Shown here: positions 1 through 59,460 of the stretch, piece after piece
Position numbering within the stretch: position 1 is the first letter of the stretch
Layout of the letters: each line of letters begins with the position of its first letter
Origin: a virus
IMG/VR virus record: IMGVR_UViG_3300043431_000434
Span: 1-59,460 of that record
Strand: one strand, 5' to 3'
Length of the DNA: 59,460 bases
Made by a program: the position numbers and the translations under genes
The notes under the pieces: model-generated
The model's database searches: none
What the model was told of the DNA's origin: nothing
Seen by the model: the letters and a program-made list of their open reading frames with translations, nothing else

Positions 1-36
1 TTCCTGTTCCTGTTCCTGTTCCTGTTCCTGTTCCTG
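1..36. repeat. Hexanucleotide repeat (TTCCTG)n, left copy
   Basis: Six tandem TTCCTG units, followed by a degenerate TTCTAG. At the right end of the window the same array has seven units (59328-59369), so the real tract has at least seven. On the minus strand it reads CAG-GAA and encodes a Gln-Glu dipeptide run in the replication initiator. Such tracts can change length by slippage in 6-base steps without breaking the frame. The count may be under-called if the real tract is longer than the assembly k-mer. Confidence 0.95.
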
Positions 37-432
37 TTCTAGTTCTAAAGGGAAAATTTCTGAATTTCCGGGAATTTCCGGGAAATTGTTATTCTCAGGA
101 GGGGGTGGTAGTTTTGATTTGGTACGTTTATGTAGTCCAGATTGATGCTCTTCCCAACCTGGGAATTGAATAAATATTTCACTATTTACACTATATCTTT
201 CAATTAGTTGTGAGTTTGATATTTCAACCAAACACGCCTCTACAACGTCTTTAGTAAAGTCATCACGCATGGGAACTACAATGGCTTTTATCTTCCTTGC
301 TGAACCGTGCATACGACCAAAATCATCCGCATGTGGAATCATCCACGTAAAAAGCAACGCAGCATGTATAGATAAGTCGTTTACTTGTTCGCTAAAACTA
401 ATTTGAGTTTTTAGGATTCTCCCGGAAGCCAT
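1..432 (-). CDS. Phage replication initiator, N-terminal part (continues at 59333)
   Basis: ATG at 432 has a GGAG ribosome site 7 bases upstream. The frame stays open to base 1 and continues without a break at 59333, ending at 58932, for a total of 277 codons before the stop. The N-terminal ~105 residues (SEQVNDLS, AALLFTWMIPHADDFGRMHG, KIKAIVVPM) match the winged-helix domain seen in many phage replisome-organiser proteins that bind the origin, as lambda O does. A proline stretch and a Glu-Gln repeat link it to the C-terminal part. The helicase-loader candidate and SSB lie downstream in the same operon. Family assignment is from pattern recognition; the exact homologue is unknown. Confidence 0.75.
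   Translation of the reverse strand, partial: MASGRILKTQISFSEQVNDLSIHAALLFTWMIPHADDFGRMHGSARKIKAIVVPMRDDFTKDVVEACLVEISNSQLIERYSVNSEIFIQFPGWEEHQSGLHKRTKSKLPPPPENNNFPEIPGNSEIFPLELEQEQEQEQEQEQE
62..86. repeat. Iteron-like repeat inside the initiator gene
   Basis: Two tandem GGAATTTCC-type units lie in the initiator coding sequence. The same ~24-bp block recurs at 466-489, just upstream of the gene. Each unit is a near-perfect palindrome. Lambda-type origins carry initiator-binding iterons inside the initiator gene, so this is a candidate origin element. The same bases also appear in the right terminal overlap (59395-59419). Confidence 0.55.
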
Positions 433-464
433 ATTTATTCTCCAGACCTTTCCGTGAGTGAAAT

Positions 465-489
465 GGAATTTCCGGGAATTTCCGGGAAA
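465..489. repeat. Iteron-like repeat upstream of the initiator gene
   Basis: Second copy of the double GGAATTTCC block, in the 76-bp gap between the initiator start (432) and the small zinc-binding gene (stop at 509). Finding the same block both inside a gene and in a non-coding gap argues for a DNA-level function, either origin binding or autoregulation of the initiator. Confidence 0.55.
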
Positions 490-508
490 AGTTTCAAGGC
501 TCTCGTTA

Positions 509-706
509 TCATGACTTAACCCCTTTATCTTTCTGATTAGTCGCCCGAATGATTTGATGCCGAGACCGCTGTTTTTCTAATCGGCACTCATAACATGATC
601 CATCCACTGCATCGCGTTTTGCGACATGGCCGCGCAAACAAGTTCGACCGGTAAAATAAAAAGGCTCATTCGCGGCAATCGCTTCGCGTCGGGTCGCTTT
701 CAACAC
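509..706 (-). CDS. Small treble-clef-like zinc protein
   Basis: 65 residues. It opens with a basic ATRREAIAANEPFYFTG segment, followed by CLRGH and a later CYEC pair, giving a Cys-His-Cys-Cys set typical of a small treble-clef zinc site. Such modules are common in phage HNH-type and recombination-endonuclease-VII-like proteins, but no complete HNH catalytic motif is visible, so it may only bind DNA. It overlaps the end of the VRR-NUC gene by 7 bases, so the two are probably translationally coupled. The initiator gene follows downstream. Confidence 0.7.
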   Translation of the reverse strand: MLKATRREAIAANEPFYFTGRTCLRGHVAKRDAVDGSCYECRLEKQRSRHQIIRATNQKDKGVKS

Positions 707-1122
707 TCAGCCCTCAAATAGTTTTCAATGGTTTCGCGGGCACTATCCCAGCCCATACAGACCACAAATAAAAAGCCTTGGTGGGTGACAAACTCGCCGA
801 ATTCAAGCTGCTCAATACTCGGTCTGCCGCCTTGGCGTTTAAGCTCGATATACAGCCCAGAGAACGCACCGCGCTTAACCGGTAGGCAGAGATCAGCCAC
901 GCCCTTTTTTAAGCCTTGCCGCTTCATTTTTGCGCCACGTTTCGCATTCTCAAGTTGCGTACCCCCATAAGCAACGCCTTGGTTGCTGGCATACAGCCAT
1001 TTCAATTCGGGGAATAGTTTTTGATTCAGGTTAGCCCACTGAATTAAAATTTCTTGATGGCGGTCTTCCTTTAAGCCATCAATCCAATCCACATTGGGCG
1101 CGGTTTTGCGTTTAATGGCCAT
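700..1122 (-). CDS. VRR-NUC domain nuclease
   Basis: 140 residues from the ATG at 1122. The PD-(D/E)XK fold residues of the VRR-NUC family are present: D77 in GVADL, E93-x-K95 in YIELK, and Q105 in SIEQ. Stand-alone phage VRR-NUC proteins are thought to act as Holliday-junction or branched-DNA nucleases in replication and recombination. The frame is open upstream to 1260, but the extra 46 residues look unlike the family and overlap another gene, so the internal ATG was chosen. It lies in the early replication operon. Confidence 0.85.
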   Translation of the reverse strand: MAIKRKTAPNVDWIDGLKEDRHQEILIQWANLNQKLFPELKWLYASNQGVAYGGTQLENAKRGAKMKRQGLKKGVADLCLPVKRGAFSGLYIELKRQGGRPSIEQLEFGEFVTHQGFLFVVCMGWDSARETIENYLRAEC

Positions 1123-1360
1123 GTGACTTCCTGGCAAACCGCTGACAATTACGCGGGGCTTTCGGCCAGCACAACTTGCCACCCAGCACTTTAAACGCGT
1201 TATTAAGCGCACTCGGTGACATCCGCTTGCCTTGCACTTTAAATTTTTGCTCCCAGTCAACTAAGAAGCCACACCGACCTAATGCGTACGTAGCGCACGG
1301 TGGTTTGCAGGGGATAAAATACAGGCAGTCAAGGCAGATCAAGTCACACTCCAACCGCAT
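1112..1360 (-). CDS. Cys-rich hypothetical protein
   Basis: 82 residues, unrecognised. The N-terminal part holds six cysteines (CDLICLDC, CKPPC, GRC), enough for a small metal site; the C-terminal part is basic. It starts within the last 22 bases of the preceding zinc-ribbon gene and its stop overlaps the VRR-NUC start by 11 bases, which fits a tightly packed operon. The alternative is that this frame is a shadow of an extended VRR-NUC gene. The cysteine pattern and coupling favour a real gene, with moderate certainty. Confidence 0.5.
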   Translation of the reverse strand: MRLECDLICLDCLYFIPCKPPCATYALGRCGFLVDWEQKFKVQGKRMSPSALNNAFKVLGGKLCWPKAPRNCQRFARKSHGH

Positions 1361-1716
1361 TTTTCACACTTCATGCAGCCGTCTTTCATCAGCTTGCCGG
1401 GGCCACCCGGTGACACTGTGCAAACCTCGGTACACCCAATAAAATCAGGCATTCCGGTTAACGTTTGTTTTAAGTAGTCGCCTGGGCGCATGGAACCGCC
1501 GCATTTTTTGCACCGCTCGTCTGGATAAGGTTTGGCGTTGAGATTGGCTAAAATCGCCTGAATACCATCGGGATTGGTGGCGGGGATCGTTAATAACGCC
1601 AGTTCGACATAGCCTTTGACTTGACCATACAAACCCTTATCTAAATCAGCTTTAGCCAGGTGGAGTAAGGCAAGGGCATAATCGGTGGGGGAAAGTTTGG
1701 GCGAGTTGGTTTGCAT
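1339..1716 (-). CDS. Zinc-ribbon hypothetical protein
   Basis: 125 residues from the ATG at 1716, coupled to the upstream cupin gene through a TGATG overlap; a GTG one codon earlier is an alternative. The N-terminal half is helical (YALALLHLAKADLDKG). The C-terminal half has two CxxC pairs (CKKCG and CEKCG) that look like the two knuckles of a zinc ribbon. Function unknown. Similar small zinc proteins are common in phage early operons. Confidence 0.7.
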   Translation of the reverse strand: MQTNSPKLSPTDYALALLHLAKADLDKGLYGQVKGYVELALLTIPATNPDGIQAILANLNAKPYPDERCKKCGGSMRPGDYLKQTLTGMPDFIGCTEVCTVSPGGPGKLMKDGCMKCEKCGWSVT

Positions 1717-2198
1717 CACTCACACCCCCGCCCAATAAGGCCGCGATCCTGATCATCGACAAACTCTTGCCAGGGTACCCATTTTTGATAACCCAACGAG
1801 TCCACACAATTGAACCCCCAGTTTCGGTAACGCGGCCCGGTGATAAACAACGTCCAGCACACCCCAAACCGCAATTCAATCCGATGGGCAAATTTGCCGC
1901 TCGACCTAAATTTAACCTGGCCTTCCAGTAACAACTCCTGATCGTGGGCCGTATGCTCGACATAACAGCCGTCCAGGATGATAGACAGGTTGACAAAGGG
2001 ATGGTCATGCAATGCCCGGTCATCATCACTGCGTAGAAAATTGTGAAAATAGATGTTGAATAACCGATTACGCGGAATAACATGCCACCGATGCAAATAC
2101 GGCCTATCTGTGCCGCCCACAATAAAATCCGGCGGGCGTTGTAATGCGGTTTTTTTGATTAGAAACCGGAATAGCGTGCGGTGAAAGGGCAGTTTCAT
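1716..2198 (-). CDS. Cupin-fold phage protein
   Basis: 160 residues. The DDRALHDHPF segment (about residues 58-67) and the later FAHRIEL segment supply the spaced histidines of a cupin metal site, in a beta-rich protein. Related cupins occur in many phage early regions without known function. It lies 9 bases after the YfdQ gene and is coupled to the zinc-ribbon gene. Two further iron-site proteins (41392-41706 and 40824-41405) lie in the late region but are not obviously related. Confidence 0.7.
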   Translation of the reverse strand: MKLPFHRTLFRFLIKKTALQRPPDFIVGGTDRPYLHRWHVIPRNRLFNIYFHNFLRSDDDRALHDHPFVNLSIILDGCYVEHTAHDQELLLEGQVKFRSSGKFAHRIELRFGVCWTLFITGPRYRNWGFNCVDSLGYQKWVPWQEFVDDQDRGLIGRGCE

Positions 2199-2207
2199 CG
2201 GTAAGCA

Positions 2208-3041
2208 TTACTCTTGATAGCGTATCGTGCCGCAATAAAACCGGGTGTCTTCTGCAGTAATAGCCTCTTCCAACATGGCTTTAAAGAGCATAGCAATATC
2301 ATTCAGCAGCGCATCAAAACCAATAATGCGATATTTCAAGCTCACAGACTTGCCGTCAGATACCGCCCGTAACCGGCACGAAACATGAAAATCCTGAAAC
2401 CCATCAAACGGGGCGCAACTAAACACCAGGCGTACAGGTGGCGTATCGCCCCGCGATTTAATTTCCAGCATATCGGTGGCGGAATAGGTTGATTGGTAAT
2501 CCTCAACCTTGCTGGTATTGTCACTTTGGGTGCTTACCGTCAAATCACGGATAGCGGCAATCGCTTTATTCAGGGGAATCTCAGTTGAGTCATCCGAGTA
2601 AAATACCAAACACTCTGCCCAATCCTCGATAAAATCAATTAAGTCTTGCTGTGATAAGGTTTTACAAGCGGTTTTGGTTAGTGCGTCAAATTCAGGGGTT
2701 TTTTTCAAAGCCAACTTAGCCCGGTGCTTACCCCACAATGGCTCATCACCATCCCCCATATCTAAAATAGCGGTCGCGGTTGATTCAAGCACATCAACAA
2801 ACACACTGGTTGCTGTTAATAGGGCGTGGGTATTAATGTAATTAGCAAACTCTTTAAACAAATGCGTGGCAAACTGCGCCCGATACAAAGCGGGGGTATC
2901 TTCAAACCGCTCCGTATCAACCAAGGTATAACCAGGGGGGCATAAAACTGGGATTTTATCTAAACAATCTAGCCGTTCGGTTGTGGCCTCAGCATTCGCT
3001 AAATCGCGGATCGCGTTAACAGTATTGTCATTAATTTCCAT
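2208..3041 (-). CDS. YfdQ/DUF2303 family protein
   Basis: 277 residues, about the normal length for DUF2303. The family pattern is recognisable: an N-terminal pLPxGYxLvdlE-like segment (CPPGYTLVDTERF), a central AKLALKKTPEF segment, LSQQDLIDFIED, and a C-terminal FSCAPFDGFQDFHVSCRLR strand pair. The family is common in early operons of temperate phages of Proteobacteria; its biochemical role is unknown. It starts 11 bases inside the end of the preceding gene. Confidence 0.85.
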   Translation of the reverse strand: MEINDNTVNAIRDLANAEATTERLDCLDKIPVLCPPGYTLVDTERFEDTPALYRAQFATHLFKEFANYINTHALLTATSVFVDVLESTATAILDMGDGDEPLWGKHRAKLALKKTPEFDALTKTACKTLSQQDLIDFIEDWAECLVFYSDDSTEIPLNKAIAAIRDLTVSTQSDNTSKVEDYQSTYSATDMLEIKSRGDTPPVRLVFSCAPFDGFQDFHVSCRLRAVSDGKSVSLKYRIIGFDALLNDIAMLFKAMLEEAITAEDTRFYCGTIRYQE

Positions 3042-3402
3042 TGTTGATTGCTCTCAGTGGGGCGGCAGGGGTAGGTTTTTCAAATAAATCGGTTTGGCTT
3101 AGCGGGTACACCGACAAATCACCGTCTTTACTGACACACATGGGCGTGTTGGTCAGATTCGCTTCAGTGGCTTTACCGCGCATAGTAGGCCGCTCAAATG
3201 TCCATTGATGCTCAACATTCACCATGTCGCTATCTTCGCCCAGGCGGGTCAGGGTAAAGGACAGGTTTACTTTGCCTTTTTTGCCTTTATCGCCGTGGTT
3301 AATAACGCCTAGCGCGACCTGCTTTAACACATGATCGACTTGTTGCAAAAATACCCCGGCGTTAAATTCGCCCAAAACTTCTTCGATGGTTGGTTTGGTC
3401 AT
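3031..3402 (-). CDS. Conserved phage hypothetical protein
   Basis: 123 residues from the ATG at 3402, which has GGAG upstream. The frame is open to 3543, but the added residues look like non-coding translation. The protein has an N-terminal helix (TIEEVLGEFNAGVFLQQVD) and beta-rich middle strands (VNLSFTLTRLG, VNVEHQWTFERPTMRGK). Proteins of this design often sit next to YfdQ/DUF2303 in phage early operons. Function unknown. Confidence 0.75.
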   Translation of the reverse strand: MTKPTIEEVLGEFNAGVFLQQVDHVLKQVALGVINHGDKGKKGKVNLSFTLTRLGEDSDMVNVEHQWTFERPTMRGKATEANLTNTPMCVSKDGDLSVYPLSQTDLFEKPTPAAPLRAINNGN

Positions 3403-3496
3403 GATTGCTCTCCATTGGGAGTGAAAGGAAAGGAGCCGCCCGCCTGAATCGCCCGACAGGCAAAAAGGCAATAAATGAACAGGACGGGCAGCATAA

Positions 3497-3685
3497 CTAT
3501 TTAGTCTCATCGCCTTTGCGGCGCGTAAATGGCACGACGACACCGGCTTGTTTGCGCCGGTCGGCGAAGGTTTGGGCGATAAACTGGGTTAAATAATCCT
3601 CAGTCGTCATGTTGAGATTACCCGACTGCCAGTTTATAAAATCCATCACATCATCCGGTAAGCGGCCTATCTTGATTTCTGGCAA
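3497..3685 (-). CDS. Small hypothetical protein, TTG start
   Basis: 62 residues if started at the TTG at 3685, which has AAGGAG 6 bases upstream. An in-frame ATG exists at 3802, but that start would place an intrinsic terminator (3710-3736) inside the gene, and the translated extension looks random. The mature sequence (IGRLPDDVMDFINW, TTEDYLTQFIAQTFADRRKQAG, then a basic tail) is helical, with a length and charge like a small DNA-binding or Arc-like protein. It is the first gene after the cro terminator, the position of an antiterminator or regulator in lambdoid phages. That role is a guess from position only. Confidence 0.55.
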   Translation of the reverse strand: MPEIKIGRLPDDVMDFINWQSGNLNMTTEDYLTQFIAQTFADRRKQAGVVVPFTRRKGDETK

Positions 3686-3709
3686 ACCGCACTCCTTTAC
3701 TTGCTTTAC

Positions 3710-3736
3710 AAAAAAGTCCCGCGAGGGGTGCGGGAC
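3710..3736 (-). terminator. Intrinsic terminator after cro
   Basis: On the minus strand the sequence forms GTCCCGC, a 7-base loop, then GCGGGAC, followed directly by six T residues. This is a textbook intrinsic terminator. It lies between cro (3853-4065) and the rest of the leftward early operon, so read-through or antitermination is needed to reach the replication genes. Confidence 0.85.
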
Positions 3737-3852
3737 AGCCGTTTCACGACAAAATAAGAATGCCCACCAGCGAGGGCGCAATGGCAACAAGGAAACCATC
3801 ACTAGCGGAAGGTGCTGGTGAGCATAGCCGGGGACGATAGCTAACCAGGCAG

Positions 3853-4065
3853 CTAATCATCATTTTTGGGTGGTACATATTCGATTTTAGGGAATACCCT
3901 TAAGATGCGGTACGTGTAGAGGGGTGGCAGGTCTTCCTTCCAACCAGCAACGGTAGCGCGGGTCAACCTCAGCAACCGCGCCAAATCCGAAGCTCGACCG
4001 CCAGCGGCCTGAATGGCATCGCATTTTTTAACAATGGGGTCTATAATTTGTACATTCGATTTCAT
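3853..4065 (-). CDS. cro: Cro-like repressor
   Basis: 70 residues from the ATG at 4065; the in-frame extension to 4125 runs through the operator and was rejected. The HTH is visible as ASDLARLLRLTRATVAGWK (about residues 26-44), close to Cro/YdaS-type DNA-binding proteins. It is divergent to the repressor gene at 4135, with palindromic operators between them, which is the standard layout of a lysis-lysogeny switch. It is the first gene of the leftward early transcript. Confidence 0.8.
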   Translation of the reverse strand: MKSNVQIIDPIVKKCDAIQAAGGRASDLARLLRLTRATVAGWKEDLPPLYTYRILRVFPKIEYVPPKNDD

Positions 4066-4066
4066 G

Positions 4067-4110
4067 GCAGAAGATGTTAATATCTTCTGCAAGCGTTTGT
4101 CAATATGACA
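4067..4110. promoter_or_regulatory. cro promoter and two palindromic operators
   Basis: Two inverted repeats fill the cro/repressor gap. The first is GCAGAAGAT-6-ATCTTCTGC at 4067-4090. The second is TGTCA-ATA-TGACA at 4098-4110. On the minus strand the second palindrome contains a perfect TTGACA (4103-4098); possible -10 boxes (TATTAA or TAACAT) fall inside the first. Repressor bound here would block the cro promoter. Twelve bases of the second palindrome recur at 5580-5591. Confidence 0.7.
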
Positions 4111-4134
4111 ATACCAAGAAACCACTAAGTTAAT

Positions 4135-4728
4135 ATGAGTTTACAACTAAGATTACGCGAACTATTTGCAGAAAACCCTGAATTAAAGCCAGGGCAAGTG
4201 GCGAAAGCGATTGGCGCGACACGCACCTCAATGGGAGACTGGTTAAGTGGCAAAACAAAATACGCCACACCGGTTCATGCGTTAAGCCTAGCGAATTTTT
4301 TTAAGGTAAATTTAACCTGGTTAACGACGGGGGAAGGGGAGAAATATGTTAAGGATAACGAAAAGATAGGTAATTTATCTCACGTAAAACCTGAAAATGT
4401 ACATAAAAATTTACACGATTTGTTAGTTGAAAATACTAACTTAACGTCTAAGCTTGCTAGTGCTAACACGCAATTATCATCTAGCAACGAGGAAACTATG
4501 TCGTTTGAATTACTGCAAAATATGTACGGCGTTGAAAGGCCTAGCGTCATCCATGCCATTAGCTTACTGTTATCACTCCGTAATGCGATGGATAAAGACA
4601 AACAAGTAGCGGATGCGATCAAAGCCCTAGCGTTAGGACTTGATAACACCCGCTATAAAATTGTAATTAATGAGGTTGCCGGTGATGTGGCCACCCAACC
4701 GCAATCAATTACCGAGAAAACGTTTTAA
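4135..4728 (+). CDS. Phage repressor (HTH, no S24 peptidase)
   Basis: 197 residues. An N-terminal XRE-type HTH is clear at about residues 17-62 (LKPGQVAKAIGATRTSMGDWLSGKTKYATPVHALSLANFF), ending in the common NLTWLTTGEG motif. In LexA/CI-like repressors an S24 serine-lysine peptidase follows; here the C-terminal 110 residues are helical with no AS|G cleavage site or catalytic Ser/Lys motif. RecA-driven self-cleavage is therefore unlikely and induction probably uses another route. There is no ribosome site before the ATG, so the transcript may be leaderless or weakly translated, as with CI from PRM. Confidence 0.8.
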   Translation: MSLQLRLRELFAENPELKPGQVAKAIGATRTSMGDWLSGKTKYATPVHALSLANFFKVNLTWLTTGEGEKYVKDNEKIGNLSHVKPENVHKNLHDLLVENTNLTSKLASANTQLSSSNEETMSFELLQNMYGVERPSVIHAISLLLSLRNAMDKDKQVADAIKALALGLDNTRYKIVINEVAGDVATQPQSITEKTF

Positions 4729-4732
4729 CCAA

Positions 4733-5086
4733 TCACTCACTGGTTGATTGATTTAATTTTAAAAGGATTTCGCAGGTTTTCGCCTCAGAATGCGGCGGTA
4801 GTGCCAAATCGCTTATGGGATAAACTTTCAGTACGGTTGTGTCAACATGGCTTAAATCATAATCATTTTGTAATTTAAGCCAGGTTGTCGCTGTAATTGA
4901 CTGCGCTAACCATAACTCTAGCCGTTTTGCCATTTCCGGTGAAATAGCCGCATCTCCGTTGCAAACATTGCAAAAAGACACCCTATTAACCCCCAACAAT
5001 TCAGCCGCCTTGGTCTGGGAAATCCCCAACTCAGGTAATATGTAATATTTAAGTAGTCTGCCTGGGTGCGGATAACTTTTTTTCAT
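4733..5086 (-). CDS. higA: HigA-type antitoxin
   Basis: 117 residues. The N-terminus (HPGRLLKYYILPELGISQTKAAELLGVNRVSFCNVCNGDAAISPEMAKRLE) is the classical HigA XRE-family HTH signature. The segment AITATTWLKLQNDYDL (here SITATTWLKLQNDYDL) is also typical. It overlaps the toxin gene by 38 bases. As antitoxin it should bind HigB and repress the operon at the palindrome at 5388-5406. Confidence 0.9.
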   Translation of the reverse strand: MKKSYPHPGRLLKYYILPELGISQTKAAELLGVNRVSFCNVCNGDAAISPEMAKRLELWLAQSITATTWLKLQNDYDLSHVDTTVLKVYPISDLALPPHSEAKTCEILLKLNQSTSE

Positions 5087-5375
5087 GAACGATCTCCAAT
5101 CGTAGTACTAAATCGACATTTGTTGCATTTGCCTCTTTGAATTGAAAAATAAGATAGTAACTGTCCGACACATTGACTGCCCAATAGTGTTGAAAGTTTC
5201 TGGTGACACTACAGAACCCCCAGCCTGGGATATTCATTTCCTGGGGCTTTTGCGCGTGGCTCAAAACCGCAAGCTGGTCATTCAGTCTGTCTAGCTTGCT
5301 AACACGCAGACCAAACGTAACCTTCCCAGACTGGTGGAACTCTTTTAAACCAATATGGTTGTAGGAAATAATCAT
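5049..5375 (-). CDS. higB: HigB-type (RelE-superfamily) toxin
   Basis: 108 residues, the normal length for HigB mRNA interferases that cut mRNA at the ribosome. The family shape is visible: an N-terminal helix with GLKEFHQSGK, a basic KLDRLNDQLAVLSHAQKPQEMNIPGWGF segment, and C-terminal strands (YYLIFQFKEANATNVDLVL). Toxin-first gene order is typical of higBA. It sits between the repressor gene and the early right promoter, so it is expected to be expressed from the prophage. Confidence 0.9.
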   Translation of the reverse strand: MIISYNHIGLKEFHQSGKVTFGLRVSKLDRLNDQLAVLSHAQKPQEMNIPGWGFCSVTRNFQHYWAVNVSDSYYLIFQFKEANATNVDLVLRLEIVHEKKLSAPRQTT

Positions 5376-5385
5376 AGTTGGTTTA

Positions 5386-5414
5386 AATGTAGTCTATAAG
5401 ACTACAGAATTCAA
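5386..5414 (-). promoter_or_regulatory. higBA promoter with palindromic operator
   Basis: On the minus strand TTGAAT (5414-5409) and TACATT (5391-5386) are 17 bases apart, a reasonable sigma70-type promoter. A perfect palindrome, TGTAGTCT-ATA-AGACTACA (5388-5406), covers the spacer and -10 box. It lies 12 bases upstream of the higB start and is the expected HigA operator. Confidence 0.75.
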
Positions 5415-5488
5415 CCTTAAAAAAGGTAATATTTCACATTTTTAAGGCACGGTTATTGCTAAGCTTATTTTTCATGCAACTGGCTGAC

Positions 5489-5521
5489 AAAGTGTAAGTC
5501 ATATTTACAAAAAAGTGTAAG
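5489..5521 (+). promoter_or_regulatory. Direct repeats upstream of the early right promoter
   Basis: AAAGTGTAAG occurs at 5489-5498 and again at 5512-5521, a spacing of 23 bases. The pair ends 6 bases before the -35 box of the right promoter. They may bind a regulator of that promoter; no known consensus was recognised. Confidence 0.45.
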
Positions 5522-5527
5522 AAAATA

Positions 5528-5556
5528 TTGACAACTTGGTTAATTCTATCTACGAT
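5528..5556 (+). promoter_or_regulatory. Early right promoter
   Basis: TTGACA (5528-5533), a 17-base spacer, then TACGAT (5551-5556). The -35 box is perfect and the -10 matches 4 of 6 bases. It drives the rightward operon that starts with the 42-residue gene at 5587 and carries the recombination, excisionase and integrase genes. Confidence 0.8.
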
Positions 5557-5579
5557 TTGTAGTGAAAAATTAACAGGGG

Positions 5580-5592
5580 TGTCAATATGACG
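5580..5592. promoter_or_regulatory. Operator-like palindrome over the first start codon
   Basis: TGTCAATATGAC here is identical to 4098-4109 in the cro control region. It overlaps the ATG at 5587 and lies about 25 bases downstream of the right promoter -10 box. A shared site suggests that one regulator controls both the leftward cro promoter and the rightward operon. Confidence 0.6.
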
Positions 5593-5715
5593 ATTCAGAA
5601 AAAAAATGATGTTTACGTGGCAAGCGAAGGGTTATTTACGGTAGTGAACCGTGATCGCCTGGTTGCATGGCTGCAATGCGCGGCTCTGGTCTATAACACT
5701 AGGGGCCGGCCATGA
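5587..5715 (+). CDS. Small first-gene protein of the right operon
   Basis: 42 residues (MTIQKKNDVYVASEGLF...). The gene begins about 30 bases after the right promoter with AGGGG upstream, and its TGA overlaps the next ATG at 5712, which fits translational coupling. The frame lies in the correct place for an operon leader gene. No family was recognised. The shared operator palindrome covers its start codon. Confidence 0.6.
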   Translation: MTIQKKNDVYVASEGLFTVVNRDRLVAWLQCAALVYNTRGRP

Positions 5716-5990
5716 CCAAATACTTCACTACCCTCTATATCGACGATGAAGAGTGCGATATTGCGGTGGATTACGTCAGTCGTAAGCTTGAGCCTGAAGA
5801 ATGCGGCGGCTCTGGAGTACCTGGCCAAACCGTTATCGAAATCGAAAACATCAGCTTTTGCCCACATCGCAAGCTTGAACAAGCCTTAGCGGCACAAATA
5901 ACCCAGGCACAAGCCAGTACGGCGTTTGACTATCAGATTGATCATTACGATTGGGAGCGTAACTATACCCAAGGGGGCATAAATGGCTAA
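5712..5990 (+). CDS. Hypothetical early protein
   Basis: 92 residues, acidic, with no known domain. The N-terminus is strand-rich (KYFTTLYIDDEECDIAVDYV), with a GGSGVPGQTVIEIENI segment in the middle and a helical LEQALAAQITQAQAS segment later. It overlaps both neighbours (the 42-residue gene and the DUF1351 gene), so it is firmly part of the recombination operon. It may be a small accessory protein of the recombination system, inferred only from position. Confidence 0.7.
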   Translation: MTKYFTTLYIDDEECDIAVDYVSRKLEPEECGGSGVPGQTVIEIENISFCPHRKLEQALAAQITQAQASTAFDYQIDHYDWERNYTQGGING

Positions 5991-7173
5991 CGAATTAATA
6001 ACAATAGACACGCTGCGAGTCAATACCGTACCTGCGGTTATATCCGGCAATTTTGCCGAATTAAACACCTGGCTTGATGCAACACTTAATGACAAAAAAA
6101 CCGTCGTTACGCTAGACACTTTAAGCGATGAAAAAAAGGCGTTGGCTGAGCTTCGCAAACTGGCCAAAGAAATCGACGGCAAAACCAAAGCGGTGCTTGC
6201 CTTGGTATCGGGCGACATTGAGCTATTTACCAGCAATATGAAAGCCCTCAAAGCTAAAGTCTTGGTGGTCGCTGACGACAAAGCCGCCCAGGTCAGCGAG
6301 TTTGAAAGCCAAACTAAAGCACTCTGTCTTAAGCTACTTAACGATGAGTTGGTAAAACAATGGGCACTACTTAAAGTAGATGATGAGTTTAAAAGTGGTA
6401 GCGCGGATGAGCTGGTTAAATTAACTGCCATGACTGCCACCGGTGCCTTAACCAAATCCGCCGTATCAGCGGTAAAGGACAAAGCCCAAACCGACTACCA
6501 ATTGCAAGTCAGGACTAAAACCCGCTTGATGGAGTTGGAAAACGCCTGTTTACGTGACGACATTAACCCACCGTTATCGCGATCCAGTGTCGATGCGTTC
6601 CTTTTTGCCGATGATGAGGTATACAGTGCCCGATTAGCCGCAGTGTTTGCCGATGAAAAAGCCCGTAGGATTGAAACCGAACGCCGCATGGCGGCAAAGC
6701 TGGAAGCCGACAAGCAACGCGAAATACAACAAGCGTTGGCTGATCAGCAAGCGGAAGCGAATCGAATTGCAAGGTTGGAAGCAGAAGCCGCCCAACAAGA
6801 AGCCCATCGTCTCGCTAAAATTGAAGCTGAAAAACAATGGCAAATACAGCAAGCAGAAGCCGCTCAGCAAGCGGAAGCCAATCGTCTGGCTAAACTTGAA
6901 GCGGAAGCAACTGCGGCAAAAAATGCCGCTGTTCAACCGGAGCCGGTACCAGAACCAGCCAAAACCGTACCGGAACCTGCTTTACCCAAATCTATACCGG
7001 TTGATGCGGTGACTTACACGGTTACAGCCACACTTGCCTTTGAATTCCAATCGCGCCCCAATGCCAACCGCGCCAAAATGATTGACTACTTCACCAATCA
7101 TTTCATCCAGGACGGCAAACAGGTCTTAGCGTTAACTGTAGAACTTAAAGAAGATAGCCGTCATGTTGCTTGA
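5983..7173 (+). CDS. DUF1351 family coiled-coil protein
   Basis: 396 residues. The N-terminal ~220 residues match DUF1351 in design: a short strand segment, then long helices with KALAELRKLAKEIDGKTKAV. A run of near-repeats (QAEANRIARLEAEAAQQEAHRLAKIEAE and variants, about residues 245-310) forms a long Glu/Ala/Gln coiled coil, followed by a Pro-rich PEPVPEPAKTVPEP hinge and a C-terminal globular end. DUF1351 proteins typically stand next to YqaJ exonuclease and RecT, as here, and are thought to assist recombination. It overlaps the exonuclease gene by 11 bases. Confidence 0.8.
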   Translation: MANELITIDTLRVNTVPAVISGNFAELNTWLDATLNDKKTVVTLDTLSDEKKALAELRKLAKEIDGKTKAVLALVSGDIELFTSNMKALKAKVLVVADDKAAQVSEFESQTKALCLKLLNDELVKQWALLKVDDEFKSGSADELVKLTAMTATGALTKSAVSAVKDKAQTDYQLQVRTKTRLMELENACLRDDINPPLSRSSVDAFLFADDEVYSARLAAVFADEKARRIETERRMAAKLEADKQREIQQALADQQAEANRIARLEAEAAQQEAHRLAKIEAEKQWQIQQAEAAQQAEANRLAKLEAEATAAKNAAVQPEPVPEPAKTVPEPALPKSIPVDAVTYTVTATLAFEFQSRPNANRAKMIDYFTNHFIQDGKQVLALTVELKEDSRHVA

Positions 7174-7834
7174 TTATTTGGATTTTGAACCGGAAGCCGC
7201 TGAGCCTATCGTACAAGCCCCGGCGACGTTGGCCTATACCGAAGACAAGGGCGAATTCATGGCGCGGCGAGCCGGTAAAATTACCGCGTCTAAGATTACC
7301 GACATGTTGGCGGAAGGTAAGGGATTAACCCGCGATAAGTACAAAATGCAACTCGCTATTGAACGGATCACCGGCCAGCCGGTTCGTGGTGGCTTTGAAT
7401 CCCGCGCTACTCGGCACGGCAATGCCGCCGAAAATGAAGCGATTGACCTGTATAGTTTCCAATATGACGTTGATATTGAAAAAGTAGGTTTTGTGTCTCA
7501 CCCCAACTTAGCATTTGCCGGGTGCAGTCCTGATGCCCTAGTTAATTCGGATGGCATGGCGCAAGTTAAATGTCCCGATCAACATACCCATTTAACGTAC
7601 TGGATCGAGCACCAAGTACCCCGCGAGTATGTATTGCAGCAGCAGTGGGAAATGGCGTGTACGAATCGGCTATGGTCAGATTTTGTTTGCTATGATCCTG
7701 ATCAAATCCCAAAACTTAGACTGTTGGTTATCCGCGTTATGCGCGACCAGGCAATGATTGACAAGCTAGAAGCCGCCGCCACCGTGTTTAACCACGAAAT
7801 TGAAAAACTTGTAACTTTATTGAGGACATTGTAA
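7163..7834 (+). CDS. YqaJ/lambda-type exonuclease with altered motif
   Basis: 223 residues, the usual size for lambda-type alkaline exonucleases, which degrade one strand to prepare DNA for annealing by RecT/Bet. Visible motifs: RRAGKITAS (residues 35-43), HGNAAENEA (E90), AGCSPDALV (D124) and QVKCPD (K136). The metal-binding Glu of the usual E-x-K motif is Gln at position 134 (codon CAA). Gln occurs there in some PD-(D/E)XK enzymes, so activity is possible but not assured. It overlaps the DUF1351 gene by 11 bases and touches the recT start by one base. Confidence 0.85.
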   Translation: MLLDYLDFEPEAAEPIVQAPATLAYTEDKGEFMARRAGKITASKITDMLAEGKGLTRDKYKMQLAIERITGQPVRGGFESRATRHGNAAENEAIDLYSFQYDVDIEKVGFVSHPNLAFAGCSPDALVNSDGMAQVKCPDQHTHLTYWIEHQVPREYVLQQQWEMACTNRLWSDFVCYDPDQIPKLRLLVIRVMRDQAMIDKLEAAATVFNHEIEKLVTLLRTL

Positions 7835-8796
7835 TGAGTACCGCCTTAGCAAAATTAACCGAAAATCTGGCAACATCATTTTCTTTGGATGCCGGAAATT
7901 CTAAAGAACTACTCGACACGCTCAAAGCAACTGCCTTCAAGATCAAGGAGGGCGTAGTCTCTGATGCGCAAATGACTGCGCTCATGATTGTGTCACAGCA
8001 ATACGGTTTAAATCCCTGGGTAAAAGAAATTTATGCTTATCCTGACAAGCAAAACGGTATTGTCCCGGTAGTGGGTGTGGATGGCTGGATCAGAATTATT
8101 AACCAGCATTCGCAATTTGATGGCATGGAATTTCACTATGCGGAAGAAATGAAAACCCCGCCTGGTGGCAAGCCTTGTCCGGTTTATATTGATTGTATTA
8201 TCTATCGCAAGGATCGGGTACGCCCCACCGTCGTACGTGAATACCTTGACGAAGTGTATAAGGAATCACAATACAAATCGCCCTGGCAAACCCACACCAA
8301 GCGATTTTTACGGCACAAAGCCCTTATTCAATGCGCCCGTATCGCGTTTGGTTTTGTCGGTATTTTCGATCAAGACGAAGCAGAGCGTATTGTCGAAGGT
8401 GAAAAAATCATTAACCCCTTACCCGAAGTCGCCAATATCATCACTGCGCAAATGCTGGTCGATAAAATTAAAAACATGACTGACGCTCAGCTTACCCCGG
8501 ATGCCCTACGTGAGCTGGATTTAAAAACCTACACAGACGAAGAAAAACGCATGATTCGTGGCGAAATTACCCTGCGCCGTCGGGCTTTAAAAGAGGCGGC
8601 AGTTGTCGCAACTCAACCCCCCGAACCAAGCCAGCCGGATGCTGAAGACAACAAATGGCAACAGTTGATTGATAATGCGACATCAACTGATGAGCTAATG
8701 TCGGCATACCACAGCATCCCCGAAGAGCTAAGACCGACCTATTTAGAAGCGGTAGAACTGAAAGAGGATTTATTGCGGTCGGTTGGTAAGCCATGA
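7834..8796 (+). CDS. RecT/Bet family annealing protein
   Basis: 320 residues. The RecT/Bet core is clear: TALMIVSQQYGLNPWVKEIYAY (about 49-70), VVGVDGWIRIINQH, an FHYAEEM strand, and KSPWQTHTKRFLRHKALIQCARIAFGFVGIFD (about 149-180). It anneals complementary single strands and partners the exonuclease encoded just upstream. The C-terminal ~100 residues form a charged, less conserved tail, where such proteins often carry partner-binding sites. Confidence 0.9.
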   Translation: MSTALAKLTENLATSFSLDAGNSKELLDTLKATAFKIKEGVVSDAQMTALMIVSQQYGLNPWVKEIYAYPDKQNGIVPVVGVDGWIRIINQHSQFDGMEFHYAEEMKTPPGGKPCPVYIDCIIYRKDRVRPTVVREYLDEVYKESQYKSPWQTHTKRFLRHKALIQCARIAFGFVGIFDQDEAERIVEGEKIINPLPEVANIITAQMLVDKIKNMTDAQLTPDALRELDLKTYTDEEKRMIRGEITLRRRALKEAAVVATQPPEPSQPDAEDNKWQQLIDNATSTDELMSAYHSIPEELRPTYLEAVELKEDLLRSVGKP

Positions 8797-8797
8797 A

Positions 8798-9178
8798 ATG
8801 AGTGAAGAAATAATAAAACCAAGAGGACATCATAACCCTTGTGCGCTCATTCAAGCTGAAAACGTGGCAATGATGGAACACATTATTAAGTTACAGCCTG
8901 TAATTGATGCTCAACTCAGGGAACTAAAACAACAAGCCGCAGAAATTAAGGTGTTGCGTGAACTGAATTTAGACCTTCAAGACCAGGTGCGATTATTAAA
9001 TGCTCATATTGCCTCTTTGGAATACGACTGGGATGTTATTAAAGAAACTATCACGACACTCACCCATGCCAGGGCATTTATTACTTCAAAATTAATTTCT
9101 ATGCACCCTGATGGCGTAGCCCTGTATGACGAAAATATAGAGACGTTAAAACTATTAATCAGAGAGGGCAGCGAATGA
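8798..9178 (+). CDS. Coiled-coil hypothetical protein
   Basis: 126 residues from the ATG at 8798; an upstream in-frame ATG at 8783 lies inside recT. The middle (LQPVIDAQLRELKQQAAEIKVLRELNLDLQDQVRLLNAHIASLE) is a clear heptad coiled coil. No catalytic motif. Its stop overlaps the next start by 4 bases. Position after recT suggests a minor recombination or early-function role. Confidence 0.65.
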   Translation: MSEEIIKPRGHHNPCALIQAENVAMMEHIIKLQPVIDAQLRELKQQAAEIKVLRELNLDLQDQVRLLNAHIASLEYDWDVIKETITTLTHARAFITSKLISMHPDGVALYDENIETLKLLIREGSE

Positions 9179-9528
9179 GCGAAACAAGCCTTGATTATGT
9201 CGATGCGTTGAAGATAGCTGAATCAGTCATGGCCGGTATTGCCAATGATGAATTTATTGGCAAGTTTTATCGTAAGGGCATAGAGGGAACCCCGCTTGTA
9301 AATGATATTGCTGTGCGAATGGCATTGTCTATGCAAGATACGTTTAATCAACAAACCGCCGAGCTTGTGCAAATAAAGGCTGAACTTGAAGTGTTGCGTG
9401 GGTTTATTAACGATTTAGTAGATGACGAATCCCTATATGATTGTAGGATCGTGGCGTTGTTATATAAATGGAGACTTCATGACGCGGATGGTAAGACTTC
9501 GCTATTAACAGGGGTTCAAAATGACTAA
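9175..9528 (+). CDS. Hypothetical early protein
   Basis: 117 residues, acidic and mostly helical (AELVQIKAELEVLRGFINDLVDDESLYDCRIVALLYKW). It begins with ATGA overlap coupling to the gene before and overlaps the next by 8 bases. No family was recognised. Confidence 0.65.
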   Translation: MSETSLDYVDALKIAESVMAGIANDEFIGKFYRKGIEGTPLVNDIAVRMALSMQDTFNQQTAELVQIKAELEVLRGFINDLVDDESLYDCRIVALLYKWRLHDADGKTSLLTGVQND

Positions 9529-9868
9529 CCCATTATTCACCTCATTCGGTAACAGCCCTTTTGATGATTGGGCCAATGAAATTCTAGGCGAGTCAGATTT
9601 TGTGACCTTTACCACCCCGTTTTATATCGACGGTTTAGCCAGGGTGGTGGGTGATCAGCTTGATATATTGGCGGTGCATTCCTTACAGCCCGCCCAGGGT
9701 AATCTTAGACGCTTCATTGACCAAGCCAAGGCCACCTATAAAACCATTGCGTTTTTTCTGGTCTGGAATGAAATATTAAACGAAATACTTATTCGATATG
9801 GATTTAAGGCCGAAACCAAGCTGGTCGATGGTAAACCAACAACCATTCTAGTGTATCGACATGACTAA
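9521..9868 (+). CDS. Hypothetical protein, possibly GNAT-like fold
   Basis: 115 residues. The alternation of strands and helices, with ILAVHSLQPAQGNLRRFIDQAKATYKTIAFFLVWNEILNEILIRYGFKAE, has the rhythm of the C-terminal half of a GNAT domain, where a helix (NEILNEILIRYGF) precedes the last strand. The acetyl-CoA loop is not convincing, so this is a weak structural suggestion. It overlaps both neighbours by 8 bases in the right operon. Confidence 0.6.
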   Translation: MTNPLFTSFGNSPFDDWANEILGESDFVTFTTPFYIDGLARVVGDQLDILAVHSLQPAQGNLRRFIDQAKATYKTIAFFLVWNEILNEILIRYGFKAETKLVDGKPTTILVYRHD

Positions 9869-10115
9869 CGATTTAGAGGCCATGATCATCTGGTGCAACC
9901 AGTATGGCGAACTCAATTTATTTACCAGTGCCAACGGCAGTTATTCAGCCAGCAGTGACTTAAAGATTAACTCGGTAGGTTTGAGTATGAAAGCCCATAG
10001 CGGCTACAGCCATAAAACCCCTTATGAAGCGGTTTATGAGCTGAAGCGTCGGATTGAACACATCCTTGATGCGGTCAATAACGATTTACCCAAACTTAAA
10101 CAAGAAACGGCGTAG
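9861..10115 (+). CDS. Hypothetical early protein
   Basis: 84 residues with no recognised domain. A strand-rich first half ends in GLSMKAHSGYSHKTPYEAVYELKRRIEHILDAVNNDLPKL, a helix-forming C-terminus. Overlaps the previous gene by 8 bases and ends 26 bases before the excisionase-like gene. Confidence 0.6.
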   Translation: MTNDLEAMIIWCNQYGELNLFTSANGSYSASSDLKINSVGLSMKAHSGYSHKTPYEAVYELKRRIEHILDAVNNDLPKLKQETA

Positions 10116-10141
10116 CAACTAAAACGTTAAGAAGGTTGAAA

Positions 10142-10369
10142 ATGAGTACCGTTGACTTTGTAACGATAAAAAAATTATCCGAATTAACGGGTATTACCTT
10201 AACTACCATCAAAAAAAATATAACTAATAAAATTTGGCTGGAAGGTGTCCATTATTTTATTCATGACAAAACCCTGTATTTTTCAATCGAAACATATAAT
10301 TCTTGGGCAAGACTTATGATTGAAAAAAGTAGCCAAAAAAAATTAAAAAGCCCGCCTCCTTTAGTTTAA
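10142..10369 (+). CDS. Excisionase-like winged-helix protein
   Basis: 75 residues from the ATG at 10142, preceded by AGAAGG at 6 bases. An N-terminal HTH (FVTIKKLSELTGITLTTIKKNI) is followed by WLEGVHYFIHDKTLYFSIETYNSWAR, the pattern of phage excisionases that give directionality to the integrase. It lies two genes upstream of the integrase, near attP. The C-terminus is basic. Confidence 0.7.
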   Translation: MSTVDFVTIKKLSELTGITLTTIKKNITNKIWLEGVHYFIHDKTLYFSIETYNSWARLMIEKSSQKKLKSPPPLV

Positions 10370-10387
10370 AGCATTGGTAAAAGCATT

Positions 10388-10630
10388 ATGCCTGGATTAA
10401 TTTTTTATGACGAAATCAAGCAAGCTTTGTTTCCCAATTTGGATGAAGAAAAGCGTAAAAACATTCGTTTGTCTCGTGTCGAAAAAGCGTTAGCTAAACG
10501 AGGTTTGCCGTTCGAGTATGGCGAAAATGGCGTATTTGCCATGCAGGACTCTTGGGTAAGAAAAATAGCTGGCTCGGAAGAAAGCAACATAATTGATGAG
10601 CCAATACGTTTTGTAAGGAAAGCAAAATGA
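10388..10630 (+). CDS. Hypothetical protein between xis and int
   Basis: 80 residues, basic overall. IRLSRVEKALAKRGLPFEYGENGVFAMQDSWVRKIAG looks like a short helix-turn-strand DNA-binding domain, but no named family was recognised. Its last four bases overlap the integrase start, which indicates translational coupling and a possible role in integration or excision. Confidence 0.6.
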   Translation: MPGLIFYDEIKQALFPNLDEEKRKNIRLSRVEKALAKRGLPFEYGENGVFAMQDSWVRKIAGSEESNIIDEPIRFVRKAK

Positions 10631-11775
10631 CCCCCCCACCTGGCGGCAGGAAACGCCATGCTAATAACTATCCATCACACATCAAGCCGGAATTGATCCC
10701 GGAAAATGTTTCCTATAAAGCCAAGGAAGGTTATTGGCGGATTGCGTATTATGACGATGACGGCAAACGTCGGTTTAAGCGTTTATGCGGTAAAGCCGCG
10801 ACCCTAAGCCAAATTCACCAGGCCGTCGAAGCCTTAAAAATACATACCGTTGTTTGCTTTAAATCGTTATCAATTGAATTCCAAAAATCTCACGACTGGC
10901 AGGAATTAGGTCGCCATACCAAGCGCGACTATCTGGCTTGTCATAAAATGATTTGCGAAGCTGGCGATGGCAAGGTGTTATTTGGCGATATTCCCTATAC
11001 AAAATGGAAGAAGTCAACAGTCTTAAACTATCGCAATTTCCGTGGCGAAGAATCGAAATCAAGAGCTAACAAAGAGCTGTCGTATATTAAACGGGTTTTA
11101 TCGTGGGCAAAGCTGTATGAATTTATCAAAGATAATATTGCCGATGGCGTACCTAAATTAACAGTGCCGCCACGCCAGCATTATGCTGAAGACACTGATT
11201 TTAATTTTTTGATTCAGGTCGCCCGCGAGTCAAATTATTGGTACATGCCGTATGTATTGGAATTAGGCTACGAATGTCGAATGCGTTCAATTGAAATATT
11301 AGAAATGACCGATGCTAATGAAACGGCAGAAGGGTTATTAATTAATCGGCATAAAGGCTCAAAAAACAATATAACGTTATGGAATGATAATCTGCGCAAA
11401 ACCTGGGATGAAGCCAAAGCTAAACGCAATGCAATATGGGCAATGCGTAAACAGCCAATTCCATTTGAACCGGAAAACAGGTTTATTTTCATTAGTGAAC
11501 GCACCGGCAACCCTATTAATGAACAAGGTTTACAAACTGCAAAAACCCGGATTAGCAATTTAGCTAAAAAGAAGGCGGAACAGTTAGGAATAAGGTATAT
11601 CAATTTCACCATTCATGACACCAAGCGCAAAGGGGTGTCGGATACTGAGGGTGATAAATTAGCCGCATCAGGACATAGATCATTACAAATGCTGAATGTC
11701 TATGACGTTTCCAGGCCAAAGGTAGAATCAACACGCGGCAGCAAAAAAGCAAAAAAGGATTGCGATGAAAAATGA
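10627..11775 (+). CDS. int: Tyrosine integrase
   Basis: 382 residues. The catalytic set is visible: R220 (CRMRSIEIL), K246 (HKGSKN), H330-x-x-K333 (HDTKRKG), H350 (SGHRS) and Y359 (NVYDV). The second arginine of the usual HxxR box is Lys, a known variant in phage integrases with a HDxKRKG box. The first ~60 residues include an arm-binding-type strand set (YWRIAYYDDDGKRRFKR), followed by a core-binding domain. attP begins 130 bases downstream. It catalyses site-specific insertion at a host tRNA gene. Confidence 0.92.
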   Translation: MTPPPGGRKRHANNYPSHIKPELIPENVSYKAKEGYWRIAYYDDDGKRRFKRLCGKAATLSQIHQAVEALKIHTVVCFKSLSIEFQKSHDWQELGRHTKRDYLACHKMICEAGDGKVLFGDIPYTKWKKSTVLNYRNFRGEESKSRANKELSYIKRVLSWAKLYEFIKDNIADGVPKLTVPPRQHYAEDTDFNFLIQVARESNYWYMPYVLELGYECRMRSIEILEMTDANETAEGLLINRHKGSKNNITLWNDNLRKTWDEAKAKRNAIWAMRKQPIPFEPENRFIFISERTGNPINEQGLQTAKTRISNLAKKKAEQLGIRYINFTIHDTKRKGVSDTEGDKLAASGHRSLQMLNVYDVSRPKVESTRGSKKAKKDCDEK

Positions 11776-11824
11776 TCTATCGAATCACTATTTTCAATCC
11801 AAAATGCCGCTTATTCCAATTACC

Positions 11825-12056
11825 AGTTGTGCCTTAAGTTGTGCCTTAACGCTATGTTTGCTTGATAGTGTTTTTAATAACTTATTGTTTTATAATGATT
11901 TTTTTGGTGGTGATGGGTGGAATTGAACCACCGACCTGAGGGTTATGAATCCTCCGCACATTTCTTTTTAAAACAATATGATAAGTGTTTTTTTTGTGCC
12001 TTACTTTGACAAGAAAACCGTTATAAATCAAAGGGGCTATTTTGAATTGTGCCTTA
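11825..12056. repeat. Four arm-type repeats around attP
   Basis: TTGTGCCTTA occurs at 11827-11836, 11839-11848, 11994-12003 and 12047-12056, all in the same orientation. Two copies lie on each side of the tRNA-like core (11905-11957), and the left pair forms a tandem 12-bp repeat. This is the arrangement of integrase arm-binding sites in lambda-type attP. Confidence 0.7.
11905..11957 (-). other. attP: attP core: 3' half of a CAU-anticodon tRNA
   Basis: Read on the minus strand, the segment has a TTCATAA anticodon loop (CAU anticodon at 11947-11945), a variable loop, a GGTGG/CCACC T-stem enclosing TTCAATT, an acceptor strand CATCACC, then A and CCA. The 5' half of the tRNA is absent, so it is not a gene. 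Phages that integrate at tRNA genes carry this 3' half so that the host gene is restored on insertion. The target would be a tRNA-Met, or a tRNA-Ile read with lysidine. Confidence 0.85.
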
Positions 12057-12177
12057 ATTCTAACACCTATGATTTTCCACTTTTTATAGCAAAAATGGCG
12101 TTAAAATTTACGGGATTGAACCACTACCCCACACTTTCCCCACACTTTTTTTGTTCAAATTGGCCTACACCTAAAGC

Positions 12178-12207
12178 TTGTTTTTTCTTGGTTTGGTACA
12201 CTACAAT
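12178..12207 (+). promoter_or_regulatory. Candidate promoter of the accessory block
   Basis: TTGTTT (12178-12183), an 18-base spacer and TACAAT (12202-12207). The -10 box is good, the -35 weak. It lies 80 bases upstream of the first gene of the 12.3-15.1 kb block and could make the block independent of the early right promoter. Confidence 0.45.
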
Positions 12208-12287
12208 TTTCAAAGTGAAATAAATAAAAAAAACTACTGAGTAAATTTTAGTCCACACTATTTTTAATCCATAACAAGGAAATTAAA

Positions 12288-12617
12288 ATGGATAACTTCG
12301 GCTATTTTGAATTAAAAGACGCGCCACTCATTGCTGATCAGATTAACCAGGCGGGTAATGTCGTATTTAATTATTCCCTCGATAATGGCACCGCTTTTGT
12401 TATTTCACTATTCACCAACTATAAAACTCTTAATCACCTTTCGCATGGCAATCCTTTTGGCCGGTTATTTGTTGGGATAATGTTTTGTGGTTATTTTCAT
12501 TTTGATCCTAAATTAACCCAATACCCGGATTATGTCGGCGATAAATTAGGCTTGCGTGAACCGGATGCGATTTTGGTAGCTGAATTACTTAATGCCATTT
12601 TTCCGTTAATTAAATAA
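12288..12617 (+). CDS. Hypothetical accessory protein 1
   Basis: 109 residues, with an AAGGA site 8 bases upstream. Strand-rich first half (VVFNYSLDNGTAFVISLFTNY), then an aromatic FGRLFVGIMFCGYFHFDPK patch and a helical end. No family recognised. It is the first gene of an eight-gene rightward block behind attP that has its own promoter. Confidence 0.65.
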   Translation: MDNFGYFELKDAPLIADQINQAGNVVFNYSLDNGTAFVISLFTNYKTLNHLSHGNPFGRLFVGIMFCGYFHFDPKLTQYPDYVGDKLGLREPDAILVAELLNAIFPLIK

Positions 12618-12618
12618 T

Positions 12619-12990
12619 ATGGACTTTAAAAAAATCGAGTTTTATAAATTAAATGGTCATGCTGTTGAACCCGTCGATGATTTAATTGAATGGGGTAATA
12701 TCATGAAGCAAACAAACCGCCATGTTGCAGAAACCTTTATTGAGGGCAACCGGATCAGCACGATATTTTTAGGGATTGACCATAATTATTCTGGCTATGG
12801 CCCGCCGATATTATTTGAAACCATGGTATTTATTGAAGGCGAAGGCGAATGGCAAGAGCGATGTTCAACCTGGGACGAGGCCGAAAAAATGCACGAGGCC
12901 ATGTGCCAGAAAGTTAGGAATCATTTAATTGCCGCCGGGATGGTAGCCAACCAAATAATTGACTCTTTTTTCAAAATTAACCACCAATAA
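12619..12990 (+). CDS. Hypothetical accessory protein 2
   Basis: 123 residues, starting one base after the previous stop. The middle has paired strands (VAETFIEGNRISTIFLGIDHNY, ILFETMVFIEGEGEW) followed by a long helix with STWDEAEKMHEAMCQKVRNHLIAAG. This resembles the small conserved proteins that many phages carry for unknown purposes. Part of the same block. Confidence 0.65.
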   Translation: MDFKKIEFYKLNGHAVEPVDDLIEWGNIMKQTNRHVAETFIEGNRISTIFLGIDHNYSGYGPPILFETMVFIEGEGEWQERCSTWDEAEKMHEAMCQKVRNHLIAAGMVANQIIDSFFKINHQ

Positions 12991-13007
12991 TTAAAGGATA
13001 GGACGCT

Positions 13008-13361
13008 ATGTTTTATTACCAAACCTCACCACTAGATTATTTTCCCGGCATGATTTCACTAGATGAGATTATTAACTCAACCAAACCAAGCAATGAAGAT
13101 GAGATTATGGATGAGCTTGATAAATTTGAGCTAGTCAAACTTGCTATGAATTGTGCGTATGACATTGGCAAAGCGAAAGGTTCATATTGGGAAGGCGACA
13201 TAAGGAGCAACCATATTTTTTTATTTAGCCTGCCAGACCCAGACAATAATAATGCTCGATATGGGTTAATCTGGAAGCAAGACAATAATGGCACCACTTT
13301 CATCTGCTCCCCGGTTAAATTAGATTGGATAGATGATGATTGTTTGTTGCCCAAGCCATGA
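13008..13361 (+). CDS. Hypothetical accessory protein 3
   Basis: 117 residues, acidic, with AAAGGATAGG upstream. Helical first half (DEIMDELDKFELVKLAMNCAYDIGKAKG) and strand-rich second half (SNHIFLFSLPDPDNNNARYGLIWKQDNNGTTFICSPVKLD). No known domain. Its stop overlaps the next start. Confidence 0.65.
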   Translation: MFYYQTSPLDYFPGMISLDEIINSTKPSNEDEIMDELDKFELVKLAMNCAYDIGKAKGSYWEGDIRSNHIFLFSLPDPDNNNARYGLIWKQDNNGTTFICSPVKLDWIDDDCLLPKP

Positions 13362-13558
13362 AAACCTTCTACGCCACCCTTTCAGATAATCATAACTTCA
13401 ACGGCAAACCCGGTGGAGGTTATGTTGAAATCAAAGCTGAAAACATCATGGAAGCCCGCGAAAAAATCCACCAGGCCACCGATGGACGTTGGGCGTTTAT
13501 GTACGACGCACTTGAAAAAGTGCATCCTTTAGACCGAATAAAATTAGGGGATTTATGA
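13358..13558 (+). CDS. Hypothetical accessory protein 4
   Basis: 66 residues from the ATG at 13358, which overlaps the previous stop as ATGA; an earlier TTG at 13340 is less likely. FYATLSDNHNFNGKPGGGYVEIKAENIMEAREKIHQATDGRWAFMYD gives a beta-hairpin followed by a helix, a design seen in small phage proteins with GGGY-like turns. No function is known. Confidence 0.65.
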   Translation: MKTFYATLSDNHNFNGKPGGGYVEIKAENIMEAREKIHQATDGRWAFMYDALEKVHPLDRIKLGDL

Positions 13559-14178
13559 CTGAAAATGCTACCTACAATCGGGCGAAACACCTGTTCAGCA
13601 ATGACGAATTCAAAGCTGAATTTGCAAAATGCCTAGATAACTTTATTCCTAAACAGGGCGAGAAAGCTCAACTGGTTCCTATGCTGGTGTCTGTGTGCAA
13701 TTCGTATGATGATAATGTAGGCCATTATCACTATGATGTGCATTTAATTGATCACCCTGATTTCGATATCTATGATACCCGTGCCACCCTTCTAAAAAAC
13801 ATCGGTCGCAACCTGGCGGAACAAAACAAACACCTGTGCGCAGTGTTCTTATTATCAGAAGCTTGGTTATCTTGCCAAAAAATTCAGCCTGATAAGCTGC
13901 CAAAATACGCCACCGCAGGCGAAGACCCCGACAAACAAGAAGTTTTTGTTTTGATGGGGCAAACCCTTGATGGGCGCAACGCCTTCGTTTATTCAGCCTT
14001 TACCACAGGCGCGGATGGAATGATCGCCACTTTAGAAACTAACGACATTAATGCTGACCTTGACGACATAGACGATAACAAAATGATTGAAAGATTTGAT
14101 CGTTTTCCCGCAATTTCTGGCTTAATCAAAGAATACTTAATCGTCATGCACGCTCGTATTATGGCAAGATACCAATGA
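13555..14178 (+). CDS. Hypothetical accessory protein 5
   Basis: 207 residues, the largest of the block, acidic. Visible segments are VCNSYDDNVGHYHYDVHLIDHPDFDIYDTRATLLKNIGRNLAEQ and CAVFLLSEAWLSCQKI, an alternating strand-helix fold with a His-rich patch (residues ~52-64) but no recognised catalytic motif. It overlaps both neighbours by 4 bases. Confidence 0.65.
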   Translation: MTENATYNRAKHLFSNDEFKAEFAKCLDNFIPKQGEKAQLVPMLVSVCNSYDDNVGHYHYDVHLIDHPDFDIYDTRATLLKNIGRNLAEQNKHLCAVFLLSEAWLSCQKIQPDKLPKYATAGEDPDKQEVFVLMGQTLDGRNAFVYSAFTTGADGMIATLETNDINADLDDIDDNKMIERFDRFPAISGLIKEYLIVMHARIMARYQ

Positions 14179-14456
14179 CTGACGTTAAAATAATCGGTGA
14201 GGCCAACCACCTCCTAAGCATTGACGAAATATTTGTGTTTGTCACTAAAGACGCAACCGGCAATGAAGGTGTCGCCGCGTTTAACGGCCCAAACAATATG
14301 GTGTTCCCGATGGTTTGCGCCGATAAAGCGCGGGTTGATTCGCTGCGGCCAATTGCTGTGCAAATCGCTGAACATACCGGTTGTGAAATTAAGCTGATCC
14401 GCTTTTCAAACCGGGAAGAACTAGAAACGATAACCCCAGAGGCGACCAAACAATGA
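14175..14456 (+). CDS. Hypothetical accessory protein 6
   Basis: 93 residues. The sequence alternates strands and helices (ITEIFVFVTKDATGNEG-like start, VCADKARVDSLRPIAVQIAEHTGCEIKLIRFSNREELE end), the latter resembling a ferredoxin-like or GNAT-type last unit. No family name can be supported. Coupled by 4-base overlaps to both neighbours. Confidence 0.65.
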   Translation: MTDVKIIGEANHLLSIDEIFVFVTKDATGNEGVAAFNGPNNMVFPMVCADKARVDSLRPIAVQIAEHTGCEIKLIRFSNREELETITPEATKQ

Positions 14457-14803
14457 AATTTGACGGACTAACACTGACGTATTGGCTTGTTCATCTGTTT
14501 TGGTTGGCTTGTTTTTCCCTATTTTGCCTGGGTTGTTGGGTAGTAATTAACATTGACTTTACCTGGCCTGTTTTTGGTGTTTTGGTTATTCTCATATACA
14601 GCATGGCTTATGGTACTGAGTCAATTCAATACTTTCGCCGGTTTTATCAGGACACCAGAACGATACAAGCCATGAATGAAGCACTGGAAAGAGAGGATAT
14701 TCAAGCTTATTTAAAGATTGCCCTTGCTAATAAGCACTTAAAATGCGTGAAAGAATCAGCGCGATTTATTGAATTTTTGTTAAAACATAATAGGCATGAA
14801 TGA
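14453..14803 (+). CDS. Two-TM inner-membrane protein
   Basis: 116 residues. Two hydrophobic segments, about residues 8-33 (TYWLVHLFWLACFSLFCLGC) and 37-54 (TWPVFGVLVILIYSMAYG), are followed by a ~60-residue charged cytoplasmic-type tail with helices. Small membrane proteins in the lysogenic cargo of phages often act in superinfection exclusion; this is inference from topology and place only. Confidence 0.65.
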   Translation: MKFDGLTLTYWLVHLFWLACFSLFCLGCWVVINIDFTWPVFGVLVILIYSMAYGTESIQYFRRFYQDTRTIQAMNEALEREDIQAYLKIALANKHLKCVKESARFIEFLLKHNRHE

Positions 14804-15113
14804 CTTGGGGAAAGGTATGAATACAAGGTTAAGATGGATGACGGTGGAAAACCCACAAGGGTTTAAGAAACAGCCTGAATGGAAAAGGTCTGCCGCAATT
14901 GATGAGAATGGCGTTGTATTTGCTCCGGCCATTATTTGTGGCAATGAACAGGCTGTTTTTTTGTGCGCCGGATTTGATGGGGAAAGATGCGTATTAATGG
15001 ATGGGCACCCTTATTTTAGGACGGCGTGGCTTAAGCGCGAATACCCTGATACTGCTGACATTATGAATAAAATTGAAAATAAATTAAAGGAAGCGCAACT
15101 AAAGGATGCCTAA
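14796..15113 (+). CDS. Hypothetical accessory protein 8
   Basis: 105 residues from the ATG at 14796; a second ATG at 14817 is possible, preceded by a purine-rich stretch. Strand-rich centre (AAIDENGVVFAPAIICGNEQAVFLCAGFDGERCVLMDGHPYF) and a helical lysine-rich end. No family recognised. It ends the block and converges with the gene at 15162-15743; no terminator was seen in the 48-base gap. Confidence 0.6.
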   Translation: MNDLGKGMNTRLRWMTVENPQGFKKQPEWKRSAAIDENGVVFAPAIICGNEQAVFLCAGFDGERCVLMDGHPYFRTAWLKREYPDTADIMNKIENKLKEAQLKDA

Positions 15114-15161
15114 CGCACTATATCCAACAAATTGCCTGATAACCCCAAAATAACCCGTATT

Positions 15162-15743
15162 TTATCCCGCCCAAAACTTTATCGCCGCCAAAACTGCCAC
15201 CCCAGTTCCAAATAGCCACGCACTTTTAGGGATCGGTGTTTGCTTCATCCCCCCATCAAAACTGGCAAACGATGGGCCACCATACACGCTGAGTTGTGGA
15301 TGCTGAGGATCATTGTGCCATTGCGCCGGTTTACCGATCAGGCTTTGCCTGACCACACTATTTCCACCGTTATCATCTGAATCCTGTTGTGCGGTGGGCT
15401 TGCTGGCTGGTTGGCAGGGCTTATCTTTGGCCGCTTGCTCAGCACGTTCGGCATCACGCTTGGCTTTTTCCGCTTCCGCTATTTTTTCATCCAATTCACG
15501 GGCTTTGGTTTGGGCTTTAACCTGGTCTTCAATGAACTTTTGTTTGTCTTCAGGTAATTTATTGATGGCCTTGCGCAAATCCTCATTAGAATCGAATAAG
15601 TTTTTATTTTGCCGCTCGATTGACTCTAAGGCTTGTTTATTGATTTCGCACGGGGCAGATGGGGGTGGCTTATTCATTTGCACCGCCGCAGCCACCAATG
15701 CCCCGCCTAACAATGCGCTAGATACCGAATTTAACTGATTCAT
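15162..15743 (-). CDS. Membrane-anchored coiled-coil protein
   Basis: 193 residues. An N-terminal hydrophobic stretch (SSALLGGALVAAAVQ), a long charged coiled coil (about 50-110, KARELDEKIAEAEKAKRDAERAEQAAKD), a Gln/Pro/Asp-rich linker, and a C-terminal hydrophobic segment (SAWLFGTGVAVLAAIKFWAG). This is a plausible envelope-spanning protein such as a lysis accessory protein, but there is no lipobox or clear spanin signature. It lies at the end of the late operon beyond the lysis genes. Confidence 0.6.
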   Translation of the reverse strand: MNQLNSVSSALLGGALVAAAVQMNKPPPSAPCEINKQALESIERQNKNLFDSNEDLRKAINKLPEDKQKFIEDQVKAQTKARELDEKIAEAEKAKRDAERAEQAAKDKPCQPASKPTAQQDSDDNGGNSVVRQSLIGKPAQWHNDPQHPQLSVYGGPSFASFDGGMKQTPIPKSAWLFGTGVAVLAAIKFWAG

Positions 15744-15856
15744 ATTCTTTCACCCAAACTTAGGTTAAAATAATTAAGTGGCTAGGCTGATCCCCGAAAC
15801 AACCGTCCATCCCGGTTTTGCCACATCCTGCTTTGGATGGATTTATAGGATGGAAA

Positions 15857-16192
15857 ATGTCTGCTCATATTAATTTCAATACCTTGGCTGCTTTTGAAGC
15901 CATCCAATCAACTGGGCTAACCGAAGCCCAAGCCAAGCGAATCGTCCAAACTATTATTGATTCACAAGCTGAACTGGCAACCAAACAGGATTTGGACTCA
16001 GCCACATCTTTGCTTAAACGTGAAATTGCCGAAACTAAAACTGAGCTTATGCGTGAAATTGCCGAAACTAAAACTGAGCTTAAGCAGGACATCAATAATA
16101 TAAACTGGCAAATTAAAGGCATTATCGCTATGCAAGCCCTCACGTTAACTGGCTTAGGGTTTTTATTTGCGCATCTAGTCGGTGCCAAATAA
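15857..16192 (+). CDS. DUF1640/CCDC90-like coiled-coil membrane protein
   Basis: 111 residues from the ATG at 15857, with AGGA upstream; an in-frame ATG at 15818 is less likely. The FNTLAAFEAIQSTGLTEAQAKRIVQTI start, ATKQDLDS, a coiled coil and a C-terminal membrane helix (IIAMQALTLTGLGFLFAHLV) match the DUF1640 pattern found in bacteria and phages, role unknown. The coiled coil contains a perfect 11-residue duplication (see 16019-16082). It is a lone plus-strand gene inside the leftward late region, so it may be expressed separately, for example in the prophage. Confidence 0.75.
   Translation: MSAHINFNTLAAFEAIQSTGLTEAQAKRIVQTIIDSQAELATKQDLDSATSLLKREIAETKTELMREIAETKTELKQDINNINWQIKGIIAMQALTLTGLGFLFAHLVGAK
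16019..16082 (+). repeat. 33-bp tandem duplication
   Basis: A 31-base segment starting CGTGAAATTGCC at 16019-16049 is repeated exactly at 16052-16082 (period 33). It duplicates 11 residues (REIAETKTEL plus one) of the coiled coil without breaking the frame. The lack of any difference indicates a recent duplication. Confidence 0.9.
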
Positions 16193-16220
16193 GCGAACAA
16201 GACGCAGCCAATCACTCAAT

Positions 16221-16439
16221 TTAAGGCTCATCAGGCTCATTTGCCGCCGGGTTAGGGTTAACCTGGCCTGGTGTTGGATTGTTAATGGTGGTCGAAACCG
16301 GCATCAAGCCACCCACCAAGGGAATCAATACCATATCAATCGTTTGCAAAATGCTGATGTATTCAGGCTTATCCAACAAAATAACTAAAATGTTAATGGT
16401 GAATATGCCGAATGCGACTATAAAGCTAGTCTGACCCAT
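16221..16439 (-). CDS. Holin-like small membrane protein
   Basis: 72 residues from the ATG at 16439, with GGAG 7 bases upstream; the longer frame to 16517 runs through a hairpin and was rejected. Two hydrophobic segments (TSFIVAFGIFTINILVILL and YISILQTIDMVLIPLVGGL) and a polar Pro/Asn-rich tail fit a small class II-type holin, which would let the endolysin at 17906 reach the wall. The nearby lysis genes support this, but the family itself was not recognised. Confidence 0.5.
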   Translation of the reverse strand: MGQTSFIVAFGIFTINILVILLDKPEYISILQTIDMVLIPLVGGLMPVSTTINNPTPGQVNPNPAANEPDEP

Positions 16440-16449
16440 AATAATCTCC

Positions 16450-16502
16450 AAAAAAGGCCGTTGTTTTAGGGAAGGGGATAAGGCAACCCAGGGCGCAACG
16501 GC
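16450..16502 (-). terminator. Hairpin plus T-run before the holin-like gene
   Basis: On the minus strand GCCGTTG (16502-16496) pairs with CAACGGC (16463-16457) across 32 bases, followed by CTTTTTT, then directly GGAG and the ATG at 16439. A terminator placed just before a ribosome site looks like an attenuator or conditional leader of the holin-like gene rather than a simple operon end. Confidence 0.5.
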
Positions 16503-16529
16503 TAAAGCCCGGATCAAAATGCCGGTAAC

Positions 16530-16631
16530 TTACTCGTCGGCTTCTGGCTCACCGTCGTTACCTTCATTTTGGTTGTCATTGTCATCTGGCTCAACTTCAG
16601 ATGCTTGGGTAGTTTCGTCATTCTCAGTCAT
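16530..16631 (-). CDS. Tiny acidic protein
   Basis: 33 residues, almost entirely Asp, Glu, Asn, Gln and Thr (MTENDETTQASEVEPDD...), with a GGAG ribosome site 8 bases before the ATG. It lies between two late genes in the same direction. Its good start site and strict strand agreement support translation; the function is unknown and its composition suggests a disordered protein. Confidence 0.5.
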   Translation of the reverse strand: MTENDETTQASEVEPDDNDNQNEGNDGEPEADE

Positions 16632-16655
16632 GATTTTCTCCAAATTAATTAAAAA

Positions 16656-17060
16656 TTACTGTTTACTGCGCTTGGTTGCTTTCGGGTTAATTTCCGTTGT
16701 AACCAGCGAAATTACCCCGTTATCGGCTCCCACATTAACTTGACGCAACTCGTCGGCAAAACCCTTCATAGCGGCTTGTTTGGTCGCTAATTCATCGGTA
16801 ATTTCCGGCGGCACCTCAAATACTTTTCTATCCGGGTAACCGTGGGCTACCAAGGCTTTCAATGCGGCTAACGCAGTGGATAACAAATTAAGCTGTTCTC
16901 GTTCATAATCCAGCTTAGCCTGCAAAACTTCAATGGTGGCTTGGGTTAGGGTATTGGGGCCTGATCGTATATCTAATAAATCCTCGCCACCGCCCACCCT
17001 GTTTGAGCCATCTACAACCTCGGTTTCCAAGATAGAAATTAAATCGTTTATTAATGCCAT
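16656..17060 (-). CDS. Hypothetical late protein
   Basis: 134 residues from the ATG at 17060; an in-frame TTG four codons earlier is possible. A helical centre (TQATIEVLQAKLDYEREQLNLLSTALAALKALVAHG) is followed by FEVPPEITDELATKQAAMKGFADELRQ and a basic C-terminus. No known domain. It lies between the Ig-like protein and the lysis genes. Confidence 0.65.
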   Translation of the reverse strand: MALINDLISILETEVVDGSNRVGGGEDLLDIRSGPNTLTQATIEVLQAKLDYEREQLNLLSTALAALKALVAHGYPDRKVFEVPPEITDELATKQAAMKGFADELRQVNVGADNGVISLVTTEINPKATKRSKQ

Positions 17061-17121
17061 TGCGATTCCCAATAAAGCTACCCCTTGGTAAAAAGGGGTA
17101 GGTCAATACAAAAATAGTCAG

Positions 17122-17436
17122 TTAGACCGGGGTAATCGTGCCGCCATCCGCACCAATATTCACGGCATCCACGACCTGAATAGTTTCACTGACAATCAAA
17201 TCAAGCACGCCACTTGCCAAGTCGGCATCCGCTTTAACATTGATTACGCTATCCCCAATCGCGGTCAGCGTGACATCGGCGGTCATGCCATCGGCTGCGG
17301 GGGTAATTGTGCCATTGGCGGCTGGCTCAAGAGACCATTCTGGTGGAGTCGCGGCATCAACCGCACCTGGCGCACCAGCCAAAGTAAAGGCAACGGCAAG
17401 TTTGATGGGTTGGTTAAGGGTTGCTGGTATTGGCAT
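17122..17436 (-). CDS. Ig-like (Big-type) phage protein
   Basis: 104 residues forming about one beta-sandwich: PIKLAVAFTLAGAPGAVDAATPPEWSLEPAANGTITPAADGMTADVTLTAIGDSVINVKADADLASG. This is the pattern of bacterial Ig-like domains on phage surface proteins (strands ending in a GxSVINVKAD motif). It could decorate the virion or bind cell-surface glycans; placement among lysis genes is unusual but common for such small domains. Confidence 0.7.
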   Translation of the reverse strand: MPIPATLNQPIKLAVAFTLAGAPGAVDAATPPEWSLEPAANGTITPAADGMTADVTLTAIGDSVINVKADADLASGVLDLIVSETIQVVDAVNIGADGGTITPV

Positions 17437-17471
17437 AACATTACTCCGGTAAAGATCAAAGGGTGGTAGGG

Positions 17472-17499
17472 TTATTCTCTTTTAAGTCGCCGAGAATAA
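17472..17499. repeat. Inverted repeat between late genes
   Basis: TTATTCTC (17472-17479) and GAGAATAA (17492-17499) form an 8-bp stem with a 12-base loop in the gap between the 46-residue membrane gene and the Ig-like gene. No T-run follows on either strand, so it is not a clear terminator; it may protect or process the mRNA. Confidence 0.4.
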
Positions 17500-17511
17500 A
17501 AGCGATTAAAA

Positions 17512-17652
17512 CTAGCGCGAATACCCCAGCAAATACTGGGCAAAGACATACAACATGAAACCAAAGACACCTAACAGAAATAAGCCCAGGACAACTAACA
17601 GCGCAAAAGTTGCCCAAAATCTAAATTTAATCCAGCGATTACCCGTTTTCAT
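17512..17652 (-). CDS. Small single-TM protein
   Basis: 46 residues: a basic N-terminus (MKTGNRWIKFRF), one long hydrophobic helix (WATFALLVVLGLFLLGVFGFMLYVFAQYLLG) and a short end. It starts 14 bases inside the previous gene, with AGGG upstream, so the two are coupled. It lies directly in the lysis cassette and is an alternative holin or spanin partner. Confidence 0.6.
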   Translation of the reverse strand: MKTGNRWIKFRFWATFALLVVLGLFLLGVFGFMLYVFAQYLLGYSR

Positions 17653-17905
17653 AAGGCCCTAGTAGTTGTTCAGCAAACGACTTGAGTTTGACAATATCGT
17701 CATCTAACGCCGACACCAAGCCTGCCACATTTCTTTTATTAGCCGCATCTTTTAAACGCAACAACTTTACCTCGCGATCCAATGCCAGGTTTTGTTTGTT
17801 AAGCTTGCTTGTTAAGGCGATCAAGAAGATATTAACCAGTGCCAAAACAAGTAAAATACCCGTATAAAAATCAGTAAACGTTATGTTTATCCCATCATCA
17901 ATCAT
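17639..17905 (-). CDS. TM plus coiled-coil protein, i-spanin-like
   Basis: 88 residues: an N-terminal membrane segment (DFYTGILLVLALVNIFLIALTSKL) followed by a charged helical part (NKQNLALDREVKLLRLKDAANKRNVAGLVSALDDDIVKLKSFAEQLL). This is the layout of inner-membrane spanins (Rz-like), which are encoded next to endolysins. It starts right after the endolysin stop. No outer-membrane partner with a lipobox was found, so the role is unproven. Confidence 0.55.
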   Translation of the reverse strand: MIDDGINITFTDFYTGILLVLALVNIFLIALTSKLNKQNLALDREVKLLRLKDAANKRNVAGLVSALDDDIVKLKSFAEQLLGPYENG

Positions 17906-18379
17906 TTAAACCAATCCTACTTTATAGTGTGTCTTGCCATTAAATTTAACCGCTGTCAGCAGTTGTTTGCGGGGCTTATCGGCTAAACCGACATGTACCC
18001 AGCCATCCGGCGGAAACTCATTAATAATTTGATCTATCTCTTCACCAAACCTAAGTTGAATAAACTGGGCGAGTTGTTTATTAGCCATGCCTTTCACCTC
18101 AATATCAGCCGCTTGGCCGCGCAAATGGGCACTGGTACGGCTACCGCCAACCGCTTTATTTACGGCAGGATTACGATAAACCGATAACACGGATATGGGG
18201 GTTGGTTGGCCCAAGTGATCAGATAGGGCATTGCGCAATCGCTGTAAAAACCAGGCCATATTGGCTATGTTTTGCTCGATTTCTGCCGATTCAGGCGTGT
18301 TCGCAATACCACGCCGTATCGCGGTATTTGAGCGCAACATTTCTGCGCGGGTAAAATTGGGTGGGTATTCAAACGTCAT
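17906..18379 (-). CDS. Endolysin, M15A-type peptidase
   Basis: 157 residues. The Peptidase_M15_3 pattern is clear: SVYRNPAVNKAVGGSRTSAHLRGQAADI with H85 and D92, a catalytic Glu at about 121 (IINEF), and WVHVGL with H129. These bind zinc and cleave peptide bonds in peptidoglycan. There is no signal peptide, so a holin is needed for export. It overlaps the preceding membrane gene by 11 bases and is followed directly by the i-spanin-like gene. Confidence 0.9.
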   Translation of the reverse strand: MTFEYPPNFTRAEMLRSNTAIRRGIANTPESAEIEQNIANMAWFLQRLRNALSDHLGQPTPISVLSVYRNPAVNKAVGGSRTSAHLRGQAADIEVKGMANKQLAQFIQLRFGEEIDQIINEFPPDGWVHVGLADKPRKQLLTAVKFNGKTHYKVGLV

Positions 18380-18635
18380 GGTTATTGGGGTAATTCGTTG
18401 TCGATTTTGCAGGAAATGCCTTACCTAAAACCGCTGCATGTAAGGTGTGGATTTTTGCCTTGATTTCAACCAATTCCATCATCCTTGCTGTATAACGCGC
18501 TCGATCTAATTCATGTTGTTCGAGTTGTTGATTGGCATCAAAAAGCAATTTCACATAGTCTTTGCGTAAGTAATAAAGCTGCCAAGCCACTACAAAAAAC
18601 AGGATAGATTCGGTATATAGAATAATTTCGCACAT
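18369..18635 (-). CDS. Small membrane protein of the lysis cassette
   Basis: 88 residues. An N-terminal hydrophobic helix (IILYTESILFFVVAWQLYYL) is followed by an amphipathic helical region (FDANQQLEQHELDRARYTARMMELVEIKAKIHTLHA). This design also fits a spanin-like or holin-accessory protein. It is the first gene of the lysis cassette and overlaps the endolysin start. Confidence 0.6.
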   Translation of the reverse strand: MCEIILYTESILFFVVAWQLYYLRKDYVKLLFDANQQLEQHELDRARYTARMMELVEIKAKIHTLHAAVLGKAFPAKSTTNYPNNHDV

Positions 18636-18723
18636 AGGGATTATGGCGAAGGGCAGGGCATGACACAGCCGCTATTTAGTACATAGGATGTCAAGACAAC
18701 CATGAGGCAACTATAAACCTAAA

Positions 18724-18765
18724 ATTTATAATAATCTTATTATATATCACAAGTTTATTATAAAT
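18724..18765. repeat. AT-rich inverted repeat upstream of the lysis cassette
   Basis: ATTTATAATAA (18724-18734) and TTATTATAAAT (18755-18765), with 20 bases between. It lies in the ~200-base gap between the plus-strand 54-residue gene and the lysis cassette. TTGTGA-16-TATAAA on the minus strand falls across it, so a lysis promoter is possible. The sequence AAATTTATAATAA also occurs near the portal promoter at about 52557-52568. Confidence 0.45.
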
Positions 18766-18831
18766 ACCACCGTATCAACTATTGGTTAAGCTTATGGTAG
18801 AATCTGATAAATTAACCCATTAAAACCAGTT

Positions 18832-18996
18832 ATGGCGACACTCCATAAAGTCCTGTTCGGCACCCTCTTAGTCGTCATTGGTACGCCACTGACTTTTCTG
18901 CACTGGTTATTTGGCGGCAAAGACTTTAGCCACGGCAAGGCCGTGGTGTTTGTGGTGATGATGTTTTTATTTGGCTCGGTATTCTTTTTTAAGTAA
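18832..18996 (+). CDS. Small two-TM protein on the opposite strand
   Basis: 54 residues with two hydrophobic stretches (VLFGTLLVVIGTPLTFLHWLFGG and AVVFVVMMFLFGSVFFF) separated by KDFSHGK. It reads against the late operon and faces the end of the giant polyvalent gene. There is no clear ribosome site, but the composition is strongly membrane-like and the competing minus-strand frame looks random. It could be a prophage-expressed membrane protein. Confidence 0.5.
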   Translation: MATLHKVLFGTLLVVIGTPLTFLHWLFGGKDFSHGKAVVFVVMMFLFGSVFFFK

Positions 18997-19011
18997 CCAA
19001 GCCAAAATCCT

Positions 19012-22000
19012 CTAGTTAAACGCCTCATGGCTCCGTTGCACTGCCTTCCGCACCACGGCATTTGATTTCAGCATCGTTTCATCAATCAATTGACGTTTTT
19101 CTTCTGGTGATTTGTTGCTTCTATAAATCACATCAATTTGTTTACGTAACTCACTGACTGTTTTACCTGTTTTGGTTAGCTCTTTTTTAAATTTAAGCTT
19201 GTCGGCATACTGTTCGGTTAAGGCCTTCGCCTTATCCTCTGCGCCTTCTTTCTTGTAGGCGTTGATCGTCTTGCTGATCTGGTTAACTTCATTCAGCATG
19301 TCATAAAACTGAGTGCCATATTTGGTATTTAAAGCCGGGGTTTGCTGGTAGAACGCTTTTAGCACGGGGTATTTATCCACCCTGGTTTCTGGCAATTCCG
19401 GCATGTCAGACGCATTCCTGACCAATAAATCAGTCGCCCCCAGGACATACATGCCCATTGCCCCTAAATAGCCGTGCATTAAATGCTCAAGACGCTTAGG
19501 GGATGCGCCCAAGGCTTCAGGCAGGGCTGCGCTAAGTGCCCGCATGGCTTCTGAAGTATGTTCGTTGTACCTGGCACTCGGCAATTTACCCTCATCGGCC
19601 ATACCCTCAATAGGTCGTCCGGTGAACATATCCTTATTCGCGTACAGTTCCAGGAAAGGTCTAAATAGCTGCGGAACTGGGTTGAATGCCAAGGTATCGC
19701 CTGCACCTGCACCCATTCGGGCGGCGTATTCTTTCACGGTGTCCTTGCCCAACAATAACCGGGCCGACCGTTCGGGCACCGTGCCAAACAATAACCCTAA
19801 CTCAAACGGTTTAGGGAGCCGGAAATGACTATCCCCAAAGAAAAAATGCCAGTATTGGTCTTTGTCCCAATCTTCCAATTCCTCATAACGGTCATCATCG
19901 GCGTTAATCGCGAGCAACGCTAGGGTTAACATCGTCATCGAGGCCGCTTTCATCAGGATCAAGCGTTGGGCTTCTTTGGTCTTGCCTGCTTTGGCCAAGC
20001 GGTACAAGCCCACCAACCGCGCATTAAAGAACGGCAACATGTCGCCAAGTGCCCGGACAATGGTAAACGATCCCTGCATGGAAAAATCCATCAAATCTTT
20101 GGCTTCAAACAGGTATTGGGCTTTTTCATTGCCCGCTCGTTTTGATACTTCCAAAGTCGCCTCACGGCTGGCATTTTCTATAGCATCACCGATAGAGCGG
20201 TACATTTCCCAGTATTTGCGCGGGGTGTCGATAATTGAATCCTGAAACCCTTTAATATCGCCGATGCCTTTTTTACGCAAAATAGCATCCATTGCGCTAC
20301 GAGCATTATCGGCATTGTTGTAATTGCCATAACCGCCCTGGAACGAGGCCCCGGCAAACATCATGTCGATATATCCCCCGTCCTCTTTGAACGATTTCAC
20401 CGCGCCGTGGATAGAATCAATACCCAATTTAAAGCCTTTTTCCTCGGCAATCAGCCAGGAATGGAACGAATCCCGAATAAAGTTACGCGCCATAAACGTG
20501 GGATCAGCCGTGACCGCGCCGGTCAGCAAGCGTTTGAAATATCGCATGGGCTTGAAGATACCGCCCAATTCAGTTTGATTGACGGCGGCTAACGAGGTCA
20601 GCAACATAGCATCATTAATTTTGAAATACTCGGTCTTGCCGCCACGCATCACTCGCACGGTGTCAGGATCGGTCGGCGCACGTACCGCCCACATTTTGGC
20701 AATACCTTCGGTCACGCTGGCTGGCATAGCATCGACCAGTTCTTTGGGTAAGCCGGATTCACGCAATAGCTTTTTGATTTGGTCTTTGGGTATTAATGCG
20801 CTGGTAAATTCCACCCGTGGCACTCGTTCAACAAAGCGCGAACCGTCCAGATTGGTCAAGGTTTTATTGAGGGCATTATTTTTCATTGAGGCATCAATCA
20901 AATGCGCCCAATTCTGCATCATATTGCCCAAAGGATCGGATAAGGGGTTATCACCACCCTTAAGCAGTTTAATACCGGATGTTTGATGGCTTAGACCACC
21001 TTTTTTACGAGGCCCACCACTGGCTTTATCTTCCATCAGGCGATAAAACGGGATGTAATCACTATGCTCAAACACCGCCCGCGCCTCTTTATCCACCAAG
21101 CCGGACGCTTCCGCCAGGTCTAAAATGGCCTTATTCATGTCGGCAATACCCTTAGCAACTTCCTGGTATTCAGGCTTTTCCAGGTCAAGTAAGGCTTGAA
21201 TTTCAGCGGCGGTAAAGTTGTTTTCTTTACCTTCACCCATCAACCGGTTGGCACGTCGCCCCACCATCCAGGCGGCAAAGTTTTCCAGGTCGTGTTTAAC
21301 CGGCTGTAAAATTTCTAACAAACCTTTGGAACCCTCTTTTTTCTGGATAATGCCCTTACGCAGTTCAGGCGCACCAAATTGCAAGACTGCCGCTATTGTT
21401 GAGGTGGAACCGGTCGAAAACCGTGCGCCAACATAGCCAGATTGGGAATGGGCGATATCGCCTAAAATTTCCTGCTCGGCGAGTTTGATCCCTAAAAAGC
21501 GGTCGAAAATACCTTGTTCAAGCAGGGGTTTGACCTCTTCCCAACGTTCTTTCATCGCTTCGGCATTGGTTTTAAAGCCTTGGTTTACAATCGCCTTGAT
21601 AGTCTCTGGCAGGTTCTTTTTCTTACCAAACCCGGCCTTGCGCTTGGCTTCGGTTAAGGGGTCGCCAATCGAATATTTTGTGCCGTCTAAACTTTCAGAA
21701 GCTTTTTGAAAGTTTTGTGAAACATGCGCAGTATCTGGGTTTGAGCCATATTTCCCGTTGGTAAAGCGTTCAGAAGTTTGAAAGTTTTTGGAAGTTTCAG
21801 TATTTAAGCTTGACTTTGCAATGGCCGCCAAATCGGCCACGCTGAATGAATTCAGGTTAAAACCGTACCGGAACAAGGTCGCACGGATCAAGGCAACCAA
21901 ATCCCGAACCGCTTTTTGCACCGCTTCGCTTAAGGATTGCGGTTTTGCGGCATAGGCTTCCAGTAAGTAGCTTTGGAATTCTTCAACTTGTAGGTCTTTT

Positions 22001-25000
22001 TCGGTATTTGCTTGGGTGACACGCCGCCAGGCCTCACGCTCAGCTACCGTGCCTTTGCCGTTTTTAACCCGCTCAATTGCTGCCTGGAATTGGGCATCAA
22101 TCACGTTAAGCCTGGTTTGCACATTAGCATCAGTGTCACGGGCAAAATGCCAGCTTTCATGACCTAACACCTGTTGTACCTGGTCTTTGCTGCCTAAATT
22201 ATCCGCTACTAGGGTAATCACGCCTTTATCATAGAAACCTTGGGCGCGATTACGACTATGCGATTGGATAACCTTGAGCTTACCCTCGGCCATGAGTTTT
22301 TGTTGACGAGTGGTTAAGTAACCCTTAACAACTGCAATACTGGAACCGGATGCCGGTTTTTCCTGGCTAAACAGCGGCAAGCCTTCGGTAATAAGCTTTT
22401 GGCGCATGGCTGGGGTGAGGGTGAAGCCGGGTTGAACCCTATCACCCTCTGCTTTCCCTTTCTTATAAGCAAGCACAGCCATGTGATAACTACCGGCATT
22501 ATCAAAATCATCAGCTTTGGGCATCGTTGAAGGGGTGAAGTTGATCCCCTCAACCTTACCCCCACCCACTTTTTTCAGGATGTCATTGGCGACCTGGGGC
22601 ACAATCTTGTCGTAAAAGGCTTTCATGCCTTCGCCGCCAGTTTTCAAATCCAATCCTGACAGTTTCATCCAGTCACGGTAAGCCCCGCCTGTTTTTTCGC
22701 CTTCGCCAGCCTCTATTTTTTTGGCAATGTCCTTTCCGAACACTTCCTCGATTCTTTTAAGGTCGATTTCGTCTTCATTGAAAACCTTGTTTCCATTAAC
22801 ACTGGTGGCGTTTACTTCATACAATCCAGCCGATCCTTCAATAGGTTCGTATTCAATGGATTCGATCTGTTTCCGAAGGTCGTAAAGGTCTGCCGATTGT
22901 TCACCCGTCGCAAACGCGATCCGGTCAAAGCCGTTTTGGGCGGCATGAAGCATCATGCGCTTGATGGCGAGGGCTACCCAGGCTTTGGTGTCGGTGACAA
23001 AGGGGGCGGGTTCTAATCCGATAAGTTTTGCACTTAGAGTCTTGCCAACCCCAGCATCCTTAAGTTCGCTTAGTCTTTTTTCTTGTTCAGAGCTTAACCC
23101 GCCTGCCCACGATTTTTTGTTTAGGTCATGAAGTTCGGTTTCTTCATCAGTCAACTTGTCGGTTGATTTAAACCCCTTCCGCTTACCCTCCTGCCCCCAA
23201 TCGCTCTGGATTTCCTGGATGAAAAGCACCTTGTTGCCGTCAGCGTCGGTGCGTTCGTCATATCTGATATGCGCCAGGACGTTGGGCTGATCCCAGTGAG
23301 AGGATTTATATTGAGTTACATCTTTTGGAGGATACTCACGCTGATATTCGGCAAGAGCTTTAATTCTTTCCGCTCCATAGTCATAGTCATATCCTTTTGC
23401 TTTTAACCAATCTGTAAATAAAGGTGCTTTGGCATCATTATCCAAGATACGACGACTTATAAAAGGCAACGTCAGCAACAACTCTTGATAATTCTCGCCG
23501 CCGGGGACGGTGTATTGGGCGTATTTGGTTTCACCATCAGCACTACCATTTTGTTGTGACCAGCCATCTTCTGCTTCACGATTTAAATAATCCCACGCAT
23601 CTTGCTCTGTCTCAGCATCAGTTATTTGTTTACTATTAAATAGTTCGCCAGTCCACGTACCATCATCATTCTCGTAAACGCTCGGTTCACCAGCAAGATA
23701 ATAGTCTTCTTTGGTACTTCCATATTTATCAACACCACTTCTAAGCACCACTTCCTCAACCTGCACCCCACCCTGATCCAGATAGGCCAGGATGTCGGCC
23801 TTGCTGACCTTGGTTTTATCCTGCAAATCCAGCCAGTCCAGGATGCCACTAAAGTTCAGCTCATCTTTTTTGATTTGTAGCTTGTCAGTATTGGATTGCA
23901 GCCATAATTTGACGTTTTTGCCGCTGGTGTTGTCCAGTTTGGGCGGCAGGTTAGCAATGGATCGCTTCAGTTGTGAGTAGAAGCCGGGGGTACTCGCTAT
24001 GGAATACTTGAGGTCATTCACCACCACTACACCATTAACGACGTATTTGTCGCGCATTGCGGCAATATTGGCTTTGTGTGCGTCAAGCTCGGCCACCCTG
24101 GCTTGCTTATCCGCTTCCAGTTGCGTTAAATCCCGCTTGAGTTCGTCAATGCGCTTGGTGTTTTTGGCTTTTTGTTCGGCCATCCTGGTTTTAAAATCAG
24201 CAATGGATTTCGCCCGTTGCTTGGCATCTTGGTCTTCATATTTTGGGGTAGGCCGGGTATCTATACCCCGGTTTGCCTCGGTGTAATCGTCCAGGTTTTT
24301 GGTGGCTGATTTAATCCGCTTAGCTAGGTTTGAAATGGCTTTTTCAATCACGTTTGATTTGGTTGCCGCTTGCGACAAATCACGTTCGACCTCCAATTTC
24401 CGACGCTTGAGCGGGTCTTGTTCCAGTTCAATTGCCGCATCATACGCATTCGGTGCTTCTTCACCTCTGACATCGGCGGTATCGCTCGACTGGTCTTTCC
24501 AAAACACGTCGTTAAAACCCTGTTTACCGGCAATAATGCGGTAACTCATGGCATCAAACGTGCCGGGTTGGTTAAACGTATGGACGCGCACCTCTGGATA
24601 ACGGTTGCCTTGCCTCACACCCCTATTGGTACGTTGTTCGATTTCATCCGGGCGATAGGGGATGTCAAGTTGATAAATATCGGTCGTATTGACTTGCAAA
24701 TCCACGCCAACACCCAGTTTTGACGTATTGCCGACCAATACCTTGATCTTGCCCTCGTTGTAATAGTCCATGATGCGTTGCAGCATTTCAGGTTTGGGCG
24801 CACTGTTTGACACATTACCGGTGTCTGGGTTTGAAAACGCGCCACCATTGATAAATACCACTTGTTTGCCGCTCAGGCCGGTGGCTTTCATCACTTTAGC
24901 GCGAATGTCCTCATGGGTTGAACCTTTGCCGCCTGGGTATTTCAACCGGTCGATAAAGATAAGTTGGGTAGCATCTGGATCGGCTTTAACCTGTTCGGTC

Positions 25001-28000
25001 ACCAGTTGCACGGTTTTGGCTATCTTGGAATAATCGGCGCGGGTTTCTTCTTCAATAAGCGTTCCAGGGGGAACAATGGTGCTTCTTGAGGTTGGCGTGT
25101 ACAGCCTGACATCGACGCTGGCATCCCGCCCCGCTGTATACATTTGGATCACGGTTTCAGCATCTTGAATTCTCTCCCCTCGCAACTTGGCTTTGCCGTC
25201 TTCAATGGCCCGCAGTAACCGTGCCTGAATATCGGCAAAAATAGCCTCAGCGGTTTCGTTGCGTAAAATGGTGTGCTGGATGTTGATTTCTTTCGGGCGC
25301 ACCAAGTCGGCTGCGGCTTCAGGTGGCACATAATCGACATAGCGGCTGATTATCTTTTTCAAGGCATCAATGTTTTTGATTCCGGTCAACTGCGGGCGCA
25401 TCTTATTCGTGCCATCAACACCCATTTCCTCGACTTGGTTGACATCCAAAAACTCACCAACAAAATCACCGACATTAGTGATCCCGTACTCGTCCAGGAT
25501 GTGGGTATCCAGGTGATGCAACAAGGTCATTAACTCTAATGGTTTGTTGGGGGTTGGGGTGCCAGTCAGTAAAAACACGTTGTTGCCGTTGTTTTTCTCG
25601 GCAATATAGCGGGTTTTAAACCTAAAATCGTACGAGCGGGCACTGCCCAAAGTGACGGTTACCGGGTCTAGGGTTTTATCCTGGTTGCCGTCTTTGTCTA
25701 CCGGATAGGTGGCGGTAATTGCCACATTGGCACCGAGACCGCCTTTGGCATCTTCCGATTGCATCCCGATATTTTTGTAATACTGCACTTCATCAGCAAA
25801 CACCGCATCAAAGCCCAGCTTGCCCATGTCAAAACCAATATCGTCGCCAAATGTTTTCATCATGCTGGCTTTCAGCATCCTGATTTTGGCTAGTCGCTGC
25901 TCTTTGGCTTTAATCTGGCTTTTGGTCAGCTCTTCATCATCTTTTTCCATGCTGGAAATGCTTTCTACCAATTCTTCGGTAAAATCCCCTAACACCTTAC
26001 GCGGAATCGTGAATTTTTGTGCCAGGTTGGTACTGATAAAGGTGTAGTCATAGCGGTTGTTGGTCAGGTCAAAGATCATCTTTTCTTTGTCTTCCGCCGT
26101 CAACGCTGGCCAGTCTTTAGGCTTACCCTTGTTAATGCCGGTGGCATACTTGGGGAACTCAAACACATTGGCGTTCGGGTACAGGTCGCGGGTGGTCTTT
26201 TCCCATTGTGGAATGGTGTTGGCTGGGACGATGAATAACGGCTTTTTCATCACGCCTTTTTGCAACAATTGATCAGCCACCACGATGGCAGTCGGGGTTT
26301 TACCCAAGCCTGGGGCAAACGCTAACACGCCTTTTTTGTTATAAATCGCCCGTTCTGCACCCTGTAACTGGTGTTTCATGAGATTAAACGGCTTGCCCCG
26401 GAATGTTTTTGGCAAATTCTTGAGTGAACGACCATCAAAAACCGGTGCCGCAAAGAAATTTTTGGCGCGGTTGTAGGCATCGACGACCTCATCTGCCAAA
26501 CCATCATCAATGAGTTTTTGCTTGATAAGCGGAATCGCCTCGTTGTTCAACAGGTTTTGGGCTTCTTTCAAACGTGCGGCAAATTCTTCCGCCGTTTCAT
26601 CCTTACCCACTTTTATCAACGGCAGGTGATTGACGAAATTGGTAAACAAATACAGCAATTGGTTGTCGTCAATGGCATTTTCACCAATGATGACCGTGCC
26701 GTCGCGCTGTACTTTTTTACCGATTGACGCGATAGCACTGGGTGGTAACCAGTTTTCCCGGCCGGTAATTGAAATGGCTTTGATCGGTATTAATGGGGGC
26801 TTGATGCTTTGCAGTTTGGCGATTTGTTTATCGCGCTGTGCCGCAGGGCGAATCTTGGCCGCTTGATCCAGCTTTTGGTAAATATTGCCCGCATAGTACA
26901 GCCGTGCGTTTTGTAGTTGGCTATTGCTGGCCTTGGCATAATCGCCGGAATCCAGTAAATCCTGGATTTCATCAGCGGATAACAAGCTGTTTTCGAGTGG
27001 CAGTAAGCCGTCTTGATCTTCTAACGATTCAGCCCTATCTAACAGCGGTGAATTTTCATCAATTTCAATTTTGCCGCTACCTTGAAAGCGCACTTGTTCC
27101 TTGAAAATCCCACTGAGGTTGTAATCCTTGTCAAACAAAGCCAGGTATTCTTTAAGCTGCCGTTCGGCATGTACCGATTTAACCCAAACCATCAGCAATT
27201 TATCGTTGTGCGGATTTTGACCGAATTTTTCCTCGTACTGTTGCACAGCTTCGGCAGTTGGCTTGTCATGGATTGCCGCCAAGGCCGCTAGTTTATCCGC
27301 ATTTTTACCGGTAGCCTTGCGCCCGAATGCGCCTTGGCCTTCAAAATTGGTGTAGGTGACCAGTTTGTCGTAGATGATTCCGTCGGCGAAAAACGGCTTA
27401 TCGACGTGACCAGGCTCAAACTTAAGCCCATGCTTTTCGGCGTAGGCCCTAGCGTCTAACGGTTCGGCAAACTCACTCTGCTCGGCCTTCTGGTTGCTGG
27501 TGTAGTCCTGGGGTTCCAGCTTCATCTTGCCATAGTCAGCCTCGCCGGTCACGATCCAGCCGACCTTGCCCATTGACGTTTTGTTTTTGCCAATGCTCAA
27601 GTCACCCAAAACCGAATCTGGGTAATCAACAAAATACTGGTTGATAGGGTAGCCGTCTTTGCTGGTGACAGCGGCAAACGCCTGGTTTTTCTCCGGCTGC
27701 TTGCTGTCCACGCCTTCAGGCCGCTTTTGCAGGAAAATGACATCAATCATCACTTCCGTGCTGGCATTGGCCTTTTGCGTCCCCATAGGCAAGCGGAATG
27801 CGCCAATCACGTCCACTTGCTTGACCAGGGTTTGCCTAAGCAAAGCCGCCTCGCCGGTGCCGTCCATTGTGCCGGTCGAAGTCATGAACGCCATGACCCC
27901 GCCGGTTTTCAGTTTATCGACCGATTGGGCAAAGAAAAAGTTATGGATAGCCTTAAACGCGGGTTTAATCGTGCCTGCATGTTCCCGCGCCAGGGATGAG

Positions 28001-30456
28001 AACGAGGCAAACGGTACGTTGGAAATGATGGTATCGAAATTTTTGCCGGGAAAAGTCTCGTAGGATTCGTTGAAAACCTTTGCTTTGGGATAGAGCCGCT
28101 TGACTATTTCAGTATTGGTCTGGTCAATGTCAACTGCCGTCCAGTCAGCGTCCGGGTACATCCCGATAAAGTTGCCGCTGCCGACTGACGGCTCCAAGGC
28201 TTTGCCGACTTTAATCCCGGCGGCATCCAGGGCTGCATAGATTTCCCGGATCGTGGTGTAATCGGTGTAATGCTGGTTAAAAATACTGGCTCCCTTGTCC
28301 TGGGATGCCTTGACATCAAGCCCACCGTTACCGGTGTGTTGGCGTAGGATGTCTTTATCAGCTTCGGTGATGTCTTCGACTGGCTTCTTTAGGATTTGTT
28401 CGGCCAGATTATTGATGTCCCTGCGTTTGGCAGGGGTTAACGCAATATTAGGTTTGTCCCTTAAATCATAATTAGTTGGTTCAGCATGTCCTGGTAGGTG
28501 TCCGTGTCTGCCAGTACCCCCCCGGATAGGTCGTTGAGTACCGACATCGGCTTGCTGTCCGGCCATTGGCTCGGTGGCGGGTAACCCATTTCCTGCGCGG
28601 TCGCCTGTATCAGTAGTGTCAACTGCTTCCGATCCTGTGCGTACTGCGCTTCCACGTCGGTTATTTGGGCGCGGGTTAGATGCGCCGAATTCTTGATCTG
28701 GTATTCCAGTTGAATCAAGCGTTGTGTCAGTACCTTCAATACCATTTTCTTTTCTGCCTTGTCCACCATCACCCCCTAAATTTTCCTGATTTTTAACATA
28801 ATTCTCTGAGGTTGGGTAGTCGTTTGATTGCATATTTTGGTTAATACCATAAGCCTTGGCCACAAACTTGGCCTGGTCTTTTAGCCAACGCACCAGATCA
28901 TTGCTGTTCAAGCTGGCTTTGTGCCAATTATTCGGCGCACTGGTAACCAAGCGATTATTGTCTAACGTGTTATTGCCTACCCGCGCCATGATCGCTATGC
29001 CTTGCGGGTGCCGGTCGCCATTAATACCGCGCAGTGATGATGCACCGATGCTGACATAAATACCCACCCCGTCTTTTTGCATCTTTAACGAGACATCACC
29101 CGACACAGCGGGGCCTCCTTCATTTACCGATACCGGTTTTTCGGCTTTGCCTTTGCGGTCGTTGTAGGGGCTAAAGCCGTCTTCTTGTAACAACATGGCA
29201 ACGTGATACAAGTATTTTTTGGTATCGTCCAGGAAGGCATCTTTTAACCCACCTTTTAGCCCATAATCCGTGTCTTGGTTCTTGCCGCCTGCAATCGGTG
29301 CCCAGCCGTCAATATGACCAACCCCCCAGTCAGCCTTTAACTGACGATCAGCCCTGGTTTTTGTCGTAGTTTTAACGGTCGGCGGGGTGCCTACCGCTTC
29401 TTTCACCTGCGCCATGACTTTCGGGGTCAATAAATCCTGGTGTTGCGCTCTAGCCAGTGCCGCACCGGTCATCCCTTCAGGGTCTATGCCCGGATAAGCC
29501 CGCGCACTCTCATAGAAGGACAATAGGTAAGGCTTGATCTTGTCGCCAAAGTCCTCAATCATCGCCTCTGAATACGCCGCGAATGATTTGACACCCGATT
29601 CGATATACGCCCCAGCAATAGTCAAGCCATCTAAAGCAAATTCGGGATCAAAACCGCTATTTAACGTGCCGAGTTTGGCTTTTAACCGCGCACGAGCGGC
29701 GGCTACCTTGTCGGCAGTAATAATCGTGTTGTTGGCGAATTGTTGCTGGTCTTTTTGGCTGATTTCACCGATGCCTTGGGGTTTGCCTTGCTCCGCCTGG
29801 AGTTGTTCAATCACCTCGTCAATAACTTCCGCCATTGGCGTGTAATTGCCATATAAACTCTGCGATGCTTGTTCCAGTAAGTGAATATGGTTGCGCGAGT
29901 CCTTGTTGGCGTTCCGTTCCTGAATCACTGTGCGTAGAATTTGCTTGGCACGCGTTTGTGGCTCCCCACGACGGGAAAAGCGGGTATCGTCGCTGTTTTC
30001 GATCTTGTCCAGCAATTGTTGCAAGCGTTTTGTTTGGGCATTTGACTGATCTCGAAGCGATTTATCTTCTTCAATACGCGCCTTAAGCTCATTCTCGCTA
30101 ATCGACTTTAGTCGCTCATTGAGTTGATTAAGGTTGATCCTTACCGTAATATTTTGATCACCTTCGTAAATATCATCTTCAACCCACCAAGTATTTTCAC
30201 CATCGGAATCAGAAAAGGCTTCGTTTTTCTTGGCAATCAACTTACCTTTGGCTGGCTTCGGTTGTTGACTTAAATAAACCGCCTTGGCCTCGGCTAAAAT
30301 TTGGGCCTCAGTATCACGCAGTTTGGCGATGGACTGCTCCGCCCTGGCAATATAGACCGCATTTAAACCACCATAATTTGATGACTCTTTTAAAGCGTCT
30401 TTTTTTAACGCCAATTCAGTGTCTTTATCGTCAAAAATCTCAAAACAATTTGCCAT
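19012..30456 (-). CDS. Giant polyvalent protein (MTase, helicase, protease, LPD38-like)
   Basis: 3,814 residues in one frame. Recognisable parts in order: a helical start; N6-adenine methyltransferase-type domain (~690-900; EPSVGSGNF at 755, SNVPF at ~808); SNF2-type superfamily-2 helicase (~1340-2000; Walker A GLGKT with K1386, DEVQ at 1555, LTGTPTPN, QRTNRGVRQG at ~1941); coiled coil (~2010-2180); a conserved polyvalent module (~2380-2520, NVLAHIRYDERTDADG, IQEIQSDWGQEG); a zincin with HESWH at 2766-2770; and an LPD38-like C-terminus (TADPTFMARNFIRDSFHSW). Phage polyvalent proteins of this type, including P1 DarB, travel in the virion and protect incoming DNA or remodel the host. Here the order suggests co-injection. 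The start has only a weak ribosome site, 4 bases after the preceding gene. Confidence 0.85.
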   Translation of the reverse strand: MANCFEIFDDKDTELALKKDALKESSNYGGLNAVYIARAEQSIAKLRDTEAQILAEAKAVYLSQQPKPAKGKLIAKKNEAFSDSDGENTWWVEDDIYEGDQNITVRINLNQLNERLKSISENELKARIEEDKSLRDQSNAQTKRLQQLLDKIENSDDTRFSRRGEPQTRAKQILRTVIQERNANKDSRNHIHLLEQASQSLYGNYTPMAEVIDEVIEQLQAEQGKPQGIGEISQKDQQQFANNTIITADKVAAARARLKAKLGTLNSGFDPEFALDGLTIAGAYIESGVKSFAAYSEAMIEDFGDKIKPYLLSFYESARAYPGIDPEGMTGAALARAQHQDLLTPKVMAQVKEAVGTPPTVKTTTKTRADRQLKADWGVGHIDGWAPIAGGKNQDTDYGLKGGLKDAFLDDTKKYLYHVAMLLQEDGFSPYNDRKGKAEKPVSVNEGGPAVSGDVSLKMQKDGVGIYVSIGASSLRGINGDRHPQGIAIMARVGNNTLDNNRLVTSAPNNWHKASLNSNDLVRWLKDQAKFVAKAYGINQNMQSNDYPTSENYVKNQENLGGDGGQGRKENGIEGTDTTLDSTGIPDQEFGASNPRPNNRRGSAVRTGSEAVDTTDTGDRAGNGLPATEPMAGQQADVGTQRPIRGGTGRHGHLPGHAEPTNYDLRDKPNIALTPAKRRDINNLAEQILKKPVEDITEADKDILRQHTGNGGLDVKASQDKGASIFNQHYTDYTTIREIYAALDAAGIKVGKALEPSVGSGNFIGMYPDADWTAVDIDQTNTEIVKRLYPKAKVFNESYETFPGKNFDTIISNVPFASFSSLAREHAGTIKPAFKAIHNFFFAQSVDKLKTGGVMAFMTSTGTMDGTGEAALLRQTLVKQVDVIGAFRLPMGTQKANASTEVMIDVIFLQKRPEGVDSKQPEKNQAFAAVTSKDGYPINQYFVDYPDSVLGDLSIGKNKTSMGKVGWIVTGEADYGKMKLEPQDYTSNQKAEQSEFAEPLDARAYAEKHGLKFEPGHVDKPFFADGIIYDKLVTYTNFEGQGAFGRKATGKNADKLAALAAIHDKPTAEAVQQYEEKFGQNPHNDKLLMVWVKSVHAERQLKEYLALFDKDYNLSGIFKEQVRFQGSGKIEIDENSPLLDRAESLEDQDGLLPLENSLLSADEIQDLLDSGDYAKASNSQLQNARLYYAGNIYQKLDQAAKIRPAAQRDKQIAKLQSIKPPLIPIKAISITGRENWLPPSAIASIGKKVQRDGTVIIGENAIDDNQLLYLFTNFVNHLPLIKVGKDETAEEFAARLKEAQNLLNNEAIPLIKQKLIDDGLADEVVDAYNRAKNFFAAPVFDGRSLKNLPKTFRGKPFNLMKHQLQGAERAIYNKKGVLAFAPGLGKTPTAIVVADQLLQKGVMKKPLFIVPANTIPQWEKTTRDLYPNANVFEFPKYATGINKGKPKDWPALTAEDKEKMIFDLTNNRYDYTFISTNLAQKFTIPRKVLGDFTEELVESISSMEKDDEELTKSQIKAKEQRLAKIRMLKASMMKTFGDDIGFDMGKLGFDAVFADEVQYYKNIGMQSEDAKGGLGANVAITATYPVDKDGNQDKTLDPVTVTLGSARSYDFRFKTRYIAEKNNGNNVFLLTGTPTPNKPLELMTLLHHLDTHILDEYGITNVGDFVGEFLDVNQVEEMGVDGTNKMRPQLTGIKNIDALKKIISRYVDYVPPEAAADLVRPKEINIQHTILRNETAEAIFADIQARLLRAIEDGKAKLRGERIQDAETVIQMYTAGRDASVDVRLYTPTSRSTIVPPGTLIEEETRADYSKIAKTVQLVTEQVKADPDATQLIFIDRLKYPGGKGSTHEDIRAKVMKATGLSGKQVVFINGGAFSNPDTGNVSNSAPKPEMLQRIMDYYNEGKIKVLVGNTSKLGVGVDLQVNTTDIYQLDIPYRPDEIEQRTNRGVRQGNRYPEVRVHTFNQPGTFDAMSYRIIAGKQGFNDVFWKDQSSDTADVRGEEAPNAYDAAIELEQDPLKRRKLEVERDLSQAATKSNVIEKAISNLAKRIKSATKNLDDYTEANRGIDTRPTPKYEDQDAKQRAKSIADFKTRMAEQKAKNTKRIDELKRDLTQLEADKQARVAELDAHKANIAAMRDKYVVNGVVVVNDLKYSIASTPGFYSQLKRSIANLPPKLDNTSGKNVKLWLQSNTDKLQIKKDELNFSGILDWLDLQDKTKVSKADILAYLDQGGVQVEEVVLRSGVDKYGSTKEDYYLAGEPSVYENDDGTWTGELFNSKQITDAETEQDAWDYLNREAEDGWSQQNGSADGETKYAQYTVPGGENYQELLLTLPFISRRILDNDAKAPLFTDWLKAKGYDYDYGAERIKALAEYQREYPPKDVTQYKSSHWDQPNVLAHIRYDERTDADGNKVLFIQEIQSDWGQEGKRKGFKSTDKLTDEETELHDLNKKSWAGGLSSEQEKRLSELKDAGVGKTLSAKLIGLEPAPFVTDTKAWVALAIKRMMLHAAQNGFDRIAFATGEQSADLYDLRKQIESIEYEPIEGSAGLYEVNATSVNGNKVFNEDEIDLKRIEEVFGKDIAKKIEAGEGEKTGGAYRDWMKLSGLDLKTGGEGMKAFYDKIVPQVANDILKKVGGGKVEGINFTPSTMPKADDFDNAGSYHMAVLAYKKGKAEGDRVQPGFTLTPAMRQKLITEGLPLFSQEKPASGSSIAVVKGYLTTRQQKLMAEGKLKVIQSHSRNRAQGFYDKGVITLVADNLGSKDQVQQVLGHESWHFARDTDANVQTRLNVIDAQFQAAIERVKNGKGTVAEREAWRRVTQANTEKDLQVEEFQSYLLEAYAAKPQSLSEAVQKAVRDLVALIRATLFRYGFNLNSFSVADLAAIAKSSLNTETSKNFQTSERFTNGKYGSNPDTAHVSQNFQKASESLDGTKYSIGDPLTEAKRKAGFGKKKNLPETIKAIVNQGFKTNAEAMKERWEEVKPLLEQGIFDRFLGIKLAEQEILGDIAHSQSGYVGARFSTGSTSTIAAVLQFGAPELRKGIIQKKEGSKGLLEILQPVKHDLENFAAWMVGRRANRLMGEGKENNFTAAEIQALLDLEKPEYQEVAKGIADMNKAILDLAEASGLVDKEARAVFEHSDYIPFYRLMEDKASGGPRKKGGLSHQTSGIKLLKGGDNPLSDPLGNMMQNWAHLIDASMKNNALNKTLTNLDGSRFVERVPRVEFTSALIPKDQIKKLLRESGLPKELVDAMPASVTEGIAKMWAVRAPTDPDTVRVMRGGKTEYFKINDAMLLTSLAAVNQTELGGIFKPMRYFKRLLTGAVTADPTFMARNFIRDSFHSWLIAEEKGFKLGIDSIHGAVKSFKEDGGYIDMMFAGASFQGGYGNYNNADNARSAMDAILRKKGIGDIKGFQDSIIDTPRKYWEMYRSIGDAIENASREATLEVSKRAGNEKAQYLFEAKDLMDFSMQGSFTIVRALGDMLPFFNARLVGLYRLAKAGKTKEAQRLILMKAASMTMLTLALLAINADDDRYEELEDWDKDQYWHFFFGDSHFRLPKPFELGLLFGTVPERSARLLLGKDTVKEYAARMGAGAGDTLAFNPVPQLFRPFLELYANKDMFTGRPIEGMADEGKLPSARYNEHTSEAMRALSAALPEALGASPKRLEHLMHGYLGAMGMYVLGATDLLVRNASDMPELPETRVDKYPVLKAFYQQTPALNTKYGTQFYDMLNEVNQISKTINAYKKEGAEDKAKALTEQYADKLKFKKELTKTGKTVSELRKQIDVIYRSNKSPEEKRQLIDETMLKSNAVVRKAVQRSHEAFN

Positions 30457-30460
30457 GTGT

Positions 30461-31549
30461 TTATACCAAGTCGTTTTTATACAAAACCATTGCGGTAAGC
30501 AGAATAACTAAATCCTCATCCTGCTCGTTAAGAATAGCGTCAATTTTACGCGGATTAAGGTGTATTTCTTGCGCTTTTTTCCGGTCTTTTGGGGTTAAAA
30601 CTTTCGCTGAGGGCCGACGAAGACCACCGCCACCACCGCCACTCAAACTATCCGGGATAATCGGCGGTAAAATCCCACCGCTTACTGGTGCAACAACGCC
30701 AAGGTCATCCGTTTCCAGCAATCCCGATAACCGAACATTAAAGGCTGGGATTAAATTGCCTTGCCCGTACGCCTCAAGCTGCCCGGATAACGCCACATTA
30801 ATTCCCGTAACCGGGATAACCGCGCCTTGACCGTCTGTTTCAAATTGGCCCACCAACGGCACAGCAAAGGCGGGGATCAACGCACCTTGGGCAAAGGCTT
30901 GTGAACTGCCGCTAAGCGACACATTCAGGGCATTGGTTGGTGTAACGATACCGGCCGTATCAGTGACTAATTGACTTGTCAGGGCTATTGAAAAGCCGGG
31001 GACTAGCGTGCCTTGGGTATAGGTCTGGACTTGCCCGGTTAATGCCACATTAACGGCATTACTGGGGGTGAGGGTGCCGGTTGAATCGGTTTGGTTTTGA
31101 CCGGATATGGCGCGAATAACGCTAATCCCTAAACTAGATTGATTTAGGTTTTGCGCTTGTCCAGTCAGTTGCACGTTGACGGCATTGCTGGGTGTTACCG
31201 TGCCTAGTGCGTCGGTTACTGTCTGACCGGTAAGGCTAAGGCTTAAATTGGGGGTTAAACCACCCTGGGCGAACGTTTCTGATTGCCCTGTTAAGGCGAC
31301 ATTAATCCCGGTGACTGGAATAACCGTGCCTTGCGCATCAGTTTCAAATTGACCGATCAGACCACTACTAAAACTGGGGGTTAAGGGTTGTTGGGTTATC
31401 GTTTCAAACTGACCGGTTAATGCGACATTAACATCGTTAGTTGCCGGTAAAAACGTCCGATCATTCGCTAAATCAACTGCACCCTGATTTTTTGCCGCCG
31501 TGATTGACGGCAAAAGCCTTGAAAGGGATGATCTAAGCCCACGCCACAT
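30461..31549 (-). CDS. Repeat-rich virion protein (LTGQ repeats)
   Basis: 362 residues. About ten imperfect ~24-residue repeats of the form NVALTGQxxTxxxGxxxP fill residues ~38-300, then a poly-Gly stretch and a basic, helical C-terminus (KDRKKAQEIHLNPRKIDAIL). The regular hydrophobic-small-turn pattern predicts a beta-solenoid or stacked beta-strand rod. Similar LTG-type repeats occur in phage structural proteins. It is coupled to the preceding paralogous virion protein and followed by the giant polyvalent gene. Confidence 0.7.
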   Translation of the reverse strand: MWRGLRSSLSRLLPSITAAKNQGAVDLANDRTFLPATNDVNVALTGQFETITQQPLTPSFSSGLIGQFETDAQGTVIPVTGINVALTGQSETFAQGGLTPNLSLSLTGQTVTDALGTVTPSNAVNVQLTGQAQNLNQSSLGISVIRAISGQNQTDSTGTLTPSNAVNVALTGQVQTYTQGTLVPGFSIALTSQLVTDTAGIVTPTNALNVSLSGSSQAFAQGALIPAFAVPLVGQFETDGQGAVIPVTGINVALSGQLEAYGQGNLIPAFNVRLSGLLETDDLGVVAPVSGGILPPIIPDSLSGGGGGGLRRPSAKVLTPKDRKKAQEIHLNPRKIDAILNEQDEDLVILLTAMVLYKNDLV

Positions 31550-32394
31550 TAATGACTCACAAGCTCAATCTGGCAATCCAATTGCCCGGTACTGGTGCCA
31601 TTGCATAACACCGCTACCGCTAACGCTTGATCAGGGTCATATTGCACGCCGCACCGCTCATAACCGGCGATCTCGTAACGTTGCGCATTGGTCGCTGTGA
31701 AAAACATAATGGGATAAATTACCGAGACATTGACCGCCCCAGCGGTGGCCACCACACCGCCCACTATGATGGTTTCGATTTTTTGCACGCCCGTGTCGCC
31801 TGCTTGCAAGGGCATAACCACCCACCTGGCCGCGGCAAAGCCCGATAGACTAGGGCTTGCGCCGGTTGTTCTCCCGGTTGTACCGGCTTGATTCGTGTAA
31901 GTTACGGCGATGGTGGTAGCGGTGGCACTGATTGCCGTGGTCACTTCAAGCACAATCATCGTGCCGATGTAATCCGGGTTAAGTAGTAGACCTGAATAGC
32001 TTGGCGGTGCGCTAATAGTCGCCGTACCCAATGCGGTAAGCGGTGTGACGTTAACATGCCAAAGTTTTGCATACAGCATGTGAATCATGCCGCAATCCAT
32101 GACCTGAACACCTAAGCTATTCGCAAAACTGCCATTAACGACATAGGCTGATTCGCCGCCGTTTGGAGTAATGGGGCTTAAATATCCGGCAGCGTTTTTT
32201 GCCGGGATAACGCCTGCACTACTACCACCAACCGCAACCGTGCTAGGCGATGCTAATGCAGCCGTTGGTACGCCTGATACCGCAAAATAGGTCGCCCAAT
32301 TGCCTGCCACTTGGGTGGCTGATGTGCTGGTTTTCTGCACACTGGCAATATGCTTATCCGCATAAATCAAATCATCAAGAGTAGTCAGTGCCAT
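31549..32394 (-). CDS. Virion protein, paralogue B
   Basis: 281 residues, Ala/Thr/Gly/Val-rich and beta-structured. It shares a long central block with the gene just upstream (ISAPPSYSGLLLNPDY, TISATATTIAVTYTNQAG-like, MPLQAGDTGVQKIETIIVGGVVATAG), so the pair arose by duplication. Such proteins are seen in podovirus structural regions as head or tail decoration. Start and stop touch both neighbours. Confidence 0.7.
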   Translation of the reverse strand: MALTTLDDLIYADKHIASVQKTSTSATQVAGNWATYFAVSGVPTAALASPSTVAVGGSSAGVIPAKNAAGYLSPITPNGGESAYVVNGSFANSLGVQVMDCGMIHMLYAKLWHVNVTPLTALGTATISAPPSYSGLLLNPDYIGTMIVLEVTTAISATATTIAVTYTNQAGTTGRTTGASPSLSGFAAARWVVMPLQAGDTGVQKIETIIVGGVVATAGAVNVSVIYPIMFFTATNAQRYEIAGYERCGVQYDPDQALAVAVLCNGTSTGQLDCQIELVSH

Positions 32395-33230
32395 TAGGTT
32401 GCCGTTATTTCTGCAAAAATGGTAGGTAAGCCGCTACTGGTTGAATCGGCGGAAACTTCAAGCTGCAAACAGCTTGACGTGTACACCAAGGGCGCACCCA
32501 CTTTATCTAATGGTTGGGTTTCGCCGGTGTTAGCTGATGCTGCGCGGCCAAACCAAACCGGCCTAATGACCATGACATTTACCCGGCCTGTGGTCGCCAC
32601 CGTACCTCCAACCACAATGCTATCAATTTCTTGAACGCCGTTATCACCCGCCTGCAACGGCATATAAAAATGCCGCCCAAGGGTAAAGCCGCTTAATGTG
32701 CCACTAGAACCCGTAGTTCTGCCAGAAACGCCTAATTCATTGGTATAAGTGACTGTAACTGTGGTCGCTGTGGCACTCACCGCCGTGGTAAATTCCAGCA
32801 CGATCTCGGTGTTTGAATAGTCGCTATTCGGCAAACGCCCCACGTAACTCGGTGGCGCGGTAATTGTGCCAGTGCCCAATGTAGTTAACAGCATTGAGCA
32901 TTGCCAAAGACGGTCATACAGCTTATGGCGTGCCGCCACGGTGTTACCGCTGAATACACGGGTTAGCTGGTAATCGGTTTTACCGGCTACGGATTGAATC
33001 GGCAACGCCCCCATATTGGCTGTGGCATTGGTCACCAGCTCTCCCGCGCTACTGCCACCCGCCGCAACCGCTGTGGCCGCTGCCGAAATAGTGCCCGAAC
33101 CGCCCGGATAACCAAGGGCATGATGCACCGCAAACGGCACGGCCGCCACCGTGGTTATTGCGGCGGTTTTGGCTATCTTGTAATCACGACGGCTGGCCGC
33201 GATATACGCATCAAAACTGGCAATAGCCAT
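32394..33230 (-). CDS. Virion protein, paralogue A
   Basis: 278 residues. It shares with its downstream neighbour the segment TLGTGTITAPPSYVGRLPNSDYSNTEIVLEFTTAVSATATTVTVTYTN...MPLQAGDNGVQEIDSIVVGGTVAT, while the ends differ. Beta-rich with no enzymatic motif. Likely a head fibre or decoration protein; the family is seen in phage structural operons but has no assigned role. Confidence 0.7.
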   Translation of the reverse strand: MAIASFDAYIAASRRDYKIAKTAAITTVAAVPFAVHHALGYPGGSGTISAAATAVAAGGSSAGELVTNATANMGALPIQSVAGKTDYQLTRVFSGNTVAARHKLYDRLWQCSMLLTTLGTGTITAPPSYVGRLPNSDYSNTEIVLEFTTAVSATATTVTVTYTNELGVSGRTTGSSGTLSGFTLGRHFYMPLQAGDNGVQEIDSIVVGGTVATTGRVNVMVIRPVWFGRAASANTGETQPLDKVGAPLVYTSSCLQLEVSADSTSSGLPTIFAEITAT

Positions 33231-33685
33231 TAGCTAACCCTTAATAAGCCGGTGGTTGCGTCATTGGTCGGCATGGTCAGGCTAAAATTACCGGCGGTAA
33301 TGCTTTGGCTACCAAAGGTATACGCCGCCACGGCTTTATTGCCCTGGGTTGAGTTGTACAGTAACACGCAATCAAACGCGCCAGACGAGGTTAATGCCGT
33401 CCAGGAAAATGACGCGCTGGGCGTGGTGAATGCCGTGGTTCCGGTACTGGAGGGGGCGATCCAGGTAAAGGTTACCCCGCCCGCCGTATAGTTGCCGGTC
33501 GCTGCCAGCTCGCCCGTAGTGGAATACGTTGTTGTTGCGGCGTTGATAGTCGCTGAGGCTAAAAATAACGCCGCCTTAAACACATCCGCCGCCGTCGAGC
33601 CGCGTGACACGGTGGTGCCAAGCGCATGAATGCCGTTAAGTTGCTCAACTTTGAAACTTGTCGCGATAGATTGAGTATTGGACAT
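33230..33685 (-). CDS. Conserved small virion protein
   Basis: 151 residues. Begins MSNTQSIATSFKVEQLNGIHALGTTVSRGSTAADVFKAALFL, a pattern I associate with a widespread phage structural protein, followed by TTYSTTGELAATGNYTAGGVTFTW and AFDCVLLYNSTQGNKAVAAYTFGSQSITAG. Beta-rich, probably a virion surface or tail component. It comes just before the paralogue pair. Confidence 0.7.
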   Translation of the reverse strand: MSNTQSIATSFKVEQLNGIHALGTTVSRGSTAADVFKAALFLASATINAATTTYSTTGELAATGNYTAGGVTFTWIAPSSTGTTAFTTPSASFSWTALTSSGAFDCVLLYNSTQGNKAVAAYTFGSQSITAGNFSLTMPTNDATTGLLRVS

Positions 33686-33704
33686 AACCTATTGATTCCT
33701 ATAG

Positions 33705-33884
33705 TTAATTTATAATTTCGCCGTGACCTTCTGTGACCATTTGATTCGCTAAATCCTGATCAACAAAGGCATAATGATGTTCGCCATCACGGATAAAGAC
33801 CGCACCGAATATAACAATACGATCACCAATGGCGTGGGGATAAATCAGTTTTACTTTGATCTTGTTGTCATCATCTTCAGCCAT
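33705..33884 (-). CDS. Small hypothetical protein
   Basis: 59 residues (MAEDDDNKIKVKLIYPHAIGDRIVIFGAVF...), ending in VDQDLANQMVTEGHGEIIN. It starts 8 bases inside the end of the preceding gene and fills what would otherwise be a 190-base gap in a packed operon. The strand pattern resembles a small SH3-like or head-completion fold, without a named family. Confidence 0.6.
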   Translation of the reverse strand: MAEDDDNKIKVKLIYPHAIGDRIVIFGAVFIRDGEHHYAFVDQDLANQMVTEGHGEIIN

Positions 33885-34092
33885 TGATTGCTCCAGGGGT
33901 TAGGTTTAAGGTTGTGCCATCTGGGTACTGAAAGCGGTGGACGCTGCGCCTGACTAATTCATCACCCTGGTAATAGTCTTCAGCAAAGGTAATACCGGTT
34001 GCTTCAAAATCCCACGTAGTCTTAAGTTGCAGGCCACTGATAGGGATATTGCCTAACTTGGTAAAAATCAGCGGTTCTTCGGTTTCAGTCAT
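33877..34092 (-). CDS. Small hypothetical late protein
   Basis: 71 residues, beta-rich (IPISGLQLKTTWDFEATGITFAEDYYQGDELVRRSVHRFQYPDGTTLN). No known family. Overlaps the preceding gene by 4 bases and the next by 8, so it is translated as part of the operon. Confidence 0.6.
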   Translation of the reverse strand: MTETEEPLIFTKLGNIPISGLQLKTTWDFEATGITFAEDYYQGDELVRRSVHRFQYPDGTTLNLTPGAING

Positions 34093-34421
34093 GGTTTCAT
34101 CTCCTTAATGCGGATTGCAGTCATCTTGCCCTCGCTATCACGGTCAACAACACTCAAGGTATCGCCAAGCTGAAAGCTTTTAATCCGGTTATTGGCATCA
34201 CGCTGAATAACTGCGGTCAAGGGCAATTTAGGGTCGGGTAAGGGTTTGGTGGCGGCTTGCTGGGTGTCTGCTAAAGCTTGCGCCAACCGCTTAACTTGGG
34301 CTTCAAGCGCAGTAATCTGCGCGGTTTGGGCGTTTAACTGCGGCTTAAAATCGTCCTGTTTTGGCGTAGGCTTGGGGCTTAATACCTTAACAATGCGGGG
34401 GTCGGTAATATTTAATGCCAT
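34089..34421 (-). CDS. Coiled-coil late protein
   Basis: 110 residues from the ATG at 34421, which shares one base with the stop of the ejection-protein gene. A Pro-rich segment precedes a coiled coil (LNAQTAQITALEAQVKRLAQALADTQQA); a compact strand-rich end follows (AVIQRDANNRIKSFQLGDTLSVVDRDSEGKMTAIRIKEMKP). No family recognised; a small structural or assembly protein is likely. Confidence 0.6.
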   Translation of the reverse strand: MALNITDPRIVKVLSPKPTPKQDDFKPQLNAQTAQITALEAQVKRLAQALADTQQAATKPLPDPKLPLTAVIQRDANNRIKSFQLGDTLSVVDRDSEGKMTAIRIKEMKP

Positions 34422-37400
34422 TAAGCTGCCCTCACACACGTAATAAACCGTTCATATTTAGCAATTTCATCCCGGATGTTATTCAACAAATCACCGGCTT
34501 TGACGTATTTGCCATTAAACTCAATAGTTTGCGACGCTAGAATGGATTCACTAATGGTGTCATCACCCGCCTGTGGAACATCATTTCCCGTTGTATTCGG
34601 CTCGGCATTGAGGTCAGCAATATCGGTCTGGCCTGCGATTTCCGGTTGCTGAAATAACTCGCCACCGCTTGTGCCCCGGTGGGTATCGGCTACACTATCG
34701 GTTTTAGCTTGTTTTTTGGCAACCAGGTCAGCAATTTTTTGTTTACCGGTTAAGACTTGTTGCTCATCGGGACTGGCAAATAAATCAAGATTACCGGCTG
34801 AGGCTGGCTTGTTGGGTTTAACCGGGCCAGATTCGGTGGGCGTTAAGAAGCTTTCGGCTTCTCCTCGGTTTTCGCGGCCCGCCGTTTCTTGATCGCGGCC
34901 AGAATCCGGGCTTTTTGCTCCGGCGTTAACATGTGTTTCAACTGTGCTTTGCGTTCTGGTGTCATCAAATCCCCCTTTGTTGGTGTCAAAACCAGGAATG
35001 CTATCAAGATAATCATCAAAATCATCAGGCAAATCCGCTTCATTCTGAATCGCTTCGCGCTCTAAAGCTGATTCTAAATCCATTTCAATTTCGCGGGCTA
35101 TTTCCGCCTCAAACGGGCTTAACCCTTCGGCTTGATAGGCTGCTTCGGCGCGGTCTTCCTCATCCTGCACCATCTCAGATAAGCCTTGCAAAATAAGCTG
35201 CTGCTTAGTGCTTAAAATGTCTCCGGCTTCATACGCTTGAAAGGCGGCTTTTATTTCAGTGGTGCTCGGTTTACCAGCATACGGGGTACCATCTTCCTTG
35301 TACAACTGAAAATTTTGAAACCAGTCTGGGTTTAAGGAGGTTGTGCGTCCAGTAATCGTGCCGTGCTGATCAGTCAAATAAGTAACACCACCGCCTTTTT
35401 GCAAATCGTTGACCATCCGGTATAAACCGGGATGATAGGTATTGGGTGGCACAACTGACGGTTTGAGGGGACTGTTTGTCTCACTTAATCCGTCTTTCGT
35501 TCCTGCTTCTTCTTGCGTCGTTTCATCTTTTGGCGGCTGGCTTTGCTCATAACTCCCCTCAAATGGCGTGGCATAATCATCAATGGTTTCGATGCCTTGG
35601 GCATCCCGGTATAGGTTGCCTTCAATCTGCCATAACGGTTGGCCATCACTGGCTTCATGGGTGGGTGGTGGATTAGCGGGGGTTTCTGGTGATTTAGCCA
35701 CCAACCGATACGATTTGTCGGCGACTTTTTCAACCGTATGGGTTTCGCCCAAACCATAATCCTTTAGGGCTTTTTTAGCTTGGATGCTGTTCGGGTAATT
35801 TGCGGCTACTGCCGTGCTATCCAGTGTTTGTTGATCCGTTTCAGCTTGAGTGGCAGGCTGCACTGTTGGAAGTGGCTGCGCTGGATCGGTATCGGCTCGA
35901 ACGATCCCAGCCGCCGGACTAGCCACGGACTCTGGATTAAGGTCATTCCCACTCGCGTCTTGAATAATTTCATCGGGGTTTCCTGGAATGGATTGTGGTT
36001 CTGGCTGGCTTGTGTCCTGGGCTGACTTAAGCAAACCGGTATTCGTTTGGCCCTCTGCGTTAAAATCAGGGGTAATATAAGGCGCGGCAGTCTGTTCTAT
36101 CGACTGTTCGGCACGCACTTTATTCGTCCAAAGGCTGGCAAATTCGCCTGCGGTCATGTTGGGTTTGCCGCCATTGAGTCTGACCGCTTCACGGCCTACG
36201 ATGGTCGAGGCTAAGGCATTCGGGTTCGCTAATAATCGGGCGGCACCCGCACCGCCTTGTTGGTGGGCTAAATACAATTCACCATCGGTCGGCACCCGCC
36301 CCAAAGCCCGAAACAGGGTAGCGGCATTGTCCTTCATCATCCGGGCGGCAGCATCGGCGGATTGTGCCGCATCGTATTTGTTGGCTAATTTATAGTTTTG
36401 GGCTGAACTATCCAGGAATTGGTATAACCCACCCGCTGTGGAATTAGGGTTTTTGGCATCAGGATTAAATTTGCCACCGGTTTCAATCCGTGCGGTTTCC
36501 AGCATGGCGTTTAAAGAGACACCATGTTTTCTGGCTTTTTCGGCAATCAGGTTATAAATGGGTTCAGGTGCGCCACTACGGGTTTGTTTGACGACACCTA
36601 ATGCGGCATTTCTGGCCTGTTCACCGGCTTTTGTTGCCACCTTATCCGCTTTGACTGGATCGTATTTATTAGGGTTAGCCGCTAAGGCCAAGGCGGCTTG
36701 TCTGGCCTGTTCACCGGCTTGGGTTGCGGCCAGTTCTGGGTTTTGCCGCGCCAACATACCACGCCGCTTAACCAGCTTCAGCATGGTTTCTCTGGCTTGT
36801 TCACCGGCTTGATTGGCAATGATTTCAGCCTGCGGGTCGTTTGGAGTTTCCTCAAACATCGCCATGACTTTCGCCCTGGCATCGGCACCCGCCTGATCCG
36901 CCAGCCGGTAAGCTTCCTGGTCGGCAGGGGATTCGTTCACCAACTCAAGGGCTTTGGCTCTGGCATCCTCGCCCGCTTGCTCAGCGACCGCTTGAGATGG
37001 CGCATTGACCGCGGCATTGGCGGCGACGATGGCCTCATCAACCGAACCCGCATTGGTGACATCACTCACATCCAGTTTGGCTGCACGGCGAATGGGTTGA
37101 TTATTGGCAATGTCGTTTTTTGCACCGATCAGCCATTCATCCGCATCTTTAGCACCATTAGCCTTGGCTTGGGCGTGTAACTGGGTAACCAGTGCGGCCC
37201 GTTGGTCGCTTAAAGCCGGATCGGTCGAATCAAGCAGGTCATTAGCGTGTTGGGCGTGTTGCGCATTGCGGTAATGGTTATGCAAACCTGGCAAGCCTAA
37301 TAAGGTCGTCATGCCAAACGTAGCCAAGGCGGTATCTTTGGCAATTTCCCCGTAACTTAAGCCGCTACCAACCCCGTAATCCCGTAAAACCGCTTCCTCG

Positions 37401-38155
37401 CCGATGCTTTGGGCTTCTTCAGTGGCGGTTTCCCCGGCTAACGCCTTGCCGTAAGACTTGGCAAAGGGCTTTAAGACGGTGGTGTCTACGGCGCCTTTTA
37501 TGACCCCTTCCACCGTATCACCCAGCACCTTTTTGCCCATGCCGAGCATTCCCAGGCTGAGTGCATTACCGGCAAACTCGCCAACACTATTAATCGCCCC
37601 GGTTTTAAGGCCCGCCAAATGCGCTTCTTCTTCGGTGCCGCCTTTAGCCAGCACCGCATCACGGGTTTCTTTGTAAGAGGATGGGCCAAATAAACCAACG
37701 GTCGCGGCAGGGCCTGCCACCATACCCACACCGGGAATGGCATAAGGCAGCATCGTGGCGGCAGACGGCGGCAACGCCCTTGCGCCCCTTTGCATCGCTT
37801 GTGCCAATAATCCCCGGCCTTCCGGGTCGTATTCGTAGTTTTTTAAGCGTTCTTTGGCACCCGCTTCCTGTTCTGCGCCCCAATCGTGTAAGCCTGAGTC
37901 TTCCGGGCTTAAAACTTGGGTGGCTGCCCCGGCCATTTTGTTAAAGTCTTCAACACCCCCAGCAAACTGATGGCCAAACTCTTTAAGATCGCTGGATAAG
38001 GGTTTGTCGGGGAATTGATAGCCTAATGCTTCTGCCAGTTGGGGACGAGGAATACGGCTATATTGGTTTTTGTGTAGATACTCAAATACTGCATCATCCG
38101 ATTCATCACGGAATAATGGGTATTTTTCCTTAAGCTGCTGGATAGTAAGTGCCAT
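34421..38155 (-). CDS. DNA-ejection protein with lytic transglycosylase domain
   Basis: 1,244 residues. The SLT-type transglycosylase (~540-700) shows AMLETARIETGGKF with catalytic E558, then STAGGLYQFLDSSAQNY and YLAHQQGGAGA. Before it lie a Gly/Ala-rich hydrophobic region (~130-220, PYAIPGVGMVAGPAATVGLFG) and five QAGExAR repeats (~395-540). The C-terminal half is long, acidic and low-complexity. This matches internal virion proteins such as T7 gp16 that enter the host, open the wall and form the DNA channel. It sits with three other ejection-type genes. Confidence 0.8.
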   Translation of the reverse strand: MALTIQQLKEKYPLFRDESDDAVFEYLHKNQYSRIPRPQLAEALGYQFPDKPLSSDLKEFGHQFAGGVEDFNKMAGAATQVLSPEDSGLHDWGAEQEAGAKERLKNYEYDPEGRGLLAQAMQRGARALPPSAATMLPYAIPGVGMVAGPAATVGLFGPSSYKETRDAVLAKGGTEEEAHLAGLKTGAINSVGEFAGNALSLGMLGMGKKVLGDTVEGVIKGAVDTTVLKPFAKSYGKALAGETATEEAQSIGEEAVLRDYGVGSGLSYGEIAKDTALATFGMTTLLGLPGLHNHYRNAQHAQHANDLLDSTDPALSDQRAALVTQLHAQAKANGAKDADEWLIGAKNDIANNQPIRRAAKLDVSDVTNAGSVDEAIVAANAAVNAPSQAVAEQAGEDARAKALELVNESPADQEAYRLADQAGADARAKVMAMFEETPNDPQAEIIANQAGEQARETMLKLVKRRGMLARQNPELAATQAGEQARQAALALAANPNKYDPVKADKVATKAGEQARNAALGVVKQTRSGAPEPIYNLIAEKARKHGVSLNAMLETARIETGGKFNPDAKNPNSTAGGLYQFLDSSAQNYKLANKYDAAQSADAAARMMKDNAATLFRALGRVPTDGELYLAHQQGGAGAARLLANPNALASTIVGREAVRLNGGKPNMTAGEFASLWTNKVRAEQSIEQTAAPYITPDFNAEGQTNTGLLKSAQDTSQPEPQSIPGNPDEIIQDASGNDLNPESVASPAAGIVRADTDPAQPLPTVQPATQAETDQQTLDSTAVAANYPNSIQAKKALKDYGLGETHTVEKVADKSYRLVAKSPETPANPPPTHEASDGQPLWQIEGNLYRDAQGIETIDDYATPFEGSYEQSQPPKDETTQEEAGTKDGLSETNSPLKPSVVPPNTYHPGLYRMVNDLQKGGGVTYLTDQHGTITGRTTSLNPDWFQNFQLYKEDGTPYAGKPSTTEIKAAFQAYEAGDILSTKQQLILQGLSEMVQDEEDRAEAAYQAEGLSPFEAEIAREIEMDLESALEREAIQNEADLPDDFDDYLDSIPGFDTNKGGFDDTRTQSTVETHVNAGAKSPDSGRDQETAGRENRGEAESFLTPTESGPVKPNKPASAGNLDLFASPDEQQVLTGKQKIADLVAKKQAKTDSVADTHRGTSGGELFQQPEIAGQTDIADLNAEPNTTGNDVPQAGDDTISESILASQTIEFNGKYVKAGDLLNNIRDEIAKYERFITCVRAA

Positions 38156-38156
38156 A

Positions 38157-39254
38157 CTAAACTGCCTTAAATCGCTGAATAGCTTTTAATAACTCACGTT
38201 GTTGCTCGTCTTTATCACGAATACTCAAAATTCTGGCTTGTTCTTCAGGCGGCAACTGGCTAAATAAGCGTTGAACCTCTTTATCTGGCCCAATAGGTTG
38301 TGACTCTGGGGGTTTCATAGCAGATACCGCTTGGCTTAACAAACCTTTACCTTTGTCCACTAGCTGGTTTGTTTGGTTATTTAAACTAGCACGTTGACGC
38401 TCACTTATTTTTTGATTAGTTTGATTACTCCATTCTCTAACTGCGTTTTGCCATTCCTGACTGCCTTGCGGTAACGCATCCACCTCTTTTTTAGTCCAGA
38501 TATGGACAGGTTTTTCCGGTGGTTTTGGTTGGCTGACTGGGGTGTTTTCTGAACTGGTTTTATCAGATTTTGGATTTAAGCCAGCCACATCATCAGGCAG
38601 CACCATTGTTGGCGTAGTTTCGCCATAGATACCTTGGATTTGCCGATCTATAGTGTCCAGTTTTGCTTTAAGCTCAATACGGGTTGTGTCTTTTGGATCA
38701 CCATTGACTGATAATTCATCCAGTGCGGTTTGTAGCTGTTCACGTTGCTTTGAAAAGACTTCAAACTTTGCCTTATTTTGTTCAGCCAAAGCTTTATCGC
38801 CTGTGCTTTTAGCCTCTGCCAAGTCTTTTTGAATTTGCGCCTTTATTTTGTCATGTTCAAGTTTGGTTTTTACCGGATCAATCCGGCTATCCCTATAAGC
38901 GTCTTTAATCTTTGCCGCCCTAACTTCAGCGGTAGCCGTCGCATCCACATTAGCCGGATCACTTGCCGCCTTCAAATCAATGTCCTTTTTGCCCTGGTAT
39001 AAATCCAGGGCGGCAGAATTTTCCTGGCCTTTGGCGATCAAGCCCCGTGCATCGTTACGCGCTGCATTGCGGTCGGCTAAGTCCGAGGTTAAAACAGAAT
39101 GTTGGTTGCTGAGGTTAGCTTGTTCCCTGATTTCCTGGATGCGCTGCTCTTTTAAGGCATTGGCCTCATCTATCTTATGTTGATTAGCAATCGCTTTATC
39201 TGCGCCTTCGCCAATCCCGGCCATTGCCGCCCCTAATAACCCCCAACCGCTCAT
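38157..39254 (-). CDS. Internal virion (ejection) protein
   Basis: 365 residues, charged and mostly helical. A short Gly/Ala N-terminus (MSGWGLLGAAMAGIGEGADKA) leads into long coiled-coil stretches (KIKAQIQKDLAEAKSTGDKALAEQNKAKFEVF). No enzyme motif. Its place next to the transglycosylase protein and its composition fit the smaller ejection proteins of short-tailed phages. Confidence 0.65.
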   Translation of the reverse strand: MSGWGLLGAAMAGIGEGADKAIANQHKIDEANALKEQRIQEIREQANLSNQHSVLTSDLADRNAARNDARGLIAKGQENSAALDLYQGKKDIDLKAASDPANVDATATAEVRAAKIKDAYRDSRIDPVKTKLEHDKIKAQIQKDLAEAKSTGDKALAEQNKAKFEVFSKQREQLQTALDELSVNGDPKDTTRIELKAKLDTIDRQIQGIYGETTPTMVLPDDVAGLNPKSDKTSSENTPVSQPKPPEKPVHIWTKKEVDALPQGSQEWQNAVREWSNQTNQKISERQRASLNNQTNQLVDKGKGLLSQAVSAMKPPESQPIGPDKEVQRLFSQLPPEEQARILSIRDKDEQQRELLKAIQRFKAV

Positions 39255-39787
39255 GCTACACCTCCCGCTTGTGCTAACATGCCTTGGGGTTTGGTTTGTC
39301 CAGGCGGTGTTTGGCTAGGTTCTCCGCCTTGTTGTCCGGCCAAATGCTGTTGAATTTCGCCTTTACCTTTCATAATGGCTTGTTGCAGTTGTTCAGGTTG
39401 CACCCCCAGCTTTTTAAACATCTTTTCCATAAAGAGCTTGGTGGTCTGGGCGACCAGTTCATTAGTGATTTCAATGCCTAAACCCCGCTCGGAAAAGTCC
39501 AATACTTCGCAAATCAGGATAATGCAGGCGCAAATTAAGCCGCCTGGCGGTAGGGTGCGGTCGGAATGTTCATACATCACCCAACCCAAACCCACAATGC
39601 CGGTTGAAATCGTTTCCGCTGGGTTTTCGCGTGACTTGGGGTTTTTGATCAGCTCCATGTTCTGATGCGATTGCGGATCAAACAAAATATGCTTACCGGC
39701 TTCGACCGAATGCTCAAAGGCCTTCCGGTCATCCGGTAACACATTTTTACTGATATTGTCTTCAATCTGTTGCAAAATCGGATTCAT
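39251..39787 (-). CDS. Conserved virion-region protein
   Basis: 178 residues. The central part (ETISTGIVGLGWVMYEHSDRTLPPGGLICACIILICEVLDF) has a hydrophobic stretch, followed by a helical segment (LVAQTTKLFMEKMFKKLGV) and a Gln/Gly/Pro-rich tail. Seen in my reading as a conserved protein of short-tailed phage structural operons, role unknown. Overlaps the next gene by 4 bases. Confidence 0.65.
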   Translation of the reverse strand: MNPILQQIEDNISKNVLPDDRKAFEHSVEAGKHILFDPQSHQNMELIKNPKSRENPAETISTGIVGLGWVMYEHSDRTLPPGGLICACIILICEVLDFSERGLGIEITNELVAQTTKLFMEKMFKKLGVQPEQLQQAIMKGKGEIQQHLAGQQGGEPSQTPPGQTKPQGMLAQAGGVA

Positions 39788-39798
39788 TGATAAGCCCC

Positions 39799-40836
39799 TT
39801 AATTACCCGACAACAACTTAGCTTGTTGCTTGGCGTTTAGCGTTTGCTGCCTTTGGTACGCGGCCACTTCAGCGGCAGTCGGCTCCCGGCTTTGCGCCCC
39901 GCCAAAGGTCGAACCGGTACTAACGTTGTTCATTTTGTCGGCGTATTGCTGTTTTTCAAAATTCAACCGGGCTTGGTCAATCTGGGCAGAATTCTTGCCA
40001 GACAAATAATTGCCAACCCCCTGCAAGCCACCAGCGATGACTTCCGGCTTTTTTAGGAAATCAAAAAAACTGGGGGATTGTGGTGCGGTTGCACCTGCCC
40101 CGACATTAGCCCCGACATTGGCCCCTGGGGTTGCTGTGGCGGCGGCTGCACCAACACCAGCACCTACCGTATCGCCCACCATTGGCGCGGCAGTTTGTAA
40201 GGCGGTTGGCGCGGCTGACGACAGGGCACCAGCGGCATGTTGCGTGGCTTGCATCGCCCCATTGCCCAATAGGTTAGTCATGCCTTGTCCACTTGCACTC
40301 ACTGCCCCATGTATTAACGGGCTTGAGGCTGTTTGTGCAGCTTGCTGAGCGGCAATTTGTCCGGCTTGTGGCCCTGTGGCTAATAAACCATTAATCGCCG
40401 CACTGCCAGATTGCCCCACTGCGGCTGCGCCACCACCTGCTGCGGCGGTAGCATCTGCCGCTACCCCGGCTGCGGCTGCGGCTGATCCGGTAGTGGCGGC
40501 GGTAACGGCTGGGGCCAATACACTGACACCCAATGCGCCTACCCCACCGGCCATACCCACCATACCGCCGATGCTCATCAGCTCTTTATCGCCGGTTACT
40601 GCGCCCACCACTGTCATCGCCAAACCCGACACGGTAGCAATAGTCGATAAGGCTGAAACGGTAGCAACTGCCGCCGTACCAATCGCGGCGGCGGTGCCTG
40701 CTGCGGCTGCGGCACCAATCGCCGCACCTGCGGTAGCGAGTGCTGAGCCAATAAAAAACGGCATACAACGCCGCTTATCAAGCGGATTACCGGGATTTGA
40801 ATAGTCAAGCCAAGGTTCGGATTTTATGCTGTACAT
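39799..40836 (-). CDS. Ala/Gly-rich internal virion protein
   Basis: 345 residues. The start at 40836 has AAGGA 8 bases upstream; the later ATG at 40764 does not. After a 24-residue polar leader comes a long Ala/Gly/Val region of glycine-zipper type (GSALATAGAAIGAAAAAGTAAAIGTAAVATVSALSTIATVSGLAMTVVGAVTG), able to insert in membranes, then Gly-rich linkers and a C-terminal helical part (DQARLNFEKQQYADKMNNVSTGSTFGG). This is the usual design of ejection proteins such as T7 gp14 or P22 gp20. Confidence 0.7.
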   Translation of the reverse strand: MYSIKSEPWLDYSNPGNPLDKRRCMPFFIGSALATAGAAIGAAAAAGTAAAIGTAAVATVSALSTIATVSGLAMTVVGAVTGDKELMSIGGMVGMAGGVGALGVSVLAPAVTAATTGSAAAAAGVAADATAAAGGGAAAVGQSGSAAINGLLATGPQAGQIAAQQAAQTASSPLIHGAVSASGQGMTNLLGNGAMQATQHAAGALSSAAPTALQTAAPMVGDTVGAGVGAAAATATPGANVGANVGAGATAPQSPSFFDFLKKPEVIAGGLQGVGNYLSGKNSAQIDQARLNFEKQQYADKMNNVSTGSTFGGAQSREPTAAEVAAYQRQQTLNAKQQAKLLSGN

Positions 40837-41405
40837 GATTGATCCTTGTGTCGGATAGAAAGGATTAAACTTAGGCGGTCAAGTTCAGTGGGATTAACTA
40901 CCGAATGGGGAAAACGGTTATCAAATAAAAATAAATCACCCGCCACCCCTTCGTGGCGTTCATCCTCAAAATTAAAAGACTGACCAGGGGCGGATTGCAA
41001 TAGCAACAGGTATTTTGATAAGTAATAATGGCAGTTATGTCCCGAATCTTGATGCCATTTAACCGATTTACCGGCAGGAATGCGGGTAATCAGGCAACCG
41101 CCTAATTCATCACCACTGACCAGGGTAAAAATGTGGTTAATGGTGGCTTTAATGGCTGGCAAGCGGATTACTTCAGGGTACCAAACCGGCTGGTGTTCGC
41201 CATTACAGAATTCCGCCGGATTTAAACTGTCATAATCAAACCAATCCCTAAACCTGAGCCAAATATCCTGGCAATCTTCATGTGGACTGCCCAGCGAGGT
41301 GCGCAACGGGTAGGTGCCCCACAAATTATCATTCAAGCTGAGTTCTTGTAAAATCTCGGCAACTTTGATGCCTTCTAGCACTTTTTGCATCTTAGCCATG
41401 TTCAT
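40824..41405 (-). CDS. 2OG-Fe(II) oxygenase-like protein
   Basis: 193 residues. Motif residues for Fe(II) and 2-oxoglutarate are present: H118-x-D120 (VKWHQDSGHN), H167 (RFPHSVVN) and R177 (DRLSLIL), in the order of aspartyl/asparaginyl-hydroxylase-type enzymes. It could hydroxylate a virion protein or a nucleic acid. It is coupled to the upstream cupin gene by a 14-base overlap and to the ejection gene downstream by a 13-base overlap, so it is part of the structural operon. Confidence 0.75.
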   Translation of the reverse strand: MNMAKMQKVLEGIKVAEILQELSLNDNLWGTYPLRTSLGSPHEDCQDIWLRFRDWFDYDSLNPAEFCNGEHQPVWYPEVIRLPAIKATINHIFTLVSGDELGGCLITRIPAGKSVKWHQDSGHNCHYYLSKYLLLLQSAPGQSFNFEDERHEGVAGDLFLFDNRFPHSVVNPTELDRLSLILSIRHKDQSCTA

Positions 41406-41706
41406 TCGCCATAATCAGGGTGTGGTCGATTTGTTCCGGGTCGGTGCAATCGGTCGCATGTTGGCAATACCAAATAACATCACCATTTACGGCGGTTACC
41501 GAATGGTTCAACCCCGCTTTGATCTCAATGATGGCAGGGCTCCAATAGGTTGATTTAACGCCCCCAACCTCCACAATGGCACAGCCTTGCGCCAAAATGC
41601 TTTGATGGTCAAAATTATGCTGATGGCTAACCTCGGTCGCGCCGTCTTTGATCACTAATTCTTTAGTATAAATGCCGCCGATAAAATGGTGCTTAACAAC
41701 AATCAT
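41392..41706 (-). CDS. Cupin-fold protein
   Basis: 104 residues. EVSHQHNFDHQSILAQGCAIVEVGG and AIIEIKAGLNHSV give the two cupin motifs, with His27, His29 and His33 in the first and His68 in the second, enough for a metal site. It precedes the oxygenase-like gene and overlaps it, so the two probably act together or were acquired together. Confidence 0.75.
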   Translation of the reverse strand: MIVVKHHFIGGIYTKELVIKDGATEVSHQHNFDHQSILAQGCAIVEVGGVKSTYWSPAIIEIKAGLNHSVTAVNGDVIWYCQHATDCTDPEQIDHTLIMANEHG

Positions 41707-41709
41707 CGC

Positions 41710-42342
41710 TTATCCCGCTTCCTTAACGGCTTTAACATTGAGGTGTTCCGCAATTAACTGGGTAGCCTGGTTTTCTTTAAACACCGCTAACCCTTCAGGG
41801 TAATGCTTATTAAACAAATGCGCCGTGCGTAACTTGAATGCCCGGTATTTGCTCAACCCTAAGAACACGGCAAAAGCCCCTTTCATAACCAACGCACCAA
41901 AGCGGCTACCCGTGGGATGAACCCCCATAAAATGGCTCATGGCCTTCGCCCAGGGGTTGACTAACAACCCTAGTGCCTTGATGAACAGTTTGCTTTGCCA
42001 AGTCTTGTTCCCCATACACCGAACGATATAAGGCGCATAAGCCAAATAACCGACCATAGCCTCCCGTTCATGTTCGATCAACCAGCGGCCATACGCCTGG
42101 TCTGCCCGGTAAGTTTCTTCATCCATATAACCCAGCTCATACCAACGGGTGCAAATGATTTTCCCGCCGCTTTCCTGCGGTGGTGGCGGCACATAATTTC
42201 TGTACGACTCTGACGGTTTAGTCGCTTGGCCCATACCCCAATCGTCAAAAGGTGTTTTTTGCGCGGATTGAGCGGTTTTTATCAACCCTGGCTTGCTTGT
42301 GCTTGCCGGTTTGACGGGTGTTTGCTTCGGTTTATTTGCCAT
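41710..42342 (-). CDS. Conserved phage structural-region protein
   Basis: 210 residues. A Lys/Pro-rich start is followed by ICTRWYELGYMDEETYRADQAYGRWL, which recurs in phage structural operons, and by a helical region with basic residues (YRAFKLRTAHLFNKHYPEG). No enzymatic motif. A role in DNA ejection or head completion is inferred from place. Confidence 0.65.
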   Translation of the reverse strand: MANKPKQTPVKPASTSKPGLIKTAQSAQKTPFDDWGMGQATKPSESYRNYVPPPPQESGGKIICTRWYELGYMDEETYRADQAYGRWLIEHEREAMVGYLAYAPYIVRCMGNKTWQSKLFIKALGLLVNPWAKAMSHFMGVHPTGSRFGALVMKGAFAVFLGLSKYRAFKLRTAHLFNKHYPEGLAVFKENQATQLIAEHLNVKAVKEAG

Positions 42343-42359
42343 AGTTAAGCCTTTATCAA

Positions 42360-43151
42360 TTAATTGCCGTTAGTGTTGCTGCGATAACTCCAGCTTGGTT
42401 TTTTGCTGGTTTGCGTCCACGTTTGATTTTTTAACAACGTAGACACGTTCGCAATTTTCCCGACTTGCGCCACGATATTCAGGTTAGATTTATAGGTGTC
42501 GTACATTTGTTTGATTGCCCAATCTTTTGCTTGCTGCGTCATGTAGGGGTCGGCATTAATAGCTTTTAAATCATTGCTAAATTGCCCCGATAATTGGCCG
42601 AATATATTTTTGTCATATCTGACATTTTCTTGGCCTTGCTGGTAAATCACTTTCGCCATATCAGCTTGTTGAGTCCCTAGCCGCTCACTGGTCGTGAATT
42701 GTTGCTGACCGAGCCGCTCACCTTTGGTGAATTGTTGCTGACCAAGCCGTTCTTGCCGACTAAACTGGTTTTGGTTGTTGGCGGTATTGGCTTGGTTCCA
42801 GGTATCGACGTTATAACCGGCGGCTCGTGCAGCGGTAGCCGCATCGGCCTGGGCAATCGGTAATGCCGCGTTATACACTGAGTCTTGGGCGGCTTTAATG
42901 CCAATACTGGAATTCAATAAGCCTCTGGATTGGGCTTGCTGGTCGCCTGCCGTCCTGGCTTGCTGCATCAGTGGCGAATCAGCTTGAACCAGGCCATTGA
43001 CCTGCTGGGCAACGGTTTGATCCGGGGTTATTTGCCAGTTCTTAACCTGGTTTATCATTCCGGTTGGGGCATTAACTGCGGTTTGTGAGTTGAGCTTGGT
43101 TGCCTGGTTGTTGGTGTTATACCAATTTAATAATGCAGGTGAGGTAGCCAT
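42360..43151 (-). CDS. Gln/Asn-rich internal virion protein
   Basis: 263 residues, rich in Gln, Asn and Ala. Three near-repeats (SRQERLGQQQFTKG, ERLGQQQFTTS, ERLGTQQ) sit at about 129-160. Flanks are helical (MQQARTAGDQQAQSRGLLNSSIGIKAAQDSVYNAAL). Proteins of this design occur beside ejection proteins in short-tailed phages. Not assignable to a named family. Confidence 0.6.
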   Translation of the reverse strand: MATSPALLNWYNTNNQATKLNSQTAVNAPTGMINQVKNWQITPDQTVAQQVNGLVQADSPLMQQARTAGDQQAQSRGLLNSSIGIKAAQDSVYNAALPIAQADAATAARAAGYNVDTWNQANTANNQNQFSRQERLGQQQFTKGERLGQQQFTTSERLGTQQADMAKVIYQQGQENVRYDKNIFGQLSGQFSNDLKAINADPYMTQQAKDWAIKQMYDTYKSNLNIVAQVGKIANVSTLLKNQTWTQTSKKPSWSYRSNTNGN

Positions 43152-43155
43152 TGAA

Positions 43156-44073
43156 TCATCCTATTTTGAATAAAAATGCCTGGGTGTCAGGGATGCCACC
43201 ATTCAAGCTGCCACTGGTTCCACCAATAAACTGTGTCTTAAAATTGATGACATCCCCAACTGCTAGTTTCGCAATAACACTTGCCTCAACAGATCCTGTA
43301 GTACTCCCAGACGAAATTACTTTTTGCCCATAGCCAATCATAAGTCCGTTGTTAAAAATATATGAAGTTAAACTAATGTTGCCACTATTGGCAACCAGCC
43401 GCACTTTTGCAAACAGGCTGTACAACCCTGGTGTTTTAATCGTAGCCTCAAAGGTTCCTGTATTAAATAAGCTATAAGGGTCAAAATCTTTTGTCGTGAA
43501 CTCAATAGTCGTCAGCACCCCAGTTGTTATCGTCCCCGAACTAACCCCATTGCGATGCACTAAAAATGCCGGTTGGCCTAATTTATAAGTGTAATTAGTT
43601 TCTTCCCATACGCCGGTTGTAGTATTGACCAAAGTTATCGTGTCACCCACATGGGTAACACGATTATATGCCCCGGACAAAACCAATGAGGCACTATGTA
43701 CCAGCGTTAAACCGGCTGGCAGTTTTAGCGTAACGGTTCGGCCATTGTAGCTATTGGCAAATCCCGTCACGTTAAACCCGGTACCAGTGACTACAAAATA
43801 ACTACCGATGGCCGGAAGGGTTACCGAGCCACTAGCAACCACGGCAATATCGGTGCCTCGTGCTATATCACTCTGGCTAAGATGCAAGACCGGATCGGCG
43901 ACTACGGCATTGCCACCCGCATTAACAATAAGTGATTTACCCGCATTGCCAGATAGCGTGGGCAGTTTGTTAAAACCAGCTTCAACAGCGGCAAATTCGG
44001 CACGTATATCCTGAGATAACCCTGGTGCGCTAGTCGCTGGAATGCCGGTTTTGTTATAAAACGAGTTGGTCAT
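43156..44073 (-). CDS. Tail fibre with C1q-like C-terminal domain
   Basis: 305 residues. The N-terminus (YNKTGIPATSAPGLSQDIRAEFAAVEAGFNKLP) resembles the virion-attachment part of phage tail fibres. A middle beta region is followed by a C-terminal jelly-roll of C1q/TNF type (AFLVHRNGVSSG, TTIEFTTKDFDPYSLFNTGTFEATIKTPGLYSLFAKVRLVANSGN, IFNNGLMIGYGQ). This end would bind the host receptor. Coupled by 4 bases to the tail nozzle gene. Confidence 0.75.
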   Translation of the reverse strand: MTNSFYNKTGIPATSAPGLSQDIRAEFAAVEAGFNKLPTLSGNAGKSLIVNAGGNAVVADPVLHLSQSDIARGTDIAVVASGSVTLPAIGSYFVVTGTGFNVTGFANSYNGRTVTLKLPAGLTLVHSASLVLSGAYNRVTHVGDTITLVNTTTGVWEETNYTYKLGQPAFLVHRNGVSSGTITTGVLTTIEFTTKDFDPYSLFNTGTFEATIKTPGLYSLFAKVRLVANSGNISLTSYIFNNGLMIGYGQKVISSGSTTGSVEASVIAKLAVGDVINFKTQFIGGTSGSLNGGIPDTQAFLFKIG

Positions 44074-46124
44074 CGAAGCATCCTAAGTAGTGAATATTCC
44101 AGAAAGTAGCCATTAAGCAGAAACGCCGTGTTTATCGCTGAGCTGGACTGAATTTTGACGGCCAGATTTTGGCCGTTGCCGGTAATAGGCACATGAATGG
44201 TTTGCAAGCTATTTACCCCGTCCCAAGTGAAGGCATCCCAGGTGAAGTTATCCCAAAACACCGGCTTATAAGCACTTTCAATCGCGGTATTATCGGGTTG
44301 CGATACCTCTTCTGAACCATACGACAAGCTGTAACCCAACTCAAATGCCGCAAAACCATTCACTTGAGATTCCAAGGTAATATGGCGAAACCGTTTTAAA
44401 GCGCGGTAGGATTTTAGGTTATTAAACACAAAACTTAAGTTAGCGGTAATGTCTGCGCTATCAAAACTGGTGCCGCGCTCCATTTGGTAAACAAAACCAT
44501 TGTCTGAACCAAAAAAGATGAGTTCATTGCCGCCGCCCAGTACATCAGAAGTCAGTTCTTCCGCTGACACCGAACATAACACCGGATTAGGGAAGTTAAC
44601 CGACATCATTGAAAAGTTTTGACTGGTCAATAAAAAATACATGCCGGAACCGTCATTAAAAAATAAACGGTATTGCTGTTTATCCCGGCTGATATGCGAA
44701 TCAACCACCCGGCTACGCTTGCTGTTTAACAAGTTTTTAACCCGGTTACTCAAAGCGGATTCTAAAAAATTGCCAAATTCCTGCGCGGTTTGCAGTGAGG
44801 TAACCCCCCGATCATCAAACACCAACGTCGTGTTGATTTTTTGAATAGTGAACGGCAACGCGCCTGCCTGGTCATTGAATTCCACCAGTTGAAAATCAGC
44901 ACCAGTTTTGCCATACAGCATATAAGTATGATTCCGGCAATACACCGCTAGGGCAGGGGTATTGTCATTACCGGGCTGCGTCATGAAGCCGGTAATGGTT
45001 TCAGATACCGCTATTTCAGCCGTATTGGCGGTCGCGAAGTTATACGGATCACCCAGATTGCTGTTTAACAGCGAACTGCCATAGGCTAAAAATAACTGGT
45101 TTTGATGCGCCGCCACATGACTGGGTTTGCGGGTAATATCTAATGGGGTCTCAATCGGCACAAAGGTGGTGCCATCAAATTCAAACGCCGGATTAACCCC
45201 ATCCGCACCGTACATGCGATAGGTGCCCAATGCACCGCTAAAGTTGGCATTCACAAACTCAAAACGACCGCCTTTATTGGGCAAACTAATGGTGGTTTGG
45301 CCGTTACAGGTCGCGGTAATACCACTGGTAAACACCCCAGCACTAAAACTGCCGCCGGTAATACTGGCAAAAATTAACCGGCCTGCGGCGGTGCCTGCGC
45401 CAAATGAGCCGCTTTCCAGGGTAATGCGTTTTAAAACCCCACTCACTGCCCCCTGGACAATCGTTGCGCCCTCGATAGGACTGGTGCCACTGGCCGCGCT
45501 GTAAGCCACCTGAAAGCCTAAGCTTACTGCTTGCCAACCAGTGGGGGATGATTTGTACATGCCCACGCCAGTACCGACATTATCCCGAAAGGCATACACC
45601 ACATTGTTGTAATACCACACACCACGGATTGCCCCCGCACCAGGTACCGCACCAATCAGCGCACGGTAATAGGCTTCAGCTAAGGCTTTGTATTGCGCAA
45701 GGCCTAGCGCACTATCCACAATCCCGCCTTGGGTATCGGTCAGAATCACACCAAAGTTGGCATTTTCACCACCACTGGCAAAATTACCCACCACATTGGT
45801 GACAATAATGGCATTCTGATCAATGTCGATGACATAAGCGGTTGCACCTGATGTACTGCCAATCAAGGTATTGCCTGGGACAATCGTGCCTGCATTGGAA
45901 TAAGGCACCGCAAAGGTTAGGGCATTACTGGGTGAGGCCCGACCGTCAAACCGCTCATAGCCGGTCAGGTGTTGATAACCACCAAACAGATTTTCTTCAT
46001 AGTTAACCGATTCCCGCACAAACCCCGGCGGAATTTCAATAGCTGGGGTGACCAAATCCAAACCACCGCGAAACGGCACATACTCATTGCTGTATTTGGC
46101 GGTGGGTAAGGCGGCAATCTTCAC
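44070..46124 (-). CDS. Tail nozzle protein (T7 gp12/P22 gp10-like role)
   Basis: 684 residues, beta-rich. Segments such as YSNEYVPFRGGLDLVTPAIEIPPGFVRESVNYEENLFGGYQHLTGYERFDG and QLFLAYGSSLLNSNLGDPYNF, with repeated aromatic strands, fit a beta-propeller-type tail nozzle or stabilisation protein of short-tailed phages. It follows the head-tail adaptor gene, the conserved order in podoviruses. Assigned from order and fold impression, not from a named motif. Confidence 0.7.
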   Translation of the reverse strand: MKIAALPTAKYSNEYVPFRGGLDLVTPAIEIPPGFVRESVNYEENLFGGYQHLTGYERFDGRASPSNALTFAVPYSNAGTIVPGNTLIGSTSGATAYVIDIDQNAIIVTNVVGNFASGGENANFGVILTDTQGGIVDSALGLAQYKALAEAYYRALIGAVPGAGAIRGVWYYNNVVYAFRDNVGTGVGMYKSSPTGWQAVSLGFQVAYSAASGTSPIEGATIVQGAVSGVLKRITLESGSFGAGTAAGRLIFASITGGSFSAGVFTSGITATCNGQTTISLPNKGGRFEFVNANFSGALGTYRMYGADGVNPAFEFDGTTFVPIETPLDITRKPSHVAAHQNQLFLAYGSSLLNSNLGDPYNFATANTAEIAVSETITGFMTQPGNDNTPALAVYCRNHTYMLYGKTGADFQLVEFNDQAGALPFTIQKINTTLVFDDRGVTSLQTAQEFGNFLESALSNRVKNLLNSKRSRVVDSHISRDKQQYRLFFNDGSGMYFLLTSQNFSMMSVNFPNPVLCSVSAEELTSDVLGGGNELIFFGSDNGFVYQMERGTSFDSADITANLSFVFNNLKSYRALKRFRHITLESQVNGFAAFELGYSLSYGSEEVSQPDNTAIESAYKPVFWDNFTWDAFTWDGVNSLQTIHVPITGNGQNLAVKIQSSSAINTAFLLNGYFLEYSLLRMLR

Positions 46125-46804
46125 GCCATTGCCTCACCTAAGCTAATGGTTGGCAGATATTTCAATTCCAGTTTATTGATTAACCGGCCATATTCTTTTT
46201 GTGCCTGGGCATACAATGACGGTTCAGCCGCATACGAGGCATATTTCATTAAGGCACTCCACACAATCACCATGTGGAAATCAGCAAACACCGGCACATC
46301 ACTGTCGATAGTAAATTTGCTGGCTGATTTAACATATTCCCCATCAATGCTATACGCTTGATCCGGTATGGGCCACACCATCAAATCATTATTAGGGCTG
46401 ATCGTGAAATCTTGCGGTCTACCACTCACAGACCGATTCGCACCCCTTAAGCGCAAACCACGGAATTCTTCGTAGGAGCGGTAAGTCAGCCATTGCTCAT
46501 CATCGGTGGTTGCCAAATAACAGCGCAAGCTATCGTAGGGATTGGATTTTAGCCAGATACTTAAGCCTGGAATGCTGGTAGCCGGATAAAACGCGACACC
46601 AATGGTCAAAGGTAAGGTGAAATCTTGCCGCAAAAAACCCCATTGATCGTGTTTTTCCTGAATGTCTACATAGGCATCTTGCACCCAGTTAACAATCCGA
46701 CCGAGTTCGCCGATTTGATTGGCGGTGGTGTTGGGGCCAGTACCGGCAATACCCGCCTCAGAGCGTAACCGCTGGCAAATTTCTAAAAATGTCATGGCTG
46801 ACAT
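46121..46804 (-). CDS. Head-tail adaptor
   Basis: 227 residues. FLEICQRLRSEAGIAGTGPNTTANQIGELGRIVNWVQDAYVDIQEKHDQWGFLR is the helical start typical of podovirus adaptor proteins (P22 gp4 / T7 gp11 type), followed by a strand region and a helical end (YAQAQKEYGRLINKLELKYLP). It forms the ring between portal and tail nozzle. Confidence 0.75.
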   Translation of the reverse strand: MSAMTFLEICQRLRSEAGIAGTGPNTTANQIGELGRIVNWVQDAYVDIQEKHDQWGFLRQDFTLPLTIGVAFYPATSIPGLSIWLKSNPYDSLRCYLATTDDEQWLTYRSYEEFRGLRLRGANRSVSGRPQDFTISPNNDLMVWPIPDQAYSIDGEYVKSASKFTIDSDVPVFADFHMVIVWSALMKYASYAAEPSLYAQAQKEYGRLINKLELKYLPTISLGEAMA

Positions 46805-46812
46805 AGGAAACG

Positions 46813-47289
46813 CTAGGTGGGTTCAGCAATAATCTGTTGCAACCAGCTATACCCTTTTGGATTCGGGTCTTTATGGACACGAAACGGGTATTTATGACCG
46901 GGATGCTTATCAATTCGGGTGGCTTTGTCGCCATTGCCATTGGTATATTCCGGGGTCGTGATGGTTTCTGGTTTGCACCGGGCCAATACTTCCAGATATT
47001 TACGTTTAATCCAGTGTGGTTTGCCACGAAATAAAAACTGATTAACGCCATTGACGCTCAATTGAACGGTTTGCTCCGCATTTTTTTCAGTAGTGGTGTC
47101 AATTTCCACTAATACCGGCTCGTTCATAAATGCCTCAAGATCAACAATCTCTTTGTAGTTAAACGCATCAATCGTATCAAAACTGTCTTGAAAATCACTA
47201 CGGTTTAACCCGCCAGATAAGGGCATTTCAAACGATTGCACCGGATTTGTTTTAAATTCTTGGGATTCAATAGGGGGTTTACTTGCCAT
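46813..47289 (-). CDS. Conserved structural-region protein
   Basis: 158 residues. VLVEIDTTTEKNAEQTVQLSVNGVNQFLFRGKPHWIKRKYLEVLARCKPETI, then a basic C-terminus. I recognise the segment FLFRGKPHWIKRKYLEVLAR as recurrent in phage head regions; a small head or scaffold-associated role is likely. It follows a terminator-like hairpin. Confidence 0.65.
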   Translation of the reverse strand: MASKPPIESQEFKTNPVQSFEMPLSGGLNRSDFQDSFDTIDAFNYKEIVDLEAFMNEPVLVEIDTTTEKNAEQTVQLSVNGVNQFLFRGKPHWIKRKYLEVLARCKPETITTPEYTNGNGDKATRIDKHPGHKYPFRVHKDPNPKGYSWLQQIIAEPT

Positions 47290-47307
47290 AAAGCAGTCTC
47301 CAATAAA

Positions 47308-47337
47308 ATCCCACGACCGAACATTCAGCCGTGGGAT
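47308..47337 (-). terminator. Terminator-like hairpin after the capsid genes
   Basis: On the minus strand ATCCCACG pairs with CGTGGGAT (47337-47330 with 47315-47308), and the loop arms can extend the stem by further pairs including wobbles. TTTT follows. It lies just after the decoration-protein gene, so it probably lowers transcription of downstream genes relative to the capsid genes, as capsid terminators do in other phages. Confidence 0.65.
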
Positions 47338-47351
47338 GGTTTAACTTAAAG

Positions 47352-47843
47352 TTATGAGAACACCGGGCGCGGTGGCATGGTCACAATGTCCTGCACAGTG
47401 GTAACAATACCGGTTGCATTCCAGTTGGTTGTACCTGGAGTAAAACCAGACGAGGTTGAACCCGCTTTAACCACCAGATAACTGAACGGGGTCAAGTTGT
47501 CTGGGATGCGCGGAAAATGCACCGGATTAACCAAGTTATTTGCCGCATCAAGGGCTTGTACTGGGCCTTGCACGTTTTTCATCTGACCTGCCGCATTTAC
47601 GCAGTTCACGATAATGCAGGCTTGACCGATGGCTAACGCTGTTGCAGCCTTAGCGGTCACGCCATCTGGGCCAACCAGGCTTAATGCCTTGCCTGCGCCG
47701 GACGCTAAAGCGGTTGCAAACGCGCCATTTACGCACGCCACGGTTGCGGTTGTGGTCGCCAAGGTTGCTGCCGCAGCGGTCGCCACTGTCCCGGCATTGA
47801 CCAGGTTCAGGTTTGCGCCGTTTAATTCATTGTTCTGGATCAT
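47352..47843 (-). CDS. Head decoration protein candidate
   Basis: 163 residues, Ala/Thr/Val-rich and beta-structured. Residues 20-80 are highly Ala-rich (TVATAAAATLATTTATVACVNGAFATALASGAGKALSLVGPDG), followed by a more typical domain. It lies two genes after the major capsid protein, the usual place for decoration proteins. Confidence 0.65.
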   Translation of the reverse strand: MIQNNELNGANLNLVNAGTVATAAAATLATTTATVACVNGAFATALASGAGKALSLVGPDGVTAKAATALAIGQACIIVNCVNAAGQMKNVQGPVQALDAANNLVNPVHFPRIPDNLTPFSYLVVKAGSTSSGFTPGTTNWNATGIVTTVQDIVTMPPRPVFS

Positions 47844-47856
47844 CTAAAGTCTCCTA

Positions 47857-48069
47857 TTACGTGCCAGTGTTAATGGAAGGAATCCCGGTTAAGGTGTTGT
47901 AATTCACATCAGTCACCCCGGCATCAGCATCCAATTTTGCACATAAAGCGTTATGTTTGGCCTGAATAGTGGCTAAATCAGCCGCTATATTGCCTAACGC
48001 TCGGCGCAAAACCAGCTCGTCTTGTTTATTGGTAATCCCTTGCAGGACGGTTGCGGTTGAGTCTGGCAT
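47857..48069 (-). CDS. Small head-region protein
   Basis: 70 residues, helical (LQGITNKQDELVLRRALGNIAADLATIQAKHNALCAKLDADAG). It lies directly after the major capsid gene. Could be a minor head protein; no family recognised. Confidence 0.6.
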   Translation of the reverse strand: MPDSTATVLQGITNKQDELVLRRALGNIAADLATIQAKHNALCAKLDADAGVTDVNYNTLTGIPSINTGT

Positions 48070-48078
48070 ATCAATCTC

Positions 48079-49125
48079 CTATAAAGCTGACACGCCAACC
48101 TCAGCCACGGCTATCCAGCCTTGGTTAAGGATTTCACAGGCGTGATAAAACTTCGCGCCGATATAGCCGCGTTGTCCACCTGGATCGTTCTTGTCTTTTT
48201 GACCAGGTGGCAACCAAATCGGGTCAAGTGCCGCAGAACCGCGTAATTTGACTTGGGCAAAGGCATCTTTAGCCATGAAAATCATCGGGTATACGTCAAT
48301 ATTTGCGCCGCCAGTGGATTTGATACCGTTCGGTGGCACCGATGACGCTACCGCCACGCCTGTATTGATGATGGGGTTCAGCTCAGGTGAGGTAATGAAG
48401 CGGATGTTTTGCCATGTACCCAGTTCCCACTCACAAATAACCTGACGGTTCGCATAAGCGGCTATATCGCGGAAACCTGCCAAGCGGCGAATGTCATATT
48501 CTTGATCGGTGTGGGTAAAACACACATAGCTAGCTTCCACAAACGTGGTGCCATAATCGCCGGATGTGCCCAAAATCTTGGTGATTTTCGTCCCGTGGTT
48601 GGCTTGCAGGGTGCGCACGACTTTGCTGATTAACGCCTCAGTCACAAACGTGTTAACCGATGCACGGGTTGAGCCACCACCCGCATAAAATTTGTTGGTA
48701 GCGGCTTTCATTTTGCCGTACAACGCCATTTCTCGCACTAAACCCATCCGTTCGCCGGTCTGCTCTTTCATCGCAGCGGCAATGTCGTCCTCGTACAAGT
48801 CATAGTCTTTGTCAGTCAAGGCATAAAGGGCCATGTACTGATTCAGGGTAAAGGTCACATCACGCGGCACAATCGTGTCTGCCGCTGGGGTAACCCCTTC
48901 AGTCGTGATATGCGCCTCGGCACTGACGGTAAATTGATTCGGTTGTGCTACTGTACCGCCGTAAGGCACCCAAGACCGCACAATCAAGGTATCAGACTTG
49001 TTTTTAGGCATGTCCATTTGATTGATCGGTTTGGCTAACACTTCGGTGGGGATAGCGTGGCGGATAATTTCGCCTGCAAGCCGCCCAATTCTGGCCTGCG
49101 CGGTGTCCATTGTTTGAATGGCCAT
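48079..49125 (-). CDS. Major capsid protein, N4-gp56 family
   Basis: 348 residues, the usual length for the family (HK97 fold). Family segments include GRLAGEIIRHAIPTEVLAKPINQMDMPKNKSDTLIVRSWVPYGG, EGVTPAADTIVPRDVTFTLNQYMALYALTDKD, and VCFTHTDQEYDIRRLAGFRDIAAYANRQVICEWELG. It is preceded by the scaffold gene and followed by the decoration candidate. Confidence 0.88.
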   Translation of the reverse strand: MAIQTMDTAQARIGRLAGEIIRHAIPTEVLAKPINQMDMPKNKSDTLIVRSWVPYGGTVAQPNQFTVSAEAHITTEGVTPAADTIVPRDVTFTLNQYMALYALTDKDYDLYEDDIAAAMKEQTGERMGLVREMALYGKMKAATNKFYAGGGSTRASVNTFVTEALISKVVRTLQANHGTKITKILGTSGDYGTTFVEASYVCFTHTDQEYDIRRLAGFRDIAAYANRQVICEWELGTWQNIRFITSPELNPIINTGVAVASSVPPNGIKSTGGANIDVYPMIFMAKDAFAQVKLRGSAALDPIWLPPGQKDKNDPGGQRGYIGAKFYHACEILNQGWIAVAEVGVSAL

Positions 49126-49145
49126 TGATTAACTCCTAATTCATA

Positions 49146-50012
49146 CTAATTACCGCGCAAACCCTCATAAAAGCCGCGCTCGTAATCATTGTTGTAAGTG
49201 TTTTGCTGTCGGCCACCCCCGTTACTTTTAATGGGGATATTGCCCTCTAGCGTGGTTTGTTTGTTACGCTCGAATTCAGCTTTTTTGGTTTTCCAATCCT
49301 TAAATTTGGTAAACGCCTGGGATAATTCCTGGCTGTCCCACGTTGAACTCAACTTTTGTTGGTCTTCGGGTTTTAAGGTGGCTTGCCATTCCGTGAATTC
49401 GGGGGTGTTAAGCTGTTGTTGCCAATCTGGGTGGGCAATTGAGAGTGCTTTCATTTCAAACTCTTCACGTAACTTGCTCAGCTCGCCGTTTAAGGTTTGT
49501 TGTTGTTGAGCAAAACGCACCTCATCCTCAGCAAAACGCGCCTCAAGGTCTAGGTTTGGAGTTAGGGGGATGCCAAGCTGCAAGGCCGAAAGGTCTTGAA
49601 CTAAGGCTTGCACCAAGCCGTCATCGTCCAAATAGTCTTTAACGTGTTTAAATTGCTCAGGGGATAACGGCACTTGAACCGGGGCCGCTGATTGTCTGTC
49701 CCGCAATTCCTTTAACGTGCCTTCGATTGAGCCGATACGACCAAACGCGCTATCGTGCGTTTTTTTAAGCCGGTCGTTCAAATCGTCAACTTGCTTGGCT
49801 TTATCAAATACCGCCTGCAATTCGTCATCGGTCATGCGCTCATAAATGCGCCGAGTGTCAGTTGCCTGGTGTGCTTCTTCAGATTGTTGTAGTTCAGCAT
49901 TAAACGCCTGTTCATAAATCTCTTCCTCAGTCAGTTCTTGCGACGGCGCGGGGTCGTCAGTAAAGGTAACTGTGGATTCAAAAGGTTCAGGGGTTTGATT
50001 TATTTCAGTCAT
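49146..50012 (-). CDS. Scaffold protein
   Basis: 288 residues from the ATG at 50012; a TTG four codons earlier is possible. Acidic N-terminus (LTEEEIYEQAFNAELQQSEEA), a long coiled coil in the middle and a basic, Gly/Asn-rich C-terminus (PIKSNGGGRQQNTYNNDYERGFYEGLRG). This charge pattern and its place between portal and capsid are typical of scaffold proteins that guide head assembly and are lost at maturation. Confidence 0.75.
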   Translation of the reverse strand: MTEINQTPEPFESTVTFTDDPAPSQELTEEEIYEQAFNAELQQSEEAHQATDTRRIYERMTDDELQAVFDKAKQVDDLNDRLKKTHDSAFGRIGSIEGTLKELRDRQSAAPVQVPLSPEQFKHVKDYLDDDGLVQALVQDLSALQLGIPLTPNLDLEARFAEDEVRFAQQQQTLNGELSKLREEFEMKALSIAHPDWQQQLNTPEFTEWQATLKPEDQQKLSSTWDSQELSQAFTKFKDWKTKKAEFERNKQTTLEGNIPIKSNGGGRQQNTYNNDYERGFYEGLRGN

Positions 50013-50027
50013 AACAATAGCCAAGGG

Positions 50028-50249
50028 TTATTGGGTGGGTGTCCCGGTAGCATCCGGGGCGTTAAGTTGTTGTAACTGCCGTAACACTCTGATCCGGCCA
50101 CGCAGGGCGGCGGTATCATCCGGGCTAAGGCTTAGTTTTTCCAAAGAGCGTTGGCTTTGCACAATCAGTCCATCAAGGTGGGCTAACAGCTTTTTCCAAA
50201 GCTCAGAATTCTTATCGTCGTCGGTGAGGATCAAGCTTTCAACGCTCAT
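50028..50249 (-). CDS. Small head-region protein
   Basis: 73 residues from the ATG at 50249, with AAGGG upstream; the in-frame start at 50270 lacks one. Helical, with the ending ALRGRIRVLRQLQQL, which resembles the small proteins found between portal and scaffold in many podoviruses. It overlaps the portal gene end by 11 bases. Confidence 0.65.
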   Translation of the reverse strand: MSVESLILTDDDKNSELWKKLLAHLDGLIVQSQRSLEKLSLSPDDTAALRGRIRVLRQLQQLNAPDATGTPTQ

Positions 50250-52515
50250 AAGCTTGCCCTTTCGGCGCACGTCCGACCGGTTCAGACGGTGGTTGCATGG
50301 CTATTTTTGCCATTTCATGAGACTTGTCGCGCTCACCCTGAACGGCTTCGTGTTGCTTATCGCGTTCGCTTTGTTGTTTTTGGTCGTCCATACTGGCGTA
50401 GGACAACTCTTTTTGAACGCCCAAACGCATGGTGGTATCGGCTAACGCAGCTTTGATGGAAGCCAGGGATTGTTCGCTGGATTGCGATAATTCCATTAAT
50501 TTGATTTGATAATCCAGTTGCTTGATCTGCATTTCGTGGTCGCGGTCTTGCTGCGCCATCTGCAATTTGAGGGCAAGCTCTGCCTCCATCGCTTTTTGCT
50601 TCATAGCGATCTCATCACTATCGGATTTTTGCTTAAGCTGCTCGACTTCCATTTGCGCCTGACCACGAATTTGCGCGACCTGAATGGCTGGATCGGGTGG
50701 CGGTGCTTGCTGCTGCATCTGCTCTTTTTCCTGATCGGTAAAGCACACGCGGTCGGGGCTGATCTTGTTAGACTTAAGCACCTCAATCATTAACTGCTCA
50801 GGATTTAAGCCAAACACTGGATTTGCCGAGAATTGCAGCAATTGCATGATCATTTGGTTTTGCGCATCACGCTCATACAAGGCACTGGAGCCTTTGGCGA
50901 TAATAGAAAAATCACCTTTGATGTCGTCATTGTCACTGTGCAACAGCAACCACTCGTAATACCGGCCAATATGGCGTTCAATCACGTCGTCGAACAATTT
51001 GGCGGTACGGCGCAGTACCGTGTTAGAGTTTTGTTGCAAGATTTGCATCCCACCGACCGTATTAGTCGCCGAACCTTGCTGACCTTGCAAAATTAACGGC
51101 ATGGACGTGGCGCGTTCCGCAAATTCCAGGGCCAGCCGAATAATGGCCTCAAGTTCTTGCTGCATGGTGGGGATGCTGATCGAGGTAAAGGCACTTTGCA
51201 CGTCTCGTAAATCGGCATCGTCATCCACTTCCCATAACTTCAGTGGCGTGATTTCAAAAATCTGGTTAGCAGGGCGCACAACACCTTTGCGGTAGATGAT
51301 TTGTGGGCCTGCCGATACCCCGGCATTGTCCATCAGGTTACGTGAGGCGGCATTAACCATGCGCTGGGCAGTCCGTACCTGCCGTGCTACCCCAATTCCA
51401 GCCCAGTGGCCGATCCGTTTTTGATAGACAAAGATGTCATAGGGGAATTCGCCGCTATCCAATACCGATTGACTGGCTTTAATGACATGGCTATTAACCA
51501 TGACCACCACCACGCTCAAATCCTCATCAACCGCCAAACCTGCCGCCGACAAATCGTTTTTATCGGCTACCCCGTGGTAATACCAAATATCGTAGTTATC
51601 CTGCTCCATCTGGTAGCTATTCAGCCGTTGGCGATAATTACTATCCTCGATGTATTTGCAGTTCGGGCCTTCGTGCAACACTTTGTCGATTTCATCATCT
51701 AAAAAGCCACTGGTGCCTTTCAGTTCCCGCAATTGTTTGCCGGTTACCGTGTCTTTTTCCCAGATATACGCGCCGCTATGGATGTCATCACCGCAGGCTG
51801 GATCGGGAAATAGATTCCACACATCAATCATTTTTGAAGCGGGCTTAATCTGTTCCAGCATTTGCACTGTGATACCAAACTCACTCGACATCATCTTGCG
51901 TTTGCGGTATTTGACAGGGTAAGGGCCTTTTAAGACACCCGTGCCCAACATGTTCTTTTGCGCCACAACTTTGTGGCCTTGCGTGCCCCAGCTTGACTCA
52001 GACAGCCAATCCCAAATCTGGGTTTCAGCTTTTTCGGCCTTGTCTTCAGCGTCTTTGATGTAGGCTTTGGCGGCATCGCCCTCGGTCATATCGCCGTTGG
52101 GCATTGGGTTTTGGCTATCCACTACGCCATTGATTTCAGGAATGGGGGTGGGTTCAATCGAAAAAGGGCGATCATCGACCGGAAACAACATATCGAATTC
52201 GCGGGCAGTAATCAGGTCTACATAGGGTTGAGTGATATTGACGAATGCCGTAGAACGGTTGTCATTGGCAAAGCGGTTACTGGTAACGCGCCCCTCTTTA
52301 GTCGCAGGCTTAAGCATAACCTCACCGCGATTACACTCATCAATGCCGTTGTAATACTCTTCGTCTTCTTGCCAGATTTGCTCAATACCTGACTGACGAC
52401 GCGCATCTACCGCCTCTTTGCGTTTACTCACCAAGGCATGGGCAAATGCGGCAAGTTTGATAAGCCGATCCTGCTCCGCTTGATACGCTGAATTATCGCT
52501 GGGGTTTGAATCCAC
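50239..52515 (-). CDS. Portal protein
   Basis: 758 residues, in the size range of N4/P22-type portals. Typical segments: ALVSKRKEAVDARRQSGIEQIWQEDEEYYNGIDE, NITQPYVDLITAREFDMLFPVDDRPFSIEPTP, MVNAASRNLMDNAGVSAGPQIIYRKGV, and a long C-terminal coiled coil (AQMEVEQLKQKSDSDEIAMKQKAMEAELALKLQMAQQ). It forms the dodecameric DNA channel. The gene starts after a 246-base regulatory gap rather than directly after the terminase. Confidence 0.85.
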   Translation of the reverse strand: MDSNPSDNSAYQAEQDRLIKLAAFAHALVSKRKEAVDARRQSGIEQIWQEDEEYYNGIDECNRGEVMLKPATKEGRVTSNRFANDNRSTAFVNITQPYVDLITAREFDMLFPVDDRPFSIEPTPIPEINGVVDSQNPMPNGDMTEGDAAKAYIKDAEDKAEKAETQIWDWLSESSWGTQGHKVVAQKNMLGTGVLKGPYPVKYRKRKMMSSEFGITVQMLEQIKPASKMIDVWNLFPDPACGDDIHSGAYIWEKDTVTGKQLRELKGTSGFLDDEIDKVLHEGPNCKYIEDSNYRQRLNSYQMEQDNYDIWYYHGVADKNDLSAAGLAVDEDLSVVVVMVNSHVIKASQSVLDSGEFPYDIFVYQKRIGHWAGIGVARQVRTAQRMVNAASRNLMDNAGVSAGPQIIYRKGVVRPANQIFEITPLKLWEVDDDADLRDVQSAFTSISIPTMQQELEAIIRLALEFAERATSMPLILQGQQGSATNTVGGMQILQQNSNTVLRRTAKLFDDVIERHIGRYYEWLLLHSDNDDIKGDFSIIAKGSSALYERDAQNQMIMQLLQFSANPVFGLNPEQLMIEVLKSNKISPDRVCFTDQEKEQMQQQAPPPDPAIQVAQIRGQAQMEVEQLKQKSDSDEIAMKQKAMEAELALKLQMAQQDRDHEMQIKQLDYQIKLMELSQSSEQSLASIKAALADTTMRLGVQKELSYASMDDQKQQSERDKQHEAVQGERDKSHEMAKIAMQPPSEPVGRAPKGQAYER

Positions 52516-52545
52516 TATAAACCGTTAGTTTATAAATGAATTAAT

Positions 52546-52574
52546 TATATACAATAAATTTATAATAACGTCAA
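52546..52574 (-). promoter_or_regulatory. Promoter for portal and head genes
   Basis: On the minus strand TTGACG (52574-52569), a 17-base spacer and TATATA (52551-52546); TATAAT two bases further on is an alternative -10. It lies ~30 bases before the portal start. The -35 box is the right half of an inverted repeat (52569-52584), so a bound protein would block or recruit polymerase. Confidence 0.7.
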
Positions 52575-52622
52575 AAAATTGACGTTTTGCGCAGATTTAG
52601 TTGAGGTGTCAAAAAATTGACG
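52569..52622. promoter_or_regulatory. Twin palindromic operators before the portal gene
   Basis: GTCAAAAAATTGACG occurs twice, at 52570-52584 and 52608-52622, 38 bases apart. Each copy is an inverted repeat with AAAA in the centre. The first covers the -35 box of the portal promoter. Two identical sites suggest cooperative binding by a dimeric regulator of late transcription. Confidence 0.7.
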
Positions 52623-52651
52623 CTTGAAACTCGTGTTAACGTATTGAAAGT

Positions 52652-52689
52652 TATAGTACTAAAAACGATAGCGTTATTTCAGTACTATA
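52652..52689. repeat. Long inverted repeat in the terminase-portal gap
   Basis: TATAGTACT (52652-52660) and AGTACTATA (52681-52689) can form a 9-bp stem; the 20-base loop contains a smaller AACG/CGTT pair. Its place between terminase and portal suggests a regulator site or mRNA processing hairpin. A packaging site is also possible. Confidence 0.5.
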
Positions 52690-52761
52690 TGGATCAATAA
52701 CTTAGAAAAATATTGGGTTTTCCCATCTGACGATGCAGTGCATTGCAGGATTCAATCCAAA

Positions 52762-54105
52762 CTAATAACCCATCCCTGGCACCGAGGGCGACCAGGCAGG
52801 CATAATGGGGGTGTCGTCTTTTCTCGGATTAACAATGCCGCTAAAAAACTCGGTTAATATGAAAATCCAGGCATCTGCCCGGTTGGGTGAGCCTTGACCG
52901 GTATAACCGACATTGGAAAACGCGCACAATTCATCCTCAAGCTCAGGGAAATAGCCCACATGGCAGATTTTGCCCTGGGCATATAACGCGCTAAACGGTT
53001 CAGCACGGATTTGCTTGCCGCGTGATGATCTAACCTCTTTGTAGGGTGTTCGTGGGCGTGCCACCTGGATCACATGCTTGACCATCGCACCGCCAAAATT
53101 GTTTTCGGCGACAATCCCATTCGCTTGGTAACGGTCATAAGCATCGGTCGCTATCTTGCCCCAAACGGCTGGCGGGGCATTTACCGTGCAATCTTCCAAC
53201 AGATAAGCCCGACCATCAATTCCTAAGCCACCGACCATTATGCCGATGTCGTCATGCGTGTTATCGTCATCCTCGCCCGCGCCTGAGGGGTCAATACCCA
53301 CAATAATTCGCAACAATTGGGGGATGCGGCGATCCACCACGCGGTGCGTTTCGATATTTTCAAAGGTAAAGAGGGCATTGGGGTTTTCGTCGGCAAATTC
53401 GCCCTTTAAAAACCGTTGTTTTAAATGCGCGGGTAAGGCTTCAAGGGTTTTAAGATAGGTCGCGGTCAGGTTTTCCAGGTTATCTTCGGGATTGATCCGA
53501 AAATACACATAATCATCCGGGTTAGCCAGTGGTTTGCGGGTTGAGGGGTCGCGCTTCAACACAAACCGCTTATAACTCCAATGGCCTTTGGATGGCGGGT
53601 TAAGGTCGTAATAACAACGCGGTTGCAACTCAGTTTCTTTGCCGTCGATCACCTGGTTAACTTTTTGCGCCAAACGGGTAATCGCCATATCAATCGAAGC
53701 AACCGGTATTTGTGAAGCTTCGTTAAAATAAATAGTGACAAACTCCATACCTAAAATCTTCTCGGTGCGCTCCTTGTCGTCCAGGCCACCGAACCAAAGC
53801 TGCGCACCATTCTCAAAGGTTGCATAATAATCGGTGCTGTTGAGCGTGTATTTAACGCCTGGATAGGCGATTTGCATCACTTTGGGGAAGGTATCAAGCA
53901 CAATTGAGGCTTTGATAGCGTTAAACCTGAACCGGAATATGGCTTGGCGGGAATTGGGGGCTTTTAATGCCCTAAAAACGATATTTCTGACTAACAGAAA
54001 AGTTTTGCCGCTTCGACTACCACCCGCTAGTAAATTGTGGGTGGCGGTACCGGATAATATTTTTTGGGCTTCAAGTTGTTTAGAAGTGAGTTTGAACGCG
54101 GTCAA
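52762..54105 (-). CDS. terL: Terminase large subunit
   Basis: 447 residues. Walker A GGSRSGKT (28-35), Walker B TIYFNEAS (124-131) with E129, and the nuclease start GIDPSGAG with D272, followed by a later acidic cluster near the end (SPNRADAWIF). It is the ATP-driven DNA packaging motor and headful or cos nuclease. Overlaps the small-subunit gene by 4 bases. Confidence 0.92.
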   Translation of the reverse strand: MTAFKLTSKQLEAQKILSGTATHNLLAGGSRSGKTFLLVRNIVFRALKAPNSRQAIFRFRFNAIKASIVLDTFPKVMQIAYPGVKYTLNSTDYYATFENGAQLWFGGLDDKERTEKILGMEFVTIYFNEASQIPVASIDMAITRLAQKVNQVIDGKETELQPRCYYDLNPPSKGHWSYKRFVLKRDPSTRKPLANPDDYVYFRINPEDNLENLTATYLKTLEALPAHLKQRFLKGEFADENPNALFTFENIETHRVVDRRIPQLLRIIVGIDPSGAGEDDDNTHDDIGIMVGGLGIDGRAYLLEDCTVNAPPAVWGKIATDAYDRYQANGIVAENNFGGAMVKHVIQVARPRTPYKEVRSSRGKQIRAEPFSALYAQGKICHVGYFPELEDELCAFSNVGYTGQGSPNRADAWIFILTEFFSGIVNPRKDDTPIMPAWSPSVPGMGY

Positions 54106-54383
54106 AGTTTAACATCTTCTTTGCTGGCGGTAATGGTGACTGCTGTTTTTACTTCAGCGGTTAATTCAGTCCTGGCGAGTTTAGGTTGGACATATTCCAT
54201 GCAATCGAGGTACATCTTAGCGCGCTCTGCGGCCCGCATGTCTTTAACATCCTCTTCAAAAGTGGGTTGTAGTACCGACAATATCCACTCAACACGCTTT
54301 TTCCTGAGTATCGTTTCTGAGCGTGTTGTCCCTTTTTTTATCCCTGAGCCTTTGGGTTTTGGCCGTCCTTTAGGTGCCGCCAT
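54102..54383 (-). CDS. Terminase small subunit candidate
   Basis: 93 residues. Very basic start (MAAPKGRPKPKGSGIKKGTTRSE) followed by helices (RVEWILSVLQPTFEEDVKDMRAAERAKMYLDCMEYVQPKLART). Its place directly before terL, with a 4-base overlap, and its small basic-helical make-up fit a small terminase that binds the packaging site. Confidence 0.7.
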   Translation of the reverse strand: MAAPKGRPKPKGSGIKKGTTRSETILRKKRVEWILSVLQPTFEEDVKDMRAAERAKMYLDCMEYVQPKLARTELTAEVKTAVTITASKEDVKL

Positions 54384-54407
54384 ATCTTTGCAATCTATGG
54401 ATAGATA

Positions 54408-54659
54408 TTATTGCATTTGCCCCTGCGGGTTCATGCCTTGTTGGAAACCTTGATCAAACGGTGAAGGTTTTTGCCCGCCTTGCTGGTTTTTGAACAGTTG
54501 CACGACAAGCTGTAACGCTTCTTGCAGACTGGCCGCTTGTTGGCCTTGCGGTTGTTGTTCAGCTTGCATCATGCCGCCGGTTTCTTCACTGGCTTCTTCA
54601 CCAGTTTCATCGGTTACTGTATAGCTACCGGTTTTAGTGTCTTCAATGCAGATTTTCAT
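54408..54659 (-). CDS. Small Gln-rich hypothetical protein
   Basis: 83 residues from the ATG at 54659; a TTG five codons earlier is possible. An acidic first part (IEDTKTGSYTVTDETGEEASEETGG) is followed by a Gln/Gly-rich region (QAEQQPQGQQAASLQEALQLVVQLFKNQQGG). Disordered in character. No family recognised; lies just before the small terminase gene. Confidence 0.6.
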   Translation of the reverse strand: MKICIEDTKTGSYTVTDETGEEASEETGGMMQAEQQPQGQQAASLQEALQLVVQLFKNQQGGQKPSPFDQGFQQGMNPQGQMQ

Positions 54660-54666
54660 GGGTTGA

Positions 54667-54691
54667 CCAGGCAAGTAAGGTATTTGCCTGG
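54667..54691. repeat. Hairpin between two late genes
   Basis: CCAGGCAA (54667-54674) and TTGCCTGG (54684-54691) form an 8-bp stem with a 9-base loop, in the gap before the Gln-rich gene. There is no T-run on the minus strand, so it may shape the mRNA near the start rather than terminate. Confidence 0.5.
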
Positions 54692-54726
54692 ATTTATAGC
54701 ACTAATTTTAAAATTTAGTAATTACA

Positions 54727-54996
54727 TCAGTCACAATCATGACTATAACCGGTACACGCCAAATCCTTCATGTAGGTATTGTTGGGCACATAATCGCCCC
54801 TGTCTCTCGCTTCCATCCGCTCCCGCGCCAAAATTTCGTTAACAGCACGGCGTTGATCAGCTTCTTCGTAGTAGCGTCTGTTATCCGCCTCGCGCTGATC
54901 GTAATAAGCATCTATTATATCAAACGCCCGTTGTAAGTCATCAGCCTGCACACTGCCAGCGACTAACACCAACAGCACAAAAACCAGTTTTTTCAT
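54727..54996 (-). CDS. Small exported protein
   Basis: 89 residues from the ATG at 54996, with GGTGG upstream. A Sec signal peptide is clear (MKKLVFVLLVLVAGSVQA|DD). The mature part is highly charged (RRYYEEADQRRAVNEILARERMEARDRG) and ends with two cysteines that could pair (DLACTGYSHDCD). It acts in the periplasm; a role in lysis or superinfection exclusion is possible. Its transcript begins with a structured RNA that ends in a terminator. Confidence 0.7.
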   Translation of the reverse strand: MKKLVFVLLVLVAGSVQADDLQRAFDIIDAYYDQREADNRRYYEEADQRRAVNEILARERMEARDRGDYVPNNTYMKDLACTGYSHDCD

Positions 54997-55007
54997 TTGT
55001 CCACCCC

Positions 55008-55078
55008 ATAAAAAAAGCCGCACTCCAACCGCCTGTGGTAGTGGGGCAGAATCCCCAAGGCGATAAAAATACGGCTTC
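55008..55078 (-). ncRNA. Structured RNA or attenuated leader with terminator
   Basis: On the minus strand three nested stems fill ~65 bases: AAGCCG/CGGCUU outside, CGCCU/AGGCG inside, and GGGG/CCCC as the apical hairpin with a 6-base AUUCUG loop. The outer stem ends in seven U residues, giving an intrinsic terminator. A promoter places transcription start at the first stem (about 55079). The ribosome site and ATG of the exported-protein gene follow directly. The RNA may be a small regulatory RNA or a switch that decides read-through. No known family was recognised. Confidence 0.6.
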
Positions 55079-55084
55079 AATTAA

Positions 55085-55113
55085 ATTCTGCAAAAGGCTA
55101 CCACACCTGACAA
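55085..55113 (-). promoter_or_regulatory. Promoter of the structured RNA and late genes
   Basis: On the minus strand TTGTCA (55113-55108), a 17-base spacer and CAGAAT (55090-55085). The expected start falls at about 55079-55078, exactly at the 5' end of the outer stem. It could also drive the terminase genes downstream if the terminator is read through. Confidence 0.5.
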
Positions 55114-55196
55114 TAGTTTAATATTGATCGCAAAAAAAGCTATTCGTACAACTACTTATCTCTGCAAAACTCATCACATTTATAATAAAACGCGCA

Positions 55197-55216
55197 AATA
55201 AGTATGAATACTTATT
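55197..55216. promoter_or_regulatory. 20-bp palindromic operator
   Basis: AATAAGTAT-GA-ATACTTATT is a perfect inverted repeat. Its right end overlaps the -35 box of the plus-strand promoter at 55215. It is the likely binding site of a repressor of the moron operon, perhaps the ribbon-helix-helix-like product of that operon. Confidence 0.7.
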
Positions 55217-55242
55217 GATAGCTTCTAAATAGATGCTATGCT
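55215..55242 (+). promoter_or_regulatory. Promoter of the moron operon
   Basis: TTGATA (55215-55220), a 16-base spacer and TATGCT (55237-55242), 76 bases before the first gene at 55318. It lies against the direction of the late and replication genes on either side, so this operon is independently expressed. Confidence 0.65.
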
Positions 55243-55317
55243 GTTATCAACTTAAAGAGATTGTCTTTTTAAGACTTTTGAACTGCACTCATTGAGATGC
55301 TAACCGGAGAATGAAAC

Positions 55318-55545
55318 ATGAAAGATCAACGCGGAATACACACTTCAAGAACTGAAGAGAAAACTCAACTAAATACTATTGTTTATTGTGCTTTCAAAGA
55401 AGCACTAAAAGATGCGCTCAATCAAGGGATAAGTAAAGACTTGCCGATTTATGAGTTCTTAGAAAAAGCTGATTTGCGTCCCGACAGGGGGATAGACCCG
55501 CTAATGCGTCAAGCATTTAAAGATGTAGTGCTTAGCCAAAAATAA
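55318..55545 (+). CDS. Small hypothetical moron protein
   Basis: 75 residues with GGAGA upstream. Helical (TIVYCAFKEALKDALNQGISKDLPIYEFLEKADLRPDRGIDPLMRQAFKDVVL). No family recognised. First gene of a three-gene rightward operon that interrupts the leftward gene order. Confidence 0.65.
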   Translation: MKDQRGIHTSRTEEKTQLNTIVYCAFKEALKDALNQGISKDLPIYEFLEKADLRPDRGIDPLMRQAFKDVVLSQK

Positions 55546-55577
55546 TAATACATAATTACACTAAGGATTTAAAAACC

Positions 55578-56042
55578 ATGGCACAAACCCAAAAAACAAT
55601 ACGATTTAACAAAGAAACCGACCGGCTGATTGCTGAAATTAGCCCGTCAGGGGACATAAATTATAATTTTGCTGTTAATCAAGCCATGCACCGTTATCAA
55701 ATACTGTGCAAGCACTTAACGCCTAATTTTCCATATAACGAATGGAATGCTATCTGCGAATGCTATAACGGCCATCTGTTTAATGCTGATATTGAGTTAG
55801 AAGCACTGGCTTTTCCGCGACGTATTCGTGAGTCAATCGCTTATGACGAAAATGTGCGCTGTTTGCTAGATAGTAGTGCCCAAACTGGCAACCCATTGCG
55901 CACCAATTTTCCTGAGTTCTTAGCAAAAATTGATGCGCTTAGTGTGCCGCAAATCATTGCAGTGTTCAGTGTAGTTAATACGTTCTGGACACCTAGCACC
56001 AATTTTGAAACAACTGAAACTGAGGCGGAGGCGATTGAATGA
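55578..56042 (+). CDS. Ribbon-helix-helix-like protein
   Basis: 154 residues, with AAGGA upstream. The N-terminal ~45 residues (KTIRFNKETDRLIAEISPSGDINYNFAVNQAMHRYQIL) have the strand-helix-helix pattern of RHH DNA-binding proteins, followed by a helical C-terminal part. It is a candidate regulator of its own operon through the 20-bp palindrome at 55197. The next gene (DUF29) overlaps it by 4 bases. Confidence 0.6.
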   Translation: MAQTQKTIRFNKETDRLIAEISPSGDINYNFAVNQAMHRYQILCKHLTPNFPYNEWNAICECYNGHLFNADIELEALAFPRRIRESIAYDENVRCLLDSSAQTGNPLRTNFPEFLAKIDALSVPQIIAVFSVVNTFWTPSTNFETTETEAEAIE

Positions 56043-56455
56043 ACCACGACACCGATTTTAACTTATGGGCGACACACCAAGTCAATTTACTGCACAACAA
56101 GCAGTTTTCTGAATTGGATATTGAAAACTTGGTTGATGAAATAGAAAGCATGAGTAAATCAGACAAACGCGCTTTAAAAAGTTATCTTATCGTTATCATG
56201 ACGCATTTGCTTAAACTTAATGCTCAACCCCACTATATCAACCGGGCTAGTTGGCTTAGAAGCATCCGAGCTGCGCAAGCTGAAATTGAATTAATAGTGG
56301 AAGATAGCCCAAGCCTTAAGCAATTAGTACCCAATTTCATTGAGTCTGGTTACCCAAAATCAGTCAAAACCGCCCAATTTGAAACTGGCTTAACTAATTT
56401 CCCTGATGTTTGCCCGTTTGACGAGCAAATTTTAAGCGTCAACCCAATTCCATAA
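56039..56455 (+). CDS. DUF29 family protein
   Basis: 138 residues, normal family length. Signature segments: DFNLWATHQVNLLHNKQFSELDIENLVDEIESMSKSDKRALKSYLIVIMTHLLKLNAQP and NRASWLRSIRAAQAEIELIVEDSPSLKQL. DUF29 is widespread in bacteria and mobile elements with no settled function. Coupling to an RHH-like gene by a 4-base overlap resembles toxin-antitoxin organisation, but no toxin activity is established. Confidence 0.85.
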   Translation: MNHDTDFNLWATHQVNLLHNKQFSELDIENLVDEIESMSKSDKRALKSYLIVIMTHLLKLNAQPHYINRASWLRSIRAAQAEIELIVEDSPSLKQLVPNFIESGYPKSVKTAQFETGLTNFPDVCPFDEQILSVNPIP

Positions 56456-56465
56456 AACCAATCAC

Positions 56466-56798
56466 TTAACGACCTGCCGCACTCAACTGTTGGTAAAACA
56501 CTTTGGCTCGTTTACATTGCCAGCTCTCGCTCATTTCATGCGCACCAGGTTTCCAACCTTCTTCTTGTAACGCGGGTTTATCCCGGTATTTATGCCGGAT
56601 TTGCGCCAAGAAGCGCGTCATCTCGATGTAATCATACGCCACCGCAGGTTTACCCCGTGTGCCTTGCACCAAAACCGCCTTGGGTGGATTGCTATGCTCG
56701 GCCATCAGCTTATCCAGGGTCGTGATGCGAATACCATGCTCGCTGCAAATTTCATATTTGCACACCTGAGTGTAATTTTTTTTGGGTAGATTTTTCAT
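56466..56798 (-). CDS. Hypothetical protein, possible DNA-binding
   Basis: 110 residues, basic. YTQVCKYEICSEHGIRITTLDKLMAEHSNPPKAVLVQGTRGKPAVAYDYIEMTRFLAQI has an HTH-like start with an AVAYD turn. Last gene of the leftward early operon, 15 bases after ssb. No named family. Confidence 0.6.
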   Translation of the reverse strand: MKNLPKKNYTQVCKYEICSEHGIRITTLDKLMAEHSNPPKAVLVQGTRGKPAVAYDYIEMTRFLAQIRHKYRDKPALQEEGWKPGAHEMSESWQCKRAKVFYQQLSAAGR

Positions 56799-56813
56799 AG
56801 ACTTTCCAGACTT

Positions 56814-57248
56814 TTAAAACGGAATATCCTGATCGTACTCATCATAATCAGCCGGGGGCGGTAGGTTTTTAGAGGTTTGCGAAGTGTAGGGCTTACCCGT
56901 GTTCGTGCTGCTACCATCAGACTTACCCCCCAACATAACCAGCTCTTCAGCCAGAATTTCAGTGGTGTAACGATCTTGGCCGTCTGAACCTTGCCATTTC
57001 TTGGTTTGTAAGCGACCTTCCACATAAACCTGGCTCCCTTTTTTCAAATATTTCTCAGCAATCTCCGCCAAGCGGTTAAAGAAAATAACCCGGTGCCATT
57101 CGGTGGCTTCCTTGCGCTCGTTGGTCTGTTTATCCTTCCACTTGCGCGTCGTCGCCAAGCTAACAGTCGCCACCGATCCGCCGGTTGGCATCGCTCTAAC
57201 TTCTGGGTCTGAACCCAGATTGCCGATTAAGATGACTTTATTCAGCAT
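56814..57248 (-). CDS. ssb: Single-stranded DNA-binding protein
   Basis: 144 residues. OB-fold signature [37 protein letters not shown], the [36 protein letters not shown] block, and an acidic C-terminal tip (YDQDIPF) that recruits host replication proteins. It works with the initiator and RecT on single-stranded DNA. It overlaps the preceding gene by 11 bases. Confidence 0.95.
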
Positions 57249-57459
57249 GGTCTTTTGCGGCTTCGTTAGCTAAACGCAGTTTCATCACCTCAACACAACC
57301 GAGCAATTCAAGCACCTGCATATTTTTTGAGGTAATTTCACTCTCCACACATTCCGGAGTATTTAAAACAAATGCAAGTTGATAACGCTCACTGGTTTCA
57401 ATCGTTTCGATGATTTTGTGTAGATGCTTGATGGTGTCTTGTTTACTGGTTTCGCTCAT
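57238..57459 (-). CDS. Small hypothetical protein
   Basis: 73 residues, helical and acidic ([67 protein letters not shown]). Two Cys residues. Coupled to ssb downstream by overlap. No family recognised. Confidence 0.6.
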
Positions 57460-57740
57460 TGCTTAATCTCCTGTTGTTGAATAAAAGCCATGACATCCAG
57501 CCAAATGGCTTTATCCAGGTCATGGCCCAAATGGTTATGGGTTTGCTTGGTTATCCGGTCGGTGTCGTCCTGGTCAAGCGCATGACGCAAATCACGGGTA
57601 ATCGTTTGTTTAGCCTTATCGCTAAGCTCTGGCCAATTCGCTTTCAACCAATCCGCGCAATCACCGACGATATAGCTACTGCGCCCCATGCAATAACGCA
57701 CCGCCGCTATCGCCATGCCATCACCTCGCCCAAAATTCAT
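57456..57740 (-). CDS. Conserved phage early protein
   Basis: 94 residues from the ATG at 57740; an ATG at 57752 is possible. The stretch GMAIAAVRYCMGRSSYIVGDCADWLKANWPELSDKAKQTITRDLRHAL matches a family I recall from many phages (ALRYALGRxTYIVxEV-type), role unknown. Overlaps both neighbours by 4 bases. Confidence 0.7.
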   Translation of the reverse strand: MNFGRGDGMAIAAVRYCMGRSSYIVGDCADWLKANWPELSDKAKQTITRDLRHALDQDDTDRITKQTHNHLGHDLDKAIWLDVMAFIQQQEIKQ

Positions 57741-57928
57741 GACTCCCCCCATTGTGTTTGCAAAAAACCCAATGCGGCTTCTCGCGCTGTTTCTTCATCA
57801 TCGTCGTGATCCCCCAAAATCAAACCCACCCGCTCAATGAAATCACAAATATCATCCTCGGTAGCTTCAGGCCGTTTGCTTAACAGCCAAATCGCATCCC
57901 GTTCGCCTGGGCACAAGTTACCGGCCAT
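57737..57928 (-). CDS. Small acidic hypothetical protein
   Basis: 63 residues, acidic and helical (TEDDICDFIERVGLILGDHDDDEETAREAALGFLQTQW). Overlaps the next gene by 4 bases. No family recognised. Confidence 0.6.
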   Translation of the reverse strand: MAGNLCPGERDAIWLLSKRPEATEDDICDFIERVGLILGDHDDDEETAREAALGFLQTQWGES

Positions 57929-57937
57929 AAATCAAAC

Positions 57938-58165
57938 TCAATGCTGGCTCTCCTTGGTTAACCGTCTTCTCGTCAAAAAATGGGTCAAGGTGTCGGTTAT
58001 TTCATCGGCAAGCTGATCTAAATCCTCCGGTATTGCCATGTCTCGCATGGCAACGAACAATGACGAGGCTCCCGCATAAAACGCTTCTTGCAAAAAATCA
58101 TTGCTGTCCGGGTTAAAATCCATCGCCTTGGCATATTCCCGCCAATTATCTTCCAGTGTTTGCAT
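57938..58165 (-). CDS. Small hypothetical protein
   Basis: 75 residues, acidic with a basic end (DQLADEITDTLTHFLTRRRLTKESQH). Helical. No family recognised; part of the replication operon between the helicase-loader candidate and ssb. Confidence 0.6.
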   Translation of the reverse strand: MQTLEDNWREYAKAMDFNPDSNDFLQEAFYAGASSLFVAMRDMAIPEDLDQLADEITDTLTHFLTRRRLTKESQH

Positions 58166-58189
58166 TAAAATTCCTCGTTTTTCAGTTAT

Positions 58190-58939
58190 TCAGTGAATCT
58201 CGCCTAATCGCTTAGCCACACGTTTGAGCTGCATATCACGCTTACGCTCAAAATCTTGCCGATTGCGTTCACGCGCTGTCGCCTGGTCGTCTTCACCAAC
58301 CGTCAATAATGCCCGCAGTTCATCCAGTTTTTTTACAATGCTATCCTGGTTCGCCGATTGTTCTGGGATTTCTTGAATAAGCTGCTGCACGGTTAGCGTT
58401 GATTTTTCCAAGTTTTCGAGTATCGCAAGTTCAGAGTGTGGTAATTGGCCACGCTCAACAGCTTTGGTCAACGCATCCGCTCGACGTTGCTTATCGTGAC
58501 CTAGTGACACCCGCCAAACCGGTTGTGGTGCAGTTTGGATTGCCCGCTCATACGCCGCCCTAAACGCCATCCTTGCACCAACCAAGTCGTTTTCTGCATA
58601 AATTCCCCAAGCAACCGTTCGCGCTTGCAAAATTTGATCGGTGACAATGACCGTTTCTGCTTCGTCCATCGACTGCAAAGCAATAGCCCACGCTTCGTCG
58701 GCGGGGATATGTTGCGGTTTATCCTGGCCAAGTATGGCTAGGATGTCGTGCAAAATAGGTGCAAATTTATTGTCAAACCGATGTTTCCGTAGTGCGCGTT
58801 TGATTTCATCAAGCGGGTAAGCCACAAGCATCTCAAACAGTTCAACCATTGCAGATTTGCTGTAGACCTTGCCATTTGCACCCAACTCTTGCGCCAACAG
58901 CCAAGCCTCACAAAATTCTCCAAAATCGTTTTTAGTCAT
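58190..58939 (-). CDS. Putative helicase loader / P-like protein
   Basis: 249 residues, close to lambda P in length. The N-terminal half (FGEFCEAWLLAQELGANGKVYSKSAMVELFEMLVAYPLDEIKRALRKHRFDNKFAPILHDILAIL) matches a conserved phage replication-region protein; the C-terminal half is helical and charged. It starts 8 bases inside the end of the initiator gene, the O-P arrangement of lambda. No Walker motif, so not a DnaC-type loader. Function inferred from place. Confidence 0.6.
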   Translation of the reverse strand: MTKNDFGEFCEAWLLAQELGANGKVYSKSAMVELFEMLVAYPLDEIKRALRKHRFDNKFAPILHDILAILGQDKPQHIPADEAWAIALQSMDEAETVIVTDQILQARTVAWGIYAENDLVGARMAFRAAYERAIQTAPQPVWRVSLGHDKQRRADALTKAVERGQLPHSELAILENLEKSTLTVQQLIQEIPEQSANQDSIVKKLDELRALLTVGEDDQATARERNRQDFERKRDMQLKRVAKRLGEIH

Positions 58940-59460
58940 CTCGAATCACCTCGCCATCAATAACCCGCAGGGCATTAAACCTGTCTTTGCTAGGCTCGTA
59001 TTCCCCATAGTCAACTTTTGGCATGACGTTTTTCAGCAATGGCGGGCCATGACACCCATTGGTTTTATTTTTCCCCGGCCATTCCCAACACGCATTAAAA
59101 CTTTGCCAACTTCGTTCGGCGCAAATGGTTATTGCATCGAAAACACTTATGCCAGCGTTATTGGCTTCTCGTACGATGCCATCCATCGCCGTTTTGGTCA
59201 GTTTATTTTTTCGAGTAGCAAGAAAATCCTTGGCGAGTTGTCCCTCAACGCCATGTTGTTTTAATAAATCAATTTCAAAAATTGGGTTTTTAAGTTTTTT
59301 TGAGCCAGAAATTTTTTCTGGCTTTAATTCCTGTTCCTGTTCCTGTTCCTGTTCCTGTTCCTGTTCCTGTTCTAGTTCTAAAGGGAAAATTTCTGAATTT
59401 CCGGGAATTTCCGGGAAATTGTTATTCTCAGGAGGGGGTGGTAGTTTTGATTTGGTACGT
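58932..59460 (-). CDS. Phage replication initiator, C-terminal part (continues at 1-432)
   Basis: Second half of the junction-spanning initiator gene. From 59333 down it encodes the rest of the Gln-Glu run, a basic segment (LKPEKISGSKKLKNPIFEIDLLKQHGVEGQLAKDFLATRKNK), and the end MDGIVREANNAGISVFDAITICAERSWQSFNACWEW..., the kind of C-terminus found in phage replication proteins that contact the helicase loader. An ATG at 59186 opens a shorter frame, but the uninterrupted frame through the join shows that it is internal. Confidence 0.75.
   Translation of the reverse strand, partial: RTKSKLPPPPENNNFPEIPGNSEIFPLELEQEQEQEQEQEQEQELKPEKISGSKKLKNPIFEIDLLKQHGVEGQLAKDFLATRKNKLTKTAMDGIVREANNAGISVFDAITICAERSWQSFNACWEWPGKNKTNGCHGPPLLKNVMPKVDYGEYEPSKDRFNALRVIDGEVIRDD
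59328..59369. repeat. Hexanucleotide repeat (TTCCTG)7, right copy
   Basis: Seven tandem TTCCTG units, one more than at the left end because the overlap starts inside the array. It is the same genomic tract as 1-36. It encodes the Gln-Glu run of the initiator. Confidence 0.95.
59334..59460. repeat. Terminal direct repeat, right copy
   Basis: Identical to bases 1-127. Removing one copy gives the circular 59,333-bp sequence, in which the replication-initiator gene is intact. Confidence 0.95.

Follow-up and report, generated by a model that had tools for sequence, protein, structure and literature searches.

A 3,814-residue DarB-related polyvalent protein encoded among the late genes of an IMG/VR phage

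Locus and genome context

The window analyzed is a stretch of 59,460 nucleotides comprising the entire virus record IMGVR_UViG_3300043431_000434, and because it is the whole record and carries a 127-bp direct terminal repeat, the genome is complete. A single gene on the minus strand occupies 11,445 of the 59,460 bases (19.2 %) and encodes a protein of 3,814 residues, in agreement with the original prediction of one gene taking up almost a fifth of the genome. The plus strand of the same interval is full of stop codons, and a chance open reading frame was rejected as the source of the gene, as open frames reached no more than 265 codons when the window was shuffled 20 times. Internal repeats in the gene are limited to short pairs of low identity. 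The features of the genome and of the protein are shown in Table 1.

The late genes follow one another on the minus strand in the order terminase, portal, major capsid, tail proteins, SLT protein, a few small genes, the giant gene and an M15 peptidase. This placement among virion late genes is that of the phage-type polyvalent class, as is the joining of domains of unrelated biochemical type (methyltransferase, SNF2, zincin and LPD38) in one chain, and the gene is a further example of the polyvalent proteins already described (Iyer 2017). The phage is probably temperate, since its genome encodes an integrase, RecT and an HTH protein. No phage isolate close by DNA was found by megablast against 50,697 phages. 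The nearest relatives of individual genes disagree, with the terminase pointing to Synechococcus phages (48 %), the portal to a metagenomic phage (39 %) and the giant gene to Pseudomonas, Erwinia and Aeromonas phages.

Table 1 Coordinates of genes, protein domains and motifs in the 59,460-nucleotide window
Feature	Residues	Position	Strand	Basis or remark
HTH protein		4135-4728		
RecT		7834-8796		
Integrase		10627-11775		
M15 peptidase		17906-18379	minus	Late gene
Polyvalent-protein gene, 3,814 aa		19012..30456	minus	ATG start; stop codon 19012-19014
C-terminal virion-type region	2925-3814	19015..21684	minus	Identity to phage giants
LPD38 domain	3521-3699	19360..19896	minus	Pfam PF18857, E=1e-47
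Zincin metallopeptidase domain	2705-2880	21817..22344	minus	Invariant ligands, AF2 model
Proposed third zinc ligand	E2826	21979-21981	minus	
HESWH	2766-2770	22147-22161	minus	
Module X	2150-2711	22324..24009	minus	Widespread conserved domain
SNF2-type ATPase	~1317-2060	24277..26508	minus	Pfam SNF2-rel_dom and ResIII above cut-off; motif conservation
SNF2 QRTNRGVRQGN motif		24604-24636	minus	
SNF2 LTGTP motif		25555-25569	minus	
SNF2 DEVQ motif	1555-1558	25783-25794	minus	
SNF2 GLGKT motif		26296-26310	minus	
LPD36-like segment (G709-NGG) and adenine-N6 DNA methyltransferase	677-960	27577..28428	minus	PDB profile matches, motif alignment
Conserved segment N2	217-350	29407..29808	minus	40-64 % identity to relatives
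SLT lytic-transglycosylase protein, 1,244 aa		34421-38155	minus	Upstream of giant gene; Pfam SLT above cut-off
Aspartyl/asparaginyl beta-hydroxylase domain		40824-41405		PF05118, E=5e-10; encoded within virion operon
Major capsid		48079-49125	minus	Late gene
Portal		50239-52515	minus	Late gene
Terminase		52762-54105	minus	Late gene

Domain architecture of the protein

Residues 1-216 have no relatives among the loci compared. They are followed by segment N2, whose identity of 40-64 % in the best-aligned stretch is found in very divergent phages that are mostly 20-40 % identical elsewhere. With about 130 residues, N2 exceeds most of the protein's catalytic domains in conservation; it had no match in Pfam or the PDB, and a single-sequence search of viral contigs found nothing. 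The PHROG label "endolysin" was obtained for N2 and for module X, the sole PHROG match of the latter being a giant-protein cluster so labelled, and was rejected because it seems to stem from the annotation of other regions of giant proteins.

The first half of the protein matches phrog_10089, "DarB-like antirestriction" (E=1e-169), and shares with P1 DarB (YP_006479.1) an LPD36-like GxGG motif, a methyltransferase with the motif NVPF and an SNF2 motor, all in the same order. P1 DarB differs in being 2,255 residues long and only about 26-30 % identical, and the sequence compared gave no match to the zincin HExxH, module X or the LPD38-type C-terminus. The LPD36 motif, of the GxGU type, precedes the methyltransferase as TGNGG (residues 708-712), in a column held in common with TGEGG of P1 DarB. 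A 12-sequence profile of the methyltransferase matched BseCI and BsaXI (5e-10), TaqI (2e-7) and EcoKI M (5e-5) in the PDB, and its motif I, EPSVGSGNF, is intact. The SWI2/SNF2 ATPase is fused behind the methyltransferase as in the DarB-like methylase-helicase dyad, with motifs I, II, III and VI of the motor intact. The original prediction of a DNA N6-methyltransferase-type domain, an SNF2-type helicase with DEVQ as motif II and a first half resembling P1 DarB was thus borne out by the PDB relatives, the Pfam match and the PHROG match with its shared domain order.

A zincin domain lies between module X and the C-terminal region. HExxH motifs are expected by chance at 0.06 per shuffled copy of the protein, and across 14 diverse sequences H2766, E2767, H2770 and E2826 were the only invariant columns of the domain. 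The AlphaFold2 model, with a pLDDT of 72 overall and mostly 83-97 at segment residues 50-180, is ordered as an N-terminal helix pair, three strands, the HExxH helix and a later Glu helix, with the ligands on model helices 68-86 and 131-148; the order of helix, three strands, HExxH helix and Glu helix has been described for the zincin-like domains of polyvalent proteins (PMC5512222). Foldseek of the model against the PDB gave non-significant matches throughout, the best to ArdC (E 0.36) and others to selecase (prob 0.51) and, among further entries, to PprI, M61 and SPRTN-type structures, and the similarity of the domain to IrrE, ArdC and selecase is weak. A single-sequence search of viral contigs with the zincin found nothing, and the alignment held no stretch conserved enough for a pattern scan. 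The assignment is therefore supported mainly by the invariant ligands and the predicted secondary structure. A zinc-protease motif HESWH that includes E2767 had been proposed, with structure prediction as a check: HESWH is intact and the numbering correct, the downstream Glu is conserved and the strands and helices come in the expected order, but the fold match reached significance nowhere.

The C-terminal region is 71 % identical in locus L003 and 20-45 % identical in other phage giants; a first scan of genome contigs with it found nothing. The LPD38 match spans the whole profile with a score of 163 against a cut-off of 27 bits, confirming the LPD38-like end anticipated from the sequence, and LPD38 is reported from no proteins other than phage-type polyvalent ones (PMC5512222).

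Module X and related proteins

Module X, the "polyvalent module" of the original prediction, is marked by the sequence SHWDQPN...HIR...FIQEIQSDWGQEG...GGEGMKAFYDKIVP. Alignment-derived patterns located it in at least 545 viral loci and in 144 genome contigs, the latter from Proteobacteria, Bacteroidota, Verrucomicrobia, Acidobacteria, Nitrospirae, Mollicutes, Patescibacteria and archaeal bins, host assignments that are loose since most of the contigs are metagenome bins. Of isolate phages, only 2 records out of 50,697 contain it, and four Pseudomonas plasmids do as well. The median length of open frames with module X, many of which are truncated at locus ends, is 2,711 residues. Eight columns (E2325, R2398, E2415, Q2417, S2418, P2485, A2505 and Y2615) are invariant in 122 non-redundant sequences, and H2387, N2392, H2396 and D2419 are 97-98 % conserved, a pattern of the kind typical for enzymes. 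None of 27 members was covered by a Pfam family, on which ground an ART or a known LPD was rejected, and a 68-sequence profile found nothing in the PDB. Module X is thus apparently uncatalogued in the databases searched (Pfam and PDB) and may equal one of the LPDs of Iyer that are absent from Pfam. In the giant phage protein of locus L012, module X is followed by a Zeta-toxin-like domain (residues 1769-1849, Pfam E=1e-8), and a ddrB-ParB domain is present too.

A tentative reading is that module X is a GNAT-like acyltransferase acting on a host protein. Its predicted model (pLDDT 71, mostly 80-93 in the core) drew GNAT acetyltransferases as most of its top Foldseek matches in the PDB, and some acetyltransferases among weaker matches in BFVD. 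When aligned with 25 GNATs by hhalign, W2493-Y2525 paired with helix 3-strand 5-helix 4 at a score of 23.4 (P=0.019), against 9.5-16.8 in six control comparisons. However, each match is non-significant on its own (Foldseek E about 0.3; hhalign probability 2.4 %), and the PDB profile search was empty. A firm GNAT assignment was therefore judged unjustified, and the comparisons suggest a GNAT-like fold as a lead, not a finding. With like reserve, module X might be an undescribed enzyme family, perhaps divergent GNAT-like, that occurs almost only in giant proteins encoded by uncultured phages or prophages and is delivered into the host as infection begins.

The remaining relatives share different parts of the protein. 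The DarB-like giants of Bcep22-like podophages and their relatives (BcepIL02 gp70, JC1 gp69, PEp14, Itty13 and USP_18) resemble it in N2, which is 56-64 % identical in the best-aligned stretch, in the methyltransferase-SNF2 block and in the late-operon position, but a module X match is absent in those compared. In Itty13 and PEp14 the SLT forms the N-terminus of the DarB-like giant, whereas here it is a separate gene; the split of SLT and giant, with small genes between them, amounts to a gene fission or fusion. The giants phiARM81mr p69, PTXU04 gp25 and that of Vibrio D274 (L036, L037 and L038) align over the C-terminal ~1,070 residues, zincin and LPD38-type region included, at 28-36 % identity, and differ in that the DarB-like half and module X are unmatched in the comparison made. 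These three carry HExxxH, not HExxH, immediately ahead of the LPD38-type C-terminus, and the view of phiARM81mr and PTXU04 as protease-less is ruled out by that motif.

IMG/VR contig L033 and genome contigs L063 and L118 have the methyltransferase, module X and zincin in the order seen here, at low identity and with the C-terminal region not found on the available pieces. Locus L049 shares the methyltransferase-SNF2 block (64 %) and the zincin (38 %), with no module X between them and another end; L051 shares the methyltransferase-SNF2 block (52 %) and the C-terminus (30 %); and L003 shares the zincin and C-terminus, with the methyltransferase-SNF2 block and module X unmatched. The modules of the giant recur in L002, where the zincin lies ahead of module X, and in L017, L020 and L024 the zincin is in a separate open frame beside the module X giant. 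The combination of modules is therefore not unique in kind: the predicted layout held as to its parts, but it is not special, as relatives join the same parts in other combinations and orders.

Proposed role at the start of infection

Proteins of this class have been proposed to be packaged, injected and partly processed by their own zincins (Iyer 2017; PMC5512222). The original reading of a co-injected, DNA-protecting machine that its own protease cuts up is borne out in part and for the most part repeats this published proposal. JC1 gp69, which is DarB-like, was identified by 51 unique peptides in virions purified on CsCl, where only one protein scored higher (PMC9144972), and P1 DarB is a head (capsid) protein that bears an N-terminal packaging signal and is present in about 40 copies (PMC9024508). 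By analogy with these two proteins, there is good support for packaging and injection. From the gene, its modules and motifs, its operon position and its relatives we infer packaging, injection, DNA protection and cleavage, and consider it probable that the giant is a DarB-related late virion protein that is co-ejected with the SLT protein, shields DNA and is cut by its zincin. It would be expressed late, enter the virion together with the upstream SLT protein and be ejected into the host along with the phage DNA. In the cell the SNF2 motor and the adenine methyltransferase would engage the DNA as it enters and keep it from being restricted. Module X would serve as an extra enzyme-like domain and the LPD38 C-terminal region as a virion- or ejection-related part, and the zincin between the halves would probably cut the chain once, at assembly or after entry.

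The SLT protein is a likely ejection-protein partner of the giant, being tied to the same ejection machinery by its position as the N-terminus of the giants in Itty13 and PEp14. Co-injection combined with DNA protection appears likely, given the presence of JC1 gp69 in purified virions, although JC1-type relatives are similar mostly in the first half and not along the whole protein. DNA protection taken separately, for the DarB-like dyad from type I restriction, is plausible, but the way in which DarB achieves it "has not been defined" (PMC11109961), so that methylation as the protective means is not established even for P1, and restriction assays are complicated because plasmid-borne darB DNA itself relieves restriction (PMC11109961).

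Cleavage of the chain by its own zincin near residues 2700-2930 after packaging or entry, which would free the DarB-like half from the LPD38 half, has a chance somewhat below even. Self-cleavage after entry is a published hypothesis with mixed precedent, as P1 DdrB is processed before packaging and the virion RNA polymerase of N4 is packaged in one piece despite its zincin (PMC5512222), the latter also counting against the wider proposal, as do the non-significant Foldseek matches of the zincin. Self-processing is favored by the location of the zincin between the two halves and by its recurrence: HExxH or HExxxH was present in 15 of 15 giants with a related C-terminus, at most 450 residues upstream of it in 10 of them, and a zincin motif occurred in 146 of 194 module X giants compared with 15 of 194 after shuffling. 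Against it, no cleavage site is known and the position between the halves is not fixed, given the order in L002 and the separate frames in L017, L020 and L024.

Those separate frames speak for a zincin that targets host or other virion proteins, or serves packaging, and not its own chain. Host targeting has been given as an alternative by Iyer, and the zincin-bearing region of N4 is needed for encapsidation (PMC5512222). Such a role is nevertheless somewhat unlikely, since the sequence suggests no host target and self-processing accounts no less well for the recurrent place next to the C-terminal region. Motif IV of the methyltransferase reads SNVPF instead of NPPF (NVPF at 28009-28020), so that of the gamma-class NPP(Y/F) the N and F are kept and the first P is V. 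That the methyltransferase is weak in catalysis or binding-only, with protection coming from the motor or from DNA occupancy, is improbable: NVPF is shared with L049, L050, L051 and P1 DarB while several relatives retain NPPF, but motif I and the asparagine are unaltered, and conservation within the NVPF clade is what a working site would show.

For the family, the giant illustrates the swapping of cassettes, in which the SLT is either part of the chain or encoded apart from it, module X is present or absent and the zincin comes before or after module X. Module X matters more than the whole protein, as a domain of 560 residues with eight invariant residues in 122 sequences and a spread over hundreds of viral contigs. 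Occurring also in prophage-type loci of many phyla, it offers an expressible target in the search for a new virion-delivered activity.
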